Source of the DNA: Thermotoga maritima MSB8
Lineage (GTDB): Bacteria > Thermotogota > Thermotogae > Thermotogales > Thermotogaceae
Length of the DNA: 64,000 bases
Direction: 5' to 3'
Assembly: GCF_000008545.1 (NCBI RefSeq)
Contig: NC_000853.1
Location: 944,465 to 1,008,464, forward strand
Of this stretch, positions 1 to 64,000 are shown piece by piece. The position numbers were made by a program, and so were the translations under genes. Each line of letters starts with the position of its first letter. Within the stretch, counting starts at the first letter, position 1. The notes under the pieces are model-generated. The model searched no databases and had not been told where the DNA came from. It was given only the letters and a program-made list of their open reading frames with translations.

Positions 1-1108
1 TAACGTTTCTACTGTTGGAAAGGATCTCTTCACGTGGAACACCTGTTACCTTCGCGACGATCTCTATGAGTTCATCTATTGGATCCATGGCCTTTACCCT
101 GTTTGGCTTTATGAAATCCTTCAGAAGCAGGATGGCTTCCTTCAGATCGACCTCTTTTCCCGTTGTCTCTTTGTAAACCAGAAGTTTTATGATGGCTCCT
201 CTGAGTCTTCGCAGGTTGTCGTCCACATTCTCTGCGACAAAATTCAGAACTTCCTCAGGAAGTTCACCGTGTTCAATTTCAAGCATCTTTCTTGCTATGC
301 TTTTCCTCGTTTCTTCATCGGGGGGTTCTAACTTTGCCACGAGTCCCATTTGAAATCTGGAAACCAGCCTATCCTGGAATTCACTCAATTTTTGCGGTTC
401 TCTGTCCGAACAGATAACGATCTGTTTTCCAGAGTCATGCAGTTCGTTGAATGTGTGAAACAGTTCCGTCTGAACACCTGTCTTTCCTATGAGAAACTGA
501 ACATCGTCTATGAGAAGAATATCAACCTTTTTTCTGTATTTCTCCCTGAACTCGTTCAATTTTCCTTCTTTCATGCTGTCAACAAGATCGTTCAGGAATT
601 TCTCGCTGGTGATGTACATCACCCTCAGGTCCGGTTCGTTCTGAACGACGTAGTTTCCTATCGATTGAAGAAGATGCGTCTTTCCAAGTCCCACACCGCC
701 GTATATGAAGAGCGGATTGTACCTGCCCGGGTGTTTTGCCACCTCGAGAGCGGCATGATAAGCGAACGAATTTCCCGGACCAACGACGAAGTTTTCGAAG
801 GTGTAATCGGGATTCAGCGGTGTGAGAAGCACCGCTCTTTTCTTCACGAGCGGTTCACTGTAGGAGGAGTGAGGTTCGAAGGCTTCGTAGGTGATTTCAA
901 AAGTGGCATCGTTCCCGAGCACAACCTTCACAGCTTTTGATAGTACAGAATAATACTTCTTCTCCAGCCATTCTTTTATGAAAAGATTACCGACCGAGAA
1001 GACGACTTTGTTACCCTCTATCGACTTCACATCAAAAGAACTGAACCAGAGCTCCCAGCTTTTTCTATTTACTCTGGTCTTTATCTCCTGGAGTATTCTC
1101 TCTTTCAT
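1..1108 (-). CDS. dnaA: Chromosomal replication initiator DnaA (3' end cut off by window)
   Basis: Start of the replication initiator ATPase, which binds DnaA boxes at oriC and opens the duplex. The visible 369 residues give domain I (KERILQEIKTRV..), a short linker, and the AAA+ core with Walker A GGVGLGKTH and Walker B ILLIDDVQF. The C-terminal DNA-binding domain IV lies mostly beyond the window edge; the family is usually about 440-450 residues. ATG at 1106-1108 follows a modest GGGGG ribosome site. A promoter (-35 TTGATT, -10 GATAAT) lies just upstream. Its upstream neighbour on the strand is the ferredoxin gene, separated by a terminator, so dnaA is transcribed on its own. Identity is clear. 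Confidence 0.96.
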   Translation of the reverse strand, partial: MKERILQEIKTRVNRKSWELWFSSFDVKSIEGNKVVFSVGNLFIKEWLEKKYYSVLSKAVKVVLGNDATFEITYEAFEPHSSYSEPLVKKRAVLLTPLNPDYTFENFVVGPGNSFAYHAALEVAKHPGRYNPLFIYGGVGLGKTHLLQSIGNYVVQNEPDLRVMYITSEKFLNDLVDSMKEGKLNEFREKYRKKVDILLIDDVQFLIGKTGVQTELFHTFNELHDSGKQIVICSDREPQKLSEFQDRLVSRFQMGLVAKLEPPDEETRKSIARKMLEIEHGELPEEVLNFVAENVDDNLRRLRGAIIKLLVYKETTGKEVDLKEAILLLKDFIKPNRVKAMDPIDELIEIVAKVTGVPREEILSNSRNV

Positions 1109-1143
1109 AATGGAGGACCCCCAAACGAGGAGTGACTGGATTA

Positions 1144-1173
1144 ATTATCCAACAGATACACTCAAAAAATCAA
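1144..1173 (-). promoter_or_regulatory. Putative dnaA promoter
   Basis: Read on the minus strand, TTGATT (1168-1173) and GATAAT (1144-1149) are separated by 18 bases, about 35 bases upstream of the dnaA ATG. It lies downstream of the ferredoxin terminator, so it would be the only source of dnaA transcripts. Motif match only. Confidence 0.5.
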
Positions 1174-1194
1174 CGGAGAAAAAGAAACAGATCT

Positions 1195-1230
1195 GAAAAA
1201 TTTCTAAAGGGGTGGAAAACCCCACCCCTT
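1195..1230 (-). terminator. Intrinsic terminator after ferredoxin
   Basis: A perfect 9-bp stem (1207-1215 with 1222-1230, six-base loop) begins 4 bases after the ferredoxin stop. On the minus strand it is followed by TTTAGAAATTTTT. Classical intrinsic terminator shape. Confidence 0.8.
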
Positions 1231-1233
1231 ACC

Positions 1234-2191
<958 letters not shown>

Positions 2192-2195
<4 letters not shown>

Positions 2196-3385
2196 GAAAG
2201 GACCACCACCGCATCTCTTCCATACATCTTTCTCGCTTCCTTGAGAAATTCTTCGTTGTGATACCTTGAGAGCACGAAAAGGATTCTTCTCCTTGCGATC
2301 GGAACGTCGGTGTGACCATCCGTGAAGACAACTGTTCCCTCTGACCTGAGGACCCTTTCTGAGTAATCGATCGCTGGCTGAAGATCTGTGCTTCCTCCTC
2401 CCACAATCTCCAGATCCTTCCACTTTCCAGATCTGTACTTCATAGCCGATGTAACACTCTTGTCAACCTGAACGAGCCAGAGTTCTTCCCCTGCTATGTT
2501 CGAGATCTTCTCGAGTTCGGAAATAAACTGGTTCAGCTCCTTCTCCACAATACTTCCGCTGGTGTCCACCACAGCGGCTATTCTGGGAAGGTACTCGTTC
2601 CTCCAGCCAGGGAGGTGATCGTACCTTCTGTTTGGCCTCAACGGAGTTGTGTAGCGATCCGCTTTTATCGAAACACCGAAAAACCTCCTGAGGAGTGTTT
2701 TCCAGTCCAGTTCGGGATTTTCGAGCGAGAGCGAAACTTCCCTTCTTACTCCAGAGGGAAGAGTATTTCCAAAGAGGTTGAAAGCTTTCTTGGTCCTGTC
2801 TTTTGTGAGGTCGAGGATCATCTCAACTGGGACGTCTTCCTCGAACAGTCCCGAGTGGTCGTCGACGTTATCCCGAAACTCTGCCACCACTTCCACATCG
2901 TACCTTCCGAGTCTTTCCATCTCCTCTAAAATCCATTTATGATACATTTCAGCGTTTTCGAACATCATCCACTCAGGTGGCAGTACGAAGAGCGTGTCGT
3001 TGTCCGTTGTGTGACCTTCCTTCACGAGTACGTCGAGCGGTACCCCAAAGGCTGCAAGTTCCGGGATGTACTGGTTTATAGCGGCATCCATGGCAAGATC
3101 CCATATTTTTCTGTCTCTTTCATCCTTAGGCTTTATTCGAAAGTGCTGGAGAACGATGTGCATGACCTCGTGTATCAGAAGAGCCTGAACCATTCTCAGA
3201 GGCTTTTTTCCTATCGCTTCTGGATTGTACAACAACATCACATCTCCGGTTGTGGAGAAAGAGAGTTTCAGATTCCTCGTATTCTTCGATGGTACCAGCT
3301 TGACACCGAGAAGAACGTAATAATAGAACGGTGATTCCTTTCCTATGTTCAGCAAAGCCTTTTTGAGAGTTTCCTCACCTTTCAT
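2192..3385 (-). CDS. VWA-like protein with N-terminal metallopeptidase-like domain (DUF2201 type)
   Basis: 397 residues. The N-terminal half carries HEVMH at 72-76 with another His at 81, the zinc-binding signature of the putative metallopeptidase domain found in DUF2201 proteins. The C-terminal half has DTSGS at 274-278, the MIDAS-type metal site of a von Willebrand A fold. Such proteins are partners of MoxR AAA ATPases, which load metals or remodel target complexes; the actual client is not known. It overlaps the MoxR gene upstream and the unknown gene downstream by 4 bases each. No signal peptide, so cytosolic. Confidence 0.88.
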
Positions 3386-4437
3386 AGCTCGTTCACCATT
3401 TTCCTCATGTCTTCTCTTTCCAGCATCTTCTCGAGTATTTTATCGAAGATCCAGGACTTTTCTCCTTCCTTTTGAGCTTCATCGACCAGAAACCTTAAAA
3501 CACCGTAGAAAGATTCCTTAGGCATGATTTCGGAAAGTCGGACCAGGTTCTTCGATACGTCGTCCAGGTGTCTTTCAAGTGTTCTCACGTCCACTTTACT
3601 CAGAAAATCTACTATCCTGAGAACAAGAGTGTTCGCAGCGTGTATGTCTTCCAAATTTTCTATCTTTCCATCAAAGAGCACACTTTCCACAGAAGGGATC
3701 TTTACTCTCTGAAAGAACGAATCATAAAAGGCCTTTGCAGCCTCTGGCCCCACGATTCCTGCCGCGATGACGTAGCCGTACTTTTCTTTTTCATCATCCG
3801 TCAGAGTTTTCAGCACATTTGAGAGCTTGTACCAGCTTCTCGGGGAAGGTTTCAGGGATGTTCTCAGAGAGAGACTTCTTTCGGAGAAAAGGAACTCAGG
3901 GTAGTCCCTTATGAAGTCTCTCACTTCTTTCGATACATTGTTCTTCTCAGCCCACTCCAGCCACTCGGAAACGTCTGGGTTCACTTCCAGAATGAAGAAT
4001 CGAGATATGAACGCAGGATCTGTAATGAGATCGGCCTGATCGTACTCTTCCTCCGGGGGGTTCATGGCTGCCATGATCCACGTTCCTTCCGGCAAGATAT
4101 GGTTGTGAATTCTTCTATCCACAAGGAGCTGCATGATCGCGTTTCTGACGGAACGATGGGCTCTGTTTATCTCATCGAGAAAAAGAATCGTATCGCCGCT
4201 TTCGGGCCACCAGTCCGGTTTTAAAAAGACGGTTTTCTCTTCTGTGCGGGCGGGAAGTCCTATCAAATCACCCGGTTCCATCTGAGAAAGAACCAGGATG
4301 ATCAGTTTTCTTTCGGTTTCTCTGGCTATGTCCCTGGCGATATCCGTTTTTCCCACACCGAAATGCCCTACCAGAAGCGGTATCTCACCGGCCATCATGA
4401 TCTTTTTTGCGAGGTACTTTGCCTCTTCTACGCGCAC
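3382..4437 (-). CDS. MoxR-family AAA ATPase
   Basis: 351 residues. Walker A GHFGVGKT lies near residue 26 and Walker B ILFLDEINRA near 105, followed by the sensor region IMAAMNP and an arginine-finger-like ISRFF. The family acts as a chaperone with VWA proteins, and the next gene encodes exactly such a partner. GTG start at 4435-4437 after AAGGTG. First gene of the three-gene operon; divergent from the 4505 gene with only about 65 bases between, so regulatory sites of both must be in that gap. Confidence 0.92.
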   Translation of the reverse strand: MRVEEAKYLAKKIMMAGEIPLLVGHFGVGKTDIARDIARETERKLIILVLSQMEPGDLIGLPARTEEKTVFLKPDWWPESGDTILFLDEINRAHRSVRNAIMQLLVDRRIHNHILPEGTWIMAAMNPPEEEYDQADLITDPAFISRFFILEVNPDVSEWLEWAEKNNVSKEVRDFIRDYPEFLFSERSLSLRTSLKPSPRSWYKLSNVLKTLTDDEKEKYGYVIAAGIVGPEAAKAFYDSFFQRVKIPSVESVLFDGKIENLEDIHAANTLVLRIVDFLSKVDVRTLERHLDDVSKNLVRLSEIMPKESFYGVLRFLVDEAQKEGEKSWIFDKILEKMLEREDMRKMVNEL

Positions 4438-4504
4438 CTTTTCACCTTCCCTTCTCCATCTTCAAATGATATCATGTATTTCTGGGTGGGGTGGTAAGGT
4501 GAAA

Positions 4505-4912
4505 ATGCTCGGGATCGTTCTCACAGCAGTCGTTATTTTCATCGTTTTCATCCTGAGCCTGATCGAGAAAAGGAAAAAAGTCGATGTTGAAACTGTTTGC
4601 CGAACTGTAAAAAGGTACTACGAAGGCAGAAGATACCAGATCTCTCATAAAACAGTGAGCGGTTGTGAAGTGTTTCTGATCAAAAAAGGTCTCAGAAAGA
4701 TCATCATCTGTGTGGGCAGCGTGAACTTCGATGTGGTGAAAGAAATCCTCTACATGGCATACACGAACAGAACACGTGACATCAGGGTAGCTTATTCTTC
4801 CATCACGAAGGAATCTCTGGAAGCGTTTGAAAGAATGAGAAGAAATTCGAAAATACACAAAACGAAGGTGAAAGTGCATGATTTATATCATTTTGAGTCT
4901 GTTGTCTTTTAG
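4505..4912 (+). CDS. Small membrane-anchored protein of unknown function
   Basis: 135 residues. The first 20 form one hydrophobic helix, followed by a basic stretch (EKRKKVD) and a soluble mixed alpha/beta domain. I do not recognise the domain. ATG at 4505-4507 follows GGTGG and GTAAGG; an in-frame GTG at 4499 is the alternative. Its 3' end overlaps the Mrr-like gene by 35 bases, so both are made from one transcript. Both proteins have an N-terminal anchor and similar size, which hints at a membrane-bound pair. Confidence 0.8.
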   Translation: MLGIVLTAVVIFIVFILSLIEKRKKVDVETVCRTVKRYYEGRRYQISHKTVSGCEVFLIKKGLRKIIICVGSVNFDVVKEILYMAYTNRTRDIRVAYSSITKESLEAFERMRRNSKIHKTKVKVHDLYHFESVVF

Positions 4913-5336
4913 CCTTCTTGTTCTCTTTCTGCAATGGGGGAAGAAAAGGAGAAAACAAGACCTCAGAAACCTTCTCGAGGCGGGTCTCAAGAATCCATAT
5001 CGGTTCGAGGAATTCGCCAGAGAATATCTGAAAGAACACGGTTTTAGATCGGTGAGAACAACGCGAAAGAGTAAGGATTTTGGGGCAGATATCGTTGCGA
5101 AAAGACGAGGAAGCACAGTGGTTTTCCAGGTGAAGAGAAGAAACTCTACGGTGGAGAAAGAGGTCGTGAAGGAACTCGTTGCGGCGGCCTATATTTATGG
5201 TGCCACGGAAGTTGGAATTTTCACGAACGGCGAGCTTTCCACCGGCTTGAAAAAAGAGCTCGAGGAACTGAAAAGATCGGGTGGTTTCATAAAGAGGGTC
5301 CATGTCGTAAAGAACATCAATCCTGAGGAACTCTGA
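4878..5336 (+). CDS. Membrane-anchored Mrr-type restriction endonuclease-like protein
   Basis: 152 residues. An N-terminal hydrophobic helix (about residues 2-18) and basic KKRRK are followed by the Mrr_cat fold: FEEFAREYLKEHGF, then KDFGADIVAKRR and VVFQVKRR, which give the D...QxK catalytic pair of PD-(D/E)xK nucleases of the Mrr type. Mrr enzymes cleave modified or foreign DNA. The membrane anchor is unusual compared with E. coli Mrr but occurs in small stand-alone homologues. It overlaps the upstream gene by 35 bases and the convergent propeller gene by 20 bases. Confidence 0.88.
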   Translation: MIYIILSLLSFSLLVLFLQWGKKRRKQDLRNLLEAGLKNPYRFEEFAREYLKEHGFRSVRTTRKSKDFGADIVAKRRGSTVVFQVKRRNSTVEKEVVKELVAAAYIYGATEVGIFTNGELSTGLKKELEELKRSGGFIKRVHVVKNINPEEL

Positions 5337-6486
5337 AGCGCACGATCCAGATGTCTGGCTCACTACCCTTTTCGTACACAGAGAAAGCCACCAACTTTCC
5401 GTCCTCAGAGAACGCAGGATAGAACGCATCGTAAGGGATCTTTTCCGTCAGGCACCAGACTTTCCCACTTTCCAAATCCTTTGCGTATATCCTGAAAACA
5501 CCGTCCCTGTTCGAGGAGAAAATCAGGTAATTTCCAAACACATCCGGATCGAACTCGTTGTAAGGACTGTTTTCCAGAACCGTCACCGTTCCATCCGGAA
5601 GGAGTTCGTATATCCCAAAGTTTGACTCTTTGAGTCCCACGAACACGATACCCTGATTTCCCTTGGCCGGTGTGAAAACCCAGTCGAACGGAAGATCGTA
5701 CGTCTTTTCCCTCATCGTTACGAGATCTTTCACAACGAGATGATTCGAGGTGGCATCTTCCTGAACGTACACCATCGTGTTTTCGTCGAGCCAATTGGGA
5801 TTGTACGCCGCAAATCTACCCCGTGAGATGAGTTTTATCTTCGAGGAATAATCTTTTGAGATCGGCATGTAGTATATGCCCCAGTTTCCATGGAGTGAAC
5901 CCTGAAAGAGCAGGTACTTTTGATCCAGGGATATCCTCGGAAAGTACTCGCTGCTACCGTACACAGGCAGGGAAAGAAGATCTCCATTTTTTCTGTCGAT
6001 CAGAAACAGATTCCTGTTTCCAGAAAGCCTTTCTGAGGAGAAAACGAAATACTCACTGGAGAAATCGCTGTACTCATCGAGTGCGGGATGATAGGTGAGC
6101 CGGAATGCATCTGGAAACTCATTTTTGGAAAAGAGATAGAAAGAGACCTTCTCCAGGGGAAAAGAGGCACACTCCATCACGAAGTCTCTGTAATATTTGT
6201 AGCCCCTGGGATTGTACTCGTACCTTGCAACTTCATTTCCGTGTTTCCATTCTCCCACATAGAGGTTGTCCGTTGCGTTGTAGGAGAGGAAAAACGTCAT
6301 CGAAAACGTCGCCGTCGAAGAGTTTGTGATCGTCGCTTCTTTCGGTAGAAATTCCAGAATTTTCTCCTGAACATCCGCAAGAACAGAAGAAGCCTCTTCG
6401 GTACTGAACATACTTAAATCGAGGGTTACAACAGAGAAAGAAACCAGGGGTATAATAGCAAAGATAAACAGAAACATCTTCTTCAT
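5317..6486 (-). CDS. Exported TolB-like beta-propeller protein (PD40 repeats)
   Basis: 389 residues. A signal peptide (KKMFLFIFAIIPLVSFS) indicates export. The C-terminal two thirds hold repeated blocks such as FSSERLSGNRNLFLIDR, FSSNRDGVFRIYAKD and FSEDGKLVAFSVYEKG, the PD40/WD40-like repeats of TolB and DPP-IV propellers. The role is probably protein or ligand binding in the periplasm; no catalytic motif is visible. Convergent with the Mrr gene (20-base overlap) and divergent from the transporter gene, with only 27 bases between the starts. Confidence 0.85.
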   Translation of the reverse strand: MKKMFLFIFAIIPLVSFSVVTLDLSMFSTEEASSVLADVQEKILEFLPKEATITNSSTATFSMTFFLSYNATDNLYVGEWKHGNEVARYEYNPRGYKYYRDFVMECASFPLEKVSFYLFSKNEFPDAFRLTYHPALDEYSDFSSEYFVFSSERLSGNRNLFLIDRKNGDLLSLPVYGSSEYFPRISLDQKYLLFQGSLHGNWGIYYMPISKDYSSKIKLISRGRFAAYNPNWLDENTMVYVQEDATSNHLVVKDLVTMREKTYDLPFDWVFTPAKGNQGIVFVGLKESNFGIYELLPDGTVTVLENSPYNEFDPDVFGNYLIFSSNRDGVFRIYAKDLESGKVWCLTEKIPYDAFYPAFSEDGKLVAFSVYEKGSEPDIWIVRFRVPQD

Positions 6487-6513
6487 CGATCTCTTACCTC
6501 CGGGGGAGATATT

Positions 6514-7791
6514 TTGTTCGAAGATGCCGTTGTTTCACTTCTGATCTTTATAATAGTATACCTCTTCATCATTCTGGAAAAACACCACAGAGCGGTCATC
6601 ACCATGCTCGGAGGGAGCGCCGCCCTCTTTCTTGTGTTCAAAGATCCCATCGAAGCACTGGTAAGGTATGTGGATTTCAACACGATATTTCTCTTGATAG
6701 GAATGATGATCTTCGTGTCCGTTACAAAAAGAAGCGGTTTATTTCACTTCCTTGGGCTTTACTCGGTGAAACTTTCAGGTGGAAATGTATTTCTCTTTTT
6801 CATCGCAATTAACACTCTTGTGGCTCTTTTATCCTCTTTTTTGGACAACGTAACAACGATACTGGTGTTCGTTCCTGTAACTCTGGTAGTTTGCGACACG
6901 GTTGATCTGGATCCCGTTCCCTTTGTGATATCGGAGATCATATCTTCGAACATAGGTGGTACCGCAACGATGATAGGAGATCCTCCAAACATCATGATTG
7001 CTTCCGCGGCGAAACTTCATTTCCTCGATTTTGTGGTCAACGTTGCACCCGCTGCCGTTCTGACCCTCATCGTTACCCTGATCTTTCTCTCCGCTGTTTA
7101 CAGAAGGGTCATATTCAGAAAAATACCGGTGGAAGTGGTCAAAGACTTCGATCCCCGTAGGGCCATCGTTGACAAAAAGCTGTTTTATCTTTCCATAATA
7201 CTGACTCTGGTCGTTCTTGTTCTCTTTTCTCTTCAGAAACCACTTGGACTTGAAAGTTTCGAGGTTGCCCTTCTTGCTGGCTTCCTCTCGCTTGCTTTCT
7301 TAAAGAAAAAAGATATAGAGGATGTGTTCAAAGAGATCGAATGGGGCGTCATCTTTTTCTTCATAGGTCTTTTCCTTGTTGTTGGTGCCCTTGAAGAGGC
7401 CGGAGTTCTCGAAAGAATATCAGAACTCGTCATCAGGCTTTCAAAGGGAAAAATGGAAAGCACTCTGATATCTGTTCTGGGAATATCTGGATTGAGTTCC
7501 GCTTTCGTTGACAACATACCGTTCACTGCCACCATGATTCCAGTGATAAAGAAACTCGCGGTTCTGGCTCCGGAGACGTTTTCTGATCTGAGACCCCTCT
7601 GGTGGGCTCTTTCTCTGGGAGCGTGCTTTGGAGGAAATGGAACTCTAATCGGTGCATCCGCGAACGTGGTAGGAACCTCTCTCATAGCAGACAGAAAGCA
7701 TATAACCTTCTGGGAGTATTTCAAGATAGGTTTTCCCGTGCTCATACTCAGTCTTCTGGTGTCAGGAGTCTATTTGTTGATCAGATATTGA
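6514..7791 (+). CDS. ArsB/NhaD-type ion transporter
   Basis: 425 residues with about 11 hydrophobic helices. Two inverted-repeat halves show the paired signature of the ion transporter superfamily: SSFLDNVTTILVFVP with GGTATMIGDPPNIM in the first, and SAFVDNIPFTATMIP with GGNGTLIGASANVVG in the second. Relatives move arsenite, Na+/H+ or dicarboxylates; the substrate cannot be read here. Start is TTG at 6514-6516, 5-6 bases after CGGGGGAG. The downstream CBS-pair gene follows 9 bases after the stop, suggesting a nucleotide-sensing partner, though CBS and transporter are separate polypeptides. Confidence 0.88.
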   Translation: MFEDAVVSLLIFIIVYLFIILEKHHRAVITMLGGSAALFLVFKDPIEALVRYVDFNTIFLLIGMMIFVSVTKRSGLFHFLGLYSVKLSGGNVFLFFIAINTLVALLSSFLDNVTTILVFVPVTLVVCDTVDLDPVPFVISEIISSNIGGTATMIGDPPNIMIASAAKLHFLDFVVNVAPAAVLTLIVTLIFLSAVYRRVIFRKIPVEVVKDFDPRRAIVDKKLFYLSIILTLVVLVLFSLQKPLGLESFEVALLAGFLSLAFLKKKDIEDVFKEIEWGVIFFFIGLFLVVGALEEAGVLERISELVIRLSKGKMESTLISVLGISGLSSAFVDNIPFTATMIPVIKKLAVLAPETFSDLRPLWWALSLGACFGGNGTLIGASANVVGTSLIADRKHITFWEYFKIGFPVLILSLLVSGVYLLIRY

Positions 7792-7800
7792 GGTGAGATC

Positions 7801-8238
7801 ATGAAAGTGAAAGACGTCTGCAAATTGATTTCTCTGAAGCCCACAGTTGTAGAGGAAGACACTCCTATAGAAGAAATCGTCGACAGGATACTGGAGGATC
7901 CCGTCACAAGAACCGTTTATGTTGCGAGAGACAACAAACTCGTTGGAATGATCCCTGTCATGCACCTTTTGAAGGTTTCTGGTTTTCACTTTTTCGGGTT
8001 CATTCCAAAGGAAGAGCTCATTCGCTCCTCGATGAAAAGATTGATAGCAAAGAACGCATCTGAGATAATGTTGGATCCTGTATACGTTCACATGGATACA
8101 CCATTGGAAGAAGCCTTGAAGCTGATGATCGACAACAATATACAGGAGATGCCGGTTGTCGATGAAAAGGGAGAGATAGTGGGAGATCTCAACTCTCTCG
8201 AAATTCTTCTCGCTTTGTGGAAAGGGCGGGAGAAATGA
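7801..8238 (+). CDS. CBS-pair protein
   Basis: 145 residues made of two CBS motifs (about 5-60 and 70-140), e.g. DTPIEEIVDRIL..VYVARDNKLVG and DTPLEEALKLMI..MPVVDEKGEIVG. From memory it is the T. maritima CBS protein whose structure was solved (TM0935). CBS pairs bind adenine nucleotides and regulate transporters or enzymes. It lies between a transporter and a nucleoside deaminase, with ATGA overlap to the latter, which makes an adenosine-type ligand plausible. Confidence 0.93.
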   Translation: MKVKDVCKLISLKPTVVEEDTPIEEIVDRILEDPVTRTVYVARDNKLVGMIPVMHLLKVSGFHFFGFIPKEELIRSSMKRLIAKNASEIMLDPVYVHMDTPLEEALKLMIDNNIQEMPVVDEKGEIVGDLNSLEILLALWKGREK

Positions 8239-9455
8239 TCATAGGAAATTGCCTGATACTGAAAGATTTCTCTTCTGAACCTTTCTGGGGAGCCGTAGAG
8301 ATCGAAAACGGCACGATAAAACGAGTGTTACAGGGAGAAGTGAAGGTCGATCTGGATCTCTCCGGCAAACTCGTCATGCCGGCTCTTTTCAACACGCACA
8401 CTCACGCGCCGATGACTCTTCTGAGAGGAGTCGCGGAAGATCTCAGTTTCGAAGAGTGGCTCTTCTCTAAGGTGCTTCCCATAGAAGACAGATTGACAGA
8501 GAAGATGGCCTACTACGGTACGATCCTTGCCCAGATGGAAATGGCAAGACATGGTATCGCCGGCTTTGTCGATATGTACTTTCATGAGGAGTGGATTGCA
8601 AAGGCAGTCAGAGATTTTGGAATGAGAGCCCTCTTGACACGGGGACTTGTGGACAGTAATGGGGACGATGGAGGACGACTCGAGGAGAATTTGAAACTCT
8701 ACAACGAGTGGAACGGTTTTGAGGGGAGGATTTTCGTTGGATTCGGTCCTCACTCACCTTACCTTTGTTCTGAAGAATACCTGAAGAGAGTCTTCGACAC
8801 TGCGAAGTCTCTGAACGCTCCAGTGACGATTCATCTCTATGAAACCTCCAAAGAAGAGTATGATCTGGAGGACATTTTGAACATCGGGTTGAAAGAAGTG
8901 AAGACCATCGCAGCTCATTGTGTTCATCTTCCCGAGAGATATTTCGGTGTTCTGAAAGATATTCCGTTTTTCGTTTCTCACAATCCTGCGAGCAATTTGA
9001 AACTCGGAAACGGAATAGCACCTGTTCAGAGAATGATAGAGCATGGGATGAAGGTCACCCTCGGCACGGATGGAGCGGCGAGCAACAACTCTCTGAATCT
9101 GTTCTTCGAAATGAGGCTCGCGAGTCTTCTTCAGAAAGCACAGAATCCGCGCAATCTGGATGTGAACACATGCTTGAAAATGGTGACGTACGATGGAGCC
9201 CAAGCGATGGGGTTCAAAAGCGGAAAGATTGAAGAAGGCTGGAACGCCGATCTTGTGGTAATAGACCTCGATCTCCCTGAAATGTTTCCAGTCCAGAACA
9301 TAAAGAACCACCTCGTTCACGCTTTCAGCGGTGAAGTTTTCGCCACGATGGTTGCTGGAAAGTGGATCTACTTCGATGGAGAGTACCCGACCATAGATTC
9401 AGAAGAAGTGAAAAGAGAGCTGGCCCGTATAGAAAAAGAACTCTACTCTTCCTGA
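8235..9455 (+). CDS. mtaD: 5'-methylthioadenosine / S-adenosylhomocysteine deaminase
   Basis: 406-residue cytosolic amidohydrolase. HTH at 55-57 (NTHTHAPM) gives the metal His pair, with further metal ligands in TIHLYE and TLGTDGAASN. The T. maritima homologue (TM0936) was assigned by docking and assay as a deaminase of S-adenosylhomocysteine, methylthioadenosine and adenosine. ATG at 8235-8237 overlaps the CBS gene stop (ATGA); an in-frame start 18 bases earlier lies inside that gene. Part of the methionine/AdoMet salvage network. Confidence 0.95.
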   Translation: MIIGNCLILKDFSSEPFWGAVEIENGTIKRVLQGEVKVDLDLSGKLVMPALFNTHTHAPMTLLRGVAEDLSFEEWLFSKVLPIEDRLTEKMAYYGTILAQMEMARHGIAGFVDMYFHEEWIAKAVRDFGMRALLTRGLVDSNGDDGGRLEENLKLYNEWNGFEGRIFVGFGPHSPYLCSEEYLKRVFDTAKSLNAPVTIHLYETSKEEYDLEDILNIGLKEVKTIAAHCVHLPERYFGVLKDIPFFVSHNPASNLKLGNGIAPVQRMIEHGMKVTLGTDGAASNNSLNLFFEMRLASLLQKAQNPRNLDVNTCLKMVTYDGAQAMGFKSGKIEEGWNADLVVIDLDLPEMFPVQNIKNHLVHAFSGEVFATMVAGKWIYFDGEYPTIDSEEVKRELARIEKELYSS

Positions 9456-9799
9456 AGCACTCTCTTTATTCTTTCTTCGAGTGTCTCTATTCTTCTCTTC
9501 ATGTCCTCCAGAGACCTCAATATCTCTCTGAGATAGAGTTTTCCCTGTGGGGTGATCCTGTAAATCTTTCTTGGGGGGCTGACCGTTGTATCCCATTCGG
9601 TGCTGAGAAACCCGCTCTCTTCGAGATCGGCGAGTACACGGTAAATGTTGCCCATGTGACCGATTCCAGGTATCTCAATACCAAACTCTGCGAGCCTCTC
9701 TGCGAGCTCGTATCCATGAGAAGGTTTCTCCGCTACGAGTAAAAGGATGGTACTGGCAAGCCACCAACCTCGGAATCCTCTCCCGCCTCTGTGTCTCAT
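9443..9799 (-). CDS. PadR-family transcription regulator
   Basis: 118 residues. Winged helix (LASTILLLVAEKPSHGYELAERL.., GNIYRVLADLEESGFLS.., RKIYRITPQGKLYL) followed by a C-terminal dimerisation helix (EDMKRRIETLEERIKRVL). N-terminus is Arg/Gly-rich (MRHRGGRGFRGWW), common in the Thermotoga/Clostridium PadR subgroup. ATG at 9797-9799 overlaps the methyltransferase stop by 4 bases. Convergent with the deaminase gene (13-base overlap). The ligand is unknown; PadR proteins usually repress transport or detoxification genes. Confidence 0.9.
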   Translation of the reverse strand: MRHRGGRGFRGWWLASTILLLVAEKPSHGYELAERLAEFGIEIPGIGHMGNIYRVLADLEESGFLSTEWDTTVSPPRKIYRITPQGKLYLREILRSLEDMKRRIETLEERIKRVLQEE

Positions 9800-10560
9800 C
9801 CTGCGCTCACCTTCCTCGCAGCGCACCACAGTCTTCTACTGTAGCTGGTCAGAGGTGACTTGCTGAGGAGATCTTCATAAAAAGAAAACACAAAGCCCGT
9901 TTCACTCAGTGCAGACGCGATTTCTTTCACTCTGTAGCCTCTTTCTCTGTGTATCTCATCGAATCTCTCCCACAGCTCCTCTTCTTTTCTTTCGAAAACG
10001 GTCACATAGAAGGTGGCGACGGATTCCTCCAGATCGAACTCTATAGTTTGAACTTCGAAGATATCCTTTCCATCCTGCTGAATGTACACGGGGCCTTCCT
10101 GATTGGCCATCAGAAGTCCATAAACGGTGTTCATATCGAAAAGAAACGCTCCACCTGTTTTCAAAGCTTCATGAACTTTCTCAAAAGTTTTCTTCAAATC
10201 TTTGTAATCCAGCAGATAGTTGAGACTGTCAAACCAGCAGGTGACGATATCAAATTCTTCGTGAAAATCGAGTTCTCTCATGTCTTTTTTCAAAAAAACC
10301 ACAGAGATGCTTTCTTCCTTTGCTCTTTTTCTGGCAAACTTCAGCATCTCGGATGAAAGATCAACTCCCACCACTTTGAAGCCCTGCTTGGCGATTTCCA
10401 CAGCGAATGTTCCTTCTCCACAGGCCACATCCAGCACTTTTTTTCCTCGAATATGAAAGTTTTCCAGAATCTTGGCGAAATTTTTCGCTATTCTTCTCGA
10501 GAACGATGTGTACGGCCCCTCGTGAAAAACTCGTGCGAATCGCTTGTAAATATTTCCCAC
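9796..10560 (-). CDS. Class I SAM-dependent methyltransferase
   Basis: 254 residues. Motif I VLDVACGEGTFA with acidic motif II VVGVDLSSEML, motif IV FDIVTCWFDSLNYL and post-motif ALKTGGAFLFDMN identify a small-molecule-type Rossmann methyltransferase. Substrate unknown. Translation is coupled to the PadR regulator by ATGA overlap, so the pair may act on one compound. The GTG start at 10558-10560 directly abuts its GGAG, which is unusually tight; the true start could be slightly different. Confidence 0.85.
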   Translation of the reverse strand: MGNIYKRFARVFHEGPYTSFSRRIAKNFAKILENFHIRGKKVLDVACGEGTFAVEIAKQGFKVVGVDLSSEMLKFARKRAKEESISVVFLKKDMRELDFHEEFDIVTCWFDSLNYLLDYKDLKKTFEKVHEALKTGGAFLFDMNTVYGLLMANQEGPVYIQQDGKDIFEVQTIEFDLEESVATFYVTVFERKEEELWERFDEIHRERGYRVKEIASALSETGFVFSFYEDLLSKSPLTSYSRRLWCAARKVSAG

Positions 10561-10625
10561 CTCCAGTGTTTCTGTAAAATCATAACATATCTTTGCATGA
10601 TAAAATCTTTCGGGAGGGTGAAACG

Positions 10626-10970
10626 ATGCTGAACATATATCTGAAGTCCAAAATTCACATGGCTACGATCACGAGAAAAGAAGTTTACTACGAAGGAAGC
10701 ATAGAAATAGACGAAGAGCTGATGGGAAAAGCGGGCATCAGCGAGGGAGAACTCGTACTGGTGGTGAACGTCAACAACGCCGAAAGATTCGTAACGTATG
10801 TCATAAAGGGAAAGAGGGGAAGCCGTGAGATAAACCTCTACGGTGCAGCCGCAAGACTCGGTGAAGAAGGTGACAGAGTGATCATCATGGCTTTCACCTT
10901 CAGTGACAAACCTGTGAAAGCGAAAACGATCGTTCTCAACGAGAAAAACGAAATCGTTCAGGAGAAATAA
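10626..10970 (+). CDS. panD: Aspartate 1-decarboxylase (pyruvoyl enzyme)
   Basis: 114 residues, cytosolic. Converts aspartate to beta-alanine for pantothenate and CoA. The self-cleavage site Gly24-Ser25 is in YYEGSIEID, matching the E. coli position, and Ser25 becomes the pyruvoyl cofactor; Lys9-equivalent (SKIH), RFVTYVI and NGAAA-like LYGAAARLG are also present. ATG at 10626-10628 follows GGGAGGGTG at 6 bases; an earlier in-frame start has no ribosome site. Followed 5 bases later by the pseudouridine synthase gene. Confidence 0.93.
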
Positions 10971-10975
10971 AAGTC

Positions 10976-11890
10976 ATGAGAATGGAAGTCACCAGGGAGA
11001 ATTTCTACAGAAGGCTGGACAAATTTCTGAGGAACCAGCTGAAAGACGTACCCCTTTCGGTGATATACAAACTCATCAGAAAGGGAAAGGTGTATGTCAA
11101 CAGAAAACGCGTGAAGGATCCTTCTTTCGATCTGGAAGAAGGAGACGTGGTAGAGCTCCGGTATGTGAATCTGGAAAATCTTCCGAAGAGATCTGAGAAG
11201 AAAGACCTCACACCAGTTCCCATGAAACTCGACGTGCTCTACGAAGACGATCACTACCTTGTGCTGAACAAGCCACCGAACATAGCCATACATCCAGGAA
11301 AAGGTGTTCATGTTGCGACGTTGATAGAAGGACTCCTTTATTACGGTCAGGAAAAGGGGTTTTCACCGTTTCTCGTTCACAGACTCGACAAAGAAACCTC
11401 TGGGCTTCTCGTTGTTGCCAAAAACAGAGAGGCCGCGAGAATTCTCACGGAACTGTTCAAGGGCAGAAACATAGAGAAAGAATACGTCACGCTCGTAAGA
11501 GGAGTTCCAGAGAACAACATGAAAATCACCATTCCTCTCGATGGGCAGGAAGCGGTTTCTGAGATCGTTTCGGTGAAACCTCTGAAAGATGTTTCGCTTC
11601 TCCGCGTGAAGATACACACGGGTAGAAAGCATCAGATAAGAAGACACCTTTCGCAGATAGGTTTTCCCGTTGTGGGAGACGACACCTACGGTGACAGACA
11701 TTTCAACAGAGAGTTTCGAAAGAGATACGGTTTAAAAAGACAGTTCCTCCACAGCTATAGAATGAAGTTCATCGATCCGTGGACTGAGGAGGAAAAGGAC
11801 TTCAGGGCACCCCTTCCAGATGATCTTCTCAGCGTTCTGAACCTTTTAGAAGAGAGGAGTGATGAATGGTTAGAAGAATTTCTTTCCTGA
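10976..11890 (+). CDS. RluA-family pseudouridine synthase (RluC/RluD type)
   Basis: 304 residues. An N-terminal S4 RNA-binding domain (RRLDKFLRNQ..IRKGKVYVNRKRV) precedes the RluA catalytic domain with HRLDKETSG, catalytic Asp at 138, then GRKHQIRRHL and GDDTYG. Such enzymes isomerise uridines in 23S rRNA; the exact position cannot be assigned from sequence alone. ATG at 10976 after CAGGAGA. The 3' end overlaps the next gene by 25 bases. Confidence 0.93.
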   Translation: MRMEVTRENFYRRLDKFLRNQLKDVPLSVIYKLIRKGKVYVNRKRVKDPSFDLEEGDVVELRYVNLENLPKRSEKKDLTPVPMKLDVLYEDDHYLVLNKPPNIAIHPGKGVHVATLIEGLLYYGQEKGFSPFLVHRLDKETSGLLVVAKNREAARILTELFKGRNIEKEYVTLVRGVPENNMKITIPLDGQEAVSEIVSVKPLKDVSLLRVKIHTGRKHQIRRHLSQIGFPVVGDDTYGDRHFNREFRKRYGLKRQFLHSYRMKFIDPWTEEEKDFRAPLPDDLLSVLNLLEERSDEWLEEFLS

Positions 11891-13098
11891 TTCTCATTCT
11901 CTCGTCTCTTCTTTTGTTTTCTAAGGAAGTGCTCTTCAACACTTACAACAACACCGGCATCGTTTCGTTAACGAACAGAACTTTCCCTTTTGAAACTTCA
12001 CGCGACCTGGAACCCTTCAAAGCCTCTCTTGAGACAATTTACACTCCTCCGAAGGTTCGGGGTATCACCATTGATCTTCCAGACAGCACGACCCTTGTCC
12101 TGAGCAACGGTGTGACGATCGGAGTCGATGTGGGGGATATCCGAATTCCCGAGGATGTTTTCGCCGAGCTTCTTGAAAGCACAGATCTCACGTTCGTTTA
12201 CGACGCATTTCCCGTTGAAGTCTTTTCACGCGACAGGGTCGTTGTAAAGGGATCTATTACAAAAGAGAAGCTCGAGTACTATCTTTCCTTCTTCTTCAAA
12301 AAAATTGAGGTTCCAAGGAGAATAGAAGGCACCATAGACGTCACTCCAAAGCCTCCTGAGGTGAGATATTCAAAGGTGTGGCATCCTCTTATCGGAACGG
12401 TGGTCTTTCTGAATGTGACTGACGATTCTACCTTCGTCACACTCTGGAATGGAAGGGAAGGCAAATTGTGGTACCAAACCACGGAAGCCACAAAGCTCGA
12501 AGTAGAAGTGGTGGATTCTCTGGGACAATCCACCAGTCTCTCATTCGAAGCTCTTCCTGTTTCTTTCGCGGAAAGATCGTACCAATCTTCTGTTGAGTTC
12601 GGCCAGAGCCTCATTCTACCACCTCTTGTGAACTGGTTTCTTCCATCAACTGGAGAAAAGATCACTGTGTTTTCTCCAGAATTTCCTGGTGTCTATCACC
12701 TTATCGGTTGCGATGAATCCGGAAACTTTTTGAGAATGGAGATCGATGTGAGAGACACCACTCCTCCACTCGTTCTCTCTCCGGAGAAGATAGAAGACGC
12801 TTCTTCTTTTCGAGTTGAATACATCTGCGATGGAAGAGAAGCCCAGAAGATACCAGATGGGCATCATGTTGTCTTTGTGAAGGCTACGGATACTTTCGGT
12901 AACACGAGTACCGCTTTCTTTGTGGTGAACAGACCACACAGAGTGATTGTGAGAGAAAGGCCCGTTCCCGTGTATCTGGGACCAAAAAGGAAAATCCAGA
13001 TCGGCGGACTCTCCCTGAAAGGGAGTTTGATCTACGGCTGGACTAGGGAAGAAGTCGAGGTGATGGTGGGTGAAGAAGTTTACAAACTTGAGAAATAG
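11866..13098 (+). CDS. Exported protein of unknown function
   Basis: 410 residues starting with a signal peptide (VRRISFLILILSSLLLFS). The body is beta-rich, with stretches typical of immunoglobulin-like folds (SLGQSTSLSFEALPVSF, PGVYHLIGCDESGNF, ATDTFGNTSTAFFVV). I do not recognise a named family. It overlaps the pseudouridine synthase gene by 25 bases and the following membrane protein gene by 29 bases, so all three share a transcript; an envelope role with the next protein is likely. Confidence 0.82.
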   Translation: MVRRISFLILILSSLLLFSKEVLFNTYNNTGIVSLTNRTFPFETSRDLEPFKASLETIYTPPKVRGITIDLPDSTTLVLSNGVTIGVDVGDIRIPEDVFAELLESTDLTFVYDAFPVEVFSRDRVVVKGSITKEKLEYYLSFFFKKIEVPRRIEGTIDVTPKPPEVRYSKVWHPLIGTVVFLNVTDDSTFVTLWNGREGKLWYQTTEATKLEVEVVDSLGQSTSLSFEALPVSFAERSYQSSVEFGQSLILPPLVNWFLPSTGEKITVFSPEFPGVYHLIGCDESGNFLRMEIDVRDTTPPLVLSPEKIEDASSFRVEYICDGREAQKIPDGHHVVFVKATDTFGNTSTAFFVVNRPHRVIVRERPVPVYLGPKRKIQIGGLSLKGSLIYGWTREEVEVMVGEEVYKLEK

Positions 13099-14341
13099 TC
13101 TTTTTCTCATTTTTCTGGTGAGTTCTGTTGTTCTCATCGTGTTCTTTCTTCCAGAAAGGGTGGCTTATGACAGGAAAGGGATGGAATTTTCCTTTCTGTT
13201 CGACGACATGATCGATGGAAAGCGAGTGGTTCTCTTTGACCTTTCGAGCAGAAAAGATTTGCCACCGGAAGCCGAGATCGTGATTCTCAAAGGTGAACCT
13301 CTCTTCTGGGAGCCTCAAGAATTGGCAGAGAAATTGAAAGGAAAATGGCTTGGGATCGTTGAGTTCGATCCATCTTACGATTTCGCAAGAAAAGTCGCAC
13401 TTTTGAAGAAAGACGGCCTCTTCTTTCGTGTTCACACGGTGAAACCCGAAGAGATAGAAAAGCTGAATCTGGACGAAGAAGCGCTGTTTCACAGGTACAA
13501 AAGAGCCGTTCTTGAACGAAGTGTGGAGGTTCTCTGGATAAGGGACATAGACGAAAAAGAGCTCCTCGTTCAGAGGCTTTCCAGTTATTTCAAAGGAAAA
13601 GTTGTACCGTTTCCGGCTCCTCCAGAATCTGAACCGCCTTTCCCGAAGTGGATCTTCTTGATACCTCCCATTCTTATGATAACCTCTCTGAATCCTCTGC
13701 TTCTCTCTGTAGTCTTCGTTTTGCCTTTTTCAAGGGAATGGTTCGTGTCTCTCCTTTTTGTTTCCGGTACACTGGCGGCGTATTTTGTGCCGAAAAAGAA
13801 ATGGTTGAAAGTGTTGAGTTTTCTCCTTCTGTCGATCTCTCTGTCTCTGAGTCTCAGCGATCTGTACCACCTCAACGGTATCCTGGACTTCCGCGGAGTG
13901 AAACTTTCACTCGTACTTCTTCCCGGGCTTCTCTTTCTTTCAGGACTTTGGAAGAACAGAAGAAACTGGAAAAAGTACCTGCCGCTCCTTTTCCTTGCCA
14001 TTCCTGTGGGTTTCTATTATCTTATGCGTTCGGGAAATTCGGGATGGGTGCTGGAAGTTGAAAGAAAGTTCAGAGACTGGCTGGAGAGTGTTTTGATGGT
14101 TCGGCCCCGTTTCAAGGAAATTGTGTGCTACCCGTTTTTCTGGTTGGAAGGATTCAGAGAATACGATTTTCTCAGAGAGAGTTTTGGCAGCGTTGCGCTC
14201 GTTTCGATGTTCAACACGTTCTGTCATGTTAAAACGCCTCTGGTGGTTTCTATCTACAGAAGCGCTCTTGGCCTTGCTATAGGATATGCTGTGTTCTTAT
14301 TTCTGAAGGTATTTCTAAACCGCTTTTTAACTTCCAAATAA
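13070..14341 (+). CDS. Polytopic membrane protein (DUF5693-like)
   Basis: 423 residues. One N-terminal hydrophobic helix (about 10-27), an extra-cytoplasmic domain of roughly 160 residues, then about eight closely spaced membrane helices. The arrangement resembles DUF5693 proteins, often found near cell-surface polysaccharide genes in Firmicutes; the assignment is by shape and partial motif, not certain. GTG start at 13070 after GGTGGG, inside the preceding gene. Confidence 0.75.
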   Translation: MKKFTNLRNSLFLIFLVSSVVLIVFFLPERVAYDRKGMEFSFLFDDMIDGKRVVLFDLSSRKDLPPEAEIVILKGEPLFWEPQELAEKLKGKWLGIVEFDPSYDFARKVALLKKDGLFFRVHTVKPEEIEKLNLDEEALFHRYKRAVLERSVEVLWIRDIDEKELLVQRLSSYFKGKVVPFPAPPESEPPFPKWIFLIPPILMITSLNPLLLSVVFVLPFSREWFVSLLFVSGTLAAYFVPKKKWLKVLSFLLLSISLSLSLSDLYHLNGILDFRGVKLSLVLLPGLLFLSGLWKNRRNWKKYLPLLFLAIPVGFYYLMRSGNSGWVLEVERKFRDWLESVLMVRPRFKEIVCYPFFWLEGFREYDFLRESFGSVALVSMFNTFCHVKTPLVVSIYRSALGLAIGYAVFLFLKVFLNRFLTSK

Positions 14342-14342
14342 T

Positions 14343-14371
14343 TTGCAATTCACAAACGGCTGTTATATTCT
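14343..14371 (+). promoter_or_regulatory. Putative glnA promoter
   Basis: TTGCAA (14343-14348), a 17-base spacer and TATTCT (14366-14371) would start transcription near 14378, leaving a leader of about 145 bases before glnA. TATATT at 14364 is an alternative -10 with a short spacer. Motif evidence only. Confidence 0.4.
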
Positions 14372-14401
14372 ACGCATAAAGATGCAAAAAGAAAAAACCC
14401 C

Positions 14402-14419
14402 TCTGTCCCCGGGGACAGA
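14402..14419. promoter_or_regulatory. 18-bp perfect palindrome in the glnA leader
   Basis: TCTGTCCCCGGGGACAGA is a perfect palindrome. As RNA it can form a 7-bp stem with a CCGG tetraloop, followed by AAAAGGTTGTTGTTTTTGATTTTT. It may be an intrinsic terminator for the upstream operon, an attenuator of glnA, or a dimeric-repressor operator. The sequence alone does not decide. Confidence 0.5.
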
Positions 14420-14524
14420 AAAGGTTGTTGTTTTTGATTTTTACTGGCCCAAACAACTTCATTTCATGTCTTGGGATATTGATTATACCACAATGATTTT
14501 TTATGTTCAAGAGGAGGTGTTGTT

Positions 14525-15844
14525 ATGACAATTGAGACCATCAAAAGAATCATCGAAGAGGAGAATGTTCGATTCATCAGGCTGCAATTCACCGACATCA
14601 ACGGGACCTTGAAGAATTTAGAGATAACGCCGGATGTTTTTCTCGAATCCTGGGAGGACGGAATCATGTTCGACGGTTCATCCATCGAGGGTTTTGTGAG
14701 AATCGAAGAGTCTGATATGTACCTCAAGCCCGTCCTCGACACCTTCGCCGTTCTTCCGTGGACGGTCGATGGTGCAAAGAGTGCAAGAGTCATCTGTGAC
14801 GTTTACACTCCAGATGGTAAACCCTTTGAGGGAGATCCCCGTTACAGACTAAGAAGAATGATGGAAAAAGCAGAACAGCTGGGTTACACACCGTATGCGG
14901 GTCCCGAGATGGAATTTTTCATCCTTCCCATCAACGAAAAAGGAGAACCTGTTCCTGAGTTTCTTGACCATGGAGGATATTTCGATCTTCTGCCGCTCAG
15001 TAAAGTCGAGGAGATCAGAAGGGACATCGCGATAGCTCTCGAAAAGATGGGGATCACTGTTGAAGCAACGCACCACGAAGTTGCTCCCTCACAGCACGAG
15101 GTGGACTTCAGGTACGACACTTTCCTGAGAACCGCCGACAATGCCCAGACCGTGAAACTCGTCATCAAAACCATGGCAATCTTCCACGGATATCATGCAA
15201 CCTTCATGCCCAAACCCTTCTACGGTGTGAACGGATCGGGAATGCATGTCCACATGAGTCTTTTCAGGGGTGACAAAAATGCCTTCTACGATCCCGACGA
15301 TCCTCTTGGGCTTTCTAAAGAACTCAGATACTTCGTTGGTGGTATATTGAAGCACGCCAAAGCTCTCGCAGCCGTCACAAATCCCACGATAAACAGCTAC
15401 AAGAGACTCGTTCCCGGTTACGAAGCGCCCGTTTACATCTCCTGGTCAGTTGGAAACAGAAGCGCCCTCATCAGAATTCCAAAGGCAAGAGGAAAAGCGA
15501 CAAGATTGGAGTACAGATCACCCGATCCATCCTGTAACATCTATCTTGCCTTCGCGGCTATCCTCGCGGCAGGTCTGGACGGTATCATCAACAAAATCGA
15601 GCCTCCCGCGCCGGTTGAAGAAAACATTTACCACATGACGTCTGAGAGAAGGGAAGAACTCAACATAGAATCGCTTCCAGGATCACTGAAAGAGGCTGTC
15701 GAAGAACTCAAGAAAGACGATGTTATAATAGATGCACTGGGAGAACATATATTCGAAAAATTTGTGGAGGCTGCCGAAAAGGATTGGAAGGAATTCAGCA
15801 CCTACGTTACAAACTGGGAACTGCAGCGCTACTTGTATCTCTGA
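14525..15844 (+). CDS. glnA: Glutamine synthetase type I (alpha subgroup)
   Basis: 439 residues; makes glutamine from glutamate, ammonia and ATP; dodecamer in the cytosol. Signature elements: MFDGSSIEGF (48-57), the metal-binding PGPEMEFF region, NGSGMHVHMS, and RIPKARGKATRLEYRSPD. Arg59 in the EGFVRIEESDMY loop is the alpha-type residue linked to feedback inhibition, and no adenylylation tyrosine segment (NLYDLPPE) is present. Strong ribosome site AGGAGGTG. It overlaps the next open frame by about 61 bases at the 3' end. Confidence 0.97.
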   Translation: MTIETIKRIIEEENVRFIRLQFTDINGTLKNLEITPDVFLESWEDGIMFDGSSIEGFVRIEESDMYLKPVLDTFAVLPWTVDGAKSARVICDVYTPDGKPFEGDPRYRLRRMMEKAEQLGYTPYAGPEMEFFILPINEKGEPVPEFLDHGGYFDLLPLSKVEEIRRDIAIALEKMGITVEATHHEVAPSQHEVDFRYDTFLRTADNAQTVKLVIKTMAIFHGYHATFMPKPFYGVNGSGMHVHMSLFRGDKNAFYDPDDPLGLSKELRYFVGGILKHAKALAAVTNPTINSYKRLVPGYEAPVYISWSVGNRSALIRIPKARGKATRLEYRSPDPSCNIYLAFAAILAAGLDGIINKIEPPAPVEENIYHMTSERREELNIESLPGSLKEAVEELKKDDVIIDALGEHIFEKFVEAAEKDWKEFSTYVTNWELQRYLYL

Positions 15845-16812
15845 TCGTAAGTGTTTTCGCGGGAATCCTCGAAACAGAGAGGATAGATCTCAATGTGAAT
15901 CCTTTGAGAGGAACGATCAACGAGGGTGTCATCACCCTCGTTGATTCTTTGAAAAGAGAAGTCGTCGCGGTGAATGCGCTTTCAAAGAGAGTAACAGCGC
16001 GTTTCACAGGTTTTTCCTACCCTGTCTGGGGTATGTACCTCAAAGGAAACTTCTACGTTACTGATATGTTCGAGGGAAAATTCGTTGAACTCACTCCTTC
16101 GGGAAAGAGAAAGAGAGAAATTCTTCTTGGTGGGGATCCCACGGTCTTTCTTTACCACAACGGTGTTTTTTACATTTCGTTGTTTTCCCAGGGAACGCTC
16201 GTTGGAGTGGATCTACGTTCCTTCAAAGTTGTGGAAAGGTACAGAACAGGAGTTTCAAGCACCTATTTCGTTCCAACTTCGAAAGGAATCGCCTACCTTT
16301 GTTATTGGAGAGATGAAGACGATCCCGATGTGATTTACCTCAGGTACGGTAGCATGACCTCTGTTCGTCTGGGACTCTCTCGACCTCTGCGCTACGTGGA
16401 AGGTTCAAGCGGTGATTACGTCCTTGACTACCGAAACGGCTGGCTCGTGAAATTGGTGAACGGAAAGGTGGTGTGGAAGAAAAACCTTCCCGATTTTGCT
16501 TACGGTATTTCCTTCTATGGACCCGACATTGCAGTTGCCAGTCTTGTTTCTCCCGTTATCTCTGTGGTTGACAGAAACGGAAGCGTAAAACAAATCAACG
16601 TGCCGCACCCTGTGCTCTACCTCGAGGAGATAGAAAACTATCTGGTGGCACTTTCTGTGGAAGCAGAAGAGATATATCTGATAAAAAACGATAGAGTCGT
16701 TCAAACGGTTAAAACGGGAAAGTATCCTCTGAAGATTTTCAAGATCTCCGAAAAAGAATTCGCTGTTCTCTGCACCGATTCTGGAGAACTCATCTTCTAC
16801 ACAGTCTATTGA
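15784..16812 (+). CDS. Exported beta-propeller-like protein
   Basis: 342 residues. A hydrophobic N-terminal segment (YKLGTAALLVSLIVSVFA) looks like a signal peptide, then repeated beta blocks (PVWGMYLKGNFYVTDMFEGKFVELTPSGK, GDPTVFLYHNGVFYISLF, DYVLDYRNGWLVKLVNG) of a propeller. No catalytic motif. The start is uncertain: TTG at 15784 lies inside glnA with a poorly spaced AAAAGGA; a later in-frame CTG is possible. Convergent with the hydrolase gene. Confidence 0.72.
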   Translation: MEGIQHLRYKLGTAALLVSLIVSVFAGILETERIDLNVNPLRGTINEGVITLVDSLKREVVAVNALSKRVTARFTGFSYPVWGMYLKGNFYVTDMFEGKFVELTPSGKRKREILLGGDPTVFLYHNGVFYISLFSQGTLVGVDLRSFKVVERYRTGVSSTYFVPTSKGIAYLCYWRDEDDPDVIYLRYGSMTSVRLGLSRPLRYVEGSSGDYVLDYRNGWLVKLVNGKVVWKKNLPDFAYGISFYGPDIAVASLVSPVISVVDRNGSVKQINVPHPVLYLEEIENYLVALSVEAEEIYLIKNDRVVQTVKTGKYPLKIFKISEKEFAVLCTDSGELIFYTVY

Positions 16813-16867
16813 GTCTTCACCTGGACTATTAGATTCACCAACTACATTTTCCCAAGATTTCACCCCG

Positions 16868-18136
16868 TTATTCCACCATCATCTTACTGCAAAGCTTCAT
16901 CCTCAACCCATTGATTTCGAGAGTGACCCTCAAGAAGTACGCCTGATGAAAACCTTCAGGCTTTTCAGGAGGTACCCCGATCAGCGAATCATCGGTTTCT
17001 TCCACGCCACGTCTGAGCCACACCGCCTTTCTGAAATCTCTGCTCTTCGATCTTGCAAACCACAGTTCCGCGTCTACAATTTCCGGAATCCTTTCAACGA
17101 ATATTTTCCCGTCCCTGTAAAAGAATTCCACCTTCGGCAGTTTGGGGTACATCTTGAAGAACGAAGAGAGAGTCTCTATTATTTCTTTCACATTCTTCAG
17201 GTTGTGGGGATCGTTTGGAGAATAGAATAGAAAGGTTTCGCCCGGAAGATCATCCACGTAGAGGTTCGCCGAATCCACGGTCCAGTATTCGTCGTTGGTG
17301 CCGAGCACAAGGATCTTTGGAAGAGAGAGTCTCAATCTCATAGCGTAAGGATCGACAATTTCAAGAAGCCTTTTTCCCAGATCGTTTTCGAGAATCTCGA
17401 AGAGCCCTCTTTCCTGATAATCTCTCAACTTCTCGCTGTAGGTACCATAGTACTCTTTCTGATGCAAAAGCTGGGCTTCTATGTTCAGATTGTCGTACAC
17501 CATCGGAGCGATGGCGAAAACGCGTGGGTCGAAGATCGCCGTAAGATACGTGGTCCACCCTCTTTTGGAGGCCCCCGATACCATGAAGCCTTTGATTTCC
17601 ACGCCTTTTTTCTCAAGGAAATCTTGTGCCGTGTCCATGGCCTTTATCACACCGTACGTCATGGGAACAAGGAGGGGAAGAAACGGATCTGGGTTCTCGA
17701 GGAACATTTTGAACGTTTCTGCGATCAGGGCATCTTCTCTGAGCCCGAAAATCGGCTGATTTGGAACGTCCCCCACAACTATGAAAGGTGCTTCGAATTC
17801 CTTCGCCACCCACAGATTCTCTTTTACGTCTTCCAGAAACGAATCGTAATAGCGTTCGTTTTCTTCCTTTCTGCTTCCTCCCGTTATGAAGAAAAACGCC
17901 CTGTCTTTGTAATTCAAGTTCGACGGAAGGATTATGCCCACTCTGTGGAACCACTGGATGTTCTGCCAGTTCATGCCGTAGGATTTCAATATGTATATCT
18001 CGTCGCCGTCCTGGGTTGTGGTTGCAATGATCGTCTCGTAGACAGGATTTCCCCTTGCACGAACAAGAAGATCCAGAGGATGTATCGCAAGCACCATGAC
18101 CGGAAGAATCAAAAGAATTGCCAGAAATCTTTTCAT
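16868..18136 (-). CDS. PhoPQ-activated pathogenicity-related (PqaA-like) alpha/beta hydrolase
   Basis: 422 residues with a signal peptide (KRFLAILLILPVMVLA), so periplasmic. The nucleophile elbow GFMVSGASKRGW, the acid region LVLGTNDEYW and NDPHNLKN match the PqaA/PhoPQ_related family (PF10142). Function in Thermotoga unknown; no PhoPQ system is implied. ATG at 18134-18136 after a GGAGGGGGGAG ribosome site. Divergent from the lipoprotein gene, with about 88 bases shared upstream. Confidence 0.85.
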   Translation of the reverse strand: MKRFLAILLILPVMVLAIHPLDLLVRARGNPVYETIIATTTQDGDEIYILKSYGMNWQNIQWFHRVGIILPSNLNYKDRAFFFITGGSRKEENERYYDSFLEDVKENLWVAKEFEAPFIVVGDVPNQPIFGLREDALIAETFKMFLENPDPFLPLLVPMTYGVIKAMDTAQDFLEKKGVEIKGFMVSGASKRGWTTYLTAIFDPRVFAIAPMVYDNLNIEAQLLHQKEYYGTYSEKLRDYQERGLFEILENDLGKRLLEIVDPYAMRLRLSLPKILVLGTNDEYWTVDSANLYVDDLPGETFLFYSPNDPHNLKNVKEIIETLSSFFKMYPKLPKVEFFYRDGKIFVERIPEIVDAELWFARSKSRDFRKAVWLRRGVEETDDSLIGVPPEKPEGFHQAYFLRVTLEINGLRMKLCSKMMVE

Positions 18137-18224
18137 GTTATCTCCCCCCTCCAGTTATAAATCTTACACTGTTTTTTCATTTTTCTTTTACTACTGGACG
18201 TAGAATGCACAGGGAGGTGATAGA

Positions 18225-19175
18225 ATGAAGGCGATCTTTCCTGTTATTCTCGCTCTTCTATTCCTTTCTGGATGCTTCCAGATGATACCGGCTCTGCCTC
18301 AAGAAAAGGTCTATGCCCTGGTGGCAACCGGGGAAGGTCTGGAAGTGTTCGACGTCACAGCTACCCCCGTTAGTATTTCTTTTGTTTCTCTCGCAAACAG
18401 CGCTCTCGATGTTGAAGTTTCGGGACAGTATGCGTTCCTCGCAGATGGTCAGAGCGGAATCCACGTTCTCGATGTGAGCGATCCCGAAAATCCCGTTCAG
18501 TTGAATCAGCTGAACACCCACTACGCCTACGGGGTAGACCTATCCGGTGATTATCTCTACGTGGCGGACTGGACGAACGGTCTTCTGGTTTACAACGTAA
18601 CCGATCCTTCTTCCCCTGTGCTGGTTGCAAGACTCGAAGAAGCGGACTGGGCGGAAAAGGTACACATTTCAGGAAACCGCGCTTACGTGGCCTGTTACAA
18701 TGAAGGTTTGAAGGTGGTGGACGTTTCAAATCCGGCAAATCCTGTATTTCTCGAAAGAGTGAATTTTGGAACGGTGAGAAGTGTCTTCGTGTCAGATGAG
18801 AGGATCTACGCCGTTGTCTACGGTGAAGGGGTATCGATCATCGATGCGAACGATCTCTCTCAAATTCTGGGGACCTACGAATCGCAGACACCCTACGATG
18901 TGATCGTTTCAGATAGTGTGCTGTATCTTGCAGACTACGCGTTCGGTGTTCAAACGATTGACGTTTCAGATCCTGGAAACCCGTTCGTTCTCGATCACAT
19001 ACCAACGAGTGGAGGAAAGGCTCAGAGTCTGTGGCTTTATGAAGGATTTCTTTACATTGCAGACTTCAACGGATACCTGACTGTGGTGGATGTGAGTGAT
19101 CCTTCTCACATGAATGAGGTTTTCAACGTCCTCACTCAGGGTTCGGCGAACGCTGTGTCCTTGCTGGTGCAATGA
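18225..19175 (+). CDS. LVIVD-repeat lipoprotein
   Basis: 316 residues. Lipobox FLSGC with Cys17 marks a lipoprotein. The rest is seven LVIVD-type repeats of about 40 residues, each with a copy of the xxVVDVSDPxxP pattern (VLDVSDPENPV, VYNVTDPSSPV, VVDVSNPANPV, TIDVSDPGNPF, VVDVSDPSHMN), predicted to form a beta-propeller on the cell surface. Start follows AGGGAGGTGAT. Its 3' end overlaps the convergent DUF429 gene by 44 bases. Confidence 0.9.
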   Translation: MKAIFPVILALLFLSGCFQMIPALPQEKVYALVATGEGLEVFDVTATPVSISFVSLANSALDVEVSGQYAFLADGQSGIHVLDVSDPENPVQLNQLNTHYAYGVDLSGDYLYVADWTNGLLVYNVTDPSSPVLVARLEEADWAEKVHISGNRAYVACYNEGLKVVDVSNPANPVFLERVNFGTVRSVFVSDERIYAVVYGEGVSIIDANDLSQILGTYESQTPYDVIVSDSVLYLADYAFGVQTIDVSDPGNPFVLDHIPTSGGKAQSLWLYEGFLYIADFNGYLTVVDVSDPSHMNEVFNVLTQGSANAVSLLVQ

Positions 19176-19824
19176 TCTGCATGGGAAGGCCGTGTTCATC
19201 CAGTGGGGGATCTTCCGGTATCCTCTCAAGAGGAAATTGCTGAGCCAGTGCAAGAACGAGTGAATCGAGCACATCGTGGATATGTATTCTGTACTCTCTG
19301 CAAATTCTCTGCAGATTTTCCACATCGAAGACCAGATGTTCTCTCAAGATCTCGATTCTCTGGTTCAAACCCTCTCTGGTGTGTTTCGATTTCATCATTT
19401 TGCTTGATATCCTCAGAAAACACAGCTCGGGATGGGATTCTCTGATCTGATCGGAAAGATCTGGATAGCTTCTGAGAAAAACGTCAACCTCTCTCACTTT
19501 CTCCACTATGTGCCAGAACTGAACAGGAAATCCTTTCCCCTGGCACTCTCTGTTGACTCTCAGTGCATCCTCGTAGCTTTCTCGATAAACGGCCACTCTG
19601 CACGGGACCGTAAAGACACTTGCAGCTCTCTTTGAAAGGATCCTTCTGGTGAGTCTGTCGCACTCTCTCTCGCCTTTTTTCGGGAGACCGATGGGAATAT
19701 CAACGAGTGTGGGAAAGTCCAGGAACATGAAGTGTTCCATGAATCCTATCTCGAGAACCCTGTCTCCCTCCACTATCGAATACACCCATCCTCTCCTCGT
19801 ACCATCCACACCGGCTGTGATCAT
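19132..19824 (-). CDS. DUF429 protein (predicted RNase H-like fold)
   Basis: About 230 residues. TAGVDGTRRGW near the N-terminus supplies the first acidic residue of the RNase H-like fold; DIPIGLP and HDVLDSLVLAL are further DUF429 marks. Predicted nuclease or ATPase-like protein, role unknown. The start is not certain: ATGs at 19824 and 19833 are in frame and neither has a ribosome site, while a perfect TATAAT (19831-19836) places the transcription start at 19824, so the mRNA may be leaderless. Confidence 0.82.
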   Translation of the reverse strand: MITAGVDGTRRGWVYSIVEGDRVLEIGFMEHFMFLDFPTLVDIPIGLPKKGERECDRLTRRILSKRAASVFTVPCRVAVYRESYEDALRVNRECQGKGFPVQFWHIVEKVREVDVFLRSYPDLSDQIRESHPELCFLRISSKMMKSKHTREGLNQRIEILREHLVFDVENLQRICREYRIHIHDVLDSLVLALAQQFPLERIPEDPPLDEHGLPMQIIAPARTQRSPNPE

Positions 19825-19830
19825 CGTGTA

Positions 19831-19836
19831 CATTAT
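19831..19836 (-). promoter_or_regulatory. TATAAT box giving a possible leaderless DUF429 mRNA
   Basis: Minus-strand TATAAT ends 7 bases before the ATG at 19824, the normal distance from -7 to +1. It sits at the centre of GTGTACATTATACAC, a small inverted repeat between the divergent DUF429 and radical SAM genes. No -35 is visible. Confidence 0.4.
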
Positions 19837-19854
19837 ACACAAGGAGGGGGTAAT

Positions 19855-20508
19855 ATGGCCTTCAATCCGGTACAAAGAGCCATGGAGATGGAATCGCTTG
19901 TCATGAAGGGTGAAAGGCGAAAATACTATAGATTCAGATACTCTCTTTACTACGGGGGAATCGTTACAGCGGATACTGTAGGATGTAAGTTTCTCTGTGC
20001 CTACTGCTGGAACTACTTCAGAAACCTCAGGCCCAAGCGTGCAGGGGATTTTCTCTCACCAGAGGAAGTAGCAGAAAGGCTTCTTGAGATCTCAAAGAAA
20101 AGAAAGTGTGATCTTTTCAGGATCAGCGGGGCAGAACCGATCCTTGGGAGAAGATCCGCCGAACACGTGAGAAAAGTTATAGAACTTGTGAACAACACCT
20201 TCATTCTGGAGACGAATGGTCTGATGTTTGGGTTCGATCCTTCTCTTGTGGATCTTTTTGTGAATCTCAACGTTTTAATCAGAGTGAGTGTGAAAGGCTG
20301 GGATGAAGAAAGTTTTGAGAAAATCACAGGAGCAAGCGGTGAGTACTTCCGCTACCAGCTGAAAGCACTGGAGCATCTCCACGGAAAGGTCCATTTCTGG
20401 GTCGCTGTTGTCTACGATCTTTTCAGAGAAAAAGGACTGAAAGAGCTTGAAAAAAGACTCCCCATTCCGTGCAGGATAGAGAAGGAGTATCTGGAAATGT
20501 ATCCGTAG
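19855..20508 (+). CDS. Small radical SAM protein
   Basis: 217 residues, cytosolic. GCKFLCAYCWNYF contains the CxxxCxxC triad that binds the [4Fe-4S] cluster and AdoMet; FRISGAEPIL is the GGE-like AdoMet-contacting strand, and ETNGLMFG and RVSVKGWDEESF complete a shortened barrel, as in activating-enzyme-like members. Target unknown. ATG at 19855 follows AAGGAGGGGG. Divergent from DUF429; the 30-base gap is unusually small. It ends 5 bases before the convergent LacI gene. Confidence 0.88.
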   Translation: MAFNPVQRAMEMESLVMKGERRKYYRFRYSLYYGGIVTADTVGCKFLCAYCWNYFRNLRPKRAGDFLSPEEVAERLLEISKKRKCDLFRISGAEPILGRRSAEHVRKVIELVNNTFILETNGLMFGFDPSLVDLFVNLNVLIRVSVKGWDEESFEKITGASGEYFRYQLKALEHLHGKVHFWVAVVYDLFREKGLKELEKRLPIPCRIEKEYLEMYP

Positions 20509-20513
20509 AAATA

Positions 20514-21512
20514 TTATGCTCTTCTTTCTTTCACAGAATCTCTTATAACGATTTCCGTTGGAAGTATGTACTCTTTTTTTCTTATCTTCTTTCCAGAAAT
20601 AAGTGCAAACAGAACTTTCCCGGCTTGTTTTCCCATTTCATAAAGATCCTGACGAACAGTAGTTAGAGAAGGTTTATAGTATTTGCTGAAAAACATATCG
20701 TCGAAGCCTGTTACACTGACGTCCTCTGGAACTACCAATCCTCTCTCTTTCAGAGCTTCTATCACACCAAAGGCCATAAGATCGTTTCCAGCTATTATTG
20801 CGTCCGGTATTTTTGACAATCTTTTGGTGAGTTTATAACCACTCTCAAACGTGAATTCTCCGTACAGAACCTGGTAATCCTTTATCTTGTACTTTTTCAT
20901 ACGATCGAGAAAACCTTCCAGACGTTCTTTCGCAGTTGAGGTCATATCTCCACAAAGGTAGGCAAATGACCTATGACCTGTTTCGACCAAATAATCAACC
21001 ATCCTGGCAACTCCTCCAAAATTATCAACACCAATATAGGGAGCATCGATGCCGGGATACCTTCTATCCACGAAAACCAACTTGAGGTGATATCTCTCTA
21101 TAAGTTCTTTTAGAGCTTTGTTTTCGTAGCCTGTACATGTTACTATAACACCGTCTACGTTGTGGAATATGAAAGATTCGAGAATCACTACTTCATCTTT
21201 CGATTTATGATCGGTTCCTCCTATGATAAATGAATAACCTTTTTTTCTCAGAAAATCCTCTGCTCCCTTAACTATAGTAAGAAAAGCGGGATTCGTTATA
21301 TCAGGTACGATGAAGCCTATCATTTTGGAATCACCAGTTCTCAACCCCTGGGCTATCTTGTTGGGTTTGTATCCCAGTTTCTTTATGGCTTCTCTTATTC
21401 TCTCTCCTAACTTTTCACTGACCTGCGAGGGATCTTTCAAATATCTGGAAACAGTTGAAATCGAAACACCAGCTAATTTCGCCACATCATTTATTGTAGG
21501 GCGCCTTTTCAT
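20514..21512 (-). CDS. rbsR: LacI-family repressor of the pentose operon
   Basis: 332 residues. N-terminal LacI helix-turn-helix (TINDVAKLAGVSISTVSRYL) and hinge helix (NKIAQGLRTG), then a periplasmic-binding-protein-like sugar-sensing core (MIGFIVPDITNPAF..., VTGFDDMFFSKYYKPSLTTVRQD). Known in T. maritima annotation as the ribose regulator. As the last gene of the operon it would be self-regulated; the tandem operator at 33678-33701 is the likely target. A 216-base gap upstream may hold its own promoter. Confidence 0.92.
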   Translation of the reverse strand: MKRRPTINDVAKLAGVSISTVSRYLKDPSQVSEKLGERIREAIKKLGYKPNKIAQGLRTGDSKMIGFIVPDITNPAFLTIVKGAEDFLRKKGYSFIIGGTDHKSKDEVVILESFIFHNVDGVIVTCTGYENKALKELIERYHLKLVFVDRRYPGIDAPYIGVDNFGGVARMVDYLVETGHRSFAYLCGDMTSTAKERLEGFLDRMKKYKIKDYQVLYGEFTFESGYKLTKRLSKIPDAIIAGNDLMAFGVIEALKERGLVVPEDVSVTGFDDMFFSKYYKPSLTTVRQDLYEMGKQAGKVLFALISGKKIRKKEYILPTEIVIRDSVKERRA

Positions 21513-21578
21513 GCTAATTTCTCCTTCCTGTCGAGTATCTTCAATGAAATTTTATCACTGATGAGAAGCCTTATTCTT

Positions 21579-21641
21579 TTAACCTCCCATTGCTGCTACT
21601 CCTTCAATGATTTTCTTGCTGAAAAACGTAAATATAAAGAG
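21579..21641 (-). pseudogene. Relic of a MalG-type sugar permease C-terminus
   Basis: The 216-base gap between rbsR and the hydrolase gene contains, on the minus strand, a 20-codon stretch ending in a stop: LFIFTFFSKKIIEGVAAMGG. This resembles the end of MalG-like sugar ABC permeases (FxQKxxxxGxxAGAxKG). A neighbouring frame upstream reads GMSVPPLTSVAVDS, also permease-like. Probably the decayed end of a lost transporter gene. The match is short, so tentative. Confidence 0.4.
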
Positions 21642-21728
21642 TCAACAGCAACACTCGTCAATGGTGGTACGCTCATACCCTGTTTTATCTATTCAAAACA
21701 AAAACTTAGCTATTAATAATGATTTCAT

Positions 21729-23249
21729 TTATAATTTAGCATCTTCTCGGAGAATTATCCAATCGTCGTTATTCTCCATTTTTTGAATTCTTAAAGCGAC
21801 ATACGATTTCCCCGGCAACCTTATCACAACTTGTCCCTGGAAGATCCCCAGACTATGTATCTCTGTTTCCCAGCAGTCAACTAAATCTACTCTGTACTTA
21901 CCTTCTGGAAGCTTTAAGGTTCTTTTCACTGGTCTGTTGATATCAAAGTAGATCAGGTAATATTCTCCTTCTTTACCAATGCAATGAACGTCCCAGTCCA
22001 TCATAGGATCAAGCTTGATAGGTTTAAGAAACGGTGGAGCTTCTTCTATAATCGTTCTCAGGAATGCGATTCTTTTTGGACTTTCACCTTTCAATCTTCC
22101 GCCTTTTGACCACCAGAGGACTTCGTCTTCAGAGTAATAAGTTTCTCCATGTGTCACATAACCTCCAGAGGTAACACCTTCCCAAAAGCGATTCATCATC
22201 TCCTGTGGTGGCAGATTACCCCATCCGTACTCAATGTTCCCTTCGTAGCCACATTCATCGATGATAACTGGTTTTTTGTACATCTCGCGCCATTTTGGTA
22301 TTAAATTTATGCCTATATCTATCTCAGGTTCTCCGCTCCACGATCTCAGTGACCCCTGCCACTGAATGCTGGCGTGTGTTATCCAGGGTTTTGTGTGATC
22401 ATAAAACTTGAAACACTGATGCACTGATCTTAGATGGTTATAAGGGTCTTTCTCCACTATGAAATGAAAGTATCCATCCCAGTCTTTTTGTGGTTTGATA
22501 AGGTCGTATTCGTTCGCCATTGACCACCACACATTTCTGTAAGAAGAAATTCTCGCTATCAGATACCTCAAGTACGCTTTGTCCACTTCTTCCGGCATGC
22601 TGCAAAATCCCCATTTGTCATACGGATGGAACAGTATCACGTCCGCTTCTATCCCCATGTCCATAAGTTCCTTCACTAACCTCTCAAAGTGCTGGAAAAA
22701 CTTCACATTGAACTCTACCTGATATCTCCCGTCTTCCTCTCTCCAGCTCATAGGAAGCATAGGAGGTTCTTCTCTATTGTAAGCGTAGTACTTCGGAAAC
22801 ACACACATCCTGACTTTGTTGAATGGAGAGTTCCTGAGTGATTCGAGTGTCTGCTGAATGAGTTCTTCTCTCTGGTGTACCCACGCATAGAGTGTTGTCC
22901 CAAACGGATGGTAAGGTGTCCCATCTTCATAGCAGAAATGATAAGTGTTGCACACTCGAACAGGTCCATGATTCCCTTCAGAAGGGTCAACACACAGAAA
23001 CTCTCCTTTCATACCGTCAAGATCTTTGATGTCGCTTCTTACCTCGTACTTCCACAAACCAGTCCTGTTCGGCATGAACCTGATCTTGAAGGTATCTTCC
23101 CCATCATAAAAGCCTTCCACTTCAAAACTGTCACCAGCTTCGCTTGTAAACACTGCTTTGATTTCTACGTCTGTAAAAGGATTCCCCTCCGCTTTCCCTT
23201 TGAGTGTTATTTCGTATGTTCCCCATTTTTCAACATTGTTTTGAGTCAT
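21729..23249 (-). CDS. Glycoside hydrolase, DUF5060 + TIM-barrel (DUF4038/apiosidase-like)
   Basis: 506 residues, no signal peptide, so cytosolic. Residues about 5-75 form a beta-sandwich with the DUF5060 pattern (WGTYEITLKG, PFTDVEIKAVF, FYDGEDTFKIRFMP, TGLWKYEV). Then a clan GH-A-like barrel: WWSMANEYD supplies the acid/base Glu and PVIIDECGYEG the nucleophile Glu. A C-terminal beta domain (YYLIYFDINRPVKRTLKLPEGKY) follows. Relatives with DUF4038 include GH140 apiosidases. ATG at 23247-23249 is well spaced from AAGGG; a GTG 9 bases earlier is less likely. Substrate is inferred, not shown. Confidence 0.8.
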   Translation of the reverse strand: MTQNNVEKWGTYEITLKGKAEGNPFTDVEIKAVFTSEAGDSFEVEGFYDGEDTFKIRFMPNRTGLWKYEVRSDIKDLDGMKGEFLCVDPSEGNHGPVRVCNTYHFCYEDGTPYHPFGTTLYAWVHQREELIQQTLESLRNSPFNKVRMCVFPKYYAYNREEPPMLPMSWREEDGRYQVEFNVKFFQHFERLVKELMDMGIEADVILFHPYDKWGFCSMPEEVDKAYLRYLIARISSYRNVWWSMANEYDLIKPQKDWDGYFHFIVEKDPYNHLRSVHQCFKFYDHTKPWITHASIQWQGSLRSWSGEPEIDIGINLIPKWREMYKKPVIIDECGYEGNIEYGWGNLPPQEMMNRFWEGVTSGGYVTHGETYYSEDEVLWWSKGGRLKGESPKRIAFLRTIIEEAPPFLKPIKLDPMMDWDVHCIGKEGEYYLIYFDINRPVKRTLKLPEGKYRVDLVDCWETEIHSLGIFQGQVVIRLPGKSYVALRIQKMENNDDWIILREDAKL

Positions 23250-23296
23250 CGAGATCACCCTTCTTATTCATAGAGCATCCAGAACTGGTTTAATCT

Positions 23297-24712
23297 CTAA
23301 ACTTCAGCGTTATGTTTATGAACTACTATCCCAAGATATTTTTCCAAAGCTTCTTTCACAGCATCTGCCACTCTCGAGAGATTTATCGCTACATGGTGTT
23401 CAAATCCGTTTTCACAGATGTATTTCATGAGTTCCTGGAGCTTCTCAATTCTTGCCACGCCCCTGCTTCCAAAGGTCTTTGGATTTTCATCCAGTATCTG
23501 CCCTTCTCCCACATATGCTTTCACTTTTCCTTCGTTATCATCTGTAGTGAGCCTCAGAAAAGTGAACGGTGAGGTCTTTATCTTCCCTGCACAAGCTCCA
23601 TAGGCCCTTTCTTTACCCACAGTTGTTCCTATTACATCTGCATATTTGATTTCAGGTTTTTCTTCATAGATAGAAGCCGGGAAATTTCCACAGTGGAAGA
23701 GAATTGTTTCGTTTTCATCTCTGTAGTTATTGTTCCAGTCAACTATTGCAGATGGCTGTCCAGAAGCTAACTGGAGTACATACATAGAGAGAGCACCGGT
23801 GATATCAACCTCGCAGGCGGCAGGTTTTCCTTTTTCGTTGAGAAGGCTCATGATGGTACACGGAGTTATTCCCAAATTCCATTCAAGAGAGGTCCAACAT
23901 TGAATTGCAAGAGCTTTTATATCGTTTTCCTCAATCCATTCGTCAATGACGGATCCAAACTTTGCCATCAAGAGAATTTTCTCTTCCGGTACAATCTGTA
24001 ACCTGTAATTTTTCTTTATCTCCTCAAGTTTTCTCCTTACTCTCTCGTCGTCATCTTTGAGATTAGAAACTCTGTGAAGAATCTCCGAGAGGTCTACCGT
24101 TTCAACAGAAATGCTCATTCTTTCAAGGATCTTCTCAGAGAATCTCACCGTGTTGAAGGCACTGGGTCTCGCTCCTATTGCTCCAACTTTTATGTTTCTC
24201 ATTCCCTTAACGATTCTGCACACGGCAGCAAACTTCTCTATGTCCCGTTTAAATACTTCACTTTCTGGATCCTCTGTATGAAGTGTCGTCAAGGAGAACT
24301 CTATCCCATATTGCTTCAGGTTGTTGCTTACAGATATTTTTCCACAGAAAGAATCCCTTCTATTCTGAAGGTCGAGCTTCTCCGGATCATCTGGAAACGC
24401 ATGGACCAGCACAGGAACATTCAAACCACTCAATCTGATTGCCTGAGCTACTCCTTTCTCATCACCAAAATTTGGAAGAGTAACAATAATCCCGTCTATT
24501 TCCCCGGCTTTTTCCTTAAAAAGTTCCGCACACTTTTTAGCGTCTTTAGCTGTTTCCACAGCTCCGAGTTTCGTATCAGAGGGTGAAAGGGTTACCACCC
24601 TGTATCCCATGCCTTCTAAAACTTTTATTACCCTTTCTCTTCCTTCTTCTACCAGTCTGTCGGGGAAAAATTCCCTGTTTCCGACGATCAAACCAAAGGT
24701 CATCTTTTCCAT
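23297..24712 (-). CDS. L-fucose/D-arabinose isomerase-like protein
   Basis: 471 residues, cytosolic. Fold and motifs (GAIGARPSAFNTVRFSE, IQCWTSLEWNLGITPC, PAACEVDITGALSMYVLQLA, EKYLGIVVHKHN) belong to the FucI/AraA-like isomerase superfamily; the Glu in ACEVD is a likely Mn ligand. Converts an aldose to a ketose. Lying directly before a FGGY kinase and a split transketolase, it should start a pentose route that differs from the ribokinase route of the same operon. Confidence 0.83.
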   Translation of the reverse strand: MEKMTFGLIVGNREFFPDRLVEEGRERVIKVLEGMGYRVVTLSPSDTKLGAVETAKDAKKCAELFKEKAGEIDGIIVTLPNFGDEKGVAQAIRLSGLNVPVLVHAFPDDPEKLDLQNRRDSFCGKISVSNNLKQYGIEFSLTTLHTEDPESEVFKRDIEKFAAVCRIVKGMRNIKVGAIGARPSAFNTVRFSEKILERMSISVETVDLSEILHRVSNLKDDDERVRRKLEEIKKNYRLQIVPEEKILLMAKFGSVIDEWIEENDIKALAIQCWTSLEWNLGITPCTIMSLLNEKGKPAACEVDITGALSMYVLQLASGQPSAIVDWNNNYRDENETILFHCGNFPASIYEEKPEIKYADVIGTTVGKERAYGACAGKIKTSPFTFLRLTTDDNEGKVKAYVGEGQILDENPKTFGSRGVARIEKLQELMKYICENGFEHHVAINLSRVADAVKEALEKYLGIVVHKHNAEV

Positions 24713-24727
24713 TTCATTTTCCCTCCT

Positions 24728-26206
24728 TCACTCGGTGAGTAGTTTTCTGATAGCAGTTTTCCACCCTTCATAGTACATTTCCCGTAATTCATCACCCATC
24801 CGGGGTTCGTATTTTTCCCTGTAAGTTATCTTTTGCCTTATCTCTTCAAGATCGCTGAACGCTCCGAGATGAAGCAAAGCAACAAAAGCTACTCCTCTCG
24901 CTGATACTTCCTCTATGTTGCTTACTAAAACTGGTATGTTCAGAATATCCGCCTGAAACTGCATAAGAAATCTGTTTCTTGTGATTCCTCCATCTGCCCT
25001 GACCTCGGTGGGTTCCTTACTGGATATTCTGACCATCTCCTCGAAGATATCTCTCACTTGATAGGCTATGGACTCCAAAGCCGCTCGAACAACATGTTCT
25101 TTTCCATGATTCCTTTGAAGCCCCAGAATAGCCGCTTTCACATCACTTCGCCAGTACGGGGCCCCAAGCCCAACGAAGGCAGGAACCAAATAAACCCCTC
25201 CGTTGTTTTCAAGAGAGAGTGCTATTTTTTCTGTTTCAGAGGGATCGCTTATGATTCCGAGTTTTTCCTTTAACCAAACAATTGTGTCACCTGCTGAATG
25301 AATGTTACCCTCGAGTACATAACTGGAAGTCTCTTTTACGACCCATCCAACAGAGCACACAATGGGCGAATCTGATACATTTGGTTTTTCCCCTATGTTC
25401 AACATGGTGGAACTCCCTGTACCGTAGGTAACCTTTATATCCCCTGAATAGAATCCTCCCTGTCCAAAGAGAGCGGCAGAAGAATCTCCCATGACACCGA
25501 CTATGGGAATTTTTTTCGGTAAAAATCCCAAATCGGTGTAACCGAAGACAGAATCTGAACTTTTCAGTTCAGGGAGGATTTCAGGTGGAATTTCAAAGAT
25601 CTCCAGTACTTCTTCATCCCATCTCAGTTCATGAATGTTGAGAAGAAGTGTGCGGCTCGCATTTGAAAAGTCTGTTGCATGAACTTCCCCTTTAGTCAAT
25701 TTCCAGATCAGCCAGCTGTCCACTGTTCCAAAAGCAATTTCTCCTTGCTTTGCCTTGTTTTTTACGCCTTCCACATTGTCCAGAATCCACCTGATTTTAC
25801 TGGCAGAGAAATAAGGATCAACTACGAGTCCTGTTTTTTCTTTTATCTTCCCTTCCAATCCCCTTTTCTTTATCTCTTCACAGAGAGAAGCCCCTCTCTG
25901 ACACTGCCAGACCACAGCGTTGTAGACTGGTTTCCCTGATTTCTTCTCCCACAAGATGGTTGTTTCTCTTTGGTTCGTAATAGCTAGAGCTTCTATCTCG
26001 AGCGGTTTTATACCCGATTCTTCAATGACTTTTCTGCATGCATCTAAGGTGTTTCGAAAGATCTCCTCAGGATCGTGTTCTACCCAGCCTGGTTTTGGAT
26101 AGTACTGTTTGTGGTACACCGTTACCCTGTGAACAATTCCTCCTTTCTCATCGAATATAATAGCTTTCGTACCAGAGGTACTCTGATCTATTGCGAGAAC
26201 GTACAT
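24728..26206 (-). CDS. FGGY sugar kinase (glycerol-kinase-like)
   Basis: 492 residues. N-terminal phosphate loop LAIDQSTSGTKAIIFD, then TNQRETTILWEKKSG, VVWQCQRG, YGTGSSTMLNIG, LESIAYQVRDIFEEM and RADGGITRNRFLMQFQADI: all closest to glycerol kinase. The ALEGNIHSAG and FVGLGAPYW segments also match. The sugar-operon context suggests a keto-pentose substrate instead of glycerol. The gap to the transketolase gene upstream is one base. Confidence 0.88.
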   Translation of the reverse strand: MYVLAIDQSTSGTKAIIFDEKGGIVHRVTVYHKQYYPKPGWVEHDPEEIFRNTLDACRKVIEESGIKPLEIEALAITNQRETTILWEKKSGKPVYNAVVWQCQRGASLCEEIKKRGLEGKIKEKTGLVVDPYFSASKIRWILDNVEGVKNKAKQGEIAFGTVDSWLIWKLTKGEVHATDFSNASRTLLLNIHELRWDEEVLEIFEIPPEILPELKSSDSVFGYTDLGFLPKKIPIVGVMGDSSAALFGQGGFYSGDIKVTYGTGSSTMLNIGEKPNVSDSPIVCSVGWVVKETSSYVLEGNIHSAGDTIVWLKEKLGIISDPSETEKIALSLENNGGVYLVPAFVGLGAPYWRSDVKAAILGLQRNHGKEHVVRAALESIAYQVRDIFEEMVRISSKEPTEVRADGGITRNRFLMQFQADILNIPVLVSNIEEVSARGVAFVALLHLGAFSDLEEIRQKITYREKYEPRMGDELREMYYEGWKTAIRKLLTE

Positions 26207-26207
26207 T

Positions 26208-27143
26208 CTAATTTCCCTCCTTGAACCACTCTAAGACAGTTTTTGCAATCCCCTCTGGCGCAAGGCCGTAGTGTTTTAAAACTTCATCCTGCGTTCCTGT
26301 AACCGGATACTCATCGGGTATCCCAAGGATTTTCATAGGAGTAGGTAAATTTTGAGAAAGGAATTCTGCAACCGCTCCACCGAGACCTCCAAAAATGCTA
26401 TGTTCCTCAACGGTTACTATTCTTCCTGTTTCTCGAGCAGCTCTGAAAACTGCTTCTTCATCCAGGGGTTTAACGGTAAACATATCAATCACCCTTGCAC
26501 TTATTCCTTCCTTTTCAAGAATCTTTGCCGCTTCCAAAGCTCTCCACACGACTTCTCCTGTTGCTATTATTGTGATATCATTGCCCTCTTTCAATGTTAT
26601 TGCTCTTCCTACCTCGAATTTTTCGTCTCGTGAATAGATCACAGGTACCGGATTCCTTCCCGTTCTCATGTATACGGGTTTCTCATCTTTCAGTAACTGT
26701 TCCAAGATGGCAGCTGCAAGAACAGCATCACTGGGAAGCAATACTTTCAGGTTGGGAATGGCTCTCATAACAGCTACGTCGTGGAGAGCATGGTGTGTAC
26801 TTCCCAGAGGGCCATAGCTGACCCCTCCACTGACTGCCACGATTTTCACATTGGCATCCGAGTAGGCAATGTCGTTTTTTATCTGCTCTAAATTTCTTGC
26901 GGAATAGAAGCATGCAGGTCCAAAGACCCAGGCCTTCTTTCCGCAGAGGGCAAGACCGGCGGCTACTCCAGCTGCTGTCTGCTCAGCTATTCCGACTTCT
27001 ATTGATCTTTCTGGAAATACTTTGAAAAAGTCCGCAATGGCCGCGGATCCCCGTGCATCAGAGGTTACAACCACGATCTTTTCATCCTGCTTCGCAAGTT
27101 CTAGCAATCTTTCACCTATTGTCTTTCTGAGAGCAACTTTCAT
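26208..27143 (-). CDS. Transketolase, C-terminal subunit
   Basis: 311 residues covering the pyrimidine-binding and C-terminal domains of a transketolase: TSDARGSAAIADFFK, RSIEVGIAEQTAAGVAAGLAL (with the catalytic Glu), STHHALHDVAVMRAIPNL and MYMRTGRNPVPVIY-like segments. It works as a heteromer with the N-terminal subunit encoded just upstream (4-base overlap). Moves two-carbon units between sugar phosphates using thiamine diphosphate. Confidence 0.93.
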   Translation of the reverse strand: MKVALRKTIGERLLELAKQDEKIVVVTSDARGSAAIADFFKVFPERSIEVGIAEQTAAGVAAGLALCGKKAWVFGPACFYSARNLEQIKNDIAYSDANVKIVAVSGGVSYGPLGSTHHALHDVAVMRAIPNLKVLLPSDAVLAAAILEQLLKDEKPVYMRTGRNPVPVIYSRDEKFEVGRAITLKEGNDITIIATGEVVWRALEAAKILEKEGISARVIDMFTVKPLDEEAVFRAARETGRIVTVEEHSIFGGLGGAVAEFLSQNLPTPMKILGIPDEYPVTGTQDEVLKHYGLAPEGIAKTVLEWFKEGN

Positions 27144-28000
27144 ACCATATCACCTTCTTCTAGCGTTTTCAGCTGTTCTTCTAACTCTTCGATGGCTTTC
27201 CTGTATTCTTCATCACTTGGAACCTTGTGGTGCCATTCTACTCTTCCTTCAATGAAGGAGATTCCTTTTCCTTTTATCGTGTTTGCGATTATCAAATGTG
27301 GTTTCCCAGTTTCTCTAGGTATGGAGACAAACGTTTTGTAAAGTGACTCAAAATCGTGACCATCAACTTCCAGCACGTTCCAGCCAAATGCTTCCCATCT
27401 TTTTGAGAGTGGTTCCAGTTTCAAGACTTCTTCTGTGTGGCCAGATATCTGAAGACGATTCCTATCAACTATGCCTATCAAATTATCAAGACTATAGTGG
27501 GACGCCACCTGTGCTGCTTCCCAGACGCTTCCTTCATCCAGCTCCCCGTCTCCCATCAAAACGTAAACCTTGTAGTCTTTACCATCCATTTTTCCTGCTA
27601 AAGCCATACCAACCCCGATGGCAAGACCATGACCAAGCGCACCGGTGTTCACCTCAACCCCTGGGACTTTTCTGGTGGGATGTCCTGTGAGCCTAGAACC
27701 GTACTTGCAGTACGTCTCGAGTTCTTCTTTCGGGAAAAATCCTTTATCAGCTAAGACTGCGTAATATGCTTCAACGCTGTGACCCTTGCTCAGAATAAAC
27801 CTGTCTCTGTCTTCCCAGTTCGGATCTTCCGGTTTCACTCTGAGAATTTTGTAAAAGAGTGTTACCAGGATTTCCACGCTCGATAAGGAACCGCCGGTAT
27901 GCCCTGACTTTGCCTTGTAGATCATATCGAGAATCATCTTTCTTATTTCGATAGCTTTTCTTTTCAGTTCAAGAACCTCGTGTCTGGTCAATGCACCCAC
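27140..28000 (-). CDS. Transketolase, N-terminal (thiamine diphosphate-binding) subunit
   Basis: 286 residues. SGHTGGSLSSVEIL, RFILSKGHSVEAYYAVL, TGALGHGLAIGVGMAL and the thiamine diphosphate motif GDGELDEGS..N (LIGIVDRNRLQISG) are all present. Split transketolases are common in archaea and thermophiles and also occur in sugar catabolic operons. It starts 7 bases after the rbsC stop; the next gene encodes the other half. Confidence 0.93.
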   Translation of the reverse strand: MGALTRHEVLELKRKAIEIRKMILDMIYKAKSGHTGGSLSSVEILVTLFYKILRVKPEDPNWEDRDRFILSKGHSVEAYYAVLADKGFFPKEELETYCKYGSRLTGHPTRKVPGVEVNTGALGHGLAIGVGMALAGKMDGKDYKVYVLMGDGELDEGSVWEAAQVASHYSLDNLIGIVDRNRLQISGHTEEVLKLEPLSKRWEAFGWNVLEVDGHDFESLYKTFVSIPRETGKPHLIIANTIKGKGISFIEGRVEWHHKVPSDEEYRKAIEELEEQLKTLEEGDMV

Positions 28001-28007
28001 TCTTTGA

Positions 28008-29003
28008 TCACTCCTTTTCCCCTCTACCGAGTTTTTCTGCTATCACAGCAGCTATTATTATGAATCCCTTTGCAACCTGTTGCCAGAAAGGAGAAACACC
28101 AACGAGTACCAACCCATCGTTCAAAACACCAATTATCAATGCACCTACAACAGTTCCTATGAGAGTTCCTTTTCCACCTGAAAGAGAGGCTCCTCCAATA
28201 ACTGTTGCGGCTATTGCATCTAGCTCGTACATCAAACCAGCATTTGGCTGGGCTGAATCTAAACGGGCGGTAACTATTAGACCTGCAACAGCCGAGAGGA
28301 TACCCGATATCGCGTACACCCAGAGTTTCGTCAGTTTTGAATTCACACCAGAGAGAACTGCTGCTTTTTCATTACCTCCAACAGCATATACATATCTTCC
28401 AAACTGAGTTTTTCTGAGAATAAAAATGCCTACTCCTGTGGCTATAGCGGCTATCCAGACTGGCATTGGAATCCCTAAAAACCACCCAGAACCTATGAAG
28501 TCAAAACTATCACCCAATCGCGTTATAGGATGTCCTTTAGTCAGAAGCATGATGAATCCTCTAACTGCTGTCATTGTTCCCAGTGTGGCCACAAATGGGG
28601 GAATATTGAATCTTGTGATAATAAACCCATTGAACAATCCTATTGCAAAACCAGCCAAGACTCCAATTATTGATGCACCAAGAGGATTGAACTTGAGCAC
28701 GACACCAAACGCACTTAGTATCAGACCATACTTCAAAAGTTTTGCGGTTACAGCCCCCGAGAATCCAAGGATAGAACCAACAGATAGATCTATTCCTCCC
28801 GTGAGAATGACAAACGTCATACCCACAGCTATACAGAGGTTAACAGCTGTTTGTCTGAGAATGATCCAGAAATTTTCAAGAGTGAGAAATCGATTGGACA
28901 GAAAACTGAACAAGACGATAAGACCAAGAAGTATGAAAATCGACTGATAGCGAGATATCCTTTGATACCACGAAATCTTCGCTCTGGATCTCTCGACCTG
29001 CAT
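28008..29003 (-). CDS. rbsC: Ribose-type ABC transporter permease
   Basis: 331 residues with about ten membrane helices. TLENFWIILRQTAVNLCIAVGMTFVILTGGIDLSVG is broken here into the recognisable parts TGGIDLSVGS, ATLGTMTAVRG, YAVGGNEKAAVLSG and GGASLSGGKGTLIGT typical of RbsC/XylH permeases. Inner-membrane channel of the importer whose ATPase (rbsA) and binding protein (rbsB) are encoded upstream. Confidence 0.94.
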   Translation of the reverse strand: MQVERSRAKISWYQRISRYQSIFILLGLIVLFSFLSNRFLTLENFWIILRQTAVNLCIAVGMTFVILTGGIDLSVGSILGFSGAVTAKLLKYGLILSAFGVVLKFNPLGASIIGVLAGFAIGLFNGFIITRFNIPPFVATLGTMTAVRGFIMLLTKGHPITRLGDSFDFIGSGWFLGIPMPVWIAAIATGVGIFILRKTQFGRYVYAVGGNEKAAVLSGVNSKLTKLWVYAISGILSAVAGLIVTARLDSAQPNAGLMYELDAIAATVIGGASLSGGKGTLIGTVVGALIIGVLNDGLVLVGVSPFWQQVAKGFIIIAAVIAEKLGRGEKE

Positions 29004-29010
29004 CTTTTAC

Positions 29011-30582
29011 TCACTCCTCCCTTTGTGTTGTTTCTACCTTCACACTTCTGGGGATTGCTGCTTTCAGAAGATCTTCCTCGGTGACTTCTTCTCTGAGAAA
29101 CTCAGCTGTTTTCCGCCCCTCAGACATAACAAGAATTCTGTCGGACATGGCAAGTATCTCTGGAAGTTCAGAGGAAACCATAACTACACCCATTCCTGAA
29201 ACAGCCATTTCACTTATGAGTTTGTAAATCTCACTCTTTGCGTTTACATCAATTCCTCTGGTAGGTTCATCTAAGAGAAGTACCTTTGGTTTTATTGCAA
29301 GCCATTTTGCCAGAACTACTTTTTGCTGGTTTCCTCCACTGAGGTTCTCCACGATTTGATAGGGTGAAGGAGTTTTAATGTTTAATTTTTCTATAAACGA
29401 ACGAACGATTTCTTTTTCGAGTTGACTATCTATTAATCCAAATTTTCTAACGATAAGTTTCATTACCACTGAAGGGAGGGTTATATTATGCAAAACAGAC
29501 ATTTGAAGAATCAGTCCTGCAGTTTTTCTATCCTCTGGGACTAATCCTATCCCATTCTTTACAGCGTCCCTAGGAGAGTGAATTTTTATTTCTTTTCCTC
29601 CAATGAATACCTTTCCTTCTGTACGACCTGGATGGGCGCCGAATATAGCCTCCAAAAGTTCTGTTCTTCCAGCGCCGACTAATCCATATATTCCCAATAC
29701 TTCTCCCTTCCTGACGTAAAAACTCACATCATCAACTAAAAGTTTCTTTCTGTCCAAACTCCACAGTTTAATACCTTCCACTCTGAAAATTTCGTCTGTT
29801 ATTGTCGCACGTTCTTTTATAAAAAACTGATCTATACTTCTTCCTACCATTAATCTAACAAGTTTATCATGATCAAATTCTTCTATGGGACCCTCTCCTA
29901 CCTTTCTACCATCTCTCATCACAACAACCCTGTCAGCTATTTCGAATATTTCCTCTAATCGATGAGAAATGTAAATCACAGATTTTCCTTCATTTTTTAA
30001 AGATCTTATAATATTGAACAGTTGTTCAGTTTCACGTTTACCTATGGCAGAGGTTGGTTCGTCCATGATGATTATTTTGGCGTCAAGTGAAAGTGCTTTA
30101 GCAATAGCTACCATTTGTTGTTGACTAGTGCTCAGATCTTCCACTTTTGTTTTTGGATCGATATTAACTCCTAGCTTTGAAAATAATTTTGAAGCTTGTT
30201 CAAACATTTTCTGGTATTCAATCACACCAAACTCGTTGACCGGTTCTCTGGAGAGAAAGATATTTTCAGCTGAACTAAGATTAGGTACAAGATCTAGTTC
30301 TTGAGGAATTAAGGCGATTCCATTCTCCTGGGCTTCTCTTGGATTCCTGAATCGAACCTCTTTTCCTTCCAGAAAGATCTGTCCCTCGTAATCCGGATAT
30401 ACCCCGGCCAAAATCTTCATGAGAGTGGATTTGCCAGCTCCGTTTTCTCCAACCAGAGCGCAAACTTCCCCTTTATATATTTGAAGAGTTACATTATTGA
30501 CAGCGATTACTCCCGGAAAAGTTTTGGTAATATTTCTGGCTTCCAGCAATACTTCCCTTTCTTTTTCTGTGTTGAGCATCAT
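29011..30582 (-). CDS. rbsA: Ribose-type ABC transporter ATPase, two nucleotide-binding domains
   Basis: 523 residues, duplicated ATPase as in RbsA/XylG/MglA. First half: Walker [28 protein letters not shown], Walker [14 protein letters not shown]. Second half: [12 protein letters not shown] (degenerate Walker A, usual for the family), [30 protein letters not shown] at 30580-30582 lies 8 bases after GGGAGG. Adenine/thymine content is somewhat higher than in flanking genes in the first third. Confidence 0.95.
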
Positions 30583-30583
30583 A

Positions 30584-31237
30584 TCAAAAACCTCCCTGAA
30601 TTTCCAGATAAAGCGGAATCGCTTCTATTGGATACTTAATTTCTTCATCTTTGAGTAGAGTAAAAACGGCTATGAATCTAACAAGAGAACCCACGCTGCC
30701 TGCTCCTTTCGAGAGTTGTTTTAAGAAAGAATTGACCACCTCTTCTTTCACTATTTTGTTCAGCTCCGTGGCAGTGAGGTTGAAATCAATGATTCTATCA
30801 AAATCTTCCATTTTTGCAATACCAGTAGCGTTGACTATTCCATTGCCAAAAATGTGATTACTTAGAAACAAATCTGGAACTTTGCGGTTTTCTCTGACTT
30901 TAACGAGTATTCCATCGTCTTTTATTTCAACAATTTCTCCTACACCCTGTATGATGTAATATCTGTAATTTGAAACGCCAACTACCTTAGCAAACTTTTG
31001 ATGAGCAAGTTCAGGATTTTCGTCCAATGTATTTAAAACTTCCACCGCATCATAACCAAGTCCCTCGTTCATCATGTCTTGGAGCTTGAACCATAATTCT
31101 CTGGCGTATCTTTTGGGATCGAAGCCTTTCTCCATTTCTTCTATAGGAATGACATCACACGAAAGATAGATCAGAAGTAAGATAAAGAAGACAACAATCA
31201 TGGAAATAACTTTTCTTTTAGTTAACTTCGATTTCAA
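30584..31237 (-). CDS. DUF2291 periplasmic lipoprotein-like component of the transporter operon
   Basis: 217 residues. N-terminal helix ([22 protein letters not shown]) with Cys after LLIYLS looks like a signal anchor or lipoprotein signal. The body ([59 protein letters not shown]) fits DUF2291, a family repeatedly found between binding protein and ATPase genes of ribose/xylose-type importers. Role unknown. Start is TTG at 31235-31237, 8 bases after AAAGGAGG; an out-of-frame ATG directly abuts the ribosome site. Confidence 0.83.
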
Positions 31238-31258
31238 ATTCCATCCTCCTTTCTAAAA

Positions 31259-31290
31259 GGGGGCACCCGCTCATAGGTCGCGGGTCCCCC
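31259..31290 (-). terminator. Intercistronic hairpin after rbsB
   Basis: Arms GGGGGCACCCGC (31259-31270) and GCGGGTCCCCC (31280-31290) pair with one bulge. On the minus strand it follows the rbsB stop by about 20 bases and is followed by TTTTAG. Such stems behind binding-protein genes partly terminate and protect the upstream mRNA, so the binding protein can be made in excess. Inference from position and shape. Confidence 0.65.
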
Positions 31291-31310
31291 TGTCTAGATT
31301 AGCTCAGTGA

Positions 31311-32333
<1,023 letters not shown>

Positions 32334-32339
32334 TCAAAT

Positions 32340-32747
32340 TTAGAAGATAACCCCTCCCACAAGTATTACATTGGAATAAGGAATGTCCGCTCCTGTTCTG
32401 ATAATCCCCTTCACGTTTTTCGACATTTCCTTAAACTCCTTATGAGGAACTGTAACGACTTCAACTGGTCCATTCATTTTCTCTATAAGTTTCAGAAGTT
32501 CCTGTTTAGTTTGTATACTCTTCTCATCCATCTCCTTTGCAAGGATTATTCTCTCCACCTTTAACTCCCGAAGAAGAATTTCTATAACTTCCATCAAGCC
32601 AGGCTTTCCTCTATCAACCACCAGATCTACTTTTTTTACTCCCTGCGGGATAGGAAATCCTAAGTCCACAACGGCTAATGTATCCATGTGTCCCATATCC
32701 GCTACAATCTTAGAAATTTCCGAATTCAAAATACCAACCTTTTTCAT
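32340..32747 (-). CDS. rbsD: D-ribose pyranase
   Basis: 135 residues. Interconverts beta-pyranose and furanose forms of ribose to feed ribokinase. MGHMDTLAVVDLGFPIP holds the catalytic His (residue 20) and the conserved Asp; TGADIPYSNVILVGGV-type end is typical of RbsD/FucU. Lies 12 bases after rbsK and before rbsB. Confidence 0.94.
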   Translation of the reverse strand: MKKVGILNSEISKIVADMGHMDTLAVVDLGFPIPQGVKKVDLVVDRGKPGLMEVIEILLRELKVERIILAKEMDEKSIQTKQELLKLIEKMNGPVEVVTVPHKEFKEMSKNVKGIIRTGADIPYSNVILVGGVIF

Positions 32748-32759
32748 GATTCTGCCCCC

Positions 32760-33659
32760 TCATAAATTCTTCAAAAACGCCTCTACTTCTTCTCTCGCTG
32801 GAATAGAACTTTGAGCTCCCAACCTTGTTACCGATATGGCCGCTGCTGCCGTTCCAAAGATTACCGCCTCTTCGGGATTTTTTCCCTCAGACAGAGCAAC
32901 GGCAAAAGCTCCATTGAACACGTCCCCCGCCGCTGTTGTGTCCACAGCCTTTACTTTGAAGGTCGGAAAGTGTTTCTTTTCATTTTTGTTCACAAGAAGT
33001 ACTCCTTTGTCACCGAGCTTCACTATCACATTCTTGACGCCGAGTTCCAGAAACTTCTCAGCGGCTTTCTCAACCGTCAAAAACTCACCGAAGAAATCTT
33101 TCGACAGGGCTTCGATCTCTTTTTCATTCGGTGTGAGATAGTCCAGGTACTGAAAGATTTCTTCGTTTATTCCCTGCGCGGGTGCGGGGTCAAAGATCAC
33201 AATTCCATTGAATCTTTTCGCACATTCCAAGGTGGTTTCAAAAGGAATTTCGTTTTGAAGGAGAAGGATATCACTTTCAGAGAGCGTATTCCAATCAATC
33301 AATTCTTTTTTCAGTTCGGCGTTCGCTCCAGGAAAGATGATGATCCTGTTTTGTCCTGTTTTATCGACTTCTATGAACGCTCTTCCTGTAGGAAGACTAA
33401 CTCTTATATATCCAGTTATTCCGAGTTTTTCGTAATTCTCTATGAGCAGATCAGAGTAATCATCGTTTCCAATGCACGTTACAAAACGGCATCCTTTCTC
33501 TCCAATTTTTGCGACTGTTACAGCCTGATTCGCCCCTTTTCCACCCGGAAAAACGTTCATCTCTATCGCTTTCTGGGTTTCACCAGGTTTTGTGAAGTGA
33601 TCAACCTTCAGAACGATATCTATGTTTGAACTCCCCACGACGGAAATCACTAGAAACAT
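32760..33659 (-). CDS. rbsK: Ribokinase
   Basis: 299 residues, PfkB family; phosphorylates ribose to ribose 5-phosphate. VVGSSNIDIVLKVD, FPGGKGANQAVTVAKIG, FDPAPAQGINEE and the catalytic DTTAAGDVFNGAFAVAL with anion hole and base Asp. The structure of the T. maritima homologue is known. Start: ATG at 33657-33659 directly abuts AAGGGAGG, whereas GTG at 33648-33650 is 9 bases from it, so translation may begin at the GTG (296 residues). First gene of the operon, right behind the tandem operator. Confidence 0.94.
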   Translation of the reverse strand: MFLVISVVGSSNIDIVLKVDHFTKPGETQKAIEMNVFPGGKGANQAVTVAKIGEKGCRFVTCIGNDDYSDLLIENYEKLGITGYIRVSLPTGRAFIEVDKTGQNRIIIFPGANAELKKELIDWNTLSESDILLLQNEIPFETTLECAKRFNGIVIFDPAPAQGINEEIFQYLDYLTPNEKEIEALSKDFFGEFLTVEKAAEKFLELGVKNVIVKLGDKGVLLVNKNEKKHFPTFKVKAVDTTAAGDVFNGAFAVALSEGKNPEEAVIFGTAAAAISVTRLGAQSSIPAREEVEAFLKNL

Positions 33660-33677
33660 CCTCCCTTGTGTCTTGAT

Positions 33678-33701
33678 GAAATCGTTTTCGAAATCGTTTT
33701 C
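33678..33701. promoter_or_regulatory. Tandem LacI-type operator of the pentose operon
   Basis: Two directly adjacent copies of GAAATCGTTTTC (33678-33689, 33690-33701; GAAAACGATTTC on the coding strand), flanked by T and A. Each copy has the GAAA-N4-TTTC near-palindrome with central CG expected for a LacI-family operator. It lies between the promoter and rbsK, at about +7 to +30, where bound repressor would block elongation. The regulator is most likely the LacI protein at 20514-21512. Confidence 0.75.
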
Positions 33702-33707
33702 ACAAGA

Positions 33708-33737
33708 ATGGTAACACGAAGGAAAATGAAAAGTCAA
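33708..33737 (-). promoter_or_regulatory. Promoter of the rbs operon
   Basis: On the minus strand TTGACT (33732-33737), an 18-base spacer, then TACCAT (33708-33713). The predicted start is directly beside the tandem operator and about 45 bases from rbsK. Confidence 0.55.
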
Positions 33738-33884
33738 CGAGAGAAAAACAAAGAATCTCGATCATAAAACCCAATAATTCTTATTAATCGATGATAAATG
33801 AATTTTTTGGATAATATCCATGAACGAGAATTTTCATAATATAGAATTTCATGGTAACATGAGTAAATGGAAGGAGGGATCCGA

Positions 33885-34448
33885 GTGAAAAGAGGTCTGA
33901 TCGTACTGATAGTGATACTCGTACTGGTAGTTGTCATCATTGGAACAACTGTGGGATACTACAACTACCTTGTTTCCCTTGAGCAGGAAGTTCAGGAAAA
34001 GTACAGCCAGATCCAGAATCAACTTCAAAGAAGGGCAGATCTCATTCCAAATCTCGTTGAAACTGTAAAGGGCTACGCCGCGCATGAAAAAGAGATACTC
34101 GAAGAAATAGCGAACGCCAGAGCGAAGTTGATAGGTGCGAAAACTCCTCAGGAAAGTGCTCAGGCCGATGCAGAGCTTTCTTCGGCCCTTTCGAGACTAC
34201 TTGCCATAGCCGAGAACTATCCAAATCTGAAGGCAGACGCAAACTTCCGACAGCTCATGGATGAGCTCGCCGGAACAGAGAACAGAATCGCCGTTGCAAG
34301 AAGAGACTACAACGAAGCGGTGAAGAAATACAACACCGCTATAAAAAAATTCCCCGGTGTGATCTTCGCGAAGATGTTCGGATTCGAAGAAAAGCAGTAC
34401 TTTGAAGCGAAACCGGGAGCCGAGGAAGTTCCCGAGGTGAAGTTCTGA
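33885..34448 (+). CDS. lemA: LemA-family membrane protein
   Basis: 187 residues. One N-terminal membrane helix ([24 protein letters not shown]) and then a long four-helix bundle ([80 protein letters not shown]). From memory the T. maritima LemA structure is known. GTG at 33885 is spaced 7 bases from AAGGAGGG; the upstream ATG at 33867 has no ribosome site. Coupled to the TPM gene. Confidence 0.94.
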
Positions 34449-35164
34449 TGAGAAAGATCTTTCTGTTGATTTTCATTGTTTCATCGGTTCTTTTGCTTTC
34501 AGTTGAATTTCCAAAGCCGACCCCGTACAAGTACGTGAACGACTACGTAGGTGTTCTCGATAAAACTACCGTGGAAAAGATCATCTCCGTTGGAAAAGAA
34601 TTGGAAAACAAAACGACAGCCCAGGTGGTGGTTGTCGTTGTACCTTCCCTCTCCGGCCTCACGGTCGAAGAGTATGCGAATCGGCTTTTCAGAGAGTGGG
34701 GAATAGGACAAAAAGAGAAGAACAACGGTGTGCTGCTCCTCGTTGCCATGAACGACAGAAAGGTGAGAATAGAAGTTGGTTACGGTCTGGAAGGTGCCAT
34801 TCCAGATGGAAAAGCGGGAAGGATCCTCGATGAATACGTGATTCCCTATTTCAAAAACGGAGAGTACTCGAAAGGGATCTATTACGGCTACCTTGCCATC
34901 GCGAACGAGGTGGCGAAAGAGTACGGAGTGGAACTCACCGGGACTTCTGATCTTCCTGAAAGAGGAACGGACATCAGCGGTATTTCGATCATTGTAATTG
35001 TCATCGCGTTCATCATCTTCTCTTCCATCATGGGAAGAGGAAGGCGCTGGTACAGAGGCCCAAGGTTTCCTGGTGGGTTCGGTGGTTCCAGAGGTGGATC
35101 AGGAGGTTTTGGGGGATTCGGTGAAGGATCTTCCGGTGGTGGAGGTGCTTCGAGGGGATGGTGA
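34448..35164 (+). CDS. TPM-domain protein with Gly-rich tail (YgcG/Psb32 family)
   Basis: 238 residues. Signal peptide (RKIFLLIFIVSSVLLLSV), TPM domain (KYVNDYVGVLD.., NKTTAQVVVVVVPSLSG, REWGIGQKEKNNGVLLLVA, RIEVGYGLEGAIPD), one membrane helix (about 180-196), then basic and Gly/Ser-rich tail (FPGGFGGSRGGSGGFGG). LemA-TPM pairs are widespread and thought to act in the envelope, function unsettled. Its ATG shares a base with the lemA stop. Confidence 0.92.
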   Translation: MRKIFLLIFIVSSVLLLSVEFPKPTPYKYVNDYVGVLDKTTVEKIISVGKELENKTTAQVVVVVVPSLSGLTVEEYANRLFREWGIGQKEKNNGVLLLVAMNDRKVRIEVGYGLEGAIPDGKAGRILDEYVIPYFKNGEYSKGIYYGYLAIANEVAKEYGVELTGTSDLPERGTDISGISIIVIVIAFIIFSSIMGRGRRWYRGPRFPGGFGGSRGGSGGFGGFGEGSSGGGGASRGW

Positions 35165-35165
35165 A

Positions 35166-35195
35166 AAGCCCTGGCATTGCCAGGGCTTCATTTTT
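35166..35195. terminator. Bidirectional terminator between TPM and M3 peptidase genes
   Basis: Perfect 10-bp stem AAGCCCTGGC / GCCAGGGCTT with ATT loop, starting right after the TPM stop and followed on the plus strand by CATTTTTC. The far arm overlaps the stop codon of the convergent peptidase gene and has AAAA on the other side, so it can serve both. Confidence 0.85.
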
Positions 35196-36831
35196 CTATT
35201 TCTTCGATCTGTTTTGCCACAAAATCCACGATCTCTCTTATGTAATCCCTCGAGAATTTGAGCTCTATTCCCGCGGTTTTATAAACTTCGTCCACCGGCA
35301 TCGAACATCCCACGGATAAAAATCTCTGATAGTCTTTCAGTGTTTTTTCTGGATCTTCTATGTAGTTCCTGTAAATTGCCAGGGCTCCTATCTGTGCTAT
35401 GCCGTACTCGATGTAGTAGAAAGGTACTTCGAAGATGTGAAGCTGAAAGAGCCACCTCGTTTTCTTTTCTTCGTCCAGATCGCTCCAGTCCACTCCCGGG
35501 TTGAATCTGTCCATCAAATAAGCGAAGTACTCGTCCCTTTCTTTTGGTGTGTGATCTGGGTTGGTGTAGATCCAGTGCTGGAAGGCGTCCACGATCATGC
35601 ACCACGGCAGAAAGTAGAGTGCACCTTCGAGTTCTTCGATCTTTGCCTTTTTCAGATCCTCGGGGTCGGTGTAGAACTCGTCCCAGTATTCCATGGAGAT
35701 GAGTTCCAACGACATGGAGGCGAGCTCCGCAACTTCCATTCTATGCGGTCTGTAAAAGACCGGAAGGCTCAGCGTTTCAAACGAGTGCATCGAGTGTCCC
35801 AGTTCGTGAAAGATCGTCCTCACATCCCCCGGTTGTCCCACCGCGTTCATGAAGATGAAGGGAGCTCCCGTCTTTGGAAGCGTGTGGTTGTATCCACCAG
35901 GAGCTTTTCCTTTTCTGTTTTCAAGGTCAAGGAGATTCTTTTCCCTCATGAGGCGAAATCTTTCCGCGAAGGTGGGGTTCAACCTTTTGAGTGCTCTCTC
36001 GGTTTTTTCCATGAATTCTTCCACTGAGGAAAAAGGTTTCAAGACCTTTCCATCCACATCTACCGCTGTATCCCAGGGTCTGACGCTTTCGATTCCCAGC
36101 TTTCTCTGCCTGATTTTTGTTCTTTCCACCAGATAGGGAACGACTTCTTTTTCCACCGCTTCGTGGAAACGGTACAGGTCTTCCGGGGTGTATTCGAACC
36201 TGCTCTTAAGTCTGTGCATGTAATCTCTGTAGTTGGAAAAACCCGCGTTCAGGGCCTGCTGGTGCCTGATTTCTTTGAGTTCGTCGAAGAGTTTGTTGAG
36301 CTTGTCCCGTACTTCCCAGATTCCTTCGTACCTTTTCCTCCAGGCGAGTTCCCTCGTAGATCTGTCGGGATCTCTCAGGTACACGGAAAGCTGCTGAAGC
36401 GTCTTTTTCTCTCCTTCGAAATCGACTTCGATGTTTCCCACGATCGTGCCGTAGTTTCTAGAGAGGATACTCTCTTTCACCTGAAGAGGAACGTTTTCCT
36501 CTCTGAACAGTTCCACATCGTTTTTGATCACCTTTATCATGTGTTCGTAACCACGCGGAGCGAAGTGTTCGTTTTCTACGATTTTCTCTTTTATCTTCTG
36601 TTCGTAAGGCTTGAGTTTTGCCACGATCTCTTTTTGGAACTCCTCGTAAGCTTTTGCGAACTCTTCCTTGTCTGCGTTCACAGTCATTTTGATGTAGAGC
36701 CATCCGTGTTCTTCTCTTACCCGGTCGAAGAAGTCCGTCACTTTGTTGATGAAGGTTCTGAATTCTTCAGGAGAACTGATCTGAAAATCCAGAAGTTCTC
36801 GAACAACCGGTTCAACCTCTTCCCAGCGCAT
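35188..36831 (-). CDS. M3-family oligoendopeptidase (PepF-like)
   Basis: 547 residues, cytosolic zinc peptidase. HELGHSMHSF (HExxH at 342-346) and the downstream EVAELASMSLELIS supplying the third zinc ligand are the M3 signature; an N-terminal helical domain covers the cleft. Degrades short peptides. ATG at 36829-36831 is 8 bases from AAGGAGGG; the ATG 30 bases earlier would place the ribosome site inside the gene. Confidence 0.93.
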   Translation of the reverse strand: MRWEEVEPVVRELLDFQISSPEEFRTFINKVTDFFDRVREEHGWLYIKMTVNADKEEFAKAYEEFQKEIVAKLKPYEQKIKEKIVENEHFAPRGYEHMIKVIKNDVELFREENVPLQVKESILSRNYGTIVGNIEVDFEGEKKTLQQLSVYLRDPDRSTRELAWRKRYEGIWEVRDKLNKLFDELKEIRHQQALNAGFSNYRDYMHRLKSRFEYTPEDLYRFHEAVEKEVVPYLVERTKIRQRKLGIESVRPWDTAVDVDGKVLKPFSSVEEFMEKTERALKRLNPTFAERFRLMREKNLLDLENRKGKAPGGYNHTLPKTGAPFIFMNAVGQPGDVRTIFHELGHSMHSFETLSLPVFYRPHRMEVAELASMSLELISMEYWDEFYTDPEDLKKAKIEELEGALYFLPWCMIVDAFQHWIYTNPDHTPKERDEYFAYLMDRFNPGVDWSDLDEEKKTRWLFQLHIFEVPFYYIEYGIAQIGALAIYRNYIEDPEKTLKDYQRFLSVGCSMPVDEVYKTAGIELKFSRDYIREIVDFVAKQIEEIEK

Positions 36832-36915
36832 TGTACATGCCCTCCTTGTTGGGTTCTCCATTATTATTTTGCGGCAAGGATGCTTCGAAGCTTCCCAATT
36901 TAAATCAACTGTTAC

Positions 36916-36944
36916 TTAGTTCGCATCAAGAATTAGTGTATACT
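36916..36944 (+). promoter_or_regulatory. Putative larCBE promoter
   Basis: TTAGTT (36916-36921), 17-base spacer, TATACT (36939-36944), 31 bases before the larC ATG, which has a clean GGAGGTG ribosome site. The -10 is strong, the -35 weak. Confidence 0.5.
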
Positions 36945-36975
36945 TACTTAAAAAAGATATGGAGGTGCGAATACG

Positions 36976-38184
36976 ATGAGGATACTATATCTCGATCCTT
37001 TCTCAGGGATATCTGGGGACATGTTCCTTGGCCTTTTGGTCGATCTTGGGGTGGATCCAGAAAAGATAAAATCCCGTCTTGAAAAGCTCAACGTCGAATT
37101 CGATCTCGTGGTGAAAAAGGTAAACAAAAAAGGAGTAACCGCCACAAAAGTTGACGTTGTTTTCCCTAGAAAAGAGCACCACGAGGATCACATTGTGTCG
37201 GATCATGATCACCACCATCACCATGGAAGACATCTCTCCGAGATCGTTGAAGTACTCAGCAGACTCGAAGATCCTTTGAAAGAGAAAGCGATAAGGATGT
37301 TTGAAGCTCTCGCAGAAGCGGAAAGCAAGATCCACGGCCTCTCAAAAGAAAAGGTTCATTTCCACGAAGTTGGGGCCATGGACGCTGTGATAGAGATCGC
37401 GGGAGCTGTAGTTGGATTGGAGCTTCTCGAAGTAGAGAAGGTTTTCTGTGGCACTGTCAACACGGGAAGCGGTTTTGTGATGACAGAACACGGCAGATAC
37501 CCGGTTCCCGCTCCAGCCACCGCTGAGCTGCTGAAAGGCATTCCGATCTATATGGATCAGAAAGTGCGCGCGGAACTGGTCACGCCGACGGGAGCAGTGA
37601 TCTTGAAGATCCTGGTTGACGAGTTCAGGACACCGATCTTGAGAGTAGAAAAAGTGGGATACGGAGCTGGGACGATGGATCTCGAAATACCGAACGTTTT
37701 GAGGGGGTATCTCGGTTACATCGAACCCTCCGAAAGAACCGGAGATGTTCTCATAGAAACGAATGTGGACGATATGAATCCACAGCTGTTCGGTCATCTC
37801 ATGGAGAGACTGTTTGAAGCGGGGGCAAAGGATGTCTTCTTCACACCCATATACATGAAGAAGAACCGTCCGGCTGTCAAGGTTTCTGTTCTCTGTCACG
37901 AGTCGAAAAAAGATGAGATCCTGAAACTGCTCTTCAAAGAAAGCACCAGCATAGGTGCGAGGGTTTTCTATCCCGAAAAGGTAGAAGCGACCCGCACATT
38001 GAAGACGGTAAAGACCGAATACGGGGAGATTCCAGTCAAGATAGCGAGTTTCGATTCGGAGATCGTGAACATCTCACCAGAGTACGAGGCTTGCAAGAAG
38101 GTTGCACAGGAGAAAGGAATTCCTCTCAAAGAAGTATACAGAGCGGTCTACAAGAGTGTTTCGGAGGTTCGAAACGATGTTTGA
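36976..38184 (+). CDS. larC: Nickel-pincer cofactor biosynthesis protein LarC (unsplit)
   Basis: 402 residues. [22 protein letters not shown] and [21 protein letters not shown] are the LarC/DUF111 signature; a His-rich loop ([11 protein letters not shown]) is likely nickel-binding. LarC inserts nickel into the pyridinium-3,5-bisthiocarboxylic acid mononucleotide, a CTP-dependent step. In Lactobacillus plantarum larC is made by programmed frameshifting from two frames; here it is one open frame. Overlaps larB by 8 bases. Confidence 0.94.
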
Positions 38185-38932
38185 AGATGTACTGAGATCT
38201 CTCGCAAGTGGTGAGATAACCATTCAAGAAGCGGAAGAGAAGATTTTGAGCAAATTTTTTGAAAGAACAAACGAGTTGATGCTCGACATGGAAAGAGACA
38301 AAAGGCAGGGATTTCCCGAAATCGTCTTTGCACTGGGGAAAACTAAGGAGCAGACGATAGCCGCTGTGGAGAAGTTTTTAGAGAGAAAGGGAATCGCCTT
38401 TGTCTCCGGTCTGGACGAGGAGAAAAAACGGGAGTTGAAAGATAGATTTTTTGGCTACGTGATAAAAGAAGCTGGGAGACTCGTGGTTTTAAAGAGAGAA
38501 AATACAACTCTGGAAAAGTTGAACGGAAAAGTTGGAGTGATAACTGCTGGAACTTCTGATGTTCCCTTCGCCGAGGAGACTTCTCTCATACTTGAAGAAC
38601 TCGGTGTCAACGTTCAGAAGGTTTACGACGCGGGAGTTGCGGGGATACACAGATCCTTTTACGCACTCAGCAAGACAGAAGATTCTGACCTTCTCATAGT
38701 CTTTGCCGGAATGGAAGGAATTCTTCCTTCTCTCATAGCTTCTCTCACAGATCTTCCGGTGATAGCCGTTCCCACACCCGTTGGTTATGGATTCGGTGGA
38801 GAGGGACTGGGAGCGCTTTCCACGATGCTTCAAACGTGTGTTCCGGGTCTTGTTGTGGTGAACATAGGGAACACCGTTGGAGCCGCAGCGGCCGCCGTGA
38901 GAATTTTAAGGAGGATAAGGAAAGATGGATAA
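38177..38932 (+). CDS. larB: LarB, pyridinium-3,5-biscarboxylic acid mononucleotide synthase
   Basis: 251 residues. The C-terminal half is a PurE-like carboxylase domain ([61 protein letters not shown]). LarB carboxylates and hydrolyses nicotinic acid adenine dinucleotide, first step of nickel-pincer cofactor synthesis. ATG at 38177 lies 8 bases after GGAGG, within the end of larC. Overlaps larE by 8 bases. Confidence 0.94.
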
Positions 38933-39731
38933 ACTTCAGAGAATAAGTGAAGCTATTAAAAGCAAGAAAAAACTCGTCGTCATGTTCTCCGGTGGGGTCG
39001 ACAGCACCCTTTTAGCGAAACTGGCACGTGAAGTGCTGGGAAAAAACGCCGTGGCACTCACGATAGACTCCCCGGTGATTCCAAGAAAAGAGATAGAAGA
39101 AGCGAAGAATCTGGCAAATCTCATTGGAATAAGGCATGAATTCATCGAACTGAACGAGCTCAAGAGCAGACACCTCATAGAGAATCCTCCAGACAGGTGT
39201 TACCTGTGCAGAAAGCTGAGAGACAACATCGTAAAGAACTGGGCAAGGGAGAATGGTTTCGATGTGATAGCTGATGGGTTGAATTTTTCAGACCTTCAGG
39301 ATTACAGGCCGGGAGTGAAGGCATCCACGGAAGACGGCATCTGGCATCCCTTCATAGATTTTGAAGTGACGAAGGAAGAGATAAGAGAGTACTCCAAGAA
39401 GCTGGGGCTTCCAACTTGGGACAAACCCGCCATGGCCTGTCTGTGTTCGAGGTTTCCTTACGGATTTGGATTGAACGAAGAGCGCGTTCGAATGGTGGAA
39501 AAAGCGGAGAACTTTCTCAGAGAACTGGGATTCAGAGAGGTGAGGGTGAGATTTTTCCCGTACAAAACCGCTGTTGTCGAAGTGGGAAGAGATGAGATGG
39601 AACTCCTCATGGGCAAAAGAACAGATATTGTATTGGCACTTCAGAAGATCGGTTTTTCTTTTGTGACGCTGGATCTGGAAGGTTTTGCCAGCGGAAAGCT
39701 GAACAGGACGATAGAGGGTATGTCAAAGTAA
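38925..39731 (+). CDS. larE: LarE, ATP-dependent sulfur insertase
   Basis: 268 residues. PP-loop SGGVDST (22-28) adenylates the substrate carboxylates for sulfur insertion. Cys92, Cys95 (RCYLCRK) and Cys172, Cys174 (ACLCSRF) are available; the T. maritima enzyme is reported to use a [4Fe-4S] cluster to carry extra sulfur, unlike the single sacrificial cysteine of L. plantarum. Completes the C-B-E operon. No larA-like racemase gene lies in this window. Confidence 0.94.
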   Translation: MDKLQRISEAIKSKKKLVVMFSGGVDSTLLAKLAREVLGKNAVALTIDSPVIPRKEIEEAKNLANLIGIRHEFIELNELKSRHLIENPPDRCYLCRKLRDNIVKNWARENGFDVIADGLNFSDLQDYRPGVKASTEDGIWHPFIDFEVTKEEIREYSKKLGLPTWDKPAMACLCSRFPYGFGLNEERVRMVEKAENFLRELGFREVRVRFFPYKTAVVEVGRDEMELLMGKRTDIVLALQKIGFSFVTLDLEGFASGKLNRTIEGMSK

Positions 39732-39909
39732 TGTTCTGGCAATGTTCCAGTAATATTAGTTTACGCAATCAAGTTGTACATAATTATAAATATTGAATAG
39801 TAAAATTTAGGGTAAATTAAATAACAAAGAGTATATTGTTTAATATTAGTTTAGATTAGCAAATATTAATATCTTCTTTGTTTCAAAATCGTTATTGTCA
39901 TTTATTTCA
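39732..39909. other. AT-rich gap beside the Xer gene with 13-bp direct repeats
   Basis: 178 bases, strongly A+T rich, no credible gene. TAATATTAGTTTA occurs at 39751-39763 and again at 39841-39853. It also holds the dif-like candidate at 39758-39784. It lies between the 3' ends of larE and the Xer gene, so no promoter is needed here. Confidence 0.7.
39758..39784. other. Candidate dif-like recombination site
   Basis: AGTTTACGCAA, five bases, TTGTACATAAT. The reverse complement of the first arm, TTGCGTAAACT, matches the Bacillus XerD-side arm TTATGTAAACT at 9 of 11 positions; the two arms match each other in inverted orientation at 6 of 11. The site is about 130 bases from the Xer gene. Suggestive only; spacer length 5 instead of 6 is a weakness. 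Confidence 0.3.
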
Positions 39910-40671
39910 TTAAATAATTTTTGGAATCTCAATTCCTTCACTTGCTATCTTTAGGTATATAGAAGTGGTGGAGATGTTTGCGTGACCCAGAAGGGCCTGA
40001 ATCTTGTTCAGGGGAACACCTCGTTCAATCAGCGCCACAGCGAAAGAATGTCTGAATATGTGGGGAGTCACTTTTTTCTTTATACCCGCTTTCCTTGCGT
40101 ATCTTTTGACGGCTCTCTGTATCGATCGAACGGAAGGTTTCTTCTCGAAAAAGCCGGAATTCATGAGTTCTTCTACCAGTTCCTTTGAGACGTTGATGAT
40201 TCTTTCCTTGTTTCCCTTTCCCTTTATTCTTATCCTGGCAGTTTCGTTCACCGAAATATCGTGAACTGACAGATTCACAATCTCCGATACTCGCATCCCG
40301 GTATTGGCGAGCACTTTGAATATCGCTCTGTACAGAGGGTTGTCACACGCTTCGATAATACGACGGACTTCATCGAGTTCAATGGCTTTTGGTAACACCG
40401 TATGACGGGGAGGCTCTGCTTCGTTCCAGAAGCGCTCTTCCGCGTTCAGCAGTCCTCTATCCGCTCTCCAGTTCAGGTAGTTCTTCACAACGACGAGCTT
40501 GTTCCTCTGGGTAGCGGGAGCGTTCTTCGATATTGTGTTGAGATACTCCTTCCAGGTTTCTGGAGTGATGGGCTCGAACCTGGTGAATTCTCTTAGAATA
40601 GATCTGTATTGATACAGCGTCCTTTCGCTTCTTTTTTTAACCACTTTGAGGTACTCCAGGTATTCGTCCAC
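39910..40671 (-). CDS. Tyrosine recombinase of the XerA/XerD type
   Basis: 253 residues, shorter than two-protein XerC/XerD (about 300), as in single-recombinase systems. Catalytic set: Arg127 (NTGMRVSE), Lys in KGKGNKER, His204 and Arg207 (HIFRHSF), His230 (LGHANISTT) and Tyr239. An N-terminal SAM-like core-binding domain is present. Resolves chromosome dimers at dif. GTG start at 40669-40671 after AAGGTGAT. Divergent from the acetyltransferase gene. Confidence 0.93.
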   Translation of the reverse strand: MDEYLEYLKVVKKRSERTLYQYRSILREFTRFEPITPETWKEYLNTISKNAPATQRNKLVVVKNYLNWRADRGLLNAEERFWNEAEPPRHTVLPKAIELDEVRRIIEACDNPLYRAIFKVLANTGMRVSEIVNLSVHDISVNETARIRIKGKGNKERIINVSKELVEELMNSGFFEKKPSVRSIQRAVKRYARKAGIKKKVTPHIFRHSFAVALIERGVPLNKIQALLGHANISTTSIYLKIASEGIEIPKII

Positions 40672-40734
40672 CGAAGATCACCTTCCCAATAATTTATGTT
40701 ACACTATAAATCAAAAAACGAACGGAGGGATTCT

Positions 40735-41283
40735 ATGTTTGAAGGAAAGCTGGTGAGGCTCAGGGCCTACAGAAAAGAAGACATAGAGAAAGCCCTGGAA
40801 TTCGCCAACGATCCTGAAGTGAAGAAGTGCCTCGTTCCGGGTATTCCTTTTCCGTGGAGAAAAGAAGACGAAGAAAAATGGTACCAAAGTTTGAATCCCT
40901 TCAGCACAGATTCCTACTCGTTCGCCATCGAGAAGTTGAGTGATGGAGAGTACATAGGGGGATGCAGCATTAACAAAATCGACTGGAAAAACTCTGTGGC
41001 AGAGGTCGGCATATTTCTGGGGAGGCCTTACTGGAGCCAGGGATATGGAACGGACGCTATGAGGGTACTGGTGCGGTTCATTTTCAACGAGATGAATATG
41101 AACAAGATCAAGCTCCACGTGTTCAGTTTCAACGAGCGGGCAAAGAGAGTTTACGAGAAAATAGGCTTCAAAGTGGAGGGTATCTTAAGACAAGAACTTT
41201 TCAGAGAAGGAAGGTATCACGACGTTATCGTGATGGGCTTGCTGAAGAGTGAATGGGAAGACCTCACCGAAACAGATCTTTGA
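40735..41283 (+). CDS. GNAT acetyltransferase (RimJ/RimL type)
   Basis: 182 residues. GKLVRLRAYRKEDIEKALEFANDPEV at the start, the acetyl-CoA loop GRPYWSQGYGTDAMRVLVRFIF and NERAKRVYEKIGFKVEG near the end define the RimJ/RimL-like branch, which acetylates protein N-termini or small amines. ATG at 40735 follows GGAGGG. Its 3' end overlaps the relic on the other strand by 20 bases. Confidence 0.9.
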   Translation: MFEGKLVRLRAYRKEDIEKALEFANDPEVKKCLVPGIPFPWRKEDEEKWYQSLNPFSTDSYSFAIEKLSDGEYIGGCSINKIDWKNSVAEVGIFLGRPYWSQGYGTDAMRVLVRFIFNEMNMNKIKLHVFSFNERAKRVYEKIGFKVEGILRQELFREGRYHDVIVMGLLKSEWEDLTETDL

Positions 41284-41840
41284 GTTCGACCAGTTTCACT
41301 TCTTCGGTCTCTTTTAGTCCATCGAAACCACTTCTGGAAAAGAGATAGTAAACAACGGAGAGATTATCTACTTGAAGATCCTTTAGAAGGTATGGAACTT
41401 TGCTTCTCAATCGATCCAGAACACGAACATCTATTTTCTTGTTTGACCACTTACATTCGCCAACGTATAGGGTGTTTCCTTTTATTCCTACGATATCTAT
41501 CTCTACATCCTTGTTCATCGCCGAACCACAGTGTTTGCAAACGTACAAACCTCGGCTTCATCTGTCCACAGCACCGCATATAGAACATGTCTGTGAGGTG
41601 TGCGTTTCGAGCACTTCAATAACTCTGATTCCTACTTGATCGGCTTTGTACTTCAGTTTGCTGAGAAACTTTCCATACGGCATCTGGTGGAGTTTCTGGT
41701 TGTTGATCGAGTCGATGTCTATCTCGGTGATACCGTGGCTCAGTTTTTCAACAACTGATGATCAAAAGTTCTGATTTGTTGCTTGAAATCTTTCTTCTTA
41801 AAAACTCACATTCCCTTTCCCTGTCAATCAGCATGCCCAT
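41264..41840 (-). pseudogene. Chimeric relic: ATPase_2 N-terminus, TnpB C-terminus, DUF234 C-terminus
   Basis: Three pieces in one line on the minus strand. (1) 41840 to about 41755: MGMLIDRERECEFLRRKI..SELLIIS, the N-terminus of an archaeal-type ATPase_2 protein, ending where the Walker A motif should begin. (2) 41755 to about 41510: the tail of a TnpB protein. (3) 41510 to 41264: KDVEIDIVGIKGNTLYVGECKWSNKKIDVRVL, the DUF234 C-terminal domain of such an ATPase, intact to its stop. Pieces 2 and 3 are in frame apart from one TGA. The ATPase core is gone, so no function is expected, though a 94-residue C-terminal product (start at 41548) could be made. Confidence 0.8.
41510..41755 (-). mobile_element. 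TnpB (IS200/IS605 OrfB) C-terminal fragment
   Basis: About 80 codons: NNQKLHQMPYGKFLSKLKYK, ADQVGIRVIEVLETHTSQTC, SICGAV, DR, stop, SRGLYVCKHCGSAMN. These are the helix before and the four-Cys zinc ribbon (CSICG...CKHCG) of TnpB nucleases, with the final DxNGAxN segment replaced by the DUF234 junction at NKD. The RuvC core before it is missing, and no IS end or TnpA was seen nearby. Confidence 0.8.
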
Positions 41841-42079
41841 TCCCCCTTGAGATTCCTTACAATAAAAATTATAAATGATGATTTGCTAAATGTGAATTTA
41901 GTAAATTCAGATTTATATTTTTGGGAGGAAGACTTTGGTGTCGTAAAATGTCAATTTTACGACACCGCGATTTGAGAAACATCTACCGTTTAATTCTGGA
42001 GTGAAAAAAGCAGGTACATGCGGTCCTCTCACCATGATATAATTTCCTGTGATTCACTTTTGTGTGGAGGGGATTGGCT
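41841..42079. other. Intergenic region with a perfect hairpin
   Basis: AT-rich 239 bases between the relic and the GGDEF gene. GGTGTCGTAAAA (41937-41948) and TTTTACGACACC (41955-41966) form a perfect 12-bp inverted repeat around TGTCAA. The first half of the region (41860-41920) resembles a promoter tract for the old ATPase gene. No coding stretch recognised. Confidence 0.6.
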
Positions 42080-43330
42080 TTGAAAGCGATCACCAAAAGA
42101 TTCATTTTCATTTACATACCAGTTCTCGCTGCGCTGTTTTTTCTCTCAAGGATAAACTACCTGCTTTATCATACAGTAATAGAGTTCTTTGCGATATTTA
42201 CCGGTCTGTCGATTGGTTTAATAGCGTATGCCACACGTGGATTCAATCAAAACAGAATCTTCATAAAGTTTGGAATCGTTTATATATTCGTTGCAATTGT
42301 CGACTTCCTTCATACGCTTGCGTATAAGGGTATGGGAGTTTTTCCAAACTGGACGTCAAACCAGCCCACCCAGTTTTGGATCGCAGGAAGATTGCTTGAA
42401 ACACTCGGTTTTGTTCTGATCCTGTATTTTCCTAAGCTCAGCGAGAGAACATTGTTTTTTCTGTTCGGCCCTCTGACCACATTTCTGATCACATCCATCT
42501 GGACTGGAGTTTTCCCAGACTGTTTCATCGAAGGTTTCGGTTTAACAGAGTTCAAAATATCAATGGAGTACATCATAATTTTTGTTCTACTTGCGGTGCT
42601 TGTTCGAACGCTCAGAAGTAAAGATATCTCGATCTCTACATTCCGAAAACCTCTCGTAGCTGCAGTAATTCTCACGATCTTTGGAGAGCTCTCTTTCACA
42701 CTGTATTCAGATGTCTATGGTTTTTTCAATTTCCTGGGACATGTTTTCAGATTTCTCTCGTACATGGTGATTTTGAGGGGAATGATAGTGAACGCTTTGG
42801 CGAATCCTGTTCGAGCTCTATTGTTTGAACTTCACGAAGAAAAAGAAAAACTCAAGGAAATCGCTCATCGCGATAGTTTAACAGGGCTCTTCAACAGGGC
42901 GTTTTTCAACGAGTGGATTCAGGATCAAGTTCGAAAAGCGCAGTTCCAGAACGTTCCGCTGTCTTTCATAATGATCGATGTTGACGATTTCAAACAGATC
43001 AACGACACATACGGACATTTAACCGGAGATAAGGTGCTCAAATTCGTTGCAAGATGTATTAGCGATTCGATTCGCTCTTCGGATTTTGCAGTGCGCTACG
43101 GTGGGGATGAATTTTTAGTTGTCCTTTACAACACCAGCAAACAACAAGCAGAACGGGTCGCTTCGAGGATAAGGGAGAAAATCAGAAACTCGAATGAACT
43201 GGGAGTGGATGTCGATATCAGCTACGGTGTGGCTGAACTCAATCCAGGTGACAACTATTTGAAATTCCTTCAAAAAGCGGACGAAGAGATGTATGGAATG
43301 AAGAGAGAGAAAAAGTCCTGTTGTGATTAA
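42080..43330 (+). CDS. MASE3-like membrane sensor with GGDEF diguanylate cyclase
   Basis: 416 residues. About seven membrane helices in the first 240 residues with the MASE3-like pattern (FNQNRIFIKFGIVYIFVAIVDFLHTLAY, FWIAGRLLETLGF), then HRDSLTGLFNRAFF and the active site YGGDEF. RSSD lies five residues before GGDEF and is a product-inhibition I-site. Makes cyclic di-GMP from GTP. TTG at 42080-42082 is 7 bases from GGAGGGG; a GTG 18 bases upstream precedes that site. Followed by a terminator. Confidence 0.9.
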   Translation: MKAITKRFIFIYIPVLAALFFLSRINYLLYHTVIEFFAIFTGLSIGLIAYATRGFNQNRIFIKFGIVYIFVAIVDFLHTLAYKGMGVFPNWTSNQPTQFWIAGRLLETLGFVLILYFPKLSERTLFFLFGPLTTFLITSIWTGVFPDCFIEGFGLTEFKISMEYIIIFVLLAVLVRTLRSKDISISTFRKPLVAAVILTIFGELSFTLYSDVYGFFNFLGHVFRFLSYMVILRGMIVNALANPVRALLFELHEEKEKLKEIAHRDSLTGLFNRAFFNEWIQDQVRKAQFQNVPLSFIMIDVDDFKQINDTYGHLTGDKVLKFVARCISDSIRSSDFAVRYGGDEFLVVLYNTSKQQAERVASRIREKIRNSNELGVDVDISYGVAELNPGDNYLKFLQKADEEMYGMKREKKSCCD

Positions 43331-43338
43331 GAAAAAGA

Positions 43339-43370
43339 GGAGCCAGAGGCTCCCCGTATTGTGGGTTTTT
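43339..43370 (+). terminator. Terminator after the GGDEF gene
   Basis: GGAGCC-AGA-GGCTCC (43339-43353) followed by CCCGTATTGTGGGTTTTT, a second small stem with a T-run, directly after the GGDEF stop. It also lies beyond the 3' end of the receptor relic on the other strand. Confidence 0.7.
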
Positions 43371-43378
43371 CCGCAGAT

Positions 43379-43725
43379 TCACAGCACCATGTCCTCGAAG
43401 TTTTCCTTAATCATCGAAAGTAGATTTATGGTTTCGTTCACACTATCGAGAACAACCTTCAACTGGGAGAAGAAATTCTGTATCGTCGAATACCCGTGTT
43501 TATGGTCGATAGATATTCTGCTATCTTTGAAGAGGAGCTTCGACTCTCTTCGGCAAGCTTTCTGATTTCATCAGCAACCACTGCAAAACCTCTTCCGGCT
43601 TCTCCACTCCTTGCAGCTTCTATGGCGGCATTGAGGGCAAGTAAATTCGTCTGTTCGGCAATACTCGATACAGTTGCAACAACCTGTTGCAGACACAGCC
43701 TGGCAGTTTTGGTCTGGTCCTTCAA
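43379..43725 (-). pseudogene. Frameshifted C-terminal fragment of a methyl-accepting chemotaxis protein
   Basis: [42 protein letters not shown] is the CheA/CheW-binding hairpin tip of chemotaxis receptors. The frame continues to INTG near 43490, then shifts: the remaining [20 protein letters not shown] and [16 protein letters not shown] is in another frame and ends at 43379. The sensor, membrane and HAMP parts are missing; homology stops near 43720 where a foreign segment begins. Not functional. Confidence 0.88.
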
Positions 43726-43729
43726 CCGT

Positions 43730-44060
43730 ACTGGGGTGGCGGCTCAGGTACGTCGACGAAGGCCCCATCGTGGTGGAAAAGTCCTACTTCCATCCTGAGG
43801 TTTCAAAATCGTTCGAAAACGAAGATTTGACAAAATCCCTCGCCAAACTGTTCTTCAACAGTTTGAAGGATGCAAAGATTTCCAGGATCGAGCAGGTCAT
43901 AGAACCCTGCACCCGGCAGGAAGCGGAACACGTGCAGAACCTGATCGACGCCGAAGAATTTTTGAAGATGTCCCGCTGGATCTACGTTGAAGGCCGTGAC
44001 GAGCCGGTTTATTACCTACTGCTATTCATGCGCGCCGACCTGGACAGGATTAGAAGTTGA
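43730..44060 (+). pseudogene. Truncated foreign-looking gene fragment
   Basis: About 110 codons without a credible start, reading from [20 protein letters not shown] to YYLLLFMRADLDRIRS and a stop. The length of the open frame and its charged, helix-rich composition suggest the end of a real protein; a lipoprotein of the LPP20 type is one weak possibility. Arginine is coded by CGG, CGC and CGT as well as AGG, and the stretch is G+C richer than its neighbours, suggesting transfer. It abuts the receptor relic head to head. Confidence 0.5.
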
Positions 44061-44125
44061 GACAGACAACCCTGGGCTCATCTTTTGAAGCCCACACAGC
44101 AGCGATCGTTGTTCAACTATCCTAC

Positions 44126-45475
44126 CTATGCTGAACCGCCGGCGGGAATCATACGCACTTCTTTTATCTGCTTGTGGTCTTGGTCCATGAAAACAACCAA
44201 GTTTACCTGTTTTTCCGCCTCAAGCTGGTTCAACCGTTCCTCAAAATTAGCTAAGGATTCGTACAGCCTTTCTCTCATTTCTTCAAGTTCGCGCAAATTC
44301 CTTCTGACGTCCTGTCTTAATGACCTTTTAATCTGGTTTTCCGTTTTTTCGCTTGTGAACAATGCCCAAAACTCTTCAATTCTGTCTAAACTTTGCTCTA
44401 TGAATTCTTCGATCTTTCTTGTTCTTTCCAAAAATCTCAGTGATTCCTTCAGGTCATTGATTCTAACCCTCAAGATCGATTTACCAACTGGTAAGAATGT
44501 CTTAAGATAAATCGTGACTAACCTTTCTTGAAAGACCAACAAAAGATACTTAGAATAGTGGAAAAAACTGTTCAAGACCTTCCTGAATTCTTCTCCTTGC
44601 TTCTTTAGTCCCTTTCCAATCCAAGCGCCAATCTCGAATTCTTCCAATTTCTTGAAGCAGTTTTCCATATCGATTTGATAATGTAAGACGGCCTGCTGAC
44701 ATTGCCTTTCTATGGATTCAAGTTGGCTATTGAAACTATTGATATCGTACTCTGAAAGATCTCCGTTCTTCAAAGCCTCGTATACCTGTTTCAAGTAAAG
44801 CAGATTACCCTGAATTCCGGTATCCCGCTCTTTTTCAAGAAATTCCTTTATGTCAGCAACACCCTCTTCGATTTTCTTCAACCTTTGCTCGATATCGTGC
44901 AAATATTTCTGTCTCGTTATCACCGCCAGTATAGCCCAGACCGTTGCTGCCGAACCTAAGAATCTGTAAAACCCGGGAGACAAAACGTTGGGAAGCCCTG
45001 TGATCGTACCATCTGGTCTAAGTGCTACAGCTTTATAAACCCCATTCGAGCGCATGAGATGATCAAAAGGCTGACTGAATCTCACCAGGTAGACTCGAGG
45101 TGAGGATAGAGGAACGCTGAAAAGCAGCAATGGCATGCTCGAGAACGCTGCAGACAGTTTCGAGAGGACCTTTTGCGGTAATTCTACTTTCTCCCATCTC
45201 CCAACATAATCACCAGTGTATGGTTCAATCTGTAGTACTGGTGAATTGAACTCATCTTCTATGATCACTTTCTCAACCTTCTCTGGCTCCTTTGACGAAC
45301 TGAGTGTTTTTTCCGTAGTATTGCTCATACCCATCGACGATTCTTCCGCTGCCGATTTTTTAGGATCTACAGTACGTTTTCTTCTCATTCTCATTGTACT
45401 TACGAATAAACCCACTGAGACCCCGAGTGCCAGGAAAGCAATCGCTACAAGGATAAACTGGAATCCCGTAACCAC
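44126..45475 (-). CDS. Membrane-anchored coiled-coil protein of unknown function
   Basis: 449 residues. N-terminal helix (TGFQFILVAIAFLALGVSVGLFV) then MRMRRKRTVDPKK, a Ser/Glu-rich linker, a compact domain (LSKLSAAFSSMPLLLFSVP), a second short hydrophobic segment (RFLGSAATVWAILAVI) and long coiled coils (KYLHDIEQRLKKIEEGVADIKEFLEKE; EEMRERLYESLANFEERLNQLEAEK). I do not recognise the family. GTG at 45473-45475 is 9 bases from AAAGGGGG. It has intact codons and a ribosome site, so it looks functional amid relics; a role in defence or toxin biology is only a guess. Confidence 0.75.
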   Translation of the reverse strand: MVTGFQFILVAIAFLALGVSVGLFVSTMRMRRKRTVDPKKSAAEESSMGMSNTTEKTLSSSKEPEKVEKVIIEDEFNSPVLQIEPYTGDYVGRWEKVELPQKVLSKLSAAFSSMPLLLFSVPLSSPRVYLVRFSQPFDHLMRSNGVYKAVALRPDGTITGLPNVLSPGFYRFLGSAATVWAILAVITRQKYLHDIEQRLKKIEEGVADIKEFLEKERDTGIQGNLLYLKQVYEALKNGDLSEYDINSFNSQLESIERQCQQAVLHYQIDMENCFKKLEEFEIGAWIGKGLKKQGEEFRKVLNSFFHYSKYLLLVFQERLVTIYLKTFLPVGKSILRVRINDLKESLRFLERTRKIEEFIEQSLDRIEEFWALFTSEKTENQIKRSLRQDVRRNLRELEEMRERLYESLANFEERLNQLEAEKQVNLVVFMDQDHKQIKEVRMIPAGGSA

Positions 45476-46038
45476 TCGACACAACCCCCTTTCAAAGAAT
45501 CGCCGAGAATTTTCACGTGAACGGTCCAGCAAAGTTTTGCGTGAAGAGCGACTCGATACAAATCAGCTTTCTTCTGCTTGAAATTATAATCTAACTTTCT
45601 GACCGGATCAAGAGTATTTTTCATGACGTTGAGAATCTCGAGAAAAAGATGATAAACTGTGGTCAAGGCATTAAAAGTGGCACTAATCAAAAATCAGATC
45701 AGCAGTAATAATCAACATAACTTAAACACTCAAACCAAAAACCTGGCAGCGAAATGGCCGATTCTTGAGATGGTTAAAACCGCAATACCATCTCCAGAAA
45801 GAAATGAACGTCATTCAATACTCTGGTCGAGTACGCTTCAAAAAAATCGTTGAAGGGCTGAGATGATCTTCCAGTCCGAGTCTATGGCTTTGATACGCTT
45901 GTCTCCTTGCCCACCGCGCAAAAACTCATAGCATTTTCTTCTCACAACACCCTTGTTGTTCGGTAGTCCTTGCTTAAGTTCGTTTTGGCACCTCGCTATG
46001 CCAGACCCACACACTTGGTGATGAGAAAACGTGTTTGA
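45476..46038. other. Degenerate region without a convincing gene
   Basis: About 560 bases. A minus-strand frame of 81 codons (45445-45690, TTG start, no ribosome site) and another ending at 45838 (reading CQNELKQGLPNNKGVVRRKC..IISALQRFF) are present; the latter stops directly after seven T's, and removing one T would continue it as EAYSTRVLNDVHFFLEM. Neither resembles a family I know. Probably remnants. Confidence 0.5.
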
Positions 46039-46311
46039 TTTTACAGCCTCACAAGCGTCAGAACGATGATTACACTTACTCTTGCCGTCGCGATCGGTGA
46101 GATTCTGTTTGTGAGGGTGTTGCATCTTGACAGAGGATTTGAGCGAACTCTGATCACCCTTATGGTTCTTCCGCCACCGTTTATAATGCCGCTGTTCATA
46201 AGTGAGAGGAATCAAAAAGACATGCAACTCGTTCTCAACACGCTCTACCTTCACGTTCTGGTCACTTTTGTGATTTTCACTCTTCTCTTTCCCATCCTTT
46301 TCAATTTTTAA
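46039..46311 (+). pseudogene. C-terminal fragment of a membrane transporter
   Basis: Reads FYSLTSVRTMITLTLAVAIGE, then FERTLITLMVLPPPFIMPLF, ISERNQKDM and LNTLYLHVLVTFVIFTLLFP to a stop. Two or three membrane helices with the PPP loop suggest the end of an AEC (auxin-efflux-carrier-like) or related permease. There is a stop just upstream and no ribosome site, so the N-terminal part is lost. It overlaps the end of the ArsR-TusA gene by 4 bases. Confidence 0.55.
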
Positions 46312-46862
46312 AGAGATTGCGGTTTCTTTATGTAGATCTTGGTTACGGGTCCGATCTGTTCAGTGGCCACTTCATAGCCTTCCCTCAGAGAGAAACTTGT
46401 GATCCTCTCTCCCGAGAGTGGATAGTCGCACATCACGATCAGGGTTTCTCCAGGCTGGAGTTTTTCCAGTTCTTTTCTGGTCGTGATCTCTGGAACGGGA
46501 CATATTTGTCCCCGCATATCGAGAAATTTCTTCGACCCAGGCGACTCTTCTACTGAGATGATACTGGAAATTTTCTTTTCTTTTTCGTTCTCGTGGAGCA
46601 ATTCCACCGCTGCTTCGAGCATCCTGAACACCTGAACAGAAGAAAAATCGTACCTGTCACCCTCGGGTGTCTTTACGACTTTGAGGATCCCCGCTTTAAC
46701 CATCTGGTTCAAATACCTGTAAGCGGTTGAGGGATTGATCTTCAGCTTCTCCGCCACTTCTGAAGCGGTGAGACAACTGTCTCTCAAAAGCATCAGGATG
46801 TCGAGTCGTGTCTGATTCGATAAGGTTTTAAAGAGTGTCAAAACGCTTCCGCGCTGTCCCAT
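46308..46862 (-). CDS. ArsR-type regulator fused to a TusA sulfur-carrier domain
   Basis: 184 residues. Residues 1-90 are an ArsR-like winged helix (LFKTLSNQTRLDILMLLRDS, LTASEVAEKLKINPSTAYRY); 107-184 are a TusA domain (FLDMRGQICPVPEITTRKEL, PGETLIVMCDYPLSGERI) with the active Cys121 in CPVPE. The TusA half is clearly paralogous to the free TusA at 48980-49219. Likely a one-component regulator that reads the persulfide state of the sulfur relay through Cys121; Cys30 and Cys145 are further candidates. It follows the sulfur operon after a terminator. ATG after AGAAGGTGG. Confidence 0.9.
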   Translation of the reverse strand: MGQRGSVLTLFKTLSNQTRLDILMLLRDSCLTASEVAEKLKINPSTAYRYLNQMVKAGILKVVKTPEGDRYDFSSVQVFRMLEAAVELLHENEKEKKISSIISVEESPGSKKFLDMRGQICPVPEITTRKELEKLQPGETLIVMCDYPLSGERITSFSLREGYEVATEQIGPVTKIYIKKPQSL

Positions 46863-46879
46863 GGGTTACCACCTTCTGC

Positions 46880-46902
46880 AAAAGCCGCGGACGAGCCGCG
46901 GC
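46880..46902 (-). terminator. Terminator at the end of the sulfur-relay operon
   Basis: GCCGCGG (46896-46902 complement) - five bases - CCGCGGC, a 7-bp G+C-only stem on the minus strand followed by TTTT. It lies between dsrH and the ArsR-TusA gene and overlaps the leader of the latter, so the regulator would be expressed by read-through or by a promoter near 46920. Confidence 0.65.
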
Positions 46903-46948
46903 CTGCTGTTGACTTAGCGTATTCTTATTTTATCACATCTAAATCTCA

Positions 46949-47212
46949 TCAGCCGATGAATTTCTCTTCACCCTCCAGAAGATCTATGAATTCACTGTAA
47001 GTGATCAGTGGAACTTTTGAATCCTCTTCGGAATATCCTCTCGCAAGAAAATCGTCCTTGATTGCGTAGACCTTTGCTGGTGTTTCGAGTTCTTCCAGAG
47101 CCCAGAAGACACCGTTTTGTATGAGAACTATCTTATCTTCTGCCTTTGCAGATCTTATTTTGAGTTTTTCCACTGGGTGATCCGTTCCGTACTTAACGAG
47201 TACGAGTGCCAT
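46949..47212 (-). CDS. DsrH/TusB-like sulfur relay protein (cysteine-free)
   Basis: 87 residues, from memory T. maritima TM0979, whose structure is known. DsrE-fold with VLVKYGTDHPVEKLKI, VLIQNGVFWALEEL and VYAIKDDFLARGYSE. In the sulfur relay TusB/DsrH sits in the TusBCD (DsrEFH) hexamer. The protein contains no cysteine at all, so it must be structural; DsrH of Allochromatium has a conserved Cys. Follows dsrF by 11 bases. Confidence 0.93.
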   Translation of the reverse strand: MALVLVKYGTDHPVEKLKIRSAKAEDKIVLIQNGVFWALEELETPAKVYAIKDDFLARGYSEEDSKVPLITYSEFIDLLEGEEKFIG

Positions 47213-47223
47213 CTCCTATCACC

Positions 47224-47577
47224 TCACATGAATATAACGTAGTCGAAACTGTGTAAGAATTCTGGGAGATTCGCTTCGTCGATCACTTCTGCCCCGAAAT
47301 TTTCGTCCAGTTCTTTTACCCTGTACTTCTCGAGATGCTGTTTGACTGCGTAAACTTTGGTACCGTATCTTTTGATGTATTTGTGACAGATCGAGAGAGG
47401 AAGTAGTCCCAGCATCTCCGGCTTCGTATTTTTGGATAACGCAACAGAAGCCTCTTCAATTAGGAGAACATTTGGTTCCAGATCCTCTCCGTACATTCCA
47501 AAGGCAGTTCTGAATGCTTCGTTGACCCAGACACTTCCAACCGGTGATTGATAGGCTACAAACAGAAGTTTCTTCAT
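47224..47577 (-). CDS. DsrF/TusC-like sulfur relay protein
   Basis: 117 residues, DsrE fold (KKLLFVAYQSPVGSVWVNEAFRTAFGMYG; KVYAVKQHLEKYRV). Subunit of the predicted DsrEFH hexamer. One Cys (64) in LPLSICHKY; whether it takes part in sulfur transfer is unknown. Gaps of 9 and 11 bases to its neighbours show a tight operon. Confidence 0.9.
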   Translation of the reverse strand: MKKLLFVAYQSPVGSVWVNEAFRTAFGMYGEDLEPNVLLIEEASVALSKNTKPEMLGLLPLSICHKYIKRYGTKVYAVKQHLEKYRVKELDENFGAEVIDEANLPEFLHSFDYVIFM

Positions 47578-47586
47578 GATCTCACC

Positions 47587-47943
47587 TCAAGCCATCAGAT
47601 TTATGAATCTGTCGCAGGTGGCAATCAGGTTTGCGAGTTCTGGAAGACCGCTCGGTTTCGAACCCTCTATTATCATGTCTGTGGTTATCCCTCTGTAGTC
47701 CATACATATTCCACATATGTGAACCTCGAAGTTTCCTTTTTGCATCAGTTCTACAAGTTTCTGTGGAATGTTTCTGTCGATTTTGATTGGCTTTATGTTC
47801 TTGTTAGTACAAATGACGGAATCCGCGAAGAGAAAGAGTGTTACTTCATGACCTTTTTCCATTGCGGCTTCAGCGATCTTTATAGCGGTATCCAGATCTT
47901 CATATGTATAGGGTGGAACCATCACCTGTATTCCTATCTTCAT
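47587..47943 (-). CDS. DsrE/TusD-like sulfurtransferase subunit
   Basis: 118 residues. DsrE fold with HICGICMDYRG; Cys77 and Cys80 fall where the active cysteine of TusD/DsrE lies. Would pass sulfane sulfur between TusA and the hexamer. ATG at 47941-47943 follows AGAGGAGG; an earlier in-frame start is inside the transporter gene. Confidence 0.91.
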   Translation of the reverse strand: MKIGIQVMVPPYTYEDLDTAIKIAEAAMEKGHEVTLFLFADSVICTNKNIKPIKIDRNIPQKLVELMQKGNFEVHICGICMDYRGITTDMIIEGSKPSGLPELANLIATCDRFINLMA

Positions 47944-47965
47944 AGTTTTTCCTCCTCTTGAAGTT

Positions 47966-48964
47966 TCATTTCTGTCTTCCAAACAGGAACCAGGCCATTG
48001 TCCAGTTTCCGAGAATGAAAAAGATAGATGCTACTATCGATGAGATGGCCAGTGTCGGAACACCGGTGAGGAAATGACCTATATTACATCCTCCAGCTGT
48101 TACCGCACCGAATCCCATGAGAAATCCTCCCAGAAGAACCTGAGCGTAGGTTTTGGGGTTCTTTGGCATTCTCAGTTTGAACTCTTTTCCTGCAATGGCA
48201 GATATGGCGGCTCCTATTATTATTCCGAGAATCTCAGCACCTTCCCAGTTCAGAGAGGCGTTGTTTGCGTAAACAGAAACCAGATTTATCCAGCCCCCTG
48301 TGATACCAAGACCATAGTTTCTTCCTGTACTCGCACTTGCCCACCAGGCTATGGGTGCGAGTATCGCTATGAGAACAGAAGCAGCGATCCAGTTCAATTT
48401 GGAAGGCCTCTGGGACTTGTTTTTCACTCCGAAGGCGTACCAGAGCATGAGCGCAAGGAAGATAATTGAGGCGATCCATGGACTGATACCGAGCACCGTT
48501 GCGATAGTTGGCCCTGTCTTTGGTGCGTAAACGGGATTTGTGTTCGAAACTGTCACCGTGTAGTTGCTCAGCCACTTGATCCATCCCGAGAACAATCCCT
48601 TCTTTGTAGCGTGGGCCGTCAGAGCGTAGGCCAGAGCTGCGAACCACGCTGTTGTCATTCCTTCGCCGGTTCTGTAAGTCACTCCCGAAGCACATCCACC
48701 AGCGAGCACCATTCCCATTCCGAAGATGAATCCACCAATGATGTTTCCAATCCAGTTGAGGGGTTTGGGGTTGAGAGTTATGATGCCGGCCTGAGCGAAG
48801 ATCAAGAGCGTGATGGATTCGAGACCGAGTGTCAGCGCAGCGAGCCTCATCAAGTAATTGTCCTTGAAGATCAGAACGTCTCTGAAAGCGGAGTTAAAGC
48901 AGATCCTGCCACGCTGAAGGATTACACCGAACAGAACTCCGATTAGTAGACCGGTCCAGACCAT
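47966..48964 (-). CDS. YeeE/YedE (TsuA-like) sulfur-compound transporter
   Basis: 332 residues with about nine membrane helices. The three conserved Cys motifs of the family are present: GRICFNSAFRD near the N-terminus, LAGGCASGVTYR in the middle and TAGGCNIGHFLTG near the end; in TsuA these cysteines line the thiosulfate path. It should import thiosulfate or a related sulfur compound to feed TusA, whose gene precedes it by 14 bases. Confidence 0.92.
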   Translation of the reverse strand: MVWTGLLIGVLFGVILQRGRICFNSAFRDVLIFKDNYLMRLAALTLGLESITLLIFAQAGIITLNPKPLNWIGNIIGGFIFGMGMVLAGGCASGVTYRTGEGMTTAWFAALAYALTAHATKKGLFSGWIKWLSNYTVTVSNTNPVYAPKTGPTIATVLGISPWIASIIFLALMLWYAFGVKNKSQRPSKLNWIAASVLIAILAPIAWWASASTGRNYGLGITGGWINLVSVYANNASLNWEGAEILGIIIGAAISAIAGKEFKLRMPKNPKTYAQVLLGGFLMGFGAVTAGGCNIGHFLTGVPTLAISSIVASIFFILGNWTMAWFLFGRQK

Positions 48965-48979
48965 GACTTCTGCACCTCC

Positions 48980-49219
48980 TTATTTCACTTTGATGTAGAT
49001 CTTCCATTCGCTCGGACCCACTTCTTCGATTTCCAGGACTTCGTGGCCAAGTTTTTTGACAGTTTCCGGGATTCTTTCTTTCGACATTGGATAGTCGATC
49101 CACACTTCAAGGATTTCTCCTGGCTTCATGTTCTGCAGAGCCCTTTTGGTTTCAACATCAGGCACTGGACAAACCTCTCCTCTCACATCCAAAGTCTTGG
49201 TGACCTGGTACTTCGCCAT
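48980..49219 (-). CDS. tusA: TusA-family sulfur carrier
   Basis: 79 residues. TLDVRGEVCPVPDVETKRAL places the active Cys17 in the CPxP motif; GEILEVWIDYPMSKERIP and GPSEWKIYIKVK complete the two-layer fold. Carries sulfane sulfur as a persulfide. ATG at 49217-49219 follows GGGGAGGTG. First gene of the operon and paralogue of the sensor domain at 46308-46862. Confidence 0.94.
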   Translation of the reverse strand: MAKYQVTKTLDVRGEVCPVPDVETKRALQNMKPGEILEVWIDYPMSKERIPETVKKLGHEVLEIEEVGPSEWKIYIKVK

Positions 49220-49273
49220 ACTGCACACCTCCCCTTGAGTTTTTGTGAAAAAAATCTCAATCCTCGTGAAAAT

Positions 49274-49311
49274 AATAATATTCTAATGTTACATAGACGT
49301 TGAATAATATT
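49274..49311. promoter_or_regulatory. Repeated AATAATATT near the tusA promoter
   Basis: AATAATATT occurs at 49274-49282 and 49303-49311, 29 bases apart, in the 205-base gap between the divergent tusA and macroglobulin genes. On the minus strand TTCAAC (with ATATTA 17 bases on) may be the tusA promoter overlapping these repeats. A candidate site for the ArsR-TusA regulator; A+T richness makes chance likely. Confidence 0.3.
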
Positions 49312-49424
49312 ACGATATGGTAAATTAACCAAATGATCACGTTTAAAGATTGATCTTCTGATTTTCTTTCGTTAAGTGGTATCATAGTATTAACATTTTA
49401 AAAACGTGAAAGAGGGGGATGGGT

Positions 49425-52400
49425 ATGAAGAGATTGATTTTCTTGGTTTTTCTTCTGATCAGCTTCAGTCTTTTTGGAGGATACGCCTATTTCTCTAGAT
49501 ATCCTGTTCTGCACCCAGATGAGGGGCTCTCCTTTGTGATCTCAGATCTGGAGAATATCACCCTGAACGTGTGGAAGATAAGTGAAGAAGACTTTTTGAA
49601 AGCAGTTTTTGATCCAGAAAGCTTTAACTTTTCACTGTTAGAGATAACACGTCCTATCTACAGTAAAAAGTTCTCCTCAGAAGAGTGGAAAGAATTCTCA
49701 TTTCCGCTCAAAGACAGGGGATTTTACTTTGCGACTCTGGTTTCCAACGAGGGGACGGTTTTCAGAAGGGTGATTGACAGGAGCCTGTTCATCGTCACCG
49801 ATCTGGAAGCGATCTACTTTTCCGACAGCGAAAAGCTGAGGCTCCACGTATTCGACTCAGACGGTGATTTTGTAGAAGGAGCGGAGGTCCTCCTCTTTGA
49901 AGATTCAAAACTGATCGACAGAGTTTTCACCGGCAAAGACGGGGTCGTTTCTATCACGAAACACTTCGACACGTTCTACATCAGGTACGGGGACTCTCGA
50001 TTTTTTGGAGGGGTGTACTTTTCAGGTGGAGGGCTTGAAAGAGAAAAGCTTTTCTTTGTCACAGACAGGCCGATCTACAAACCGTCCGACACGGTCCACT
50101 TCAGAGGTCAGATCTTCTCTTTTGAAGAGGGTCTCTACAAAGCCTTTGAGAAGACGAAAGTCACCGTTTCCATCTTCGACACAAAGAAAAACGAGGTTTA
50201 CAGATCGGAGTTCGAAACCGACGAGCTCGGTGGATTCAGCGGTTCCATGAAACTTCCAGACACAGCCTCGGTCGGACTCTACAAGGTGAATGTCGATCAC
50301 GGAGGAAGACGCTACTACGAATATTTTCTGGTGGAAGAATACAGGAAACCGGAGTACAAAGTCGAAATCGAAACGGATAAAGACGTGTACATATCTGGCG
50401 AAGTTGTGAACTACCTTGTCAGGGTGAAGTACTTCAACGGCCAGCCCGTCGCGAAGGCGCAGGTTGCCTACTACGTTCGGGCCTTTCCAGAGGAAGGAAG
50501 CGGCTATCTAGTTTACAGGGGAACGGACTTCACGGACGAAGAGGGAAACCTCAGGCTCGGTGTGAAAACAGAAGAAGGGTTTCAGGGCTCTTACCGGCTG
50601 GAGGTGATTGTGACGGATGAGAGCCAGCGTCAGATCGAGGAAACAAGGTCTGTGAAGGTGTACGCCGACAACGTTCTGATATCTCCTCTGGATCGGTACG
50701 TTTCCACTTCACCGGGCAAGCAGGTGAGGGTGAAGGTGAAAGTGACGGATCTTTCAGGAAATCCTTTAAATGGACTGCTCACCACCTCTTCTGAGGATTC
50801 AACGAGCACGGTGGCCGTGGAAAACGGTGAGGCGATCGTCACTTTCACCCCAAAAGAGCCAAAAAGTTACAGAATAGAACTCTCCTTTGGAAAAGCGAAT
50901 ACTCACTTCTACGTGTACGCTTACTGCGGTGCAGGAACAAGCAGCGAGTTCGTAATCAATCCGGCAACGAACACAGTGAAACCCGGGGATGAACTTTCGG
51001 TTCAGATCCTTGCACCTGGTAAGGTGATGGGAGTTCTGGGAATCGTCTCAAACAGGGTTTACGACACTATTCCCGTCTCCTTCACCGGATCTGTCAACCT
51101 GCGTGTCAGAATACCGAAAGATATCCCCGAGAAGAATCTATTCATCAGCTTCGTTGGACTCGACGATAATGGGCGTATCTACAAGCTGGAAAGGCTGAAC
51201 GTTCTGCTCGACACGAATTTCACCACCATGAAGATTCTGTTCGACAAAGATCAGTATGAACCTGGAGAAATGGCACAGATCACGATCGAATCGAATGTGG
51301 ACAGAGTCTGTCTTTTCCTCGTTGATGAAGCGATATACGCCATGGTTGGAGCAGAACCACCGGTGCTCGAAAACTTCCTCTATCCATACATGAACTATCC
51401 CCGGACAAGAGGAGGATTTCCGCATTACTGGAGGCTCTACGTTTCAAGGAATTCGTTCCGAAACAAACTCGCTTCCCTCCCGGAGGAGAAGACCTTTGCC
51501 GATTTCAAGCAGAACGCCCTTCCATCCAAGTTGAACGTCAGGGAGTACTTCCCCGACACGGCCCTCTGGATCCCATCACTGAAGCTTCACAACGGAACGG
51601 CAAGGGTGAGCTTCAAGGTACCAGACAGCATCACTTCTTTCAGGGCAACGGCCTACGGTTTCTCAAAGGATCGATTTTCCCAGACAGAAAGCGAAATGGT
51701 CGTTTCCAAAAAGTTCTATCTGATGCCACATCTTCCATCTTTTCTGAGGGAGAGTGATGTGATAAAAATATCCGCAACCGTTTTCAACAGGACTTCAAAG
51801 ACGCTTCCGGTTCAACTCACGGTGGAACTTCCCGAGAACATAGAACTCCTCGAGGGGAGTTCTTCAAGGCACTTTTTGATGGAGGCGAACTCCTCACACA
51901 CAGAGACCTGGACAGTGAAGGCTGTCTCCGCTTCTGAAGGAAGTTTCGTGAAGTTCGTTGCGGTCGGAGAAGATCTGAACGATGCGGTCTCCATGAGACT
52001 GCCCGTTGAAAGATTCGCCTTCGAAAGGGAATTCTACCGCATCATGCTCTTGGACGGGAAAGAAACGCTGGAAATTCCAGGGCAGTTCATCTCATCGAGG
52101 ATAAGGTTTCTGGACAGCATCGTTCCGCTTGTCGAGGATAGCCTGAAAAGGTTGATAGACTTCCCGTACGGTTGTGTCGAACAGACCATGAGCCGGTTCT
52201 TCCCGGCTGTGGTTGCAGCAAGCGCAGGAATAGAGGTGGAAAACCTGGAAGAGATCATCCAGAGGGGGCTGTTCAAACTCTACTCTTACCAGCACAACGA
52301 TGGTGGCTGGGGATGGTTCAGATTCGGCGAATCCGATGACTTCATGACCTGCTACGTGATGGAAGGGCTGTACTTTACCATGAAGGCAGGATACGATGTC

Positions 52401-54006
52401 GCAGAAAGCGTTCTGCAGAGAGGAATAGAGTATCTCAGAAAACATCCATCGGCCTACGGATCGTATGTTCTCGATCTGTACGGAGTGAATCACGAGCCGT
52501 TCAAGCCAGAAAGCGAAGCGGATCTGGTGTTTCTGAGTTTGAGTTCAAAAGAGGCTCTGAAACAGCTGATGAACTACGTCGTCCAGGACGAGCAGAAGGC
52601 CTATCTGAATGTATATTCTAATAATCCCCTCATCAGTGAGATCCAGCTCAACAGCGTCTTCCTCAGGGCTCTTGCGAAGTGGAAAGAATTTCCAGAACTG
52701 GAAAGAAAAGTGACAAATTACCTTCTCTTGAAAAAAGACAGCGCTTTCTGGACTTCCACAAAAGACACGTCCTTTGTTATTTTGGCGCTCCTTGAGGCGA
52801 TGCCGGAGTACGCTTCAACCACACTGAAAGTCATCAACTCCGAAAACACCTTCGAACTGAAGCCAGGTGAAGAAAGGTCCCTCGTTCCCGGTTCACTGAC
52901 CGTCTCTGGAAAAGGCATTGTGGAAGTGGAGGTAGTTTACATCGAAGTTCCGAAAGAGGCTGTGAGCGAAGGTTTGGAGATAAAAAGAGAATTCTACAAA
53001 AGGTACGAACTGCTCATAGAGGAGAATAAAATGATTGTGGATGCCTTCGTGCCGATCGGGAGAGGATACGTACCGCGCTCGATACACCCTGTCGAGAAAG
53101 AGCAAACTGAAGAGCTCTACATCCTGCCGTACAAGTACTGGAAGAAGACAATCGAATACAGAGGAGTTCCCCTCGAGATAAACGGTGCAGAAGTGAAAAT
53201 AAAGGGAGAGACTTACACGTTCTTCAGGATCGAAACGTTCAACGGCTTGATTCTTGTTTTTTTCAGAAACGAAGCGCTCATCTACGATACGGAAAAGAAC
53301 ACCATCACCAGGTATCTGGATGTAACGGACGCAGGTTTCATGAGAAGTGGTCCCGTCTTTCTCATGAAGGGATTCGTGCTGGTCGGTGATGAAAAGATAC
53401 CCGTTCCCGAAGACGTTACGGGACTGTCCTGCACGATGGACGAAATCTTGCTGAGGGGAGAAAACAAAACGTACTGGTACAGGAACGGAGAGTTCGTGGA
53501 TCTTCCGTTTGTTGCCAGAAGGGTATTCTTCTGGGATGGGAAGAAGCTGGTTGCGGAGAACATACGCTTCAGTGGATCTTCAAAAACTCTTCGGAACAGA
53601 GTTTTCGAGGTGGTCTTCGATGTTGGAGACGTGAAGATAGAATTGGGAGACATAATCAAAACGGTGGTGAGGGTTAAAGGAGATGGAAATTATCTCATAG
53701 TGGAGGATTTCATCCCGTCCTGTGCGCAGGTGCTCTCGAACTACAGAGAAAAAGGGATCGAGGAAAACAAGTTCTCGTACAGCTGGTACTCTTCATGGAA
53801 CGCATGGTACTCTGGAAGGGAGATTCGAACGGACAGGGTGGCGCTCTTTGCCCGATATCTTTACGGTAATAGCTTTGACTACGTCTGGAGGGCGACTGCA
53901 GAGGGGGTGTTTCATCTTCTTCCGGCACGGGTTTATCCGATGTATTCTCGTGGTCTCTATGCTCATACAGATCCAGATGTGCTTTTCATCGGGGCGGATT
54001 TTATCG

Positions 54007-54029
<23 letters not shown>
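49425..54029 (+). CDS. Bacterial alpha-2-macroglobulin with thioester motif
   Basis: About 1534 residues with a signal peptide (KRLIFLVFLLISFSLFGGYA) and no lipobox, so exported but not a lipoprotein. Macroglobulin MG2 block FFVTDRPIYKPSDTVHFRGQ, bait-like region, A2M block VREYFPDTALWIPSLKLHNG, then FPYGCVEQTMSRFFP with the CxEQ thioester near residue 917, and terpenoid-cyclase-like repeats (DGGWGWFRFGESDDFMTCYV). Traps proteases covalently. ATG at 49425 is 6 bases from GAGGGGGA; the ATG at 49419 abuts it. Overlaps the next gene by 23 bases. Confidence 0.94.
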
Positions 54030-55357
<1,328 letters not shown>

Positions 55358-55407
55358 TTTTGTGTACAATTTAAGTTGGATACAGCAAATCCAAAGGGGG
55401 ATGTACA

Positions 55408-58400
55408 ATGAAAACATTCCTTGAAAGTCTCAAATTCCCGGTCCAGGAAGTAAATAAAAAAAGTTCCGGCGAGAAAGGACCTGGAAGGCCTCCGTACTGG
55501 GAGATGGTGTTTTACTGGACGAGGAAACCTCTCGTAGGTGCAAGGTCTGTAATAGCGGGGGCACTGCTTCCCGAAAACGTGGATGAAAATCTATTCAAAG
55601 CGGCTGTAAGACTTTCTTCGCCCACACCCCACAGAGAGAACCCTCAAATTCCCGCGGAATTTGCGAAGTACTTTGAAGGGAAAAAGTTGCTCGATCCCTT
55701 CGCTGGGTTCGGTTCGATTCCCCTCGAAGGGCTGAGACTCGGCCTTGATGTCACGGCTGTTGAACTTCTACCAACAACCTACATTTTTCTCAAGGCCGTT
55801 CTCGAATATCCAAAGAAGTTCGGGAAATCCCTCGTGAAAGACGTTGAAAGGTGGGGTGAGTGGATAACCGAGCAACTCAAGAATGACCCTGAAATCAGGG
55901 AGCTTTACGACGATGACGTGGCCGTTTACATCGGAACGTGGGAAATCAGGTGCCCTCACTGTGGGCGGTGGACTCCTGCGATAGGAAATTTCTGGCTGGC
56001 AAGAGTTAAGGACGGCAAGGGCTACAAGAGGCTCGCCTACATGAAGCCTGAGAGGAAGGGCGATGAGATTGAAATAAGGGTGATTGACCTCAACGAAATC
56101 CTGGACGATATTTCTAAAGCGAATGTTGACGGCAATGAGATCATCTTCGAAGGAGAAAACTACGTGAAAACAGTAGAAGAAGCTGTAAGAGATGGAAAGC
56201 TGAAACAGAGTGATGTGAAGATAGATGGAAACACGGTTATCTTCGAAGTTCCTTCGGCGAATATCGAATCAAGACGGGATCAACTCACCTGTCTTATGTG
56301 TGGAAATGTCATAAAGTACGCGGATGAAAATGGAAATCACCACATGAAGCTGAAAAACGGGGATTTTTATGTGAAGTTCGCGCTGAGAAAGTACCACGAA
56401 GGTGATGAGCGCTTCGCAAGGCAGAGACTGCTCGTGAAGGTGAAAGTCAAGGATGGAGATCTGATCTTTGAACCAGCGACAAAGGAAGACAGCGAAAAAC
56501 TCTGGAAAGCGAAGGAGAAGGTCAGGGAGATGCTTGAGAAGGGAGATCTGGACGTGCCGAGTGAAGCAATACCTCTTTACGAGAACCGCCGTATTACTCC
56601 AATACTCAGTGCAGAAAAATGGTATCAGTTCTTCAACCCCCGTCAGCTTCTCACCCTCATAAAGATCGTGAGGCTGATAAGGGAAGTTGGCAGAAAGGTC
56701 GAGGAGGAAAAGATTGCCGAGGGCTGGAATAAAGAAAGGGCATTTGAGTATGCGGAGGCAGTGGCAACGTATTTGAGCACGGCGATGTTGAAGTATGCGT
56801 ACTACAATTCAATCGTTACCCGGTGGGATTCTACTTGGTGGAAAATTGGGGAAACAATGTCCACCCGTGGAATCGCAATGAATTGGAACTGGACAGAAAG
56901 TCCTTGGTTTAGTAGTTTTGGTGGGATGATCAAAACACTCCTTGCAATATTAAGGGGTGTTAAATACCTCACCTCCGCTCTCTCCTCCTCCCAGAGAACC
57001 CTTGCGGATTTCACAGAAAACTCCGTTAAAGTTCTCCAGGGCGACGCGACCTCGCTCAACCTTGGAGAGAAGTTCGACGTCATCGTAACTGATCCACCCT
57101 ATGCAGATGATGTCCCATACACAGAACTTTCTGACTTCTACTACGTCTGGCTCAAAAGGGCTCTGAGCGACGTTGAGAACGGAAAACTCATTCCAAGGTT
57201 CCACAAGGAAGCGTTTTTCAAAAGAATCGGCCCCAAATGGGTGGAAATCAAGACCCAGTGGCAGGAATTTGCGAAGAAAGAAGTTTCGACGAATCCGGGT
57301 CGTTTCATGGAAGACGAAAACAAAAAGGAGAAAGCCGTCCAACACTTCGAAAACCTCTTCAGTCAGGCCTTCGTGGCCATGAGGGAGCACCTCAAGGACG
57401 ATGGGGTTCTTGTCACCTACTACGCTCACACAGATCCGGGAAGCTGGATAAACCTCATTGAAGCCGGCTGGAGGCGAGCAAGACTTCAAATAACGAGGGC
57501 AATCCCTCTGACAACCGAATCGGAAACGAGCATCGTGAGCAGGGGTAAAATGAGTCTCGACACCTCGATCGTTGCTGTCTGGAGAAAACAGAAAGAGGAA
57601 AAAACCGTTCAAATATCGACTCTGAAGGAAGAGATCGAGAGAAAAGCAAAGTCTTCGGCTCGTGAATTCATAGAGTATGGTTATGAAGGACTCGATCTGC
57701 TGTACGGTGTGATGGCGGCTGCCCTCGAGGAAGTCACAAAGTACAGAGAAATTTCCTCCCTGAAAGGTCCTCTTACGACAGAAGAAATTTTGAACGAATA
57801 CGTATATCCCGCTACTATAAGAGGAATTGTGAACGCGATTGCGGAGATCGAAGGAACTGGAACACTCCATTCTGGCACTGCCATGTTCTACACCGCTTAC
57901 AAGATACTATTTGGAAACGCATCTTTGAGCGCGAACGATATCGTCCTCCTCAGGCTCGCAACATCAACAGATCCGAGTGAGTTGATCAGCAGTGGAGTTC
58001 TCAAAGAGAAGAGATCTTCAAGCAGTAAAGAATACACGCTCTACACACCGGATCTTCTCGGCAAGAAAGCTTTGGACACGAAGGAGTTCCAGAAGTTCCT
58101 TCATGAAAAGAAACTCGATCCGGTAGAGCCAAAACCAAAAAACAGTGTGGATGTGCTTCAGCTTCTCGAGTACTACTCACTGCTTGGACGCTCCAGAGTG
58201 AAAGAGGAGATAGAAAAACTCAGAAAAATGTGGGCTGGTGAGGTAGAAGAGGCCCTTTTTATCGCGAGGCTCGTGTCTGAGTACTACGCGGAGATCTACA
58301 TCAGGAAAATAGATCCTGTCAGGAGGATGAAAGAAGAGTTCGCTTCAGAGATAGACAGGGAGCTGGAAAAGGACGGATTCCTCGAAGTCGTTTTGATGAG

Positions 58401-58434
58401 AAGACTCCTGGGTTATGTAGGGGGTGCTGTGTGA
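55408..58434 (+). CDS. DUF1156-type adenine-specific DNA methyltransferase
   Basis: 1008 residues. N-terminal DUF1156 (GRPPYWEMVFYWTRKPLVGAR), AdoMet motif LLDPFAGFGSIPLEGLRLG at about 95-113, a zinc-ribbon-like insert (CPHCGRW near 184, CLMCGN near 295) and the catalytic motif VIVTDPPYADDVPYTELSDFYYVW near 558-580. Motif order FxGxG then DPPY is the gamma type with a very large insert. Resembles DrmMI of class 1 DISARM. First gene of a four-gene operon; ATG after AAAGGGGG. Confidence 0.92.
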   Translation: MKTFLESLKFPVQEVNKKSSGEKGPGRPPYWEMVFYWTRKPLVGARSVIAGALLPENVDENLFKAAVRLSSPTPHRENPQIPAEFAKYFEGKKLLDPFAGFGSIPLEGLRLGLDVTAVELLPTTYIFLKAVLEYPKKFGKSLVKDVERWGEWITEQLKNDPEIRELYDDDVAVYIGTWEIRCPHCGRWTPAIGNFWLARVKDGKGYKRLAYMKPERKGDEIEIRVIDLNEILDDISKANVDGNEIIFEGENYVKTVEEAVRDGKLKQSDVKIDGNTVIFEVPSANIESRRDQLTCLMCGNVIKYADENGNHHMKLKNGDFYVKFALRKYHEGDERFARQRLLVKVKVKDGDLIFEPATKEDSEKLWKAKEKVREMLEKGDLDVPSEAIPLYENRRITPILSAEKWYQFFNPRQLLTLIKIVRLIREVGRKVEEEKIAEGWNKERAFEYAEAVATYLSTAMLKYAYYNSIVTRWDSTWWKIGETMSTRGIAMNWNWTESPWFSSFGGMIKTLLAILRGVKYLTSALSSSQRTLADFTENSVKVLQGDATSLNLGEKFDVIVTDPPYADDVPYTELSDFYYVWLKRALSDVENGKLIPRFHKEAFFKRIGPKWVEIKTQWQEFAKKEVSTNPGRFMEDENKKEKAVQHFENLFSQAFVAMREHLKDDGVLVTYYAHTDPGSWINLIEAGWRRARLQITRAIPLTTESETSIVSRGKMSLDTSIVAVWRKQKEEKTVQISTLKEEIERKAKSSAREFIEYGYEGLDLLYGVMAAALEEVTKYREISSLKGPLTTEEILNEYVYPATIRGIVNAIAEIEGTGTLHSGTAMFYTAYKILFGNASLSANDIVLLRLATSTDPSELISSGVLKEKRSSSSKEYTLYTPDLLGKKALDTKEFQKFLHEKKLDPVEPKPKNSVDVLQLLEYYSLLGRSRVKEEIEKLRKMWAGEVEEALFIARLVSEYYAEIYIRKIDPVRRMKEEFASEIDRELEKDGFLEVVLMRRLLGYVGGAV

Positions 58435-61400
58435 TGAAATTCGGTCCTTACGAAGTTTGGGAGGACGTTCTGGATGAGAGTTTTGATTCTCAAGTTGCGC
58501 CGGAATTAGGGGATGTGTACACCGGTGAAGCGCCGGAGATATACAGAGATCCGAAGGAGTTTTTCAAAAGGACGTATTTCACCGATGCAACGGTGGAGAT
58601 ATTGAAAAGAATCCTTGATACATTCGAGGGAAAAGAGAGAAGAAACATATTTCTGATCTACTCTCTCTTCGGTGGTGGAAAGACGCATCTGCTCCTCACC
58701 CTGTATCACGCCTTCAAAACACCTGAAGCTCTGGAAGACCCAGAGGTCCTCGAGGGATACATTCCCGAAAAAAGAGAAACCATAAGAGAACTGGCAGAGA
58801 GGATAAAGCTCCTTGGAGAAAGCGTAAAGGTCGTTCCCGTGTATGGTAAGGGAAGGGTAGGCCAGCCAAGTATCCCTCTGAACGTGGACCCCTACAGTGT
58901 GAAGACGATCTGGGGGTACATAGCACATTCCCTCGGAAAGTACTCCATCGTCGAGAAAAACGACAAAAATCTCACGGTGCCGGACATAGAAACCCTGAGA
59001 GATCTGTTCAAAGGTGAAAGAGTACTGCTTCTAATCGATGAAATTGCGGATTACGTTGACAACCTTCACAACTCCGGAGCAGAAGAGGACCGCCGCTACG
59101 CGGGAAATGTGGACAACTTCATCGACAGACTTTCCTCTGCTCTTTCAAATTCCACGAGTTCTATGGTGATCACACTTCCCATGACAGAGGAAAGAGGCAA
59201 TCTGAGAACTCAGGAAGAATACAACCACAGTGTTGTAAGGGCTCTGTGGGATGCTGTCAGAAGAGTTGGTGGGGCTGATTCTTACACACCTGTGAGAACC
59301 GTTGGCATAAACGACGAGCTCGTCGAGGTCTTGAAAAAGAGGATATTCAAGCATGTGGATCCCGATATCCGAAGAAGAACCCTGGAAAGAATAAGATCTG
59401 AAACTAATGATGTGGAAATCTTCGGTCACGGAGGATTCGCTCAGGAAATACCCAGAACCTATCCGTTCCATCCCGAATACATACAGATTCTGAGAACGAT
59501 CATAGAAAAGACGGATCTTCAGAGAACGAGGGACATGATCAGAATAACCAGAATCGTTGTGAGAAACCTGATCGATCGCTACGAGAAAGAGGGATTTGCA
59601 CCCGCTATCATACTTCCTATTCACATCGATCTTACAAACGACAGAATAAGGGGAATGCTCTTTGGAGAAAAGTCGAAGTTCGCTGATTACGCTTCGATTA
59701 TAGATGCTGAACTGGTCAACGATGAGAAGTACAGAGCTTTCAGACATCCAGAGCTTGCAAGGATGATTCTCACTTACATCTTTTTGAGAACATATCCATT
59801 CGATGCACCGACTCCTCTAAATGATTTCCCAACGCTGACCACTATATCGAGAGCGATCTACGACCCCGAAACTTTCTCCAAAAAACAGTGGATTCCCGCT
59901 GATATAAAAGACACCGTCGAAGAGATAGAATCCCATCCACACTTCGTCTTTCTGAACAGAAAAGACGGTGTTTTCTGGTTCTGGAGAGTTGCCAACGTGA
60001 CAAAGATGGTTGACAGCAAGACTGAAGAGCTCATCCAAAGTAACTATGGTGAGATCTGGAACCAGCTTGTCCGATATGTGGACCAGTTAGTGAGGGAGAA
60101 GAAGAGCATCGCAACAACAAGAGGTAAGGGATCCACTGTAGAAGAACACGTGAGGTTCTTCGAACAGGTGATCGTTAGCAAAGAACCACAGGAACTTATG
60201 GACAATGAAATGTACAAGCTCTTCGTACTGGTGAGTGAGGATGTCGATGAGAAATTACTGAAAGGCATTGTGTTCCAGATCGGTTCTGGAAGCAGAACTT
60301 ACAAGAACACTGTGGTTGTCTGTTATCCCATTCCGGGAACGATGAAACATCTGATAATGACGACGGCAAGAGATATGGCATGCCAGAGGGTGATGGATAC
60401 GGTAAAAGAGATGTATGGAAAGTATGGAGAAGACGTGGTGAAAATACAGCTGAACCAGCTCAGAGATATAAGAAACAGGGCCCTTGAAGACCTTGAGAAT
60501 CAAATTGTGGGCTCTTTCAGAAAAGTAGCTTACCCGGTTAAAGATGGTATAGACACCGCTGACGCTCCTGCCAGCTCGAAATCTGTTGTCGAAAACGTGT
60601 ATTCTGCTCTGAAAGGCAGAGGAAAGATCGCAGAGGAATTCGATTTCATCGAATTCGCTAACTGGTTGAAAGAAAACATCGGCCTCAATATTCTGAAACC
60701 GGAAGGATACTGCGTGTCAGAACTGAGAAAAATCATCTGTTCGAATCCCTCTGCACCCATGGTGGACTTTGAGAATCTCAAGAAGTCGATAAAGGAGGCT
60801 GTTCGAAAGCTCAAGATCGGCCTTGAAAGAAAAGGAAAGATACTATTCAAAAGGGTCTATTCGGAGATTCCCGACTTTGCACAAGAAAGCGGTGTGGAGA
60901 TCTCCAAAGTTGAGCCCGATGACATAATTCTGCCAGCTAATGAAGCCCTCAGAAGACAAGTCTGCGAGCTTTTGAAACAGGAAAAGGATGAGATTAGGGA
61001 TGGAAAAAGATATCGCGTGTGGTACGAGATTTATCTTCCGAGTTCGGAATTTTCAGAGCTTTTGAAGAACCTGGTTACTGTGGAGAACGAGGAATGTCAG
61101 ATAGGGGACGAAGAAGCCGTTATGTACGGTTTAATCCTGGAAAAAAAGGAAGAAGTGGAGATTAAAAAAGGAGAATTCGACCTTGAGGTAGCCCGACGAA
61201 GCGTTGAAGGAAAACCGGGCGAGAAAGTAGAGATCCCCGTTAGGATAACCGCTTTTGGTGATGCCGAGATCGAACTCTCATCCGAATACGGGGAACTTTC
61301 CTATCAGAACGTTTTTCTCAGAGAGGGTGAATCTCTTGAAATTCTATGGAATATGACCATACCGTCTGAGAAGAAAGTTGTGAAGATAGAGGCAAAAAGT

Positions 61401-61805
61401 GAAGAGAAAATGATTCCCAAGGAGATCGTTCTTGTACCGAAAGTTGAATCGAGTGTTCTTGAGACAAATACCTTGGACGAAACTCACAAAGGAATGTTTC
61501 TTGTTTCCGTGAAATCCATCAGAGATCTCGATACACTGAAATCTCTACCAGAGGACTTCGAAGGAGTGGTGAGTGGTCGTCTCGAAACGGAAAAGCCTGA
61601 GTGGAAAGTTCAGTTCAGTGAAACCGACAGAAAAACTTTTGAATACATTGCCGGTGAGCTCGAAGATTTTCTGGGAACAAAGGCTTTGCTCGATGTGAAC
61701 TTCCGTTTGTCGGAACCACAGATGATCAATGACCTTATCTTTGAGAAACTGAAACCTCTGAATGGAAAAGTATCATTCATTCTAAAGAAAGGAGATCAGA
61801 AATGA
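58431..61805 (+). CDS. DUF499 AAA-type ATPase
   Basis: 1124 residues. Walker A YSLFGGGKTHLLLTLYHA near residue 80 and Walker B RVLLLIDEIADYVDNLH near 200; a long helical region follows and a beta-rich domain (PGEKVEIPVRITAFGDAEIELSS) near 930. DUF499 ATPases co-occur with DUF1156 methylases in defence islands and are thought to be a motor of a restriction-like system. Overlaps the methylase by 4 bases (ATGA) and the next gene by 4. Confidence 0.9.
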   Translation: MMKFGPYEVWEDVLDESFDSQVAPELGDVYTGEAPEIYRDPKEFFKRTYFTDATVEILKRILDTFEGKERRNIFLIYSLFGGGKTHLLLTLYHAFKTPEALEDPEVLEGYIPEKRETIRELAERIKLLGESVKVVPVYGKGRVGQPSIPLNVDPYSVKTIWGYIAHSLGKYSIVEKNDKNLTVPDIETLRDLFKGERVLLLIDEIADYVDNLHNSGAEEDRRYAGNVDNFIDRLSSALSNSTSSMVITLPMTEERGNLRTQEEYNHSVVRALWDAVRRVGGADSYTPVRTVGINDELVEVLKKRIFKHVDPDIRRRTLERIRSETNDVEIFGHGGFAQEIPRTYPFHPEYIQILRTIIEKTDLQRTRDMIRITRIVVRNLIDRYEKEGFAPAIILPIHIDLTNDRIRGMLFGEKSKFADYASIIDAELVNDEKYRAFRHPELARMILTYIFLRTYPFDAPTPLNDFPTLTTISRAIYDPETFSKKQWIPADIKDTVEEIESHPHFVFLNRKDGVFWFWRVANVTKMVDSKTEELIQSNYGEIWNQLVRYVDQLVREKKSIATTRGKGSTVEEHVRFFEQVIVSKEPQELMDNEMYKLFVLVSEDVDEKLLKGIVFQIGSGSRTYKNTVVVCYPIPGTMKHLIMTTARDMACQRVMDTVKEMYGKYGEDVVKIQLNQLRDIRNRALEDLENQIVGSFRKVAYPVKDGIDTADAPASSKSVVENVYSALKGRGKIAEEFDFIEFANWLKENIGLNILKPEGYCVSELRKIICSNPSAPMVDFENLKKSIKEAVRKLKIGLERKGKILFKRVYSEIPDFAQESGVEISKVEPDDIILPANEALRRQVCELLKQEKDEIRDGKRYRVWYEIYLPSSEFSELLKNLVTVENEECQIGDEEAVMYGLILEKKEEVEIKKGEFDLEVARRSVEGKPGEKVEIPVRITAFGDAEIELSSEYGELSYQNVFLREGESLEILWNMTIPSEKKVVKIEAKSEEKMIPKEIVLVPKVESSVLETNTLDETHKGMFLVSVKSIRDLDTLKSLPEDFEGVVSGRLETEKPEWKVQFSETDRKTFEYIAGELEDFLGTKALLDVNFRLSEPQMINDLIFEKLKPLNGKVSFILKKGDQK

Positions 61806-62311
61806 ACAGTGCGATCGAATACCGCATATCTTTGAAGTACGTCAAAAAGTCCACTCTTCCTGTGAAGAGAACTCAGAAGCTGGCGGAGTTCGTTCCGGTT
61901 TTTATCGCTGGAAAAAACGGTAAAGAAGAGCAGATACCCGGGAAAGCAGAGGCACGTGCGAAGGTGTTTTTGCCAGAGTTTTTGAACTTTGCGAAAAAAG
62001 TAGGAGCGATACACGATGAACAGATCAGCCTTTTTCAGATGGAAAATGATCGATCCAGAAAGCTTGTACTGAAGGTCTCGGATGACTACGCGTACTTGAG
62101 ATTGATGATCTACGGTGTTTTGATGTCTGTTTTGAAGAATCCTGTGGAGTGGGGGTATCTCGAGGATCTCGTTCTTTCAATGGAACCTTTAACTCTACGG
62201 TTCTGGGGCTCGAAGATAAAATACACTTTCTGGAAAGCCAAGAATCGGAGAGTGCTGAATTATCTTGCAAGGCGTATCCTGGAGGTAGAAAGGCTTGGAA
62301 AGGTTACCTGA
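61802..62311 (+). CDS. Unknown 169-residue protein of the DUF1156-DUF499 operon
   Basis: Basic, soluble, no membrane segment. Contains FVPVFIAGKNGKEEQIPG, LVLKVSDDYAYLRLMIYGVL and FWGSKIKYTFWKAKNRRVLN. I recognise no domain; DUF3780, which accompanies such operons elsewhere, is a possibility not supported by any motif I can name. ATGA overlap at its start and a 17-base overlap with the helicase show it belongs to the operon. Confidence 0.8.
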   Translation: MNSAIEYRISLKYVKKSTLPVKRTQKLAEFVPVFIAGKNGKEEQIPGKAEARAKVFLPEFLNFAKKVGAIHDEQISLFQMENDRSRKLVLKVSDDYAYLRLMIYGVLMSVLKNPVEWGYLEDLVLSMEPLTLRFWGSKIKYTFWKAKNRRVLNYLARRILEVERLGKVT

Positions 62312-64000
62312 GGTCATACTCAGAAAAGTTACACTGAGCAATCCCGCTCTCTTTTATTCCTCGCTGACTTCTCCCTCGAACAGAAGGAGAATAGAAGCTT
62401 TCAAGCATCAGTTTCAGACGCTCTGTCATGCCATGCTTTCAAGGCCTGTGAGAATTCTAATAGCCGATGAGATAGGCCTCGGAAAAACCATCCAGGCTCT
62501 TGCAATAGCGAGATATTTAGAGCTTCAAGGTGAAGCAAAAAAGATTCTGATCCTCGTTCCCAAGATCCTCAGAGAGCAGTGGAAACAGGAGATAAGAAGA
62601 TTGGGAGGAAAACCGGTTGTCATAACGAATGGAAGCGAAGTGGAAAGAAAACTTCTCAGAAAGGCTACTTTTAATAATGCTGCCGAGTATTTTGTGGTGT
62701 CAATCGATCTGGCAAAGAGTCAAAACCATTCAGAAAAGTTCTCGGCGATAGATTGGGATCTTCTAATCGTTGACGAGGTTCATAATGTAACTTACAACAC
62801 ACAGAGATACAACTTTTTGAAGAGTCTGATCGAAAAATCAAAAGAGGACCTCAACATCGTATTTCTCTCCGCAACACCGCACAGAGGTAATCCGAAAGAC
62901 TATATAGAAAGGCTCAGACTCCTTGATCCAACACTGACAGCCGATTGGAACGCTCTGGACAGCGAGAAGTTCTACAGAAGAACTCACGGGGTTCTGGTTT
63001 TTCGTCGAACAAAAAAGGTTGTCAACGATCTGGAGAAGAGAGAGATCTTCAAAAAGTGCGATTTCAACGCTGTGATAGTTGATATTACCGAAGAAGAAAA
63101 ACGTTTCTTTGAGGAACTGGATGAAGTGCTCTTTGAAATGGTCAAGGATGTTCATATGAACTCTCCTGTTGCTCTTCTTGCTGTACTTTTGAGAAAAAGA
63201 GCGGCTTCGAGTTACGAATCCGCTTTGAAAACTATAAACAACATCATCAAAAATCAGTATTCCGGGGCTTCAGGTGAAGACGTGCTGGAAGATCAGATCA
63301 AGCAGATATTCGGCCTCGGGTACGATGAGATGGAACTGGAAGAAAATTCAGAAATAGACGATCTGATCAGTAGCATAATAAACAGCGTGGCCAAAAGATA
63401 CCCTCTTGATAAAGGACAGATTAACGCGTTAGAAAAGATCCTGAAGATTGGAAAGGCCATCGGAAAAAACGACAGCAAGTTGAAAACTCTTGCCGAAGTT
63501 CTCGCATATCACCTGAAGAAAAACGAAAAGGTGATCGTATTTACAGAATTCAAGGACACACTGGAATACCTTAGGAACAATCTTCCAACACTCCTCGAAC
63601 AAGAAGGTATTCACCTTTCTGAGGAAAAGGATATATCTGTACTTCATGGCGGAATGAAAAGCGAAGAAATAGAAAAACAGGTGGAGAAATTTGCAAACGA
63701 TGGAAAACTACTGATCTCAACCGATGTGGCATCCGAGGGATTGAACCTGCAGGTGGCAAACATCCTGATCAATTACGAAATCCCTTGGAGTCCGATAAAG
63801 CTCGAACAGAGGGTGGGAAGAATCTGGAGACTGAATCAGACAAAAGAAACGATCGCTTACACCCTTCTTCTCAACCACGAGGCAGATCTTCAGATACTGG
63901 AAAGCCTTTATCAGAAGATCCTGAACATAACTGATGCTGTTGGAACTGGGCCGAACGTTGGTAAGCCAGTTTTTGGAACGAGAACGCTCAGTGGAAATTT
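62295..64000 (+). CDS. SNF2-type helicase (3' end beyond window)
   Basis: 568 codons visible. Motif I ILIADEIGLGKTIQALAIA, motif II LLIVDEVHNV (DEVH), motif III FLSATPHRGN, a long insert, then FTEFKDTLEYL, LLISTDVASEGLNLQVA and motif VI EQRVGRIWRLNQTKE. Resembles DrmD-like SNF2 helicases of class 1 DISARM. Start is TTG at 62295-62297, 8 bases from GGAGGT, inside the preceding gene. A nuclease subunit, if any, would lie past the window. Confidence 0.92.
   Translation, partial: MERLPEVILRKVTLSNPALFYSSLTSPSNRRRIEAFKHQFQTLCHAMLSRPVRILIADEIGLGKTIQALAIARYLELQGEAKKILILVPKILREQWKQEIRRLGGKPVVITNGSEVERKLLRKATFNNAAEYFVVSIDLAKSQNHSEKFSAIDWDLLIVDEVHNVTYNTQRYNFLKSLIEKSKEDLNIVFLSATPHRGNPKDYIERLRLLDPTLTADWNALDSEKFYRRTHGVLVFRRTKKVVNDLEKREIFKKCDFNAVIVDITEEEKRFFEELDEVLFEMVKDVHMNSPVALLAVLLRKRAASSYESALKTINNIIKNQYSGASGEDVLEDQIKQIFGLGYDEMELEENSEIDDLISSIINSVAKRYPLDKGQINALEKILKIGKAIGKNDSKLKTLAEVLAYHLKKNEKVIVFTEFKDTLEYLRNNLPTLLEQEGIHLSEEKDISVLHGGMKSEEIEKQVEKFANDGKLLISTDVASEGLNLQVANILINYEIPWSPIKLEQRVGRIWRLNQTKETIAYTLLLNHEADLQILESLYQKILNITDAVGTGPNVGKPVFGTRTLSGN

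Follow-up and report, generated by a model that had tools for sequence, protein, structure and literature searches.

We herein describe a four-gene operon at the end of the analysed window (the whole stretch of 64,000 nucleotides of Thermotoga maritima MSB8 DNA) which, judging from its domains and its relatives, is likely (at a probability of roughly 0.7) to be an RM-like antiviral system of the DUF499-centred, BREX-related (BR) or 'Hma'-like kind, within which it forms a separate branch that we call TX. The operon carries the BR hallmarks, namely a DUF499 AAA+ ATPase with an RRM-like C-terminus, a DUF1156 methylase and an SNF2 helicase, and matches the PADLOC models HmaA, HmaB and HmaC at 177, 159 and 120 bits. 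The same tripartite core is described as RM-like in an excerpt of PMC12839542, which also refers to work that confirmed that the helicase component acts against phages, and a restriction role has been predicted for the combination COG1743-DUF499-SNF2-nuclease (PMC7641849, excerpt). The preliminary description, made from the sequence, had suggested a modification/defence-type operon with a DUF499/DUF1156 pairing; its domains, motifs and BR-type relatives argue for the former, and the Pfam matches bear out the latter.

Results

Operon layout and the methylase

The operon consists of four open reading frames on the + strand, which in the ORF listing overlap by 4, 4 and 17 bases as previously described; the DPPY methylase, Walker ATPase and DEVH helicase motifs named at the same time can likewise be read from the sequence. 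Its G+C content (0.447) is close to that of equal-sized window pieces (0.448 +/- 0.012) and, therefore, composition is no mark of foreign origin. Neither promoters (15 found versus 14.3 expected) nor terminators (16 versus 12.7) stood out from the shuffled background.

The methylase gene (55408..58434, + strand) encodes 1008 amino acids, laid out as DUF1156, a SAM motif, a long insert, DPPY and a C-terminal part. Pfam recognized the DUF1156 helical domain (residues 10-56; 55435..55575, + strand; E 1.2e-8) and UPF0020 (2.7e-7), and its PADLOC match to MTase_II reached 1556 bits. The sequence DPFAGFGS lies at residues 96-103 and the DPPY catalytic motif at residues 562-565 (57091..57102, + strand), where D562, P563, P564 and Y565 are invariant in a seven-row alignment. 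By its motifs, the protein is probably an N6-adenine DNA methylase; HmaB has been predicted as an m5C, not an N6A, methylase (PMC8565338, excerpt).

The DUF499 ATPase and the helicase-nuclease

The ATPase gene (58431..61805, + strand, GTG start) encodes 1124 amino acids, of which residues 113-1120 match Pfam DUF499 (E 0). Its Walker A motif FGGGKTH (residues 80-86; 58668..58688, + strand) has G81, G82, G83, K84 and H86 invariant in 11 rows, and an LLLIDE motif was also read from the sequence. In the structure model (pLDDT 82.3), a beta-sandwich (FnIII/Ig-like) module at residues about 901-1001 (61131..61433, + strand), judged by eye from a strand run and with beta-sandwich proteins making up most of its best Foldseek rows, stands ahead of a C-terminal RRM/ferredoxin-like module at residues about 1023-1119 (61497..61787, + strand), an order described for Type-2 BR (PMC12839542, excerpt).

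The SNF2-family helicase-nuclease gene (62295..64000, on to 65336, + strand, TTG start) is cut by the window end, leaving the first 568 of its 1013 amino acids inside and 1,336 bases beyond; its stop in the whole genome corresponds to window coordinate 65336. A start further upstream is impossible because the open frame has only 1015 codons. With the first 568 residues as query, Pfam returned Helicase_C (1.2e-26) and SNF2 (8.1e-20); motif I (DEIGLGKT) occupies residues 58-65 (62466..62489, + strand) and motif II (DEVH) residues 160-163 (62772..62783, + strand), the latter being invariant in the pair with the helicase of locus L149. The C-terminus, beyond the window, carries NOV_C/DUF3883 (presumably two names for one domain) of the PD-(D/E)XK type (Pfam, residues 869-962, E 3.5e-18) and, therefore, the predicted nuclease sits inside the helicase. 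The D...E-x-K motif is kept in all five TX helicases with a full C-terminus, and DUF3883 has been called a novel REase domain (PMC3710099, excerpt). As far as can be told, this is the nuclease domain of the operon, rather than the third protein, for which a nuclease role had been proposed. A PLD or other nuclease gene directly downstream had also been named as support for a defence role: a nuclease domain does lie just past the window, but within the helicase and not as a separate PLD gene. The helicase itself gave no PLD match up to E 1 and begins at the SNF2 core.

Distribution and phylogeny

The order DUF499-X-helicase, where X is the small third gene, was found in 3 of the 103 genomes of the window's phylum (near-copies within one genus, 3/7 of its genomes), in 4 of 392 genomes in a euryarchaeal phylum and, among 227 genomes of the Lokiarchaeota phylum, in one, which carries the complete set of four arranged as in the window. 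The archaeal DUF499, third-gene and helicase proteins are 22-39% identical to those of the window, and an order that recurs at this divergence argues against a chance arrangement. Among the matches listed in a contig scan with a broad DUF499 alignment were distant relatives of 21-30% identity, while the TX profile gave 0/350 in the phylum of the Thermoflexales genome in a scan run without a positive control; a search with the TX ATPase pair recovered no viral contig. The TX ATPase was not recovered in four of six archaeal genomes that matched the methylase at E <= 1e-60, nor was the methylase in two of four with the TX ATPase; the contigs are short (3-19 kb). Possibly, the methylase is free-standing in some archaea, apart from the ATPase and helicase. 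Scattered homologues had been named as evidence against the proposed system; for DUF499, X and the helicase, which co-occur, the outcome favours a unit. The methylase is also encountered on its own, in Sulfolobus viruses and in some archaeal genomes (on these short contigs).

The methylase, the DUF499 protein and the helicase each place TX in its own supported clade, with a nearest neighbour that differs by tree: the T3/TH side for DUF499 (81, weak), near Type-1 (T1) for the methylase (84/79) and with T1 for the helicase (93), in trees of which many rows have skewed composition. The first DUF499 tree comprised 47 rows, all ATPases of at least 820 amino acids, and held none from one of the 30 chosen T1 loci; for the second, 14 of the 47 rows were removed and 13 added, including three presumed Type-3 rows. 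Two of these (L224 and L228) have PglZ Pfam scores of 19.9 and 16.8 bits, below the cut-off of 25, and the third (L227) was assigned by its similar layout. From the methylase and helicase trees, 11 and 10 T1/T2 rows were removed, and the partial helicase L163 was left out.

Comparison with the described BR subtypes

Three BR subtypes have been described (PMC12839542, excerpt), and the operon matches none of them cleanly. Type-1 BR (PADLOC 'Hma') shares with TX the DUF1156 methylase, the DUF499 ATPase and an SNF2 helicase with C-terminal NOV_C, a C-terminal PD-(D/E)XK domain being present on the helicase in 79% of Type-1 taxa (PMC12839542, excerpt). However, the conserved extra gene X means that TX does not consist of three genes only, its order is methylase-DUF499-X-helicase, its helicase N-terminus is shorter, and its DUF499 protein lacks HEPN. 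Type-2 BR and the DUF7680 form, which was found in cyanobacteria and haloarchaea, resemble TX in the small gene after DUF499, in the FnIII-like module before the RRM and, as judged from the length of the TX helicase, probably in the lack of an N-terminal TUDOR on the helicase, the FnIII-like module being present in 53% of Type-2 taxa (PMC12839542, excerpt). In contrast, the N-terminal HKD/PLD nuclease seen on the helicase in 83% of Type-2 taxa (PMC12839542, excerpt) is missing from the TX helicase, the nuclease domain of which is C-terminal; moreover, X resembles DUF7680 at the profile level only, with no direct DUF3780 match and none in Pfam. Type-3 BR (PglZ and iSTAND) has DUF499, methylase and SNF2 helicase in common with TX, but TX possesses a nuclease domain and the presumed Type-3 loci L224, L227 and L228 fall outside it; PglZ had no Pfam match in seven distinct local proteins.

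It could be argued that the operon is an ordinary Type-1 (Hma) system to which a single small gene has been added, and that nothing but sequence divergence sets the TX branch apart; this would alter the classification and leave the proposed function as it is. The Type-1-like C-terminal NOV_C, the position of the helicase and methylase on the Type-1 side of their trees and the PADLOC matches to all three Hma models fit this reading, whereas the supported clade that TX forms by itself in each of the three trees, the presence of X in 8/8 TX genomes and its absence from the other DUF499 loci compared by HMM search, and the beta-sandwich ahead of the RRM in the DUF499 model do not. Neither does the helicase N-terminus: motif I stands at residue 61-86 in 5/5 TX helicases against a median of 133 in T1, in ranges that overlap (53-197 for the 19 of 20 T1 helicases where the motif was found). 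We regard an ordinary Type-1 system as unlikely, while giving it some weight.

Protein X

Gene X (61802..62311, + strand) encodes 169 amino acids and lies between DUF499 and the helicase in all eight clade genomes (six distinct sequences); in 6/6 loci measured, it starts -4 to +7 bases from the DUF499 end and overlaps the helicase frame. As had been noted earlier, the protein is unassigned, Pfam, PADLOC, NCBIfam and PHROGs giving no family for it. Its AF2 model (pLDDT 77.2, pTM 0.80) has five strands and six helices, and fold searches stayed below the meaningful level both in the PDB (best Foldseek E 0.1; best VIA-align Z 5.7 over 77 residues, followed mostly by PX domains at Z about 3-4) and in a viral library (best E 0.023). 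Sequence searches with X in PHROGs and the PDB gave nothing usable; a single-sequence search retrieved only its own genus (3/103 phylum genomes), with no viral contig and no plasmid, and a five-sequence profile matched no viral contig. Among the other DUF499 loci compared, the X HMM had its best match at E 0.87, nor did the ORFs listed include an X.

The C-terminal half of X is similar to DUF7680 (hhalign score 25.6; shuffles with a mean of 11.8 and a maximum of 19.1, none of 300 reaching the score). Earlier comparisons had given P values of 0.15, 0.013 and 0.0029 as rows were added; the claim rests on the 300-shuffle test. DUF7680, in turn, is linked to DUF3780, with 5/300 shuffles reaching the score (P 0.41 in an early comparison with three DUF3780 rows), while the direct comparison of X with DUF3780 gave no signal (208/300; earlier P 0.59). 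For DUF3780, the small protein of Type-2 BR, no definitive homologues were reported (PMC12839542, excerpt). Because X occupies the place of DUF3780 and is connected to it through DUF7680 at the profile level, our comparisons suggest that X, DUF7680 and DUF3780 may form one small-subunit superfamily paired with helicases that lack an N-terminal reader end; X itself looks like a small non-catalytic subunit.

An improbable reading, which concerns X only, is that the helicase gene was split, its N-terminal (TUDOR) end having become X, so that X would not be an independent subunit with DUF7680 as a relative. X does stand directly before the helicase, which is short at exactly this end (with motif I at residue 61 and no upstream room there is, judged from length only, little space for an N-terminal TUDOR), and a helicase-frame start codon lies upstream of the X end in 6/6 loci. 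However, X is also directly after DUF499, where DUF7680 and DUF3780 stand in other systems, its profile matches DUF7680, and its modelled fold holds more than a TUDOR barrel.

Sulfolobus virus methylases

The operon methylase is 45-51% identical, over about 730-740 residues, to the methylases of the Sulfolobus viruses STSV1 and STSV2, which are likewise of the DUF1156 type but end after the catalytic core, so that the C-terminal quarter is missing. In the tree, they fall inside the wider TX methylase clade (eight rows) and outside the five-row subclade of operon methylases, and no ATPase or helicase is annotated in the 3 kb flanks of their genes. The position of these viral enzymes would be compatible with self-protection from a system of this kind.

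Discussion

A role outside defence, as a stable chromosome-maintenance or epigenetic module built on an Orc-like ATPase and a methylase, seems quite improbable. The operon matches the genome in G+C content, and DUF499 has been called a CDC6/ORC1 homologue (PMC7641849, excerpt); the best 50 Foldseek rows for the DUF499 model include AAA+ p97/Cdc48 and no Orc/Cdc6 chain, and the DUF499 profile had no match when searched against PDB sequences (best E 0.56). However, the operon was not found in 100 of the 103 phylum genomes and in four of the seven genus genomes, a patchy spread that counts for a defence system, and both the GmrSD genes that two members of the clade carry next to or inside the locus and the nuclease domain with its kept catalytic residues count against a non-defence function.

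In DISARM, an SNF2 helicase goes together with an adenine methylase, a pairing that TX presumably shares with Class 1 DISARM; DISARM is marked by DrmB and DrmC with DrmA. There is very little chance that the operon is a DISARM variant: DrmD is the best match of the helicase in both NCBIfam and PADLOC, but the NCBIfam score of 275 bits (first 568 of 1013 residues as query) is far below the curated cut-off of 610, the DrmA model matches the helicase itself via the SNF2 core (PADLOC, 166 bits), nine flanking proteins scanned with PADLOC (a subset of the flanking ORFs) gave no match to any Drm model, and a DUF499 ATPase is, to our knowledge, not a DISARM part. The earlier view of an operon related to yet distinct from DISARM is upheld, while the closest relatives proved to be the DUF499-centred 'Hma' systems and not DISARM.

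The direct observations are the order of the genes, their domains and catalytic motifs, the clade that they form, the conservation of X and the short helicase N-terminus. In the RM-like antiviral system that we propose, the methylase would place a methyl mark, probably N6-methyladenine, at a specific site across the host genome, and the DUF499 ATPase, which ends in the beta-sandwich and RRM-like modules, may assemble on DNA and scan it. X might act as a small reader or adaptor which replaces the N-terminal stretch missing from the helicase (TUDOR elsewhere) and helps to distinguish DNA that bears the mark from DNA that does not. Where invading DNA is unmarked, the SNF2 helicase would translocate on it and its C-terminal PD-(D/E)XK-type (NOV_C/DUF3883) nuclease would cut, the presumed outcome being an antiviral effect.

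Tentatively, and at somewhat less than even odds, we speculate that TX is a fourth BR subtype, present in a thermophilic bacterium and in archaea, which joins a Type-2-like sensing half (DUF499 with beta-sandwich and RRM, and an X/DUF7680/DUF3780 subunit in place of TUDOR) to a Type-1-like cutting half (the helicase with its C-terminal PD-(D/E)XK), and the methylase catalytic core of which was captured by large spindle-shaped Sulfolobus viruses as an anti-restriction device that modifies their own DNA. The STSV1/STSV2 link makes the viral methylase a candidate counter-defence gene. Their origin in a hyperthermophile (Thermotoga) makes the operon proteins favourable for structural studies of a BREX-like complex that is poorly understood, and the small-subunit link offers a testable idea of how BR systems may tell self from non-self DNA.

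Results

The preliminary description had listed four genes overlapping by 4, 4 and 17 bases, an arrangement that our ORF calls matched. The window lies at G000:C1:944465-1008464 in the single-contig Thermotoga maritima genome of 1,860,725 bases, and the fourth gene, encoding the 1013-aa SNF2 helicase, ends at window coordinate 65336. C-terminal to the SNF2 core of this protein is a NOV_C match (PF13020; residues 869-962, E 3.5e-18), which we take to be the DUF3883 domain, and its D...E-x-K motif reads HYDIKVSEPEGEKYIEVKG. DUF3883 is described as a novel REase domain in passages of PMC3710099. Directly downstream of the operon, and convergent with it, is a type IV restriction-like gene (584 aa; GmrSD_N, DUF262, E 3.1e-35) at window 65361-67115 on the minus strand (L002:12826-14580, a stretch passing the window end). 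Further downstream, ~6 kb past the GmrSD gene, a small minus-strand gene judged HEPN-like by eye (L003:1979-2688) gave no match in a PADLOC scan, and a 104-aa nucleotidyltransferase-like gene (PADLOC PDC-S09) directly adjoins it. Just upstream of the operon (window 49419-55357, plus strand) are encoded a DUF1175 protein (E 4.1e-110) and a 1536-aa protein, presumably a bacterial alpha-2-macroglobulin.

The PADLOC 'Hma' models matched the helicase (HmaA, 177 bits), the methylase (HmaB, 159) and the ATPase (HmaC, 120), while the NCBIfam anti-phage equivalogs for DUF1156 (134 bits, cut-off 1000) and DUF499 (82 bits, cut-off 1200), as well as DrmD against the helicase (275 bits, cut-off 610), fell far short. 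The best framework for the operon is that of the DUF499-centred BREX-related (BR) systems, as laid out in the main text of PMC12839542, and this kind of system is already known. According to that text, Type 1 comprises a methylase, DUF499 and a TUDOR-SNF2-REase; Type 2 adds DUF3780, its helicase having an N-terminal HKD nuclease and no TUDOR, with FnIII preceding the RRM in 53% of Type 2 taxa; and Type 3 has PglZ and iSTAND. The main text names neither Thermotoga nor DUF7680, and its supplements may place Thermotoga proteins. Passages of PMC7641849 had earlier predicted COG1743-DUF499-SNF2-nuclease loci as a restriction system frequently associated with EVE proteins, with which the EVE-domain genes near methylases of the operon's type (L170:5579-5998, L153:4815-5255) agree. 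Hma was named in PMC8565338, where, in the part consulted, its methylase is predicted as m5C; the DPPY motif, like PMC12839542, points instead to a predicted N6-adenine methylase.

In DUF499 trees (quick method, without bootstrap) the four rows of the operon's own branch, here TX, formed a single clade (SH-aLRT 100) apart from Type 1, Type 2 with DUF3780, Type 2 with DUF7680, and the presumed Type 3 and haloarchaeal group, the row types being assigned from neighbours and domains and, for most Type 1 rows, without a Pfam scan. The methylase tree, built by the careful method, united the methylases of three TX operons, three further archaeal ones and those of the viruses STSV1 and STSV2 (100/100), with the operon methylases and two of the archaeal ones in a subclade (99/98) and the viruses outside it. 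In the helicase tree the five TX rows formed a clade at 100, placed on the Type 1 side at 93. Since the nearest neighbour of TX varies among the three trees and many rows are skewed in composition, we claim from them only that TX appears as a separate branch, leaving the branching order aside. A further group (TH; L219-L223, L230) has a DUF499 relative of ~1080 aa, mostly with a ~890-aa methylase and a short SNF2 helicase (582-645 aa where whole); its DUF499 proteins formed their own clade near the presumed Type 3 rows, and the NOV_C motif was absent from 3/3 helicases checked.

In 5/5 TX helicases, motif I (G.GKT) begins at residue 61-86, as against a median of 133 (53-197; found in 19/20) in Type 1 and 262-383 in 12/12 of Type 2; the Thermotoga open frame has 1015 codons, so its short helicase start is no annotation error. 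The D...E-(V/I)-K pattern occurs in all 20 Type 1 helicases and four of the five TX helicases, and in none of the 12 Type 2 or three TH helicases. The fifth TX helicase, that of L170 (genome G583), has E-A-K in its place together with a NOV_C match, which is also present in the helicases of L149, L161 and L162. Against the PDB, the DUF499 model matched beta-sandwich proteins best (lowest E 9.2e-4, the sole match below 0.001), followed by weaker matches to AAA+ ATPases, e.g., p97/Cdc48. Hence, from the helicase and ATPase architecture, TX has predicted sensing features like those of Type 2 together with a nuclease arrangement like that of Type 1.

The AlphaFold2 model of the third protein (X, 169 aa; five-row alignment, pLDDT 77.2, pTM 0.80) has strands at residues 4-13, 25-36, 41-44, 51-56 and 88-92 and helices at 57-66, 72-80, 95-108, 114-125, 129-146 and 149-165; DUF3780 has four strands and five helices (PMC12839542, main text). 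DUF3780 lies between DUF499 and the methylase in 8/11 viral-contig loci found, and in loci of cyanobacteria and haloarchaea DUF499 is followed by a gene assigned to DUF7680 (five proteins scanned with Pfam), in locus L019 with one gene intervening; helicases of 4/4 DUF7680 loci scanned have a PLDc match, two of them above the curated cut-off. An hhalign comparison of the six-row X profile with the seven-row DUF7680 profile scored 25.6, against a mean of 11.8 and a maximum of 19.1 in 300 column shuffles (26.3 without T. maritima, 22.5 without row L188, 11.1 reversed). DUF7680 against DUF3780 scored 19.7, a value reached by 5/300 shuffles, the aligned columns resembling each other around G-x-(R/E)-L, E-E and K-A-x-R, and X directly against DUF3780 gave nothing (11.0, reached by 208/300). 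These profile scores thus support a probable relationship of X to DUF7680 and weakly suggest one of DUF7680 to DUF3780; X would be related to DUF3780 only through this chain.

Among 14 named control genomes, only that of T. maritima had a DUF499 match. Within its phylum, X and DUF499 were each found in the same 3/103 genomes, all of one genus, with X 100% identical; the other two copies of the operon plus GmrSD gene share 98.9% and 96.5% nucleotide identity, so the three operons are near-copies. A two-sequence ATPase profile (E <= 1e-60) matched 4/392 genomes in the phylum of Candidatus Methanoliparum (G103), presumably Halobacteriota in GTDB, and a four-sequence profile matched 1/227 in the phylum of a Lokiarchaeota genome (G105) and 0/350 in that of a Thermoflexales genome (G108). 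An X homologue of 149-178 aa lies between DUF499 and the helicase in 5/5 archaeal genomes, and G583 has the entire operon in Thermotoga gene order (L170: methylase 6709-9765, DUF499 9777-13175, X 13182-13643, helicase 13630-16530). In 6/6 loci measured, X starts -4 to +7 bases from the DUF499 end, and a start codon in the helicase frame precedes the end of X. Searching the other DUF499 loci collected for X gave a best match of only E 0.87, nor was there an X match among the ORFs >130 aa listed at 20 additional archaeal loci.

The methylase is linked more loosely than X to TX loci: it was found (E <= 1e-60) in 6/392 genomes of the G103 phylum. Of these six, G250 and G433 contain the TX ATPase as well, and two of the four TX-ATPase genomes (G121, G312) had no methylase match. 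In G250 the two genes share a contig but are separated by ~9 kb, a stretch that includes a GmrSD gene among others (the second GmrSD gene, L149:7529-9253, has the methylase gene on one side and the helicase gene on the other). As contigs are short, fragmentation and free-standing methylases are both possible. G250 also has three DUF499 matches, each on a different contig (C94, C183, C219). On three archaeal contigs a 502-503 aa protein (L150:3623-5131, L151:3619-5130, L162:353-1864) directly follows a TX-type methylase, which in L162 is, by eye, a C-terminal fragment; a ribonuclease HII domain was identified in the L150 copy of the protein, the one scanned (Pfam 9.5e-13). In Planktothrix pseudagardhii, a 194-aa gene without Pfam match lies between the DUF1156 methylase and DUF499 (L167:10559-11143), with a NOV_C helicase upstream.

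Discussion

We consider it probable, at roughly 0.7, that the operon is a restriction-modification-like defence system working as proposed. Beyond the gene content, motifs, clade and synteny observed here, the protein families and the published model suggest methylation specificity, scanning, a reader role for X, cutting and an antiviral effect. Alternative views on classification and on X are compatible with this restriction-modification-like reading. In the literature searched, consisting partly of passages, we did not find the branch with X, the X-DUF7680 link or the neighbouring viral methylases.

A tblastn search with the methylase returned five phage-collection records, all Sulfolobus viruses (30-73% of the query aligned at 45.0-46.5% identity), and a viral-contig scan returned two contigs equal in length to the STSV1 and STSV2 genomes. 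In protein alignment, the STSV1 and STSV2 methylases (L128, L129) share 51% and 50% identity with it and stop, after the catalytic core, where the cellular protein continues for ~270 residues; in the tree they sit next to the operon methylases and not among them. The natural reading would be that they methylate the virus's own DNA as protection against a TX-type system, although an orphan methylase may serve a virus in other ways. These two genes, from the broader clade that holds the operon methylase, are candidate anti-restriction genes.
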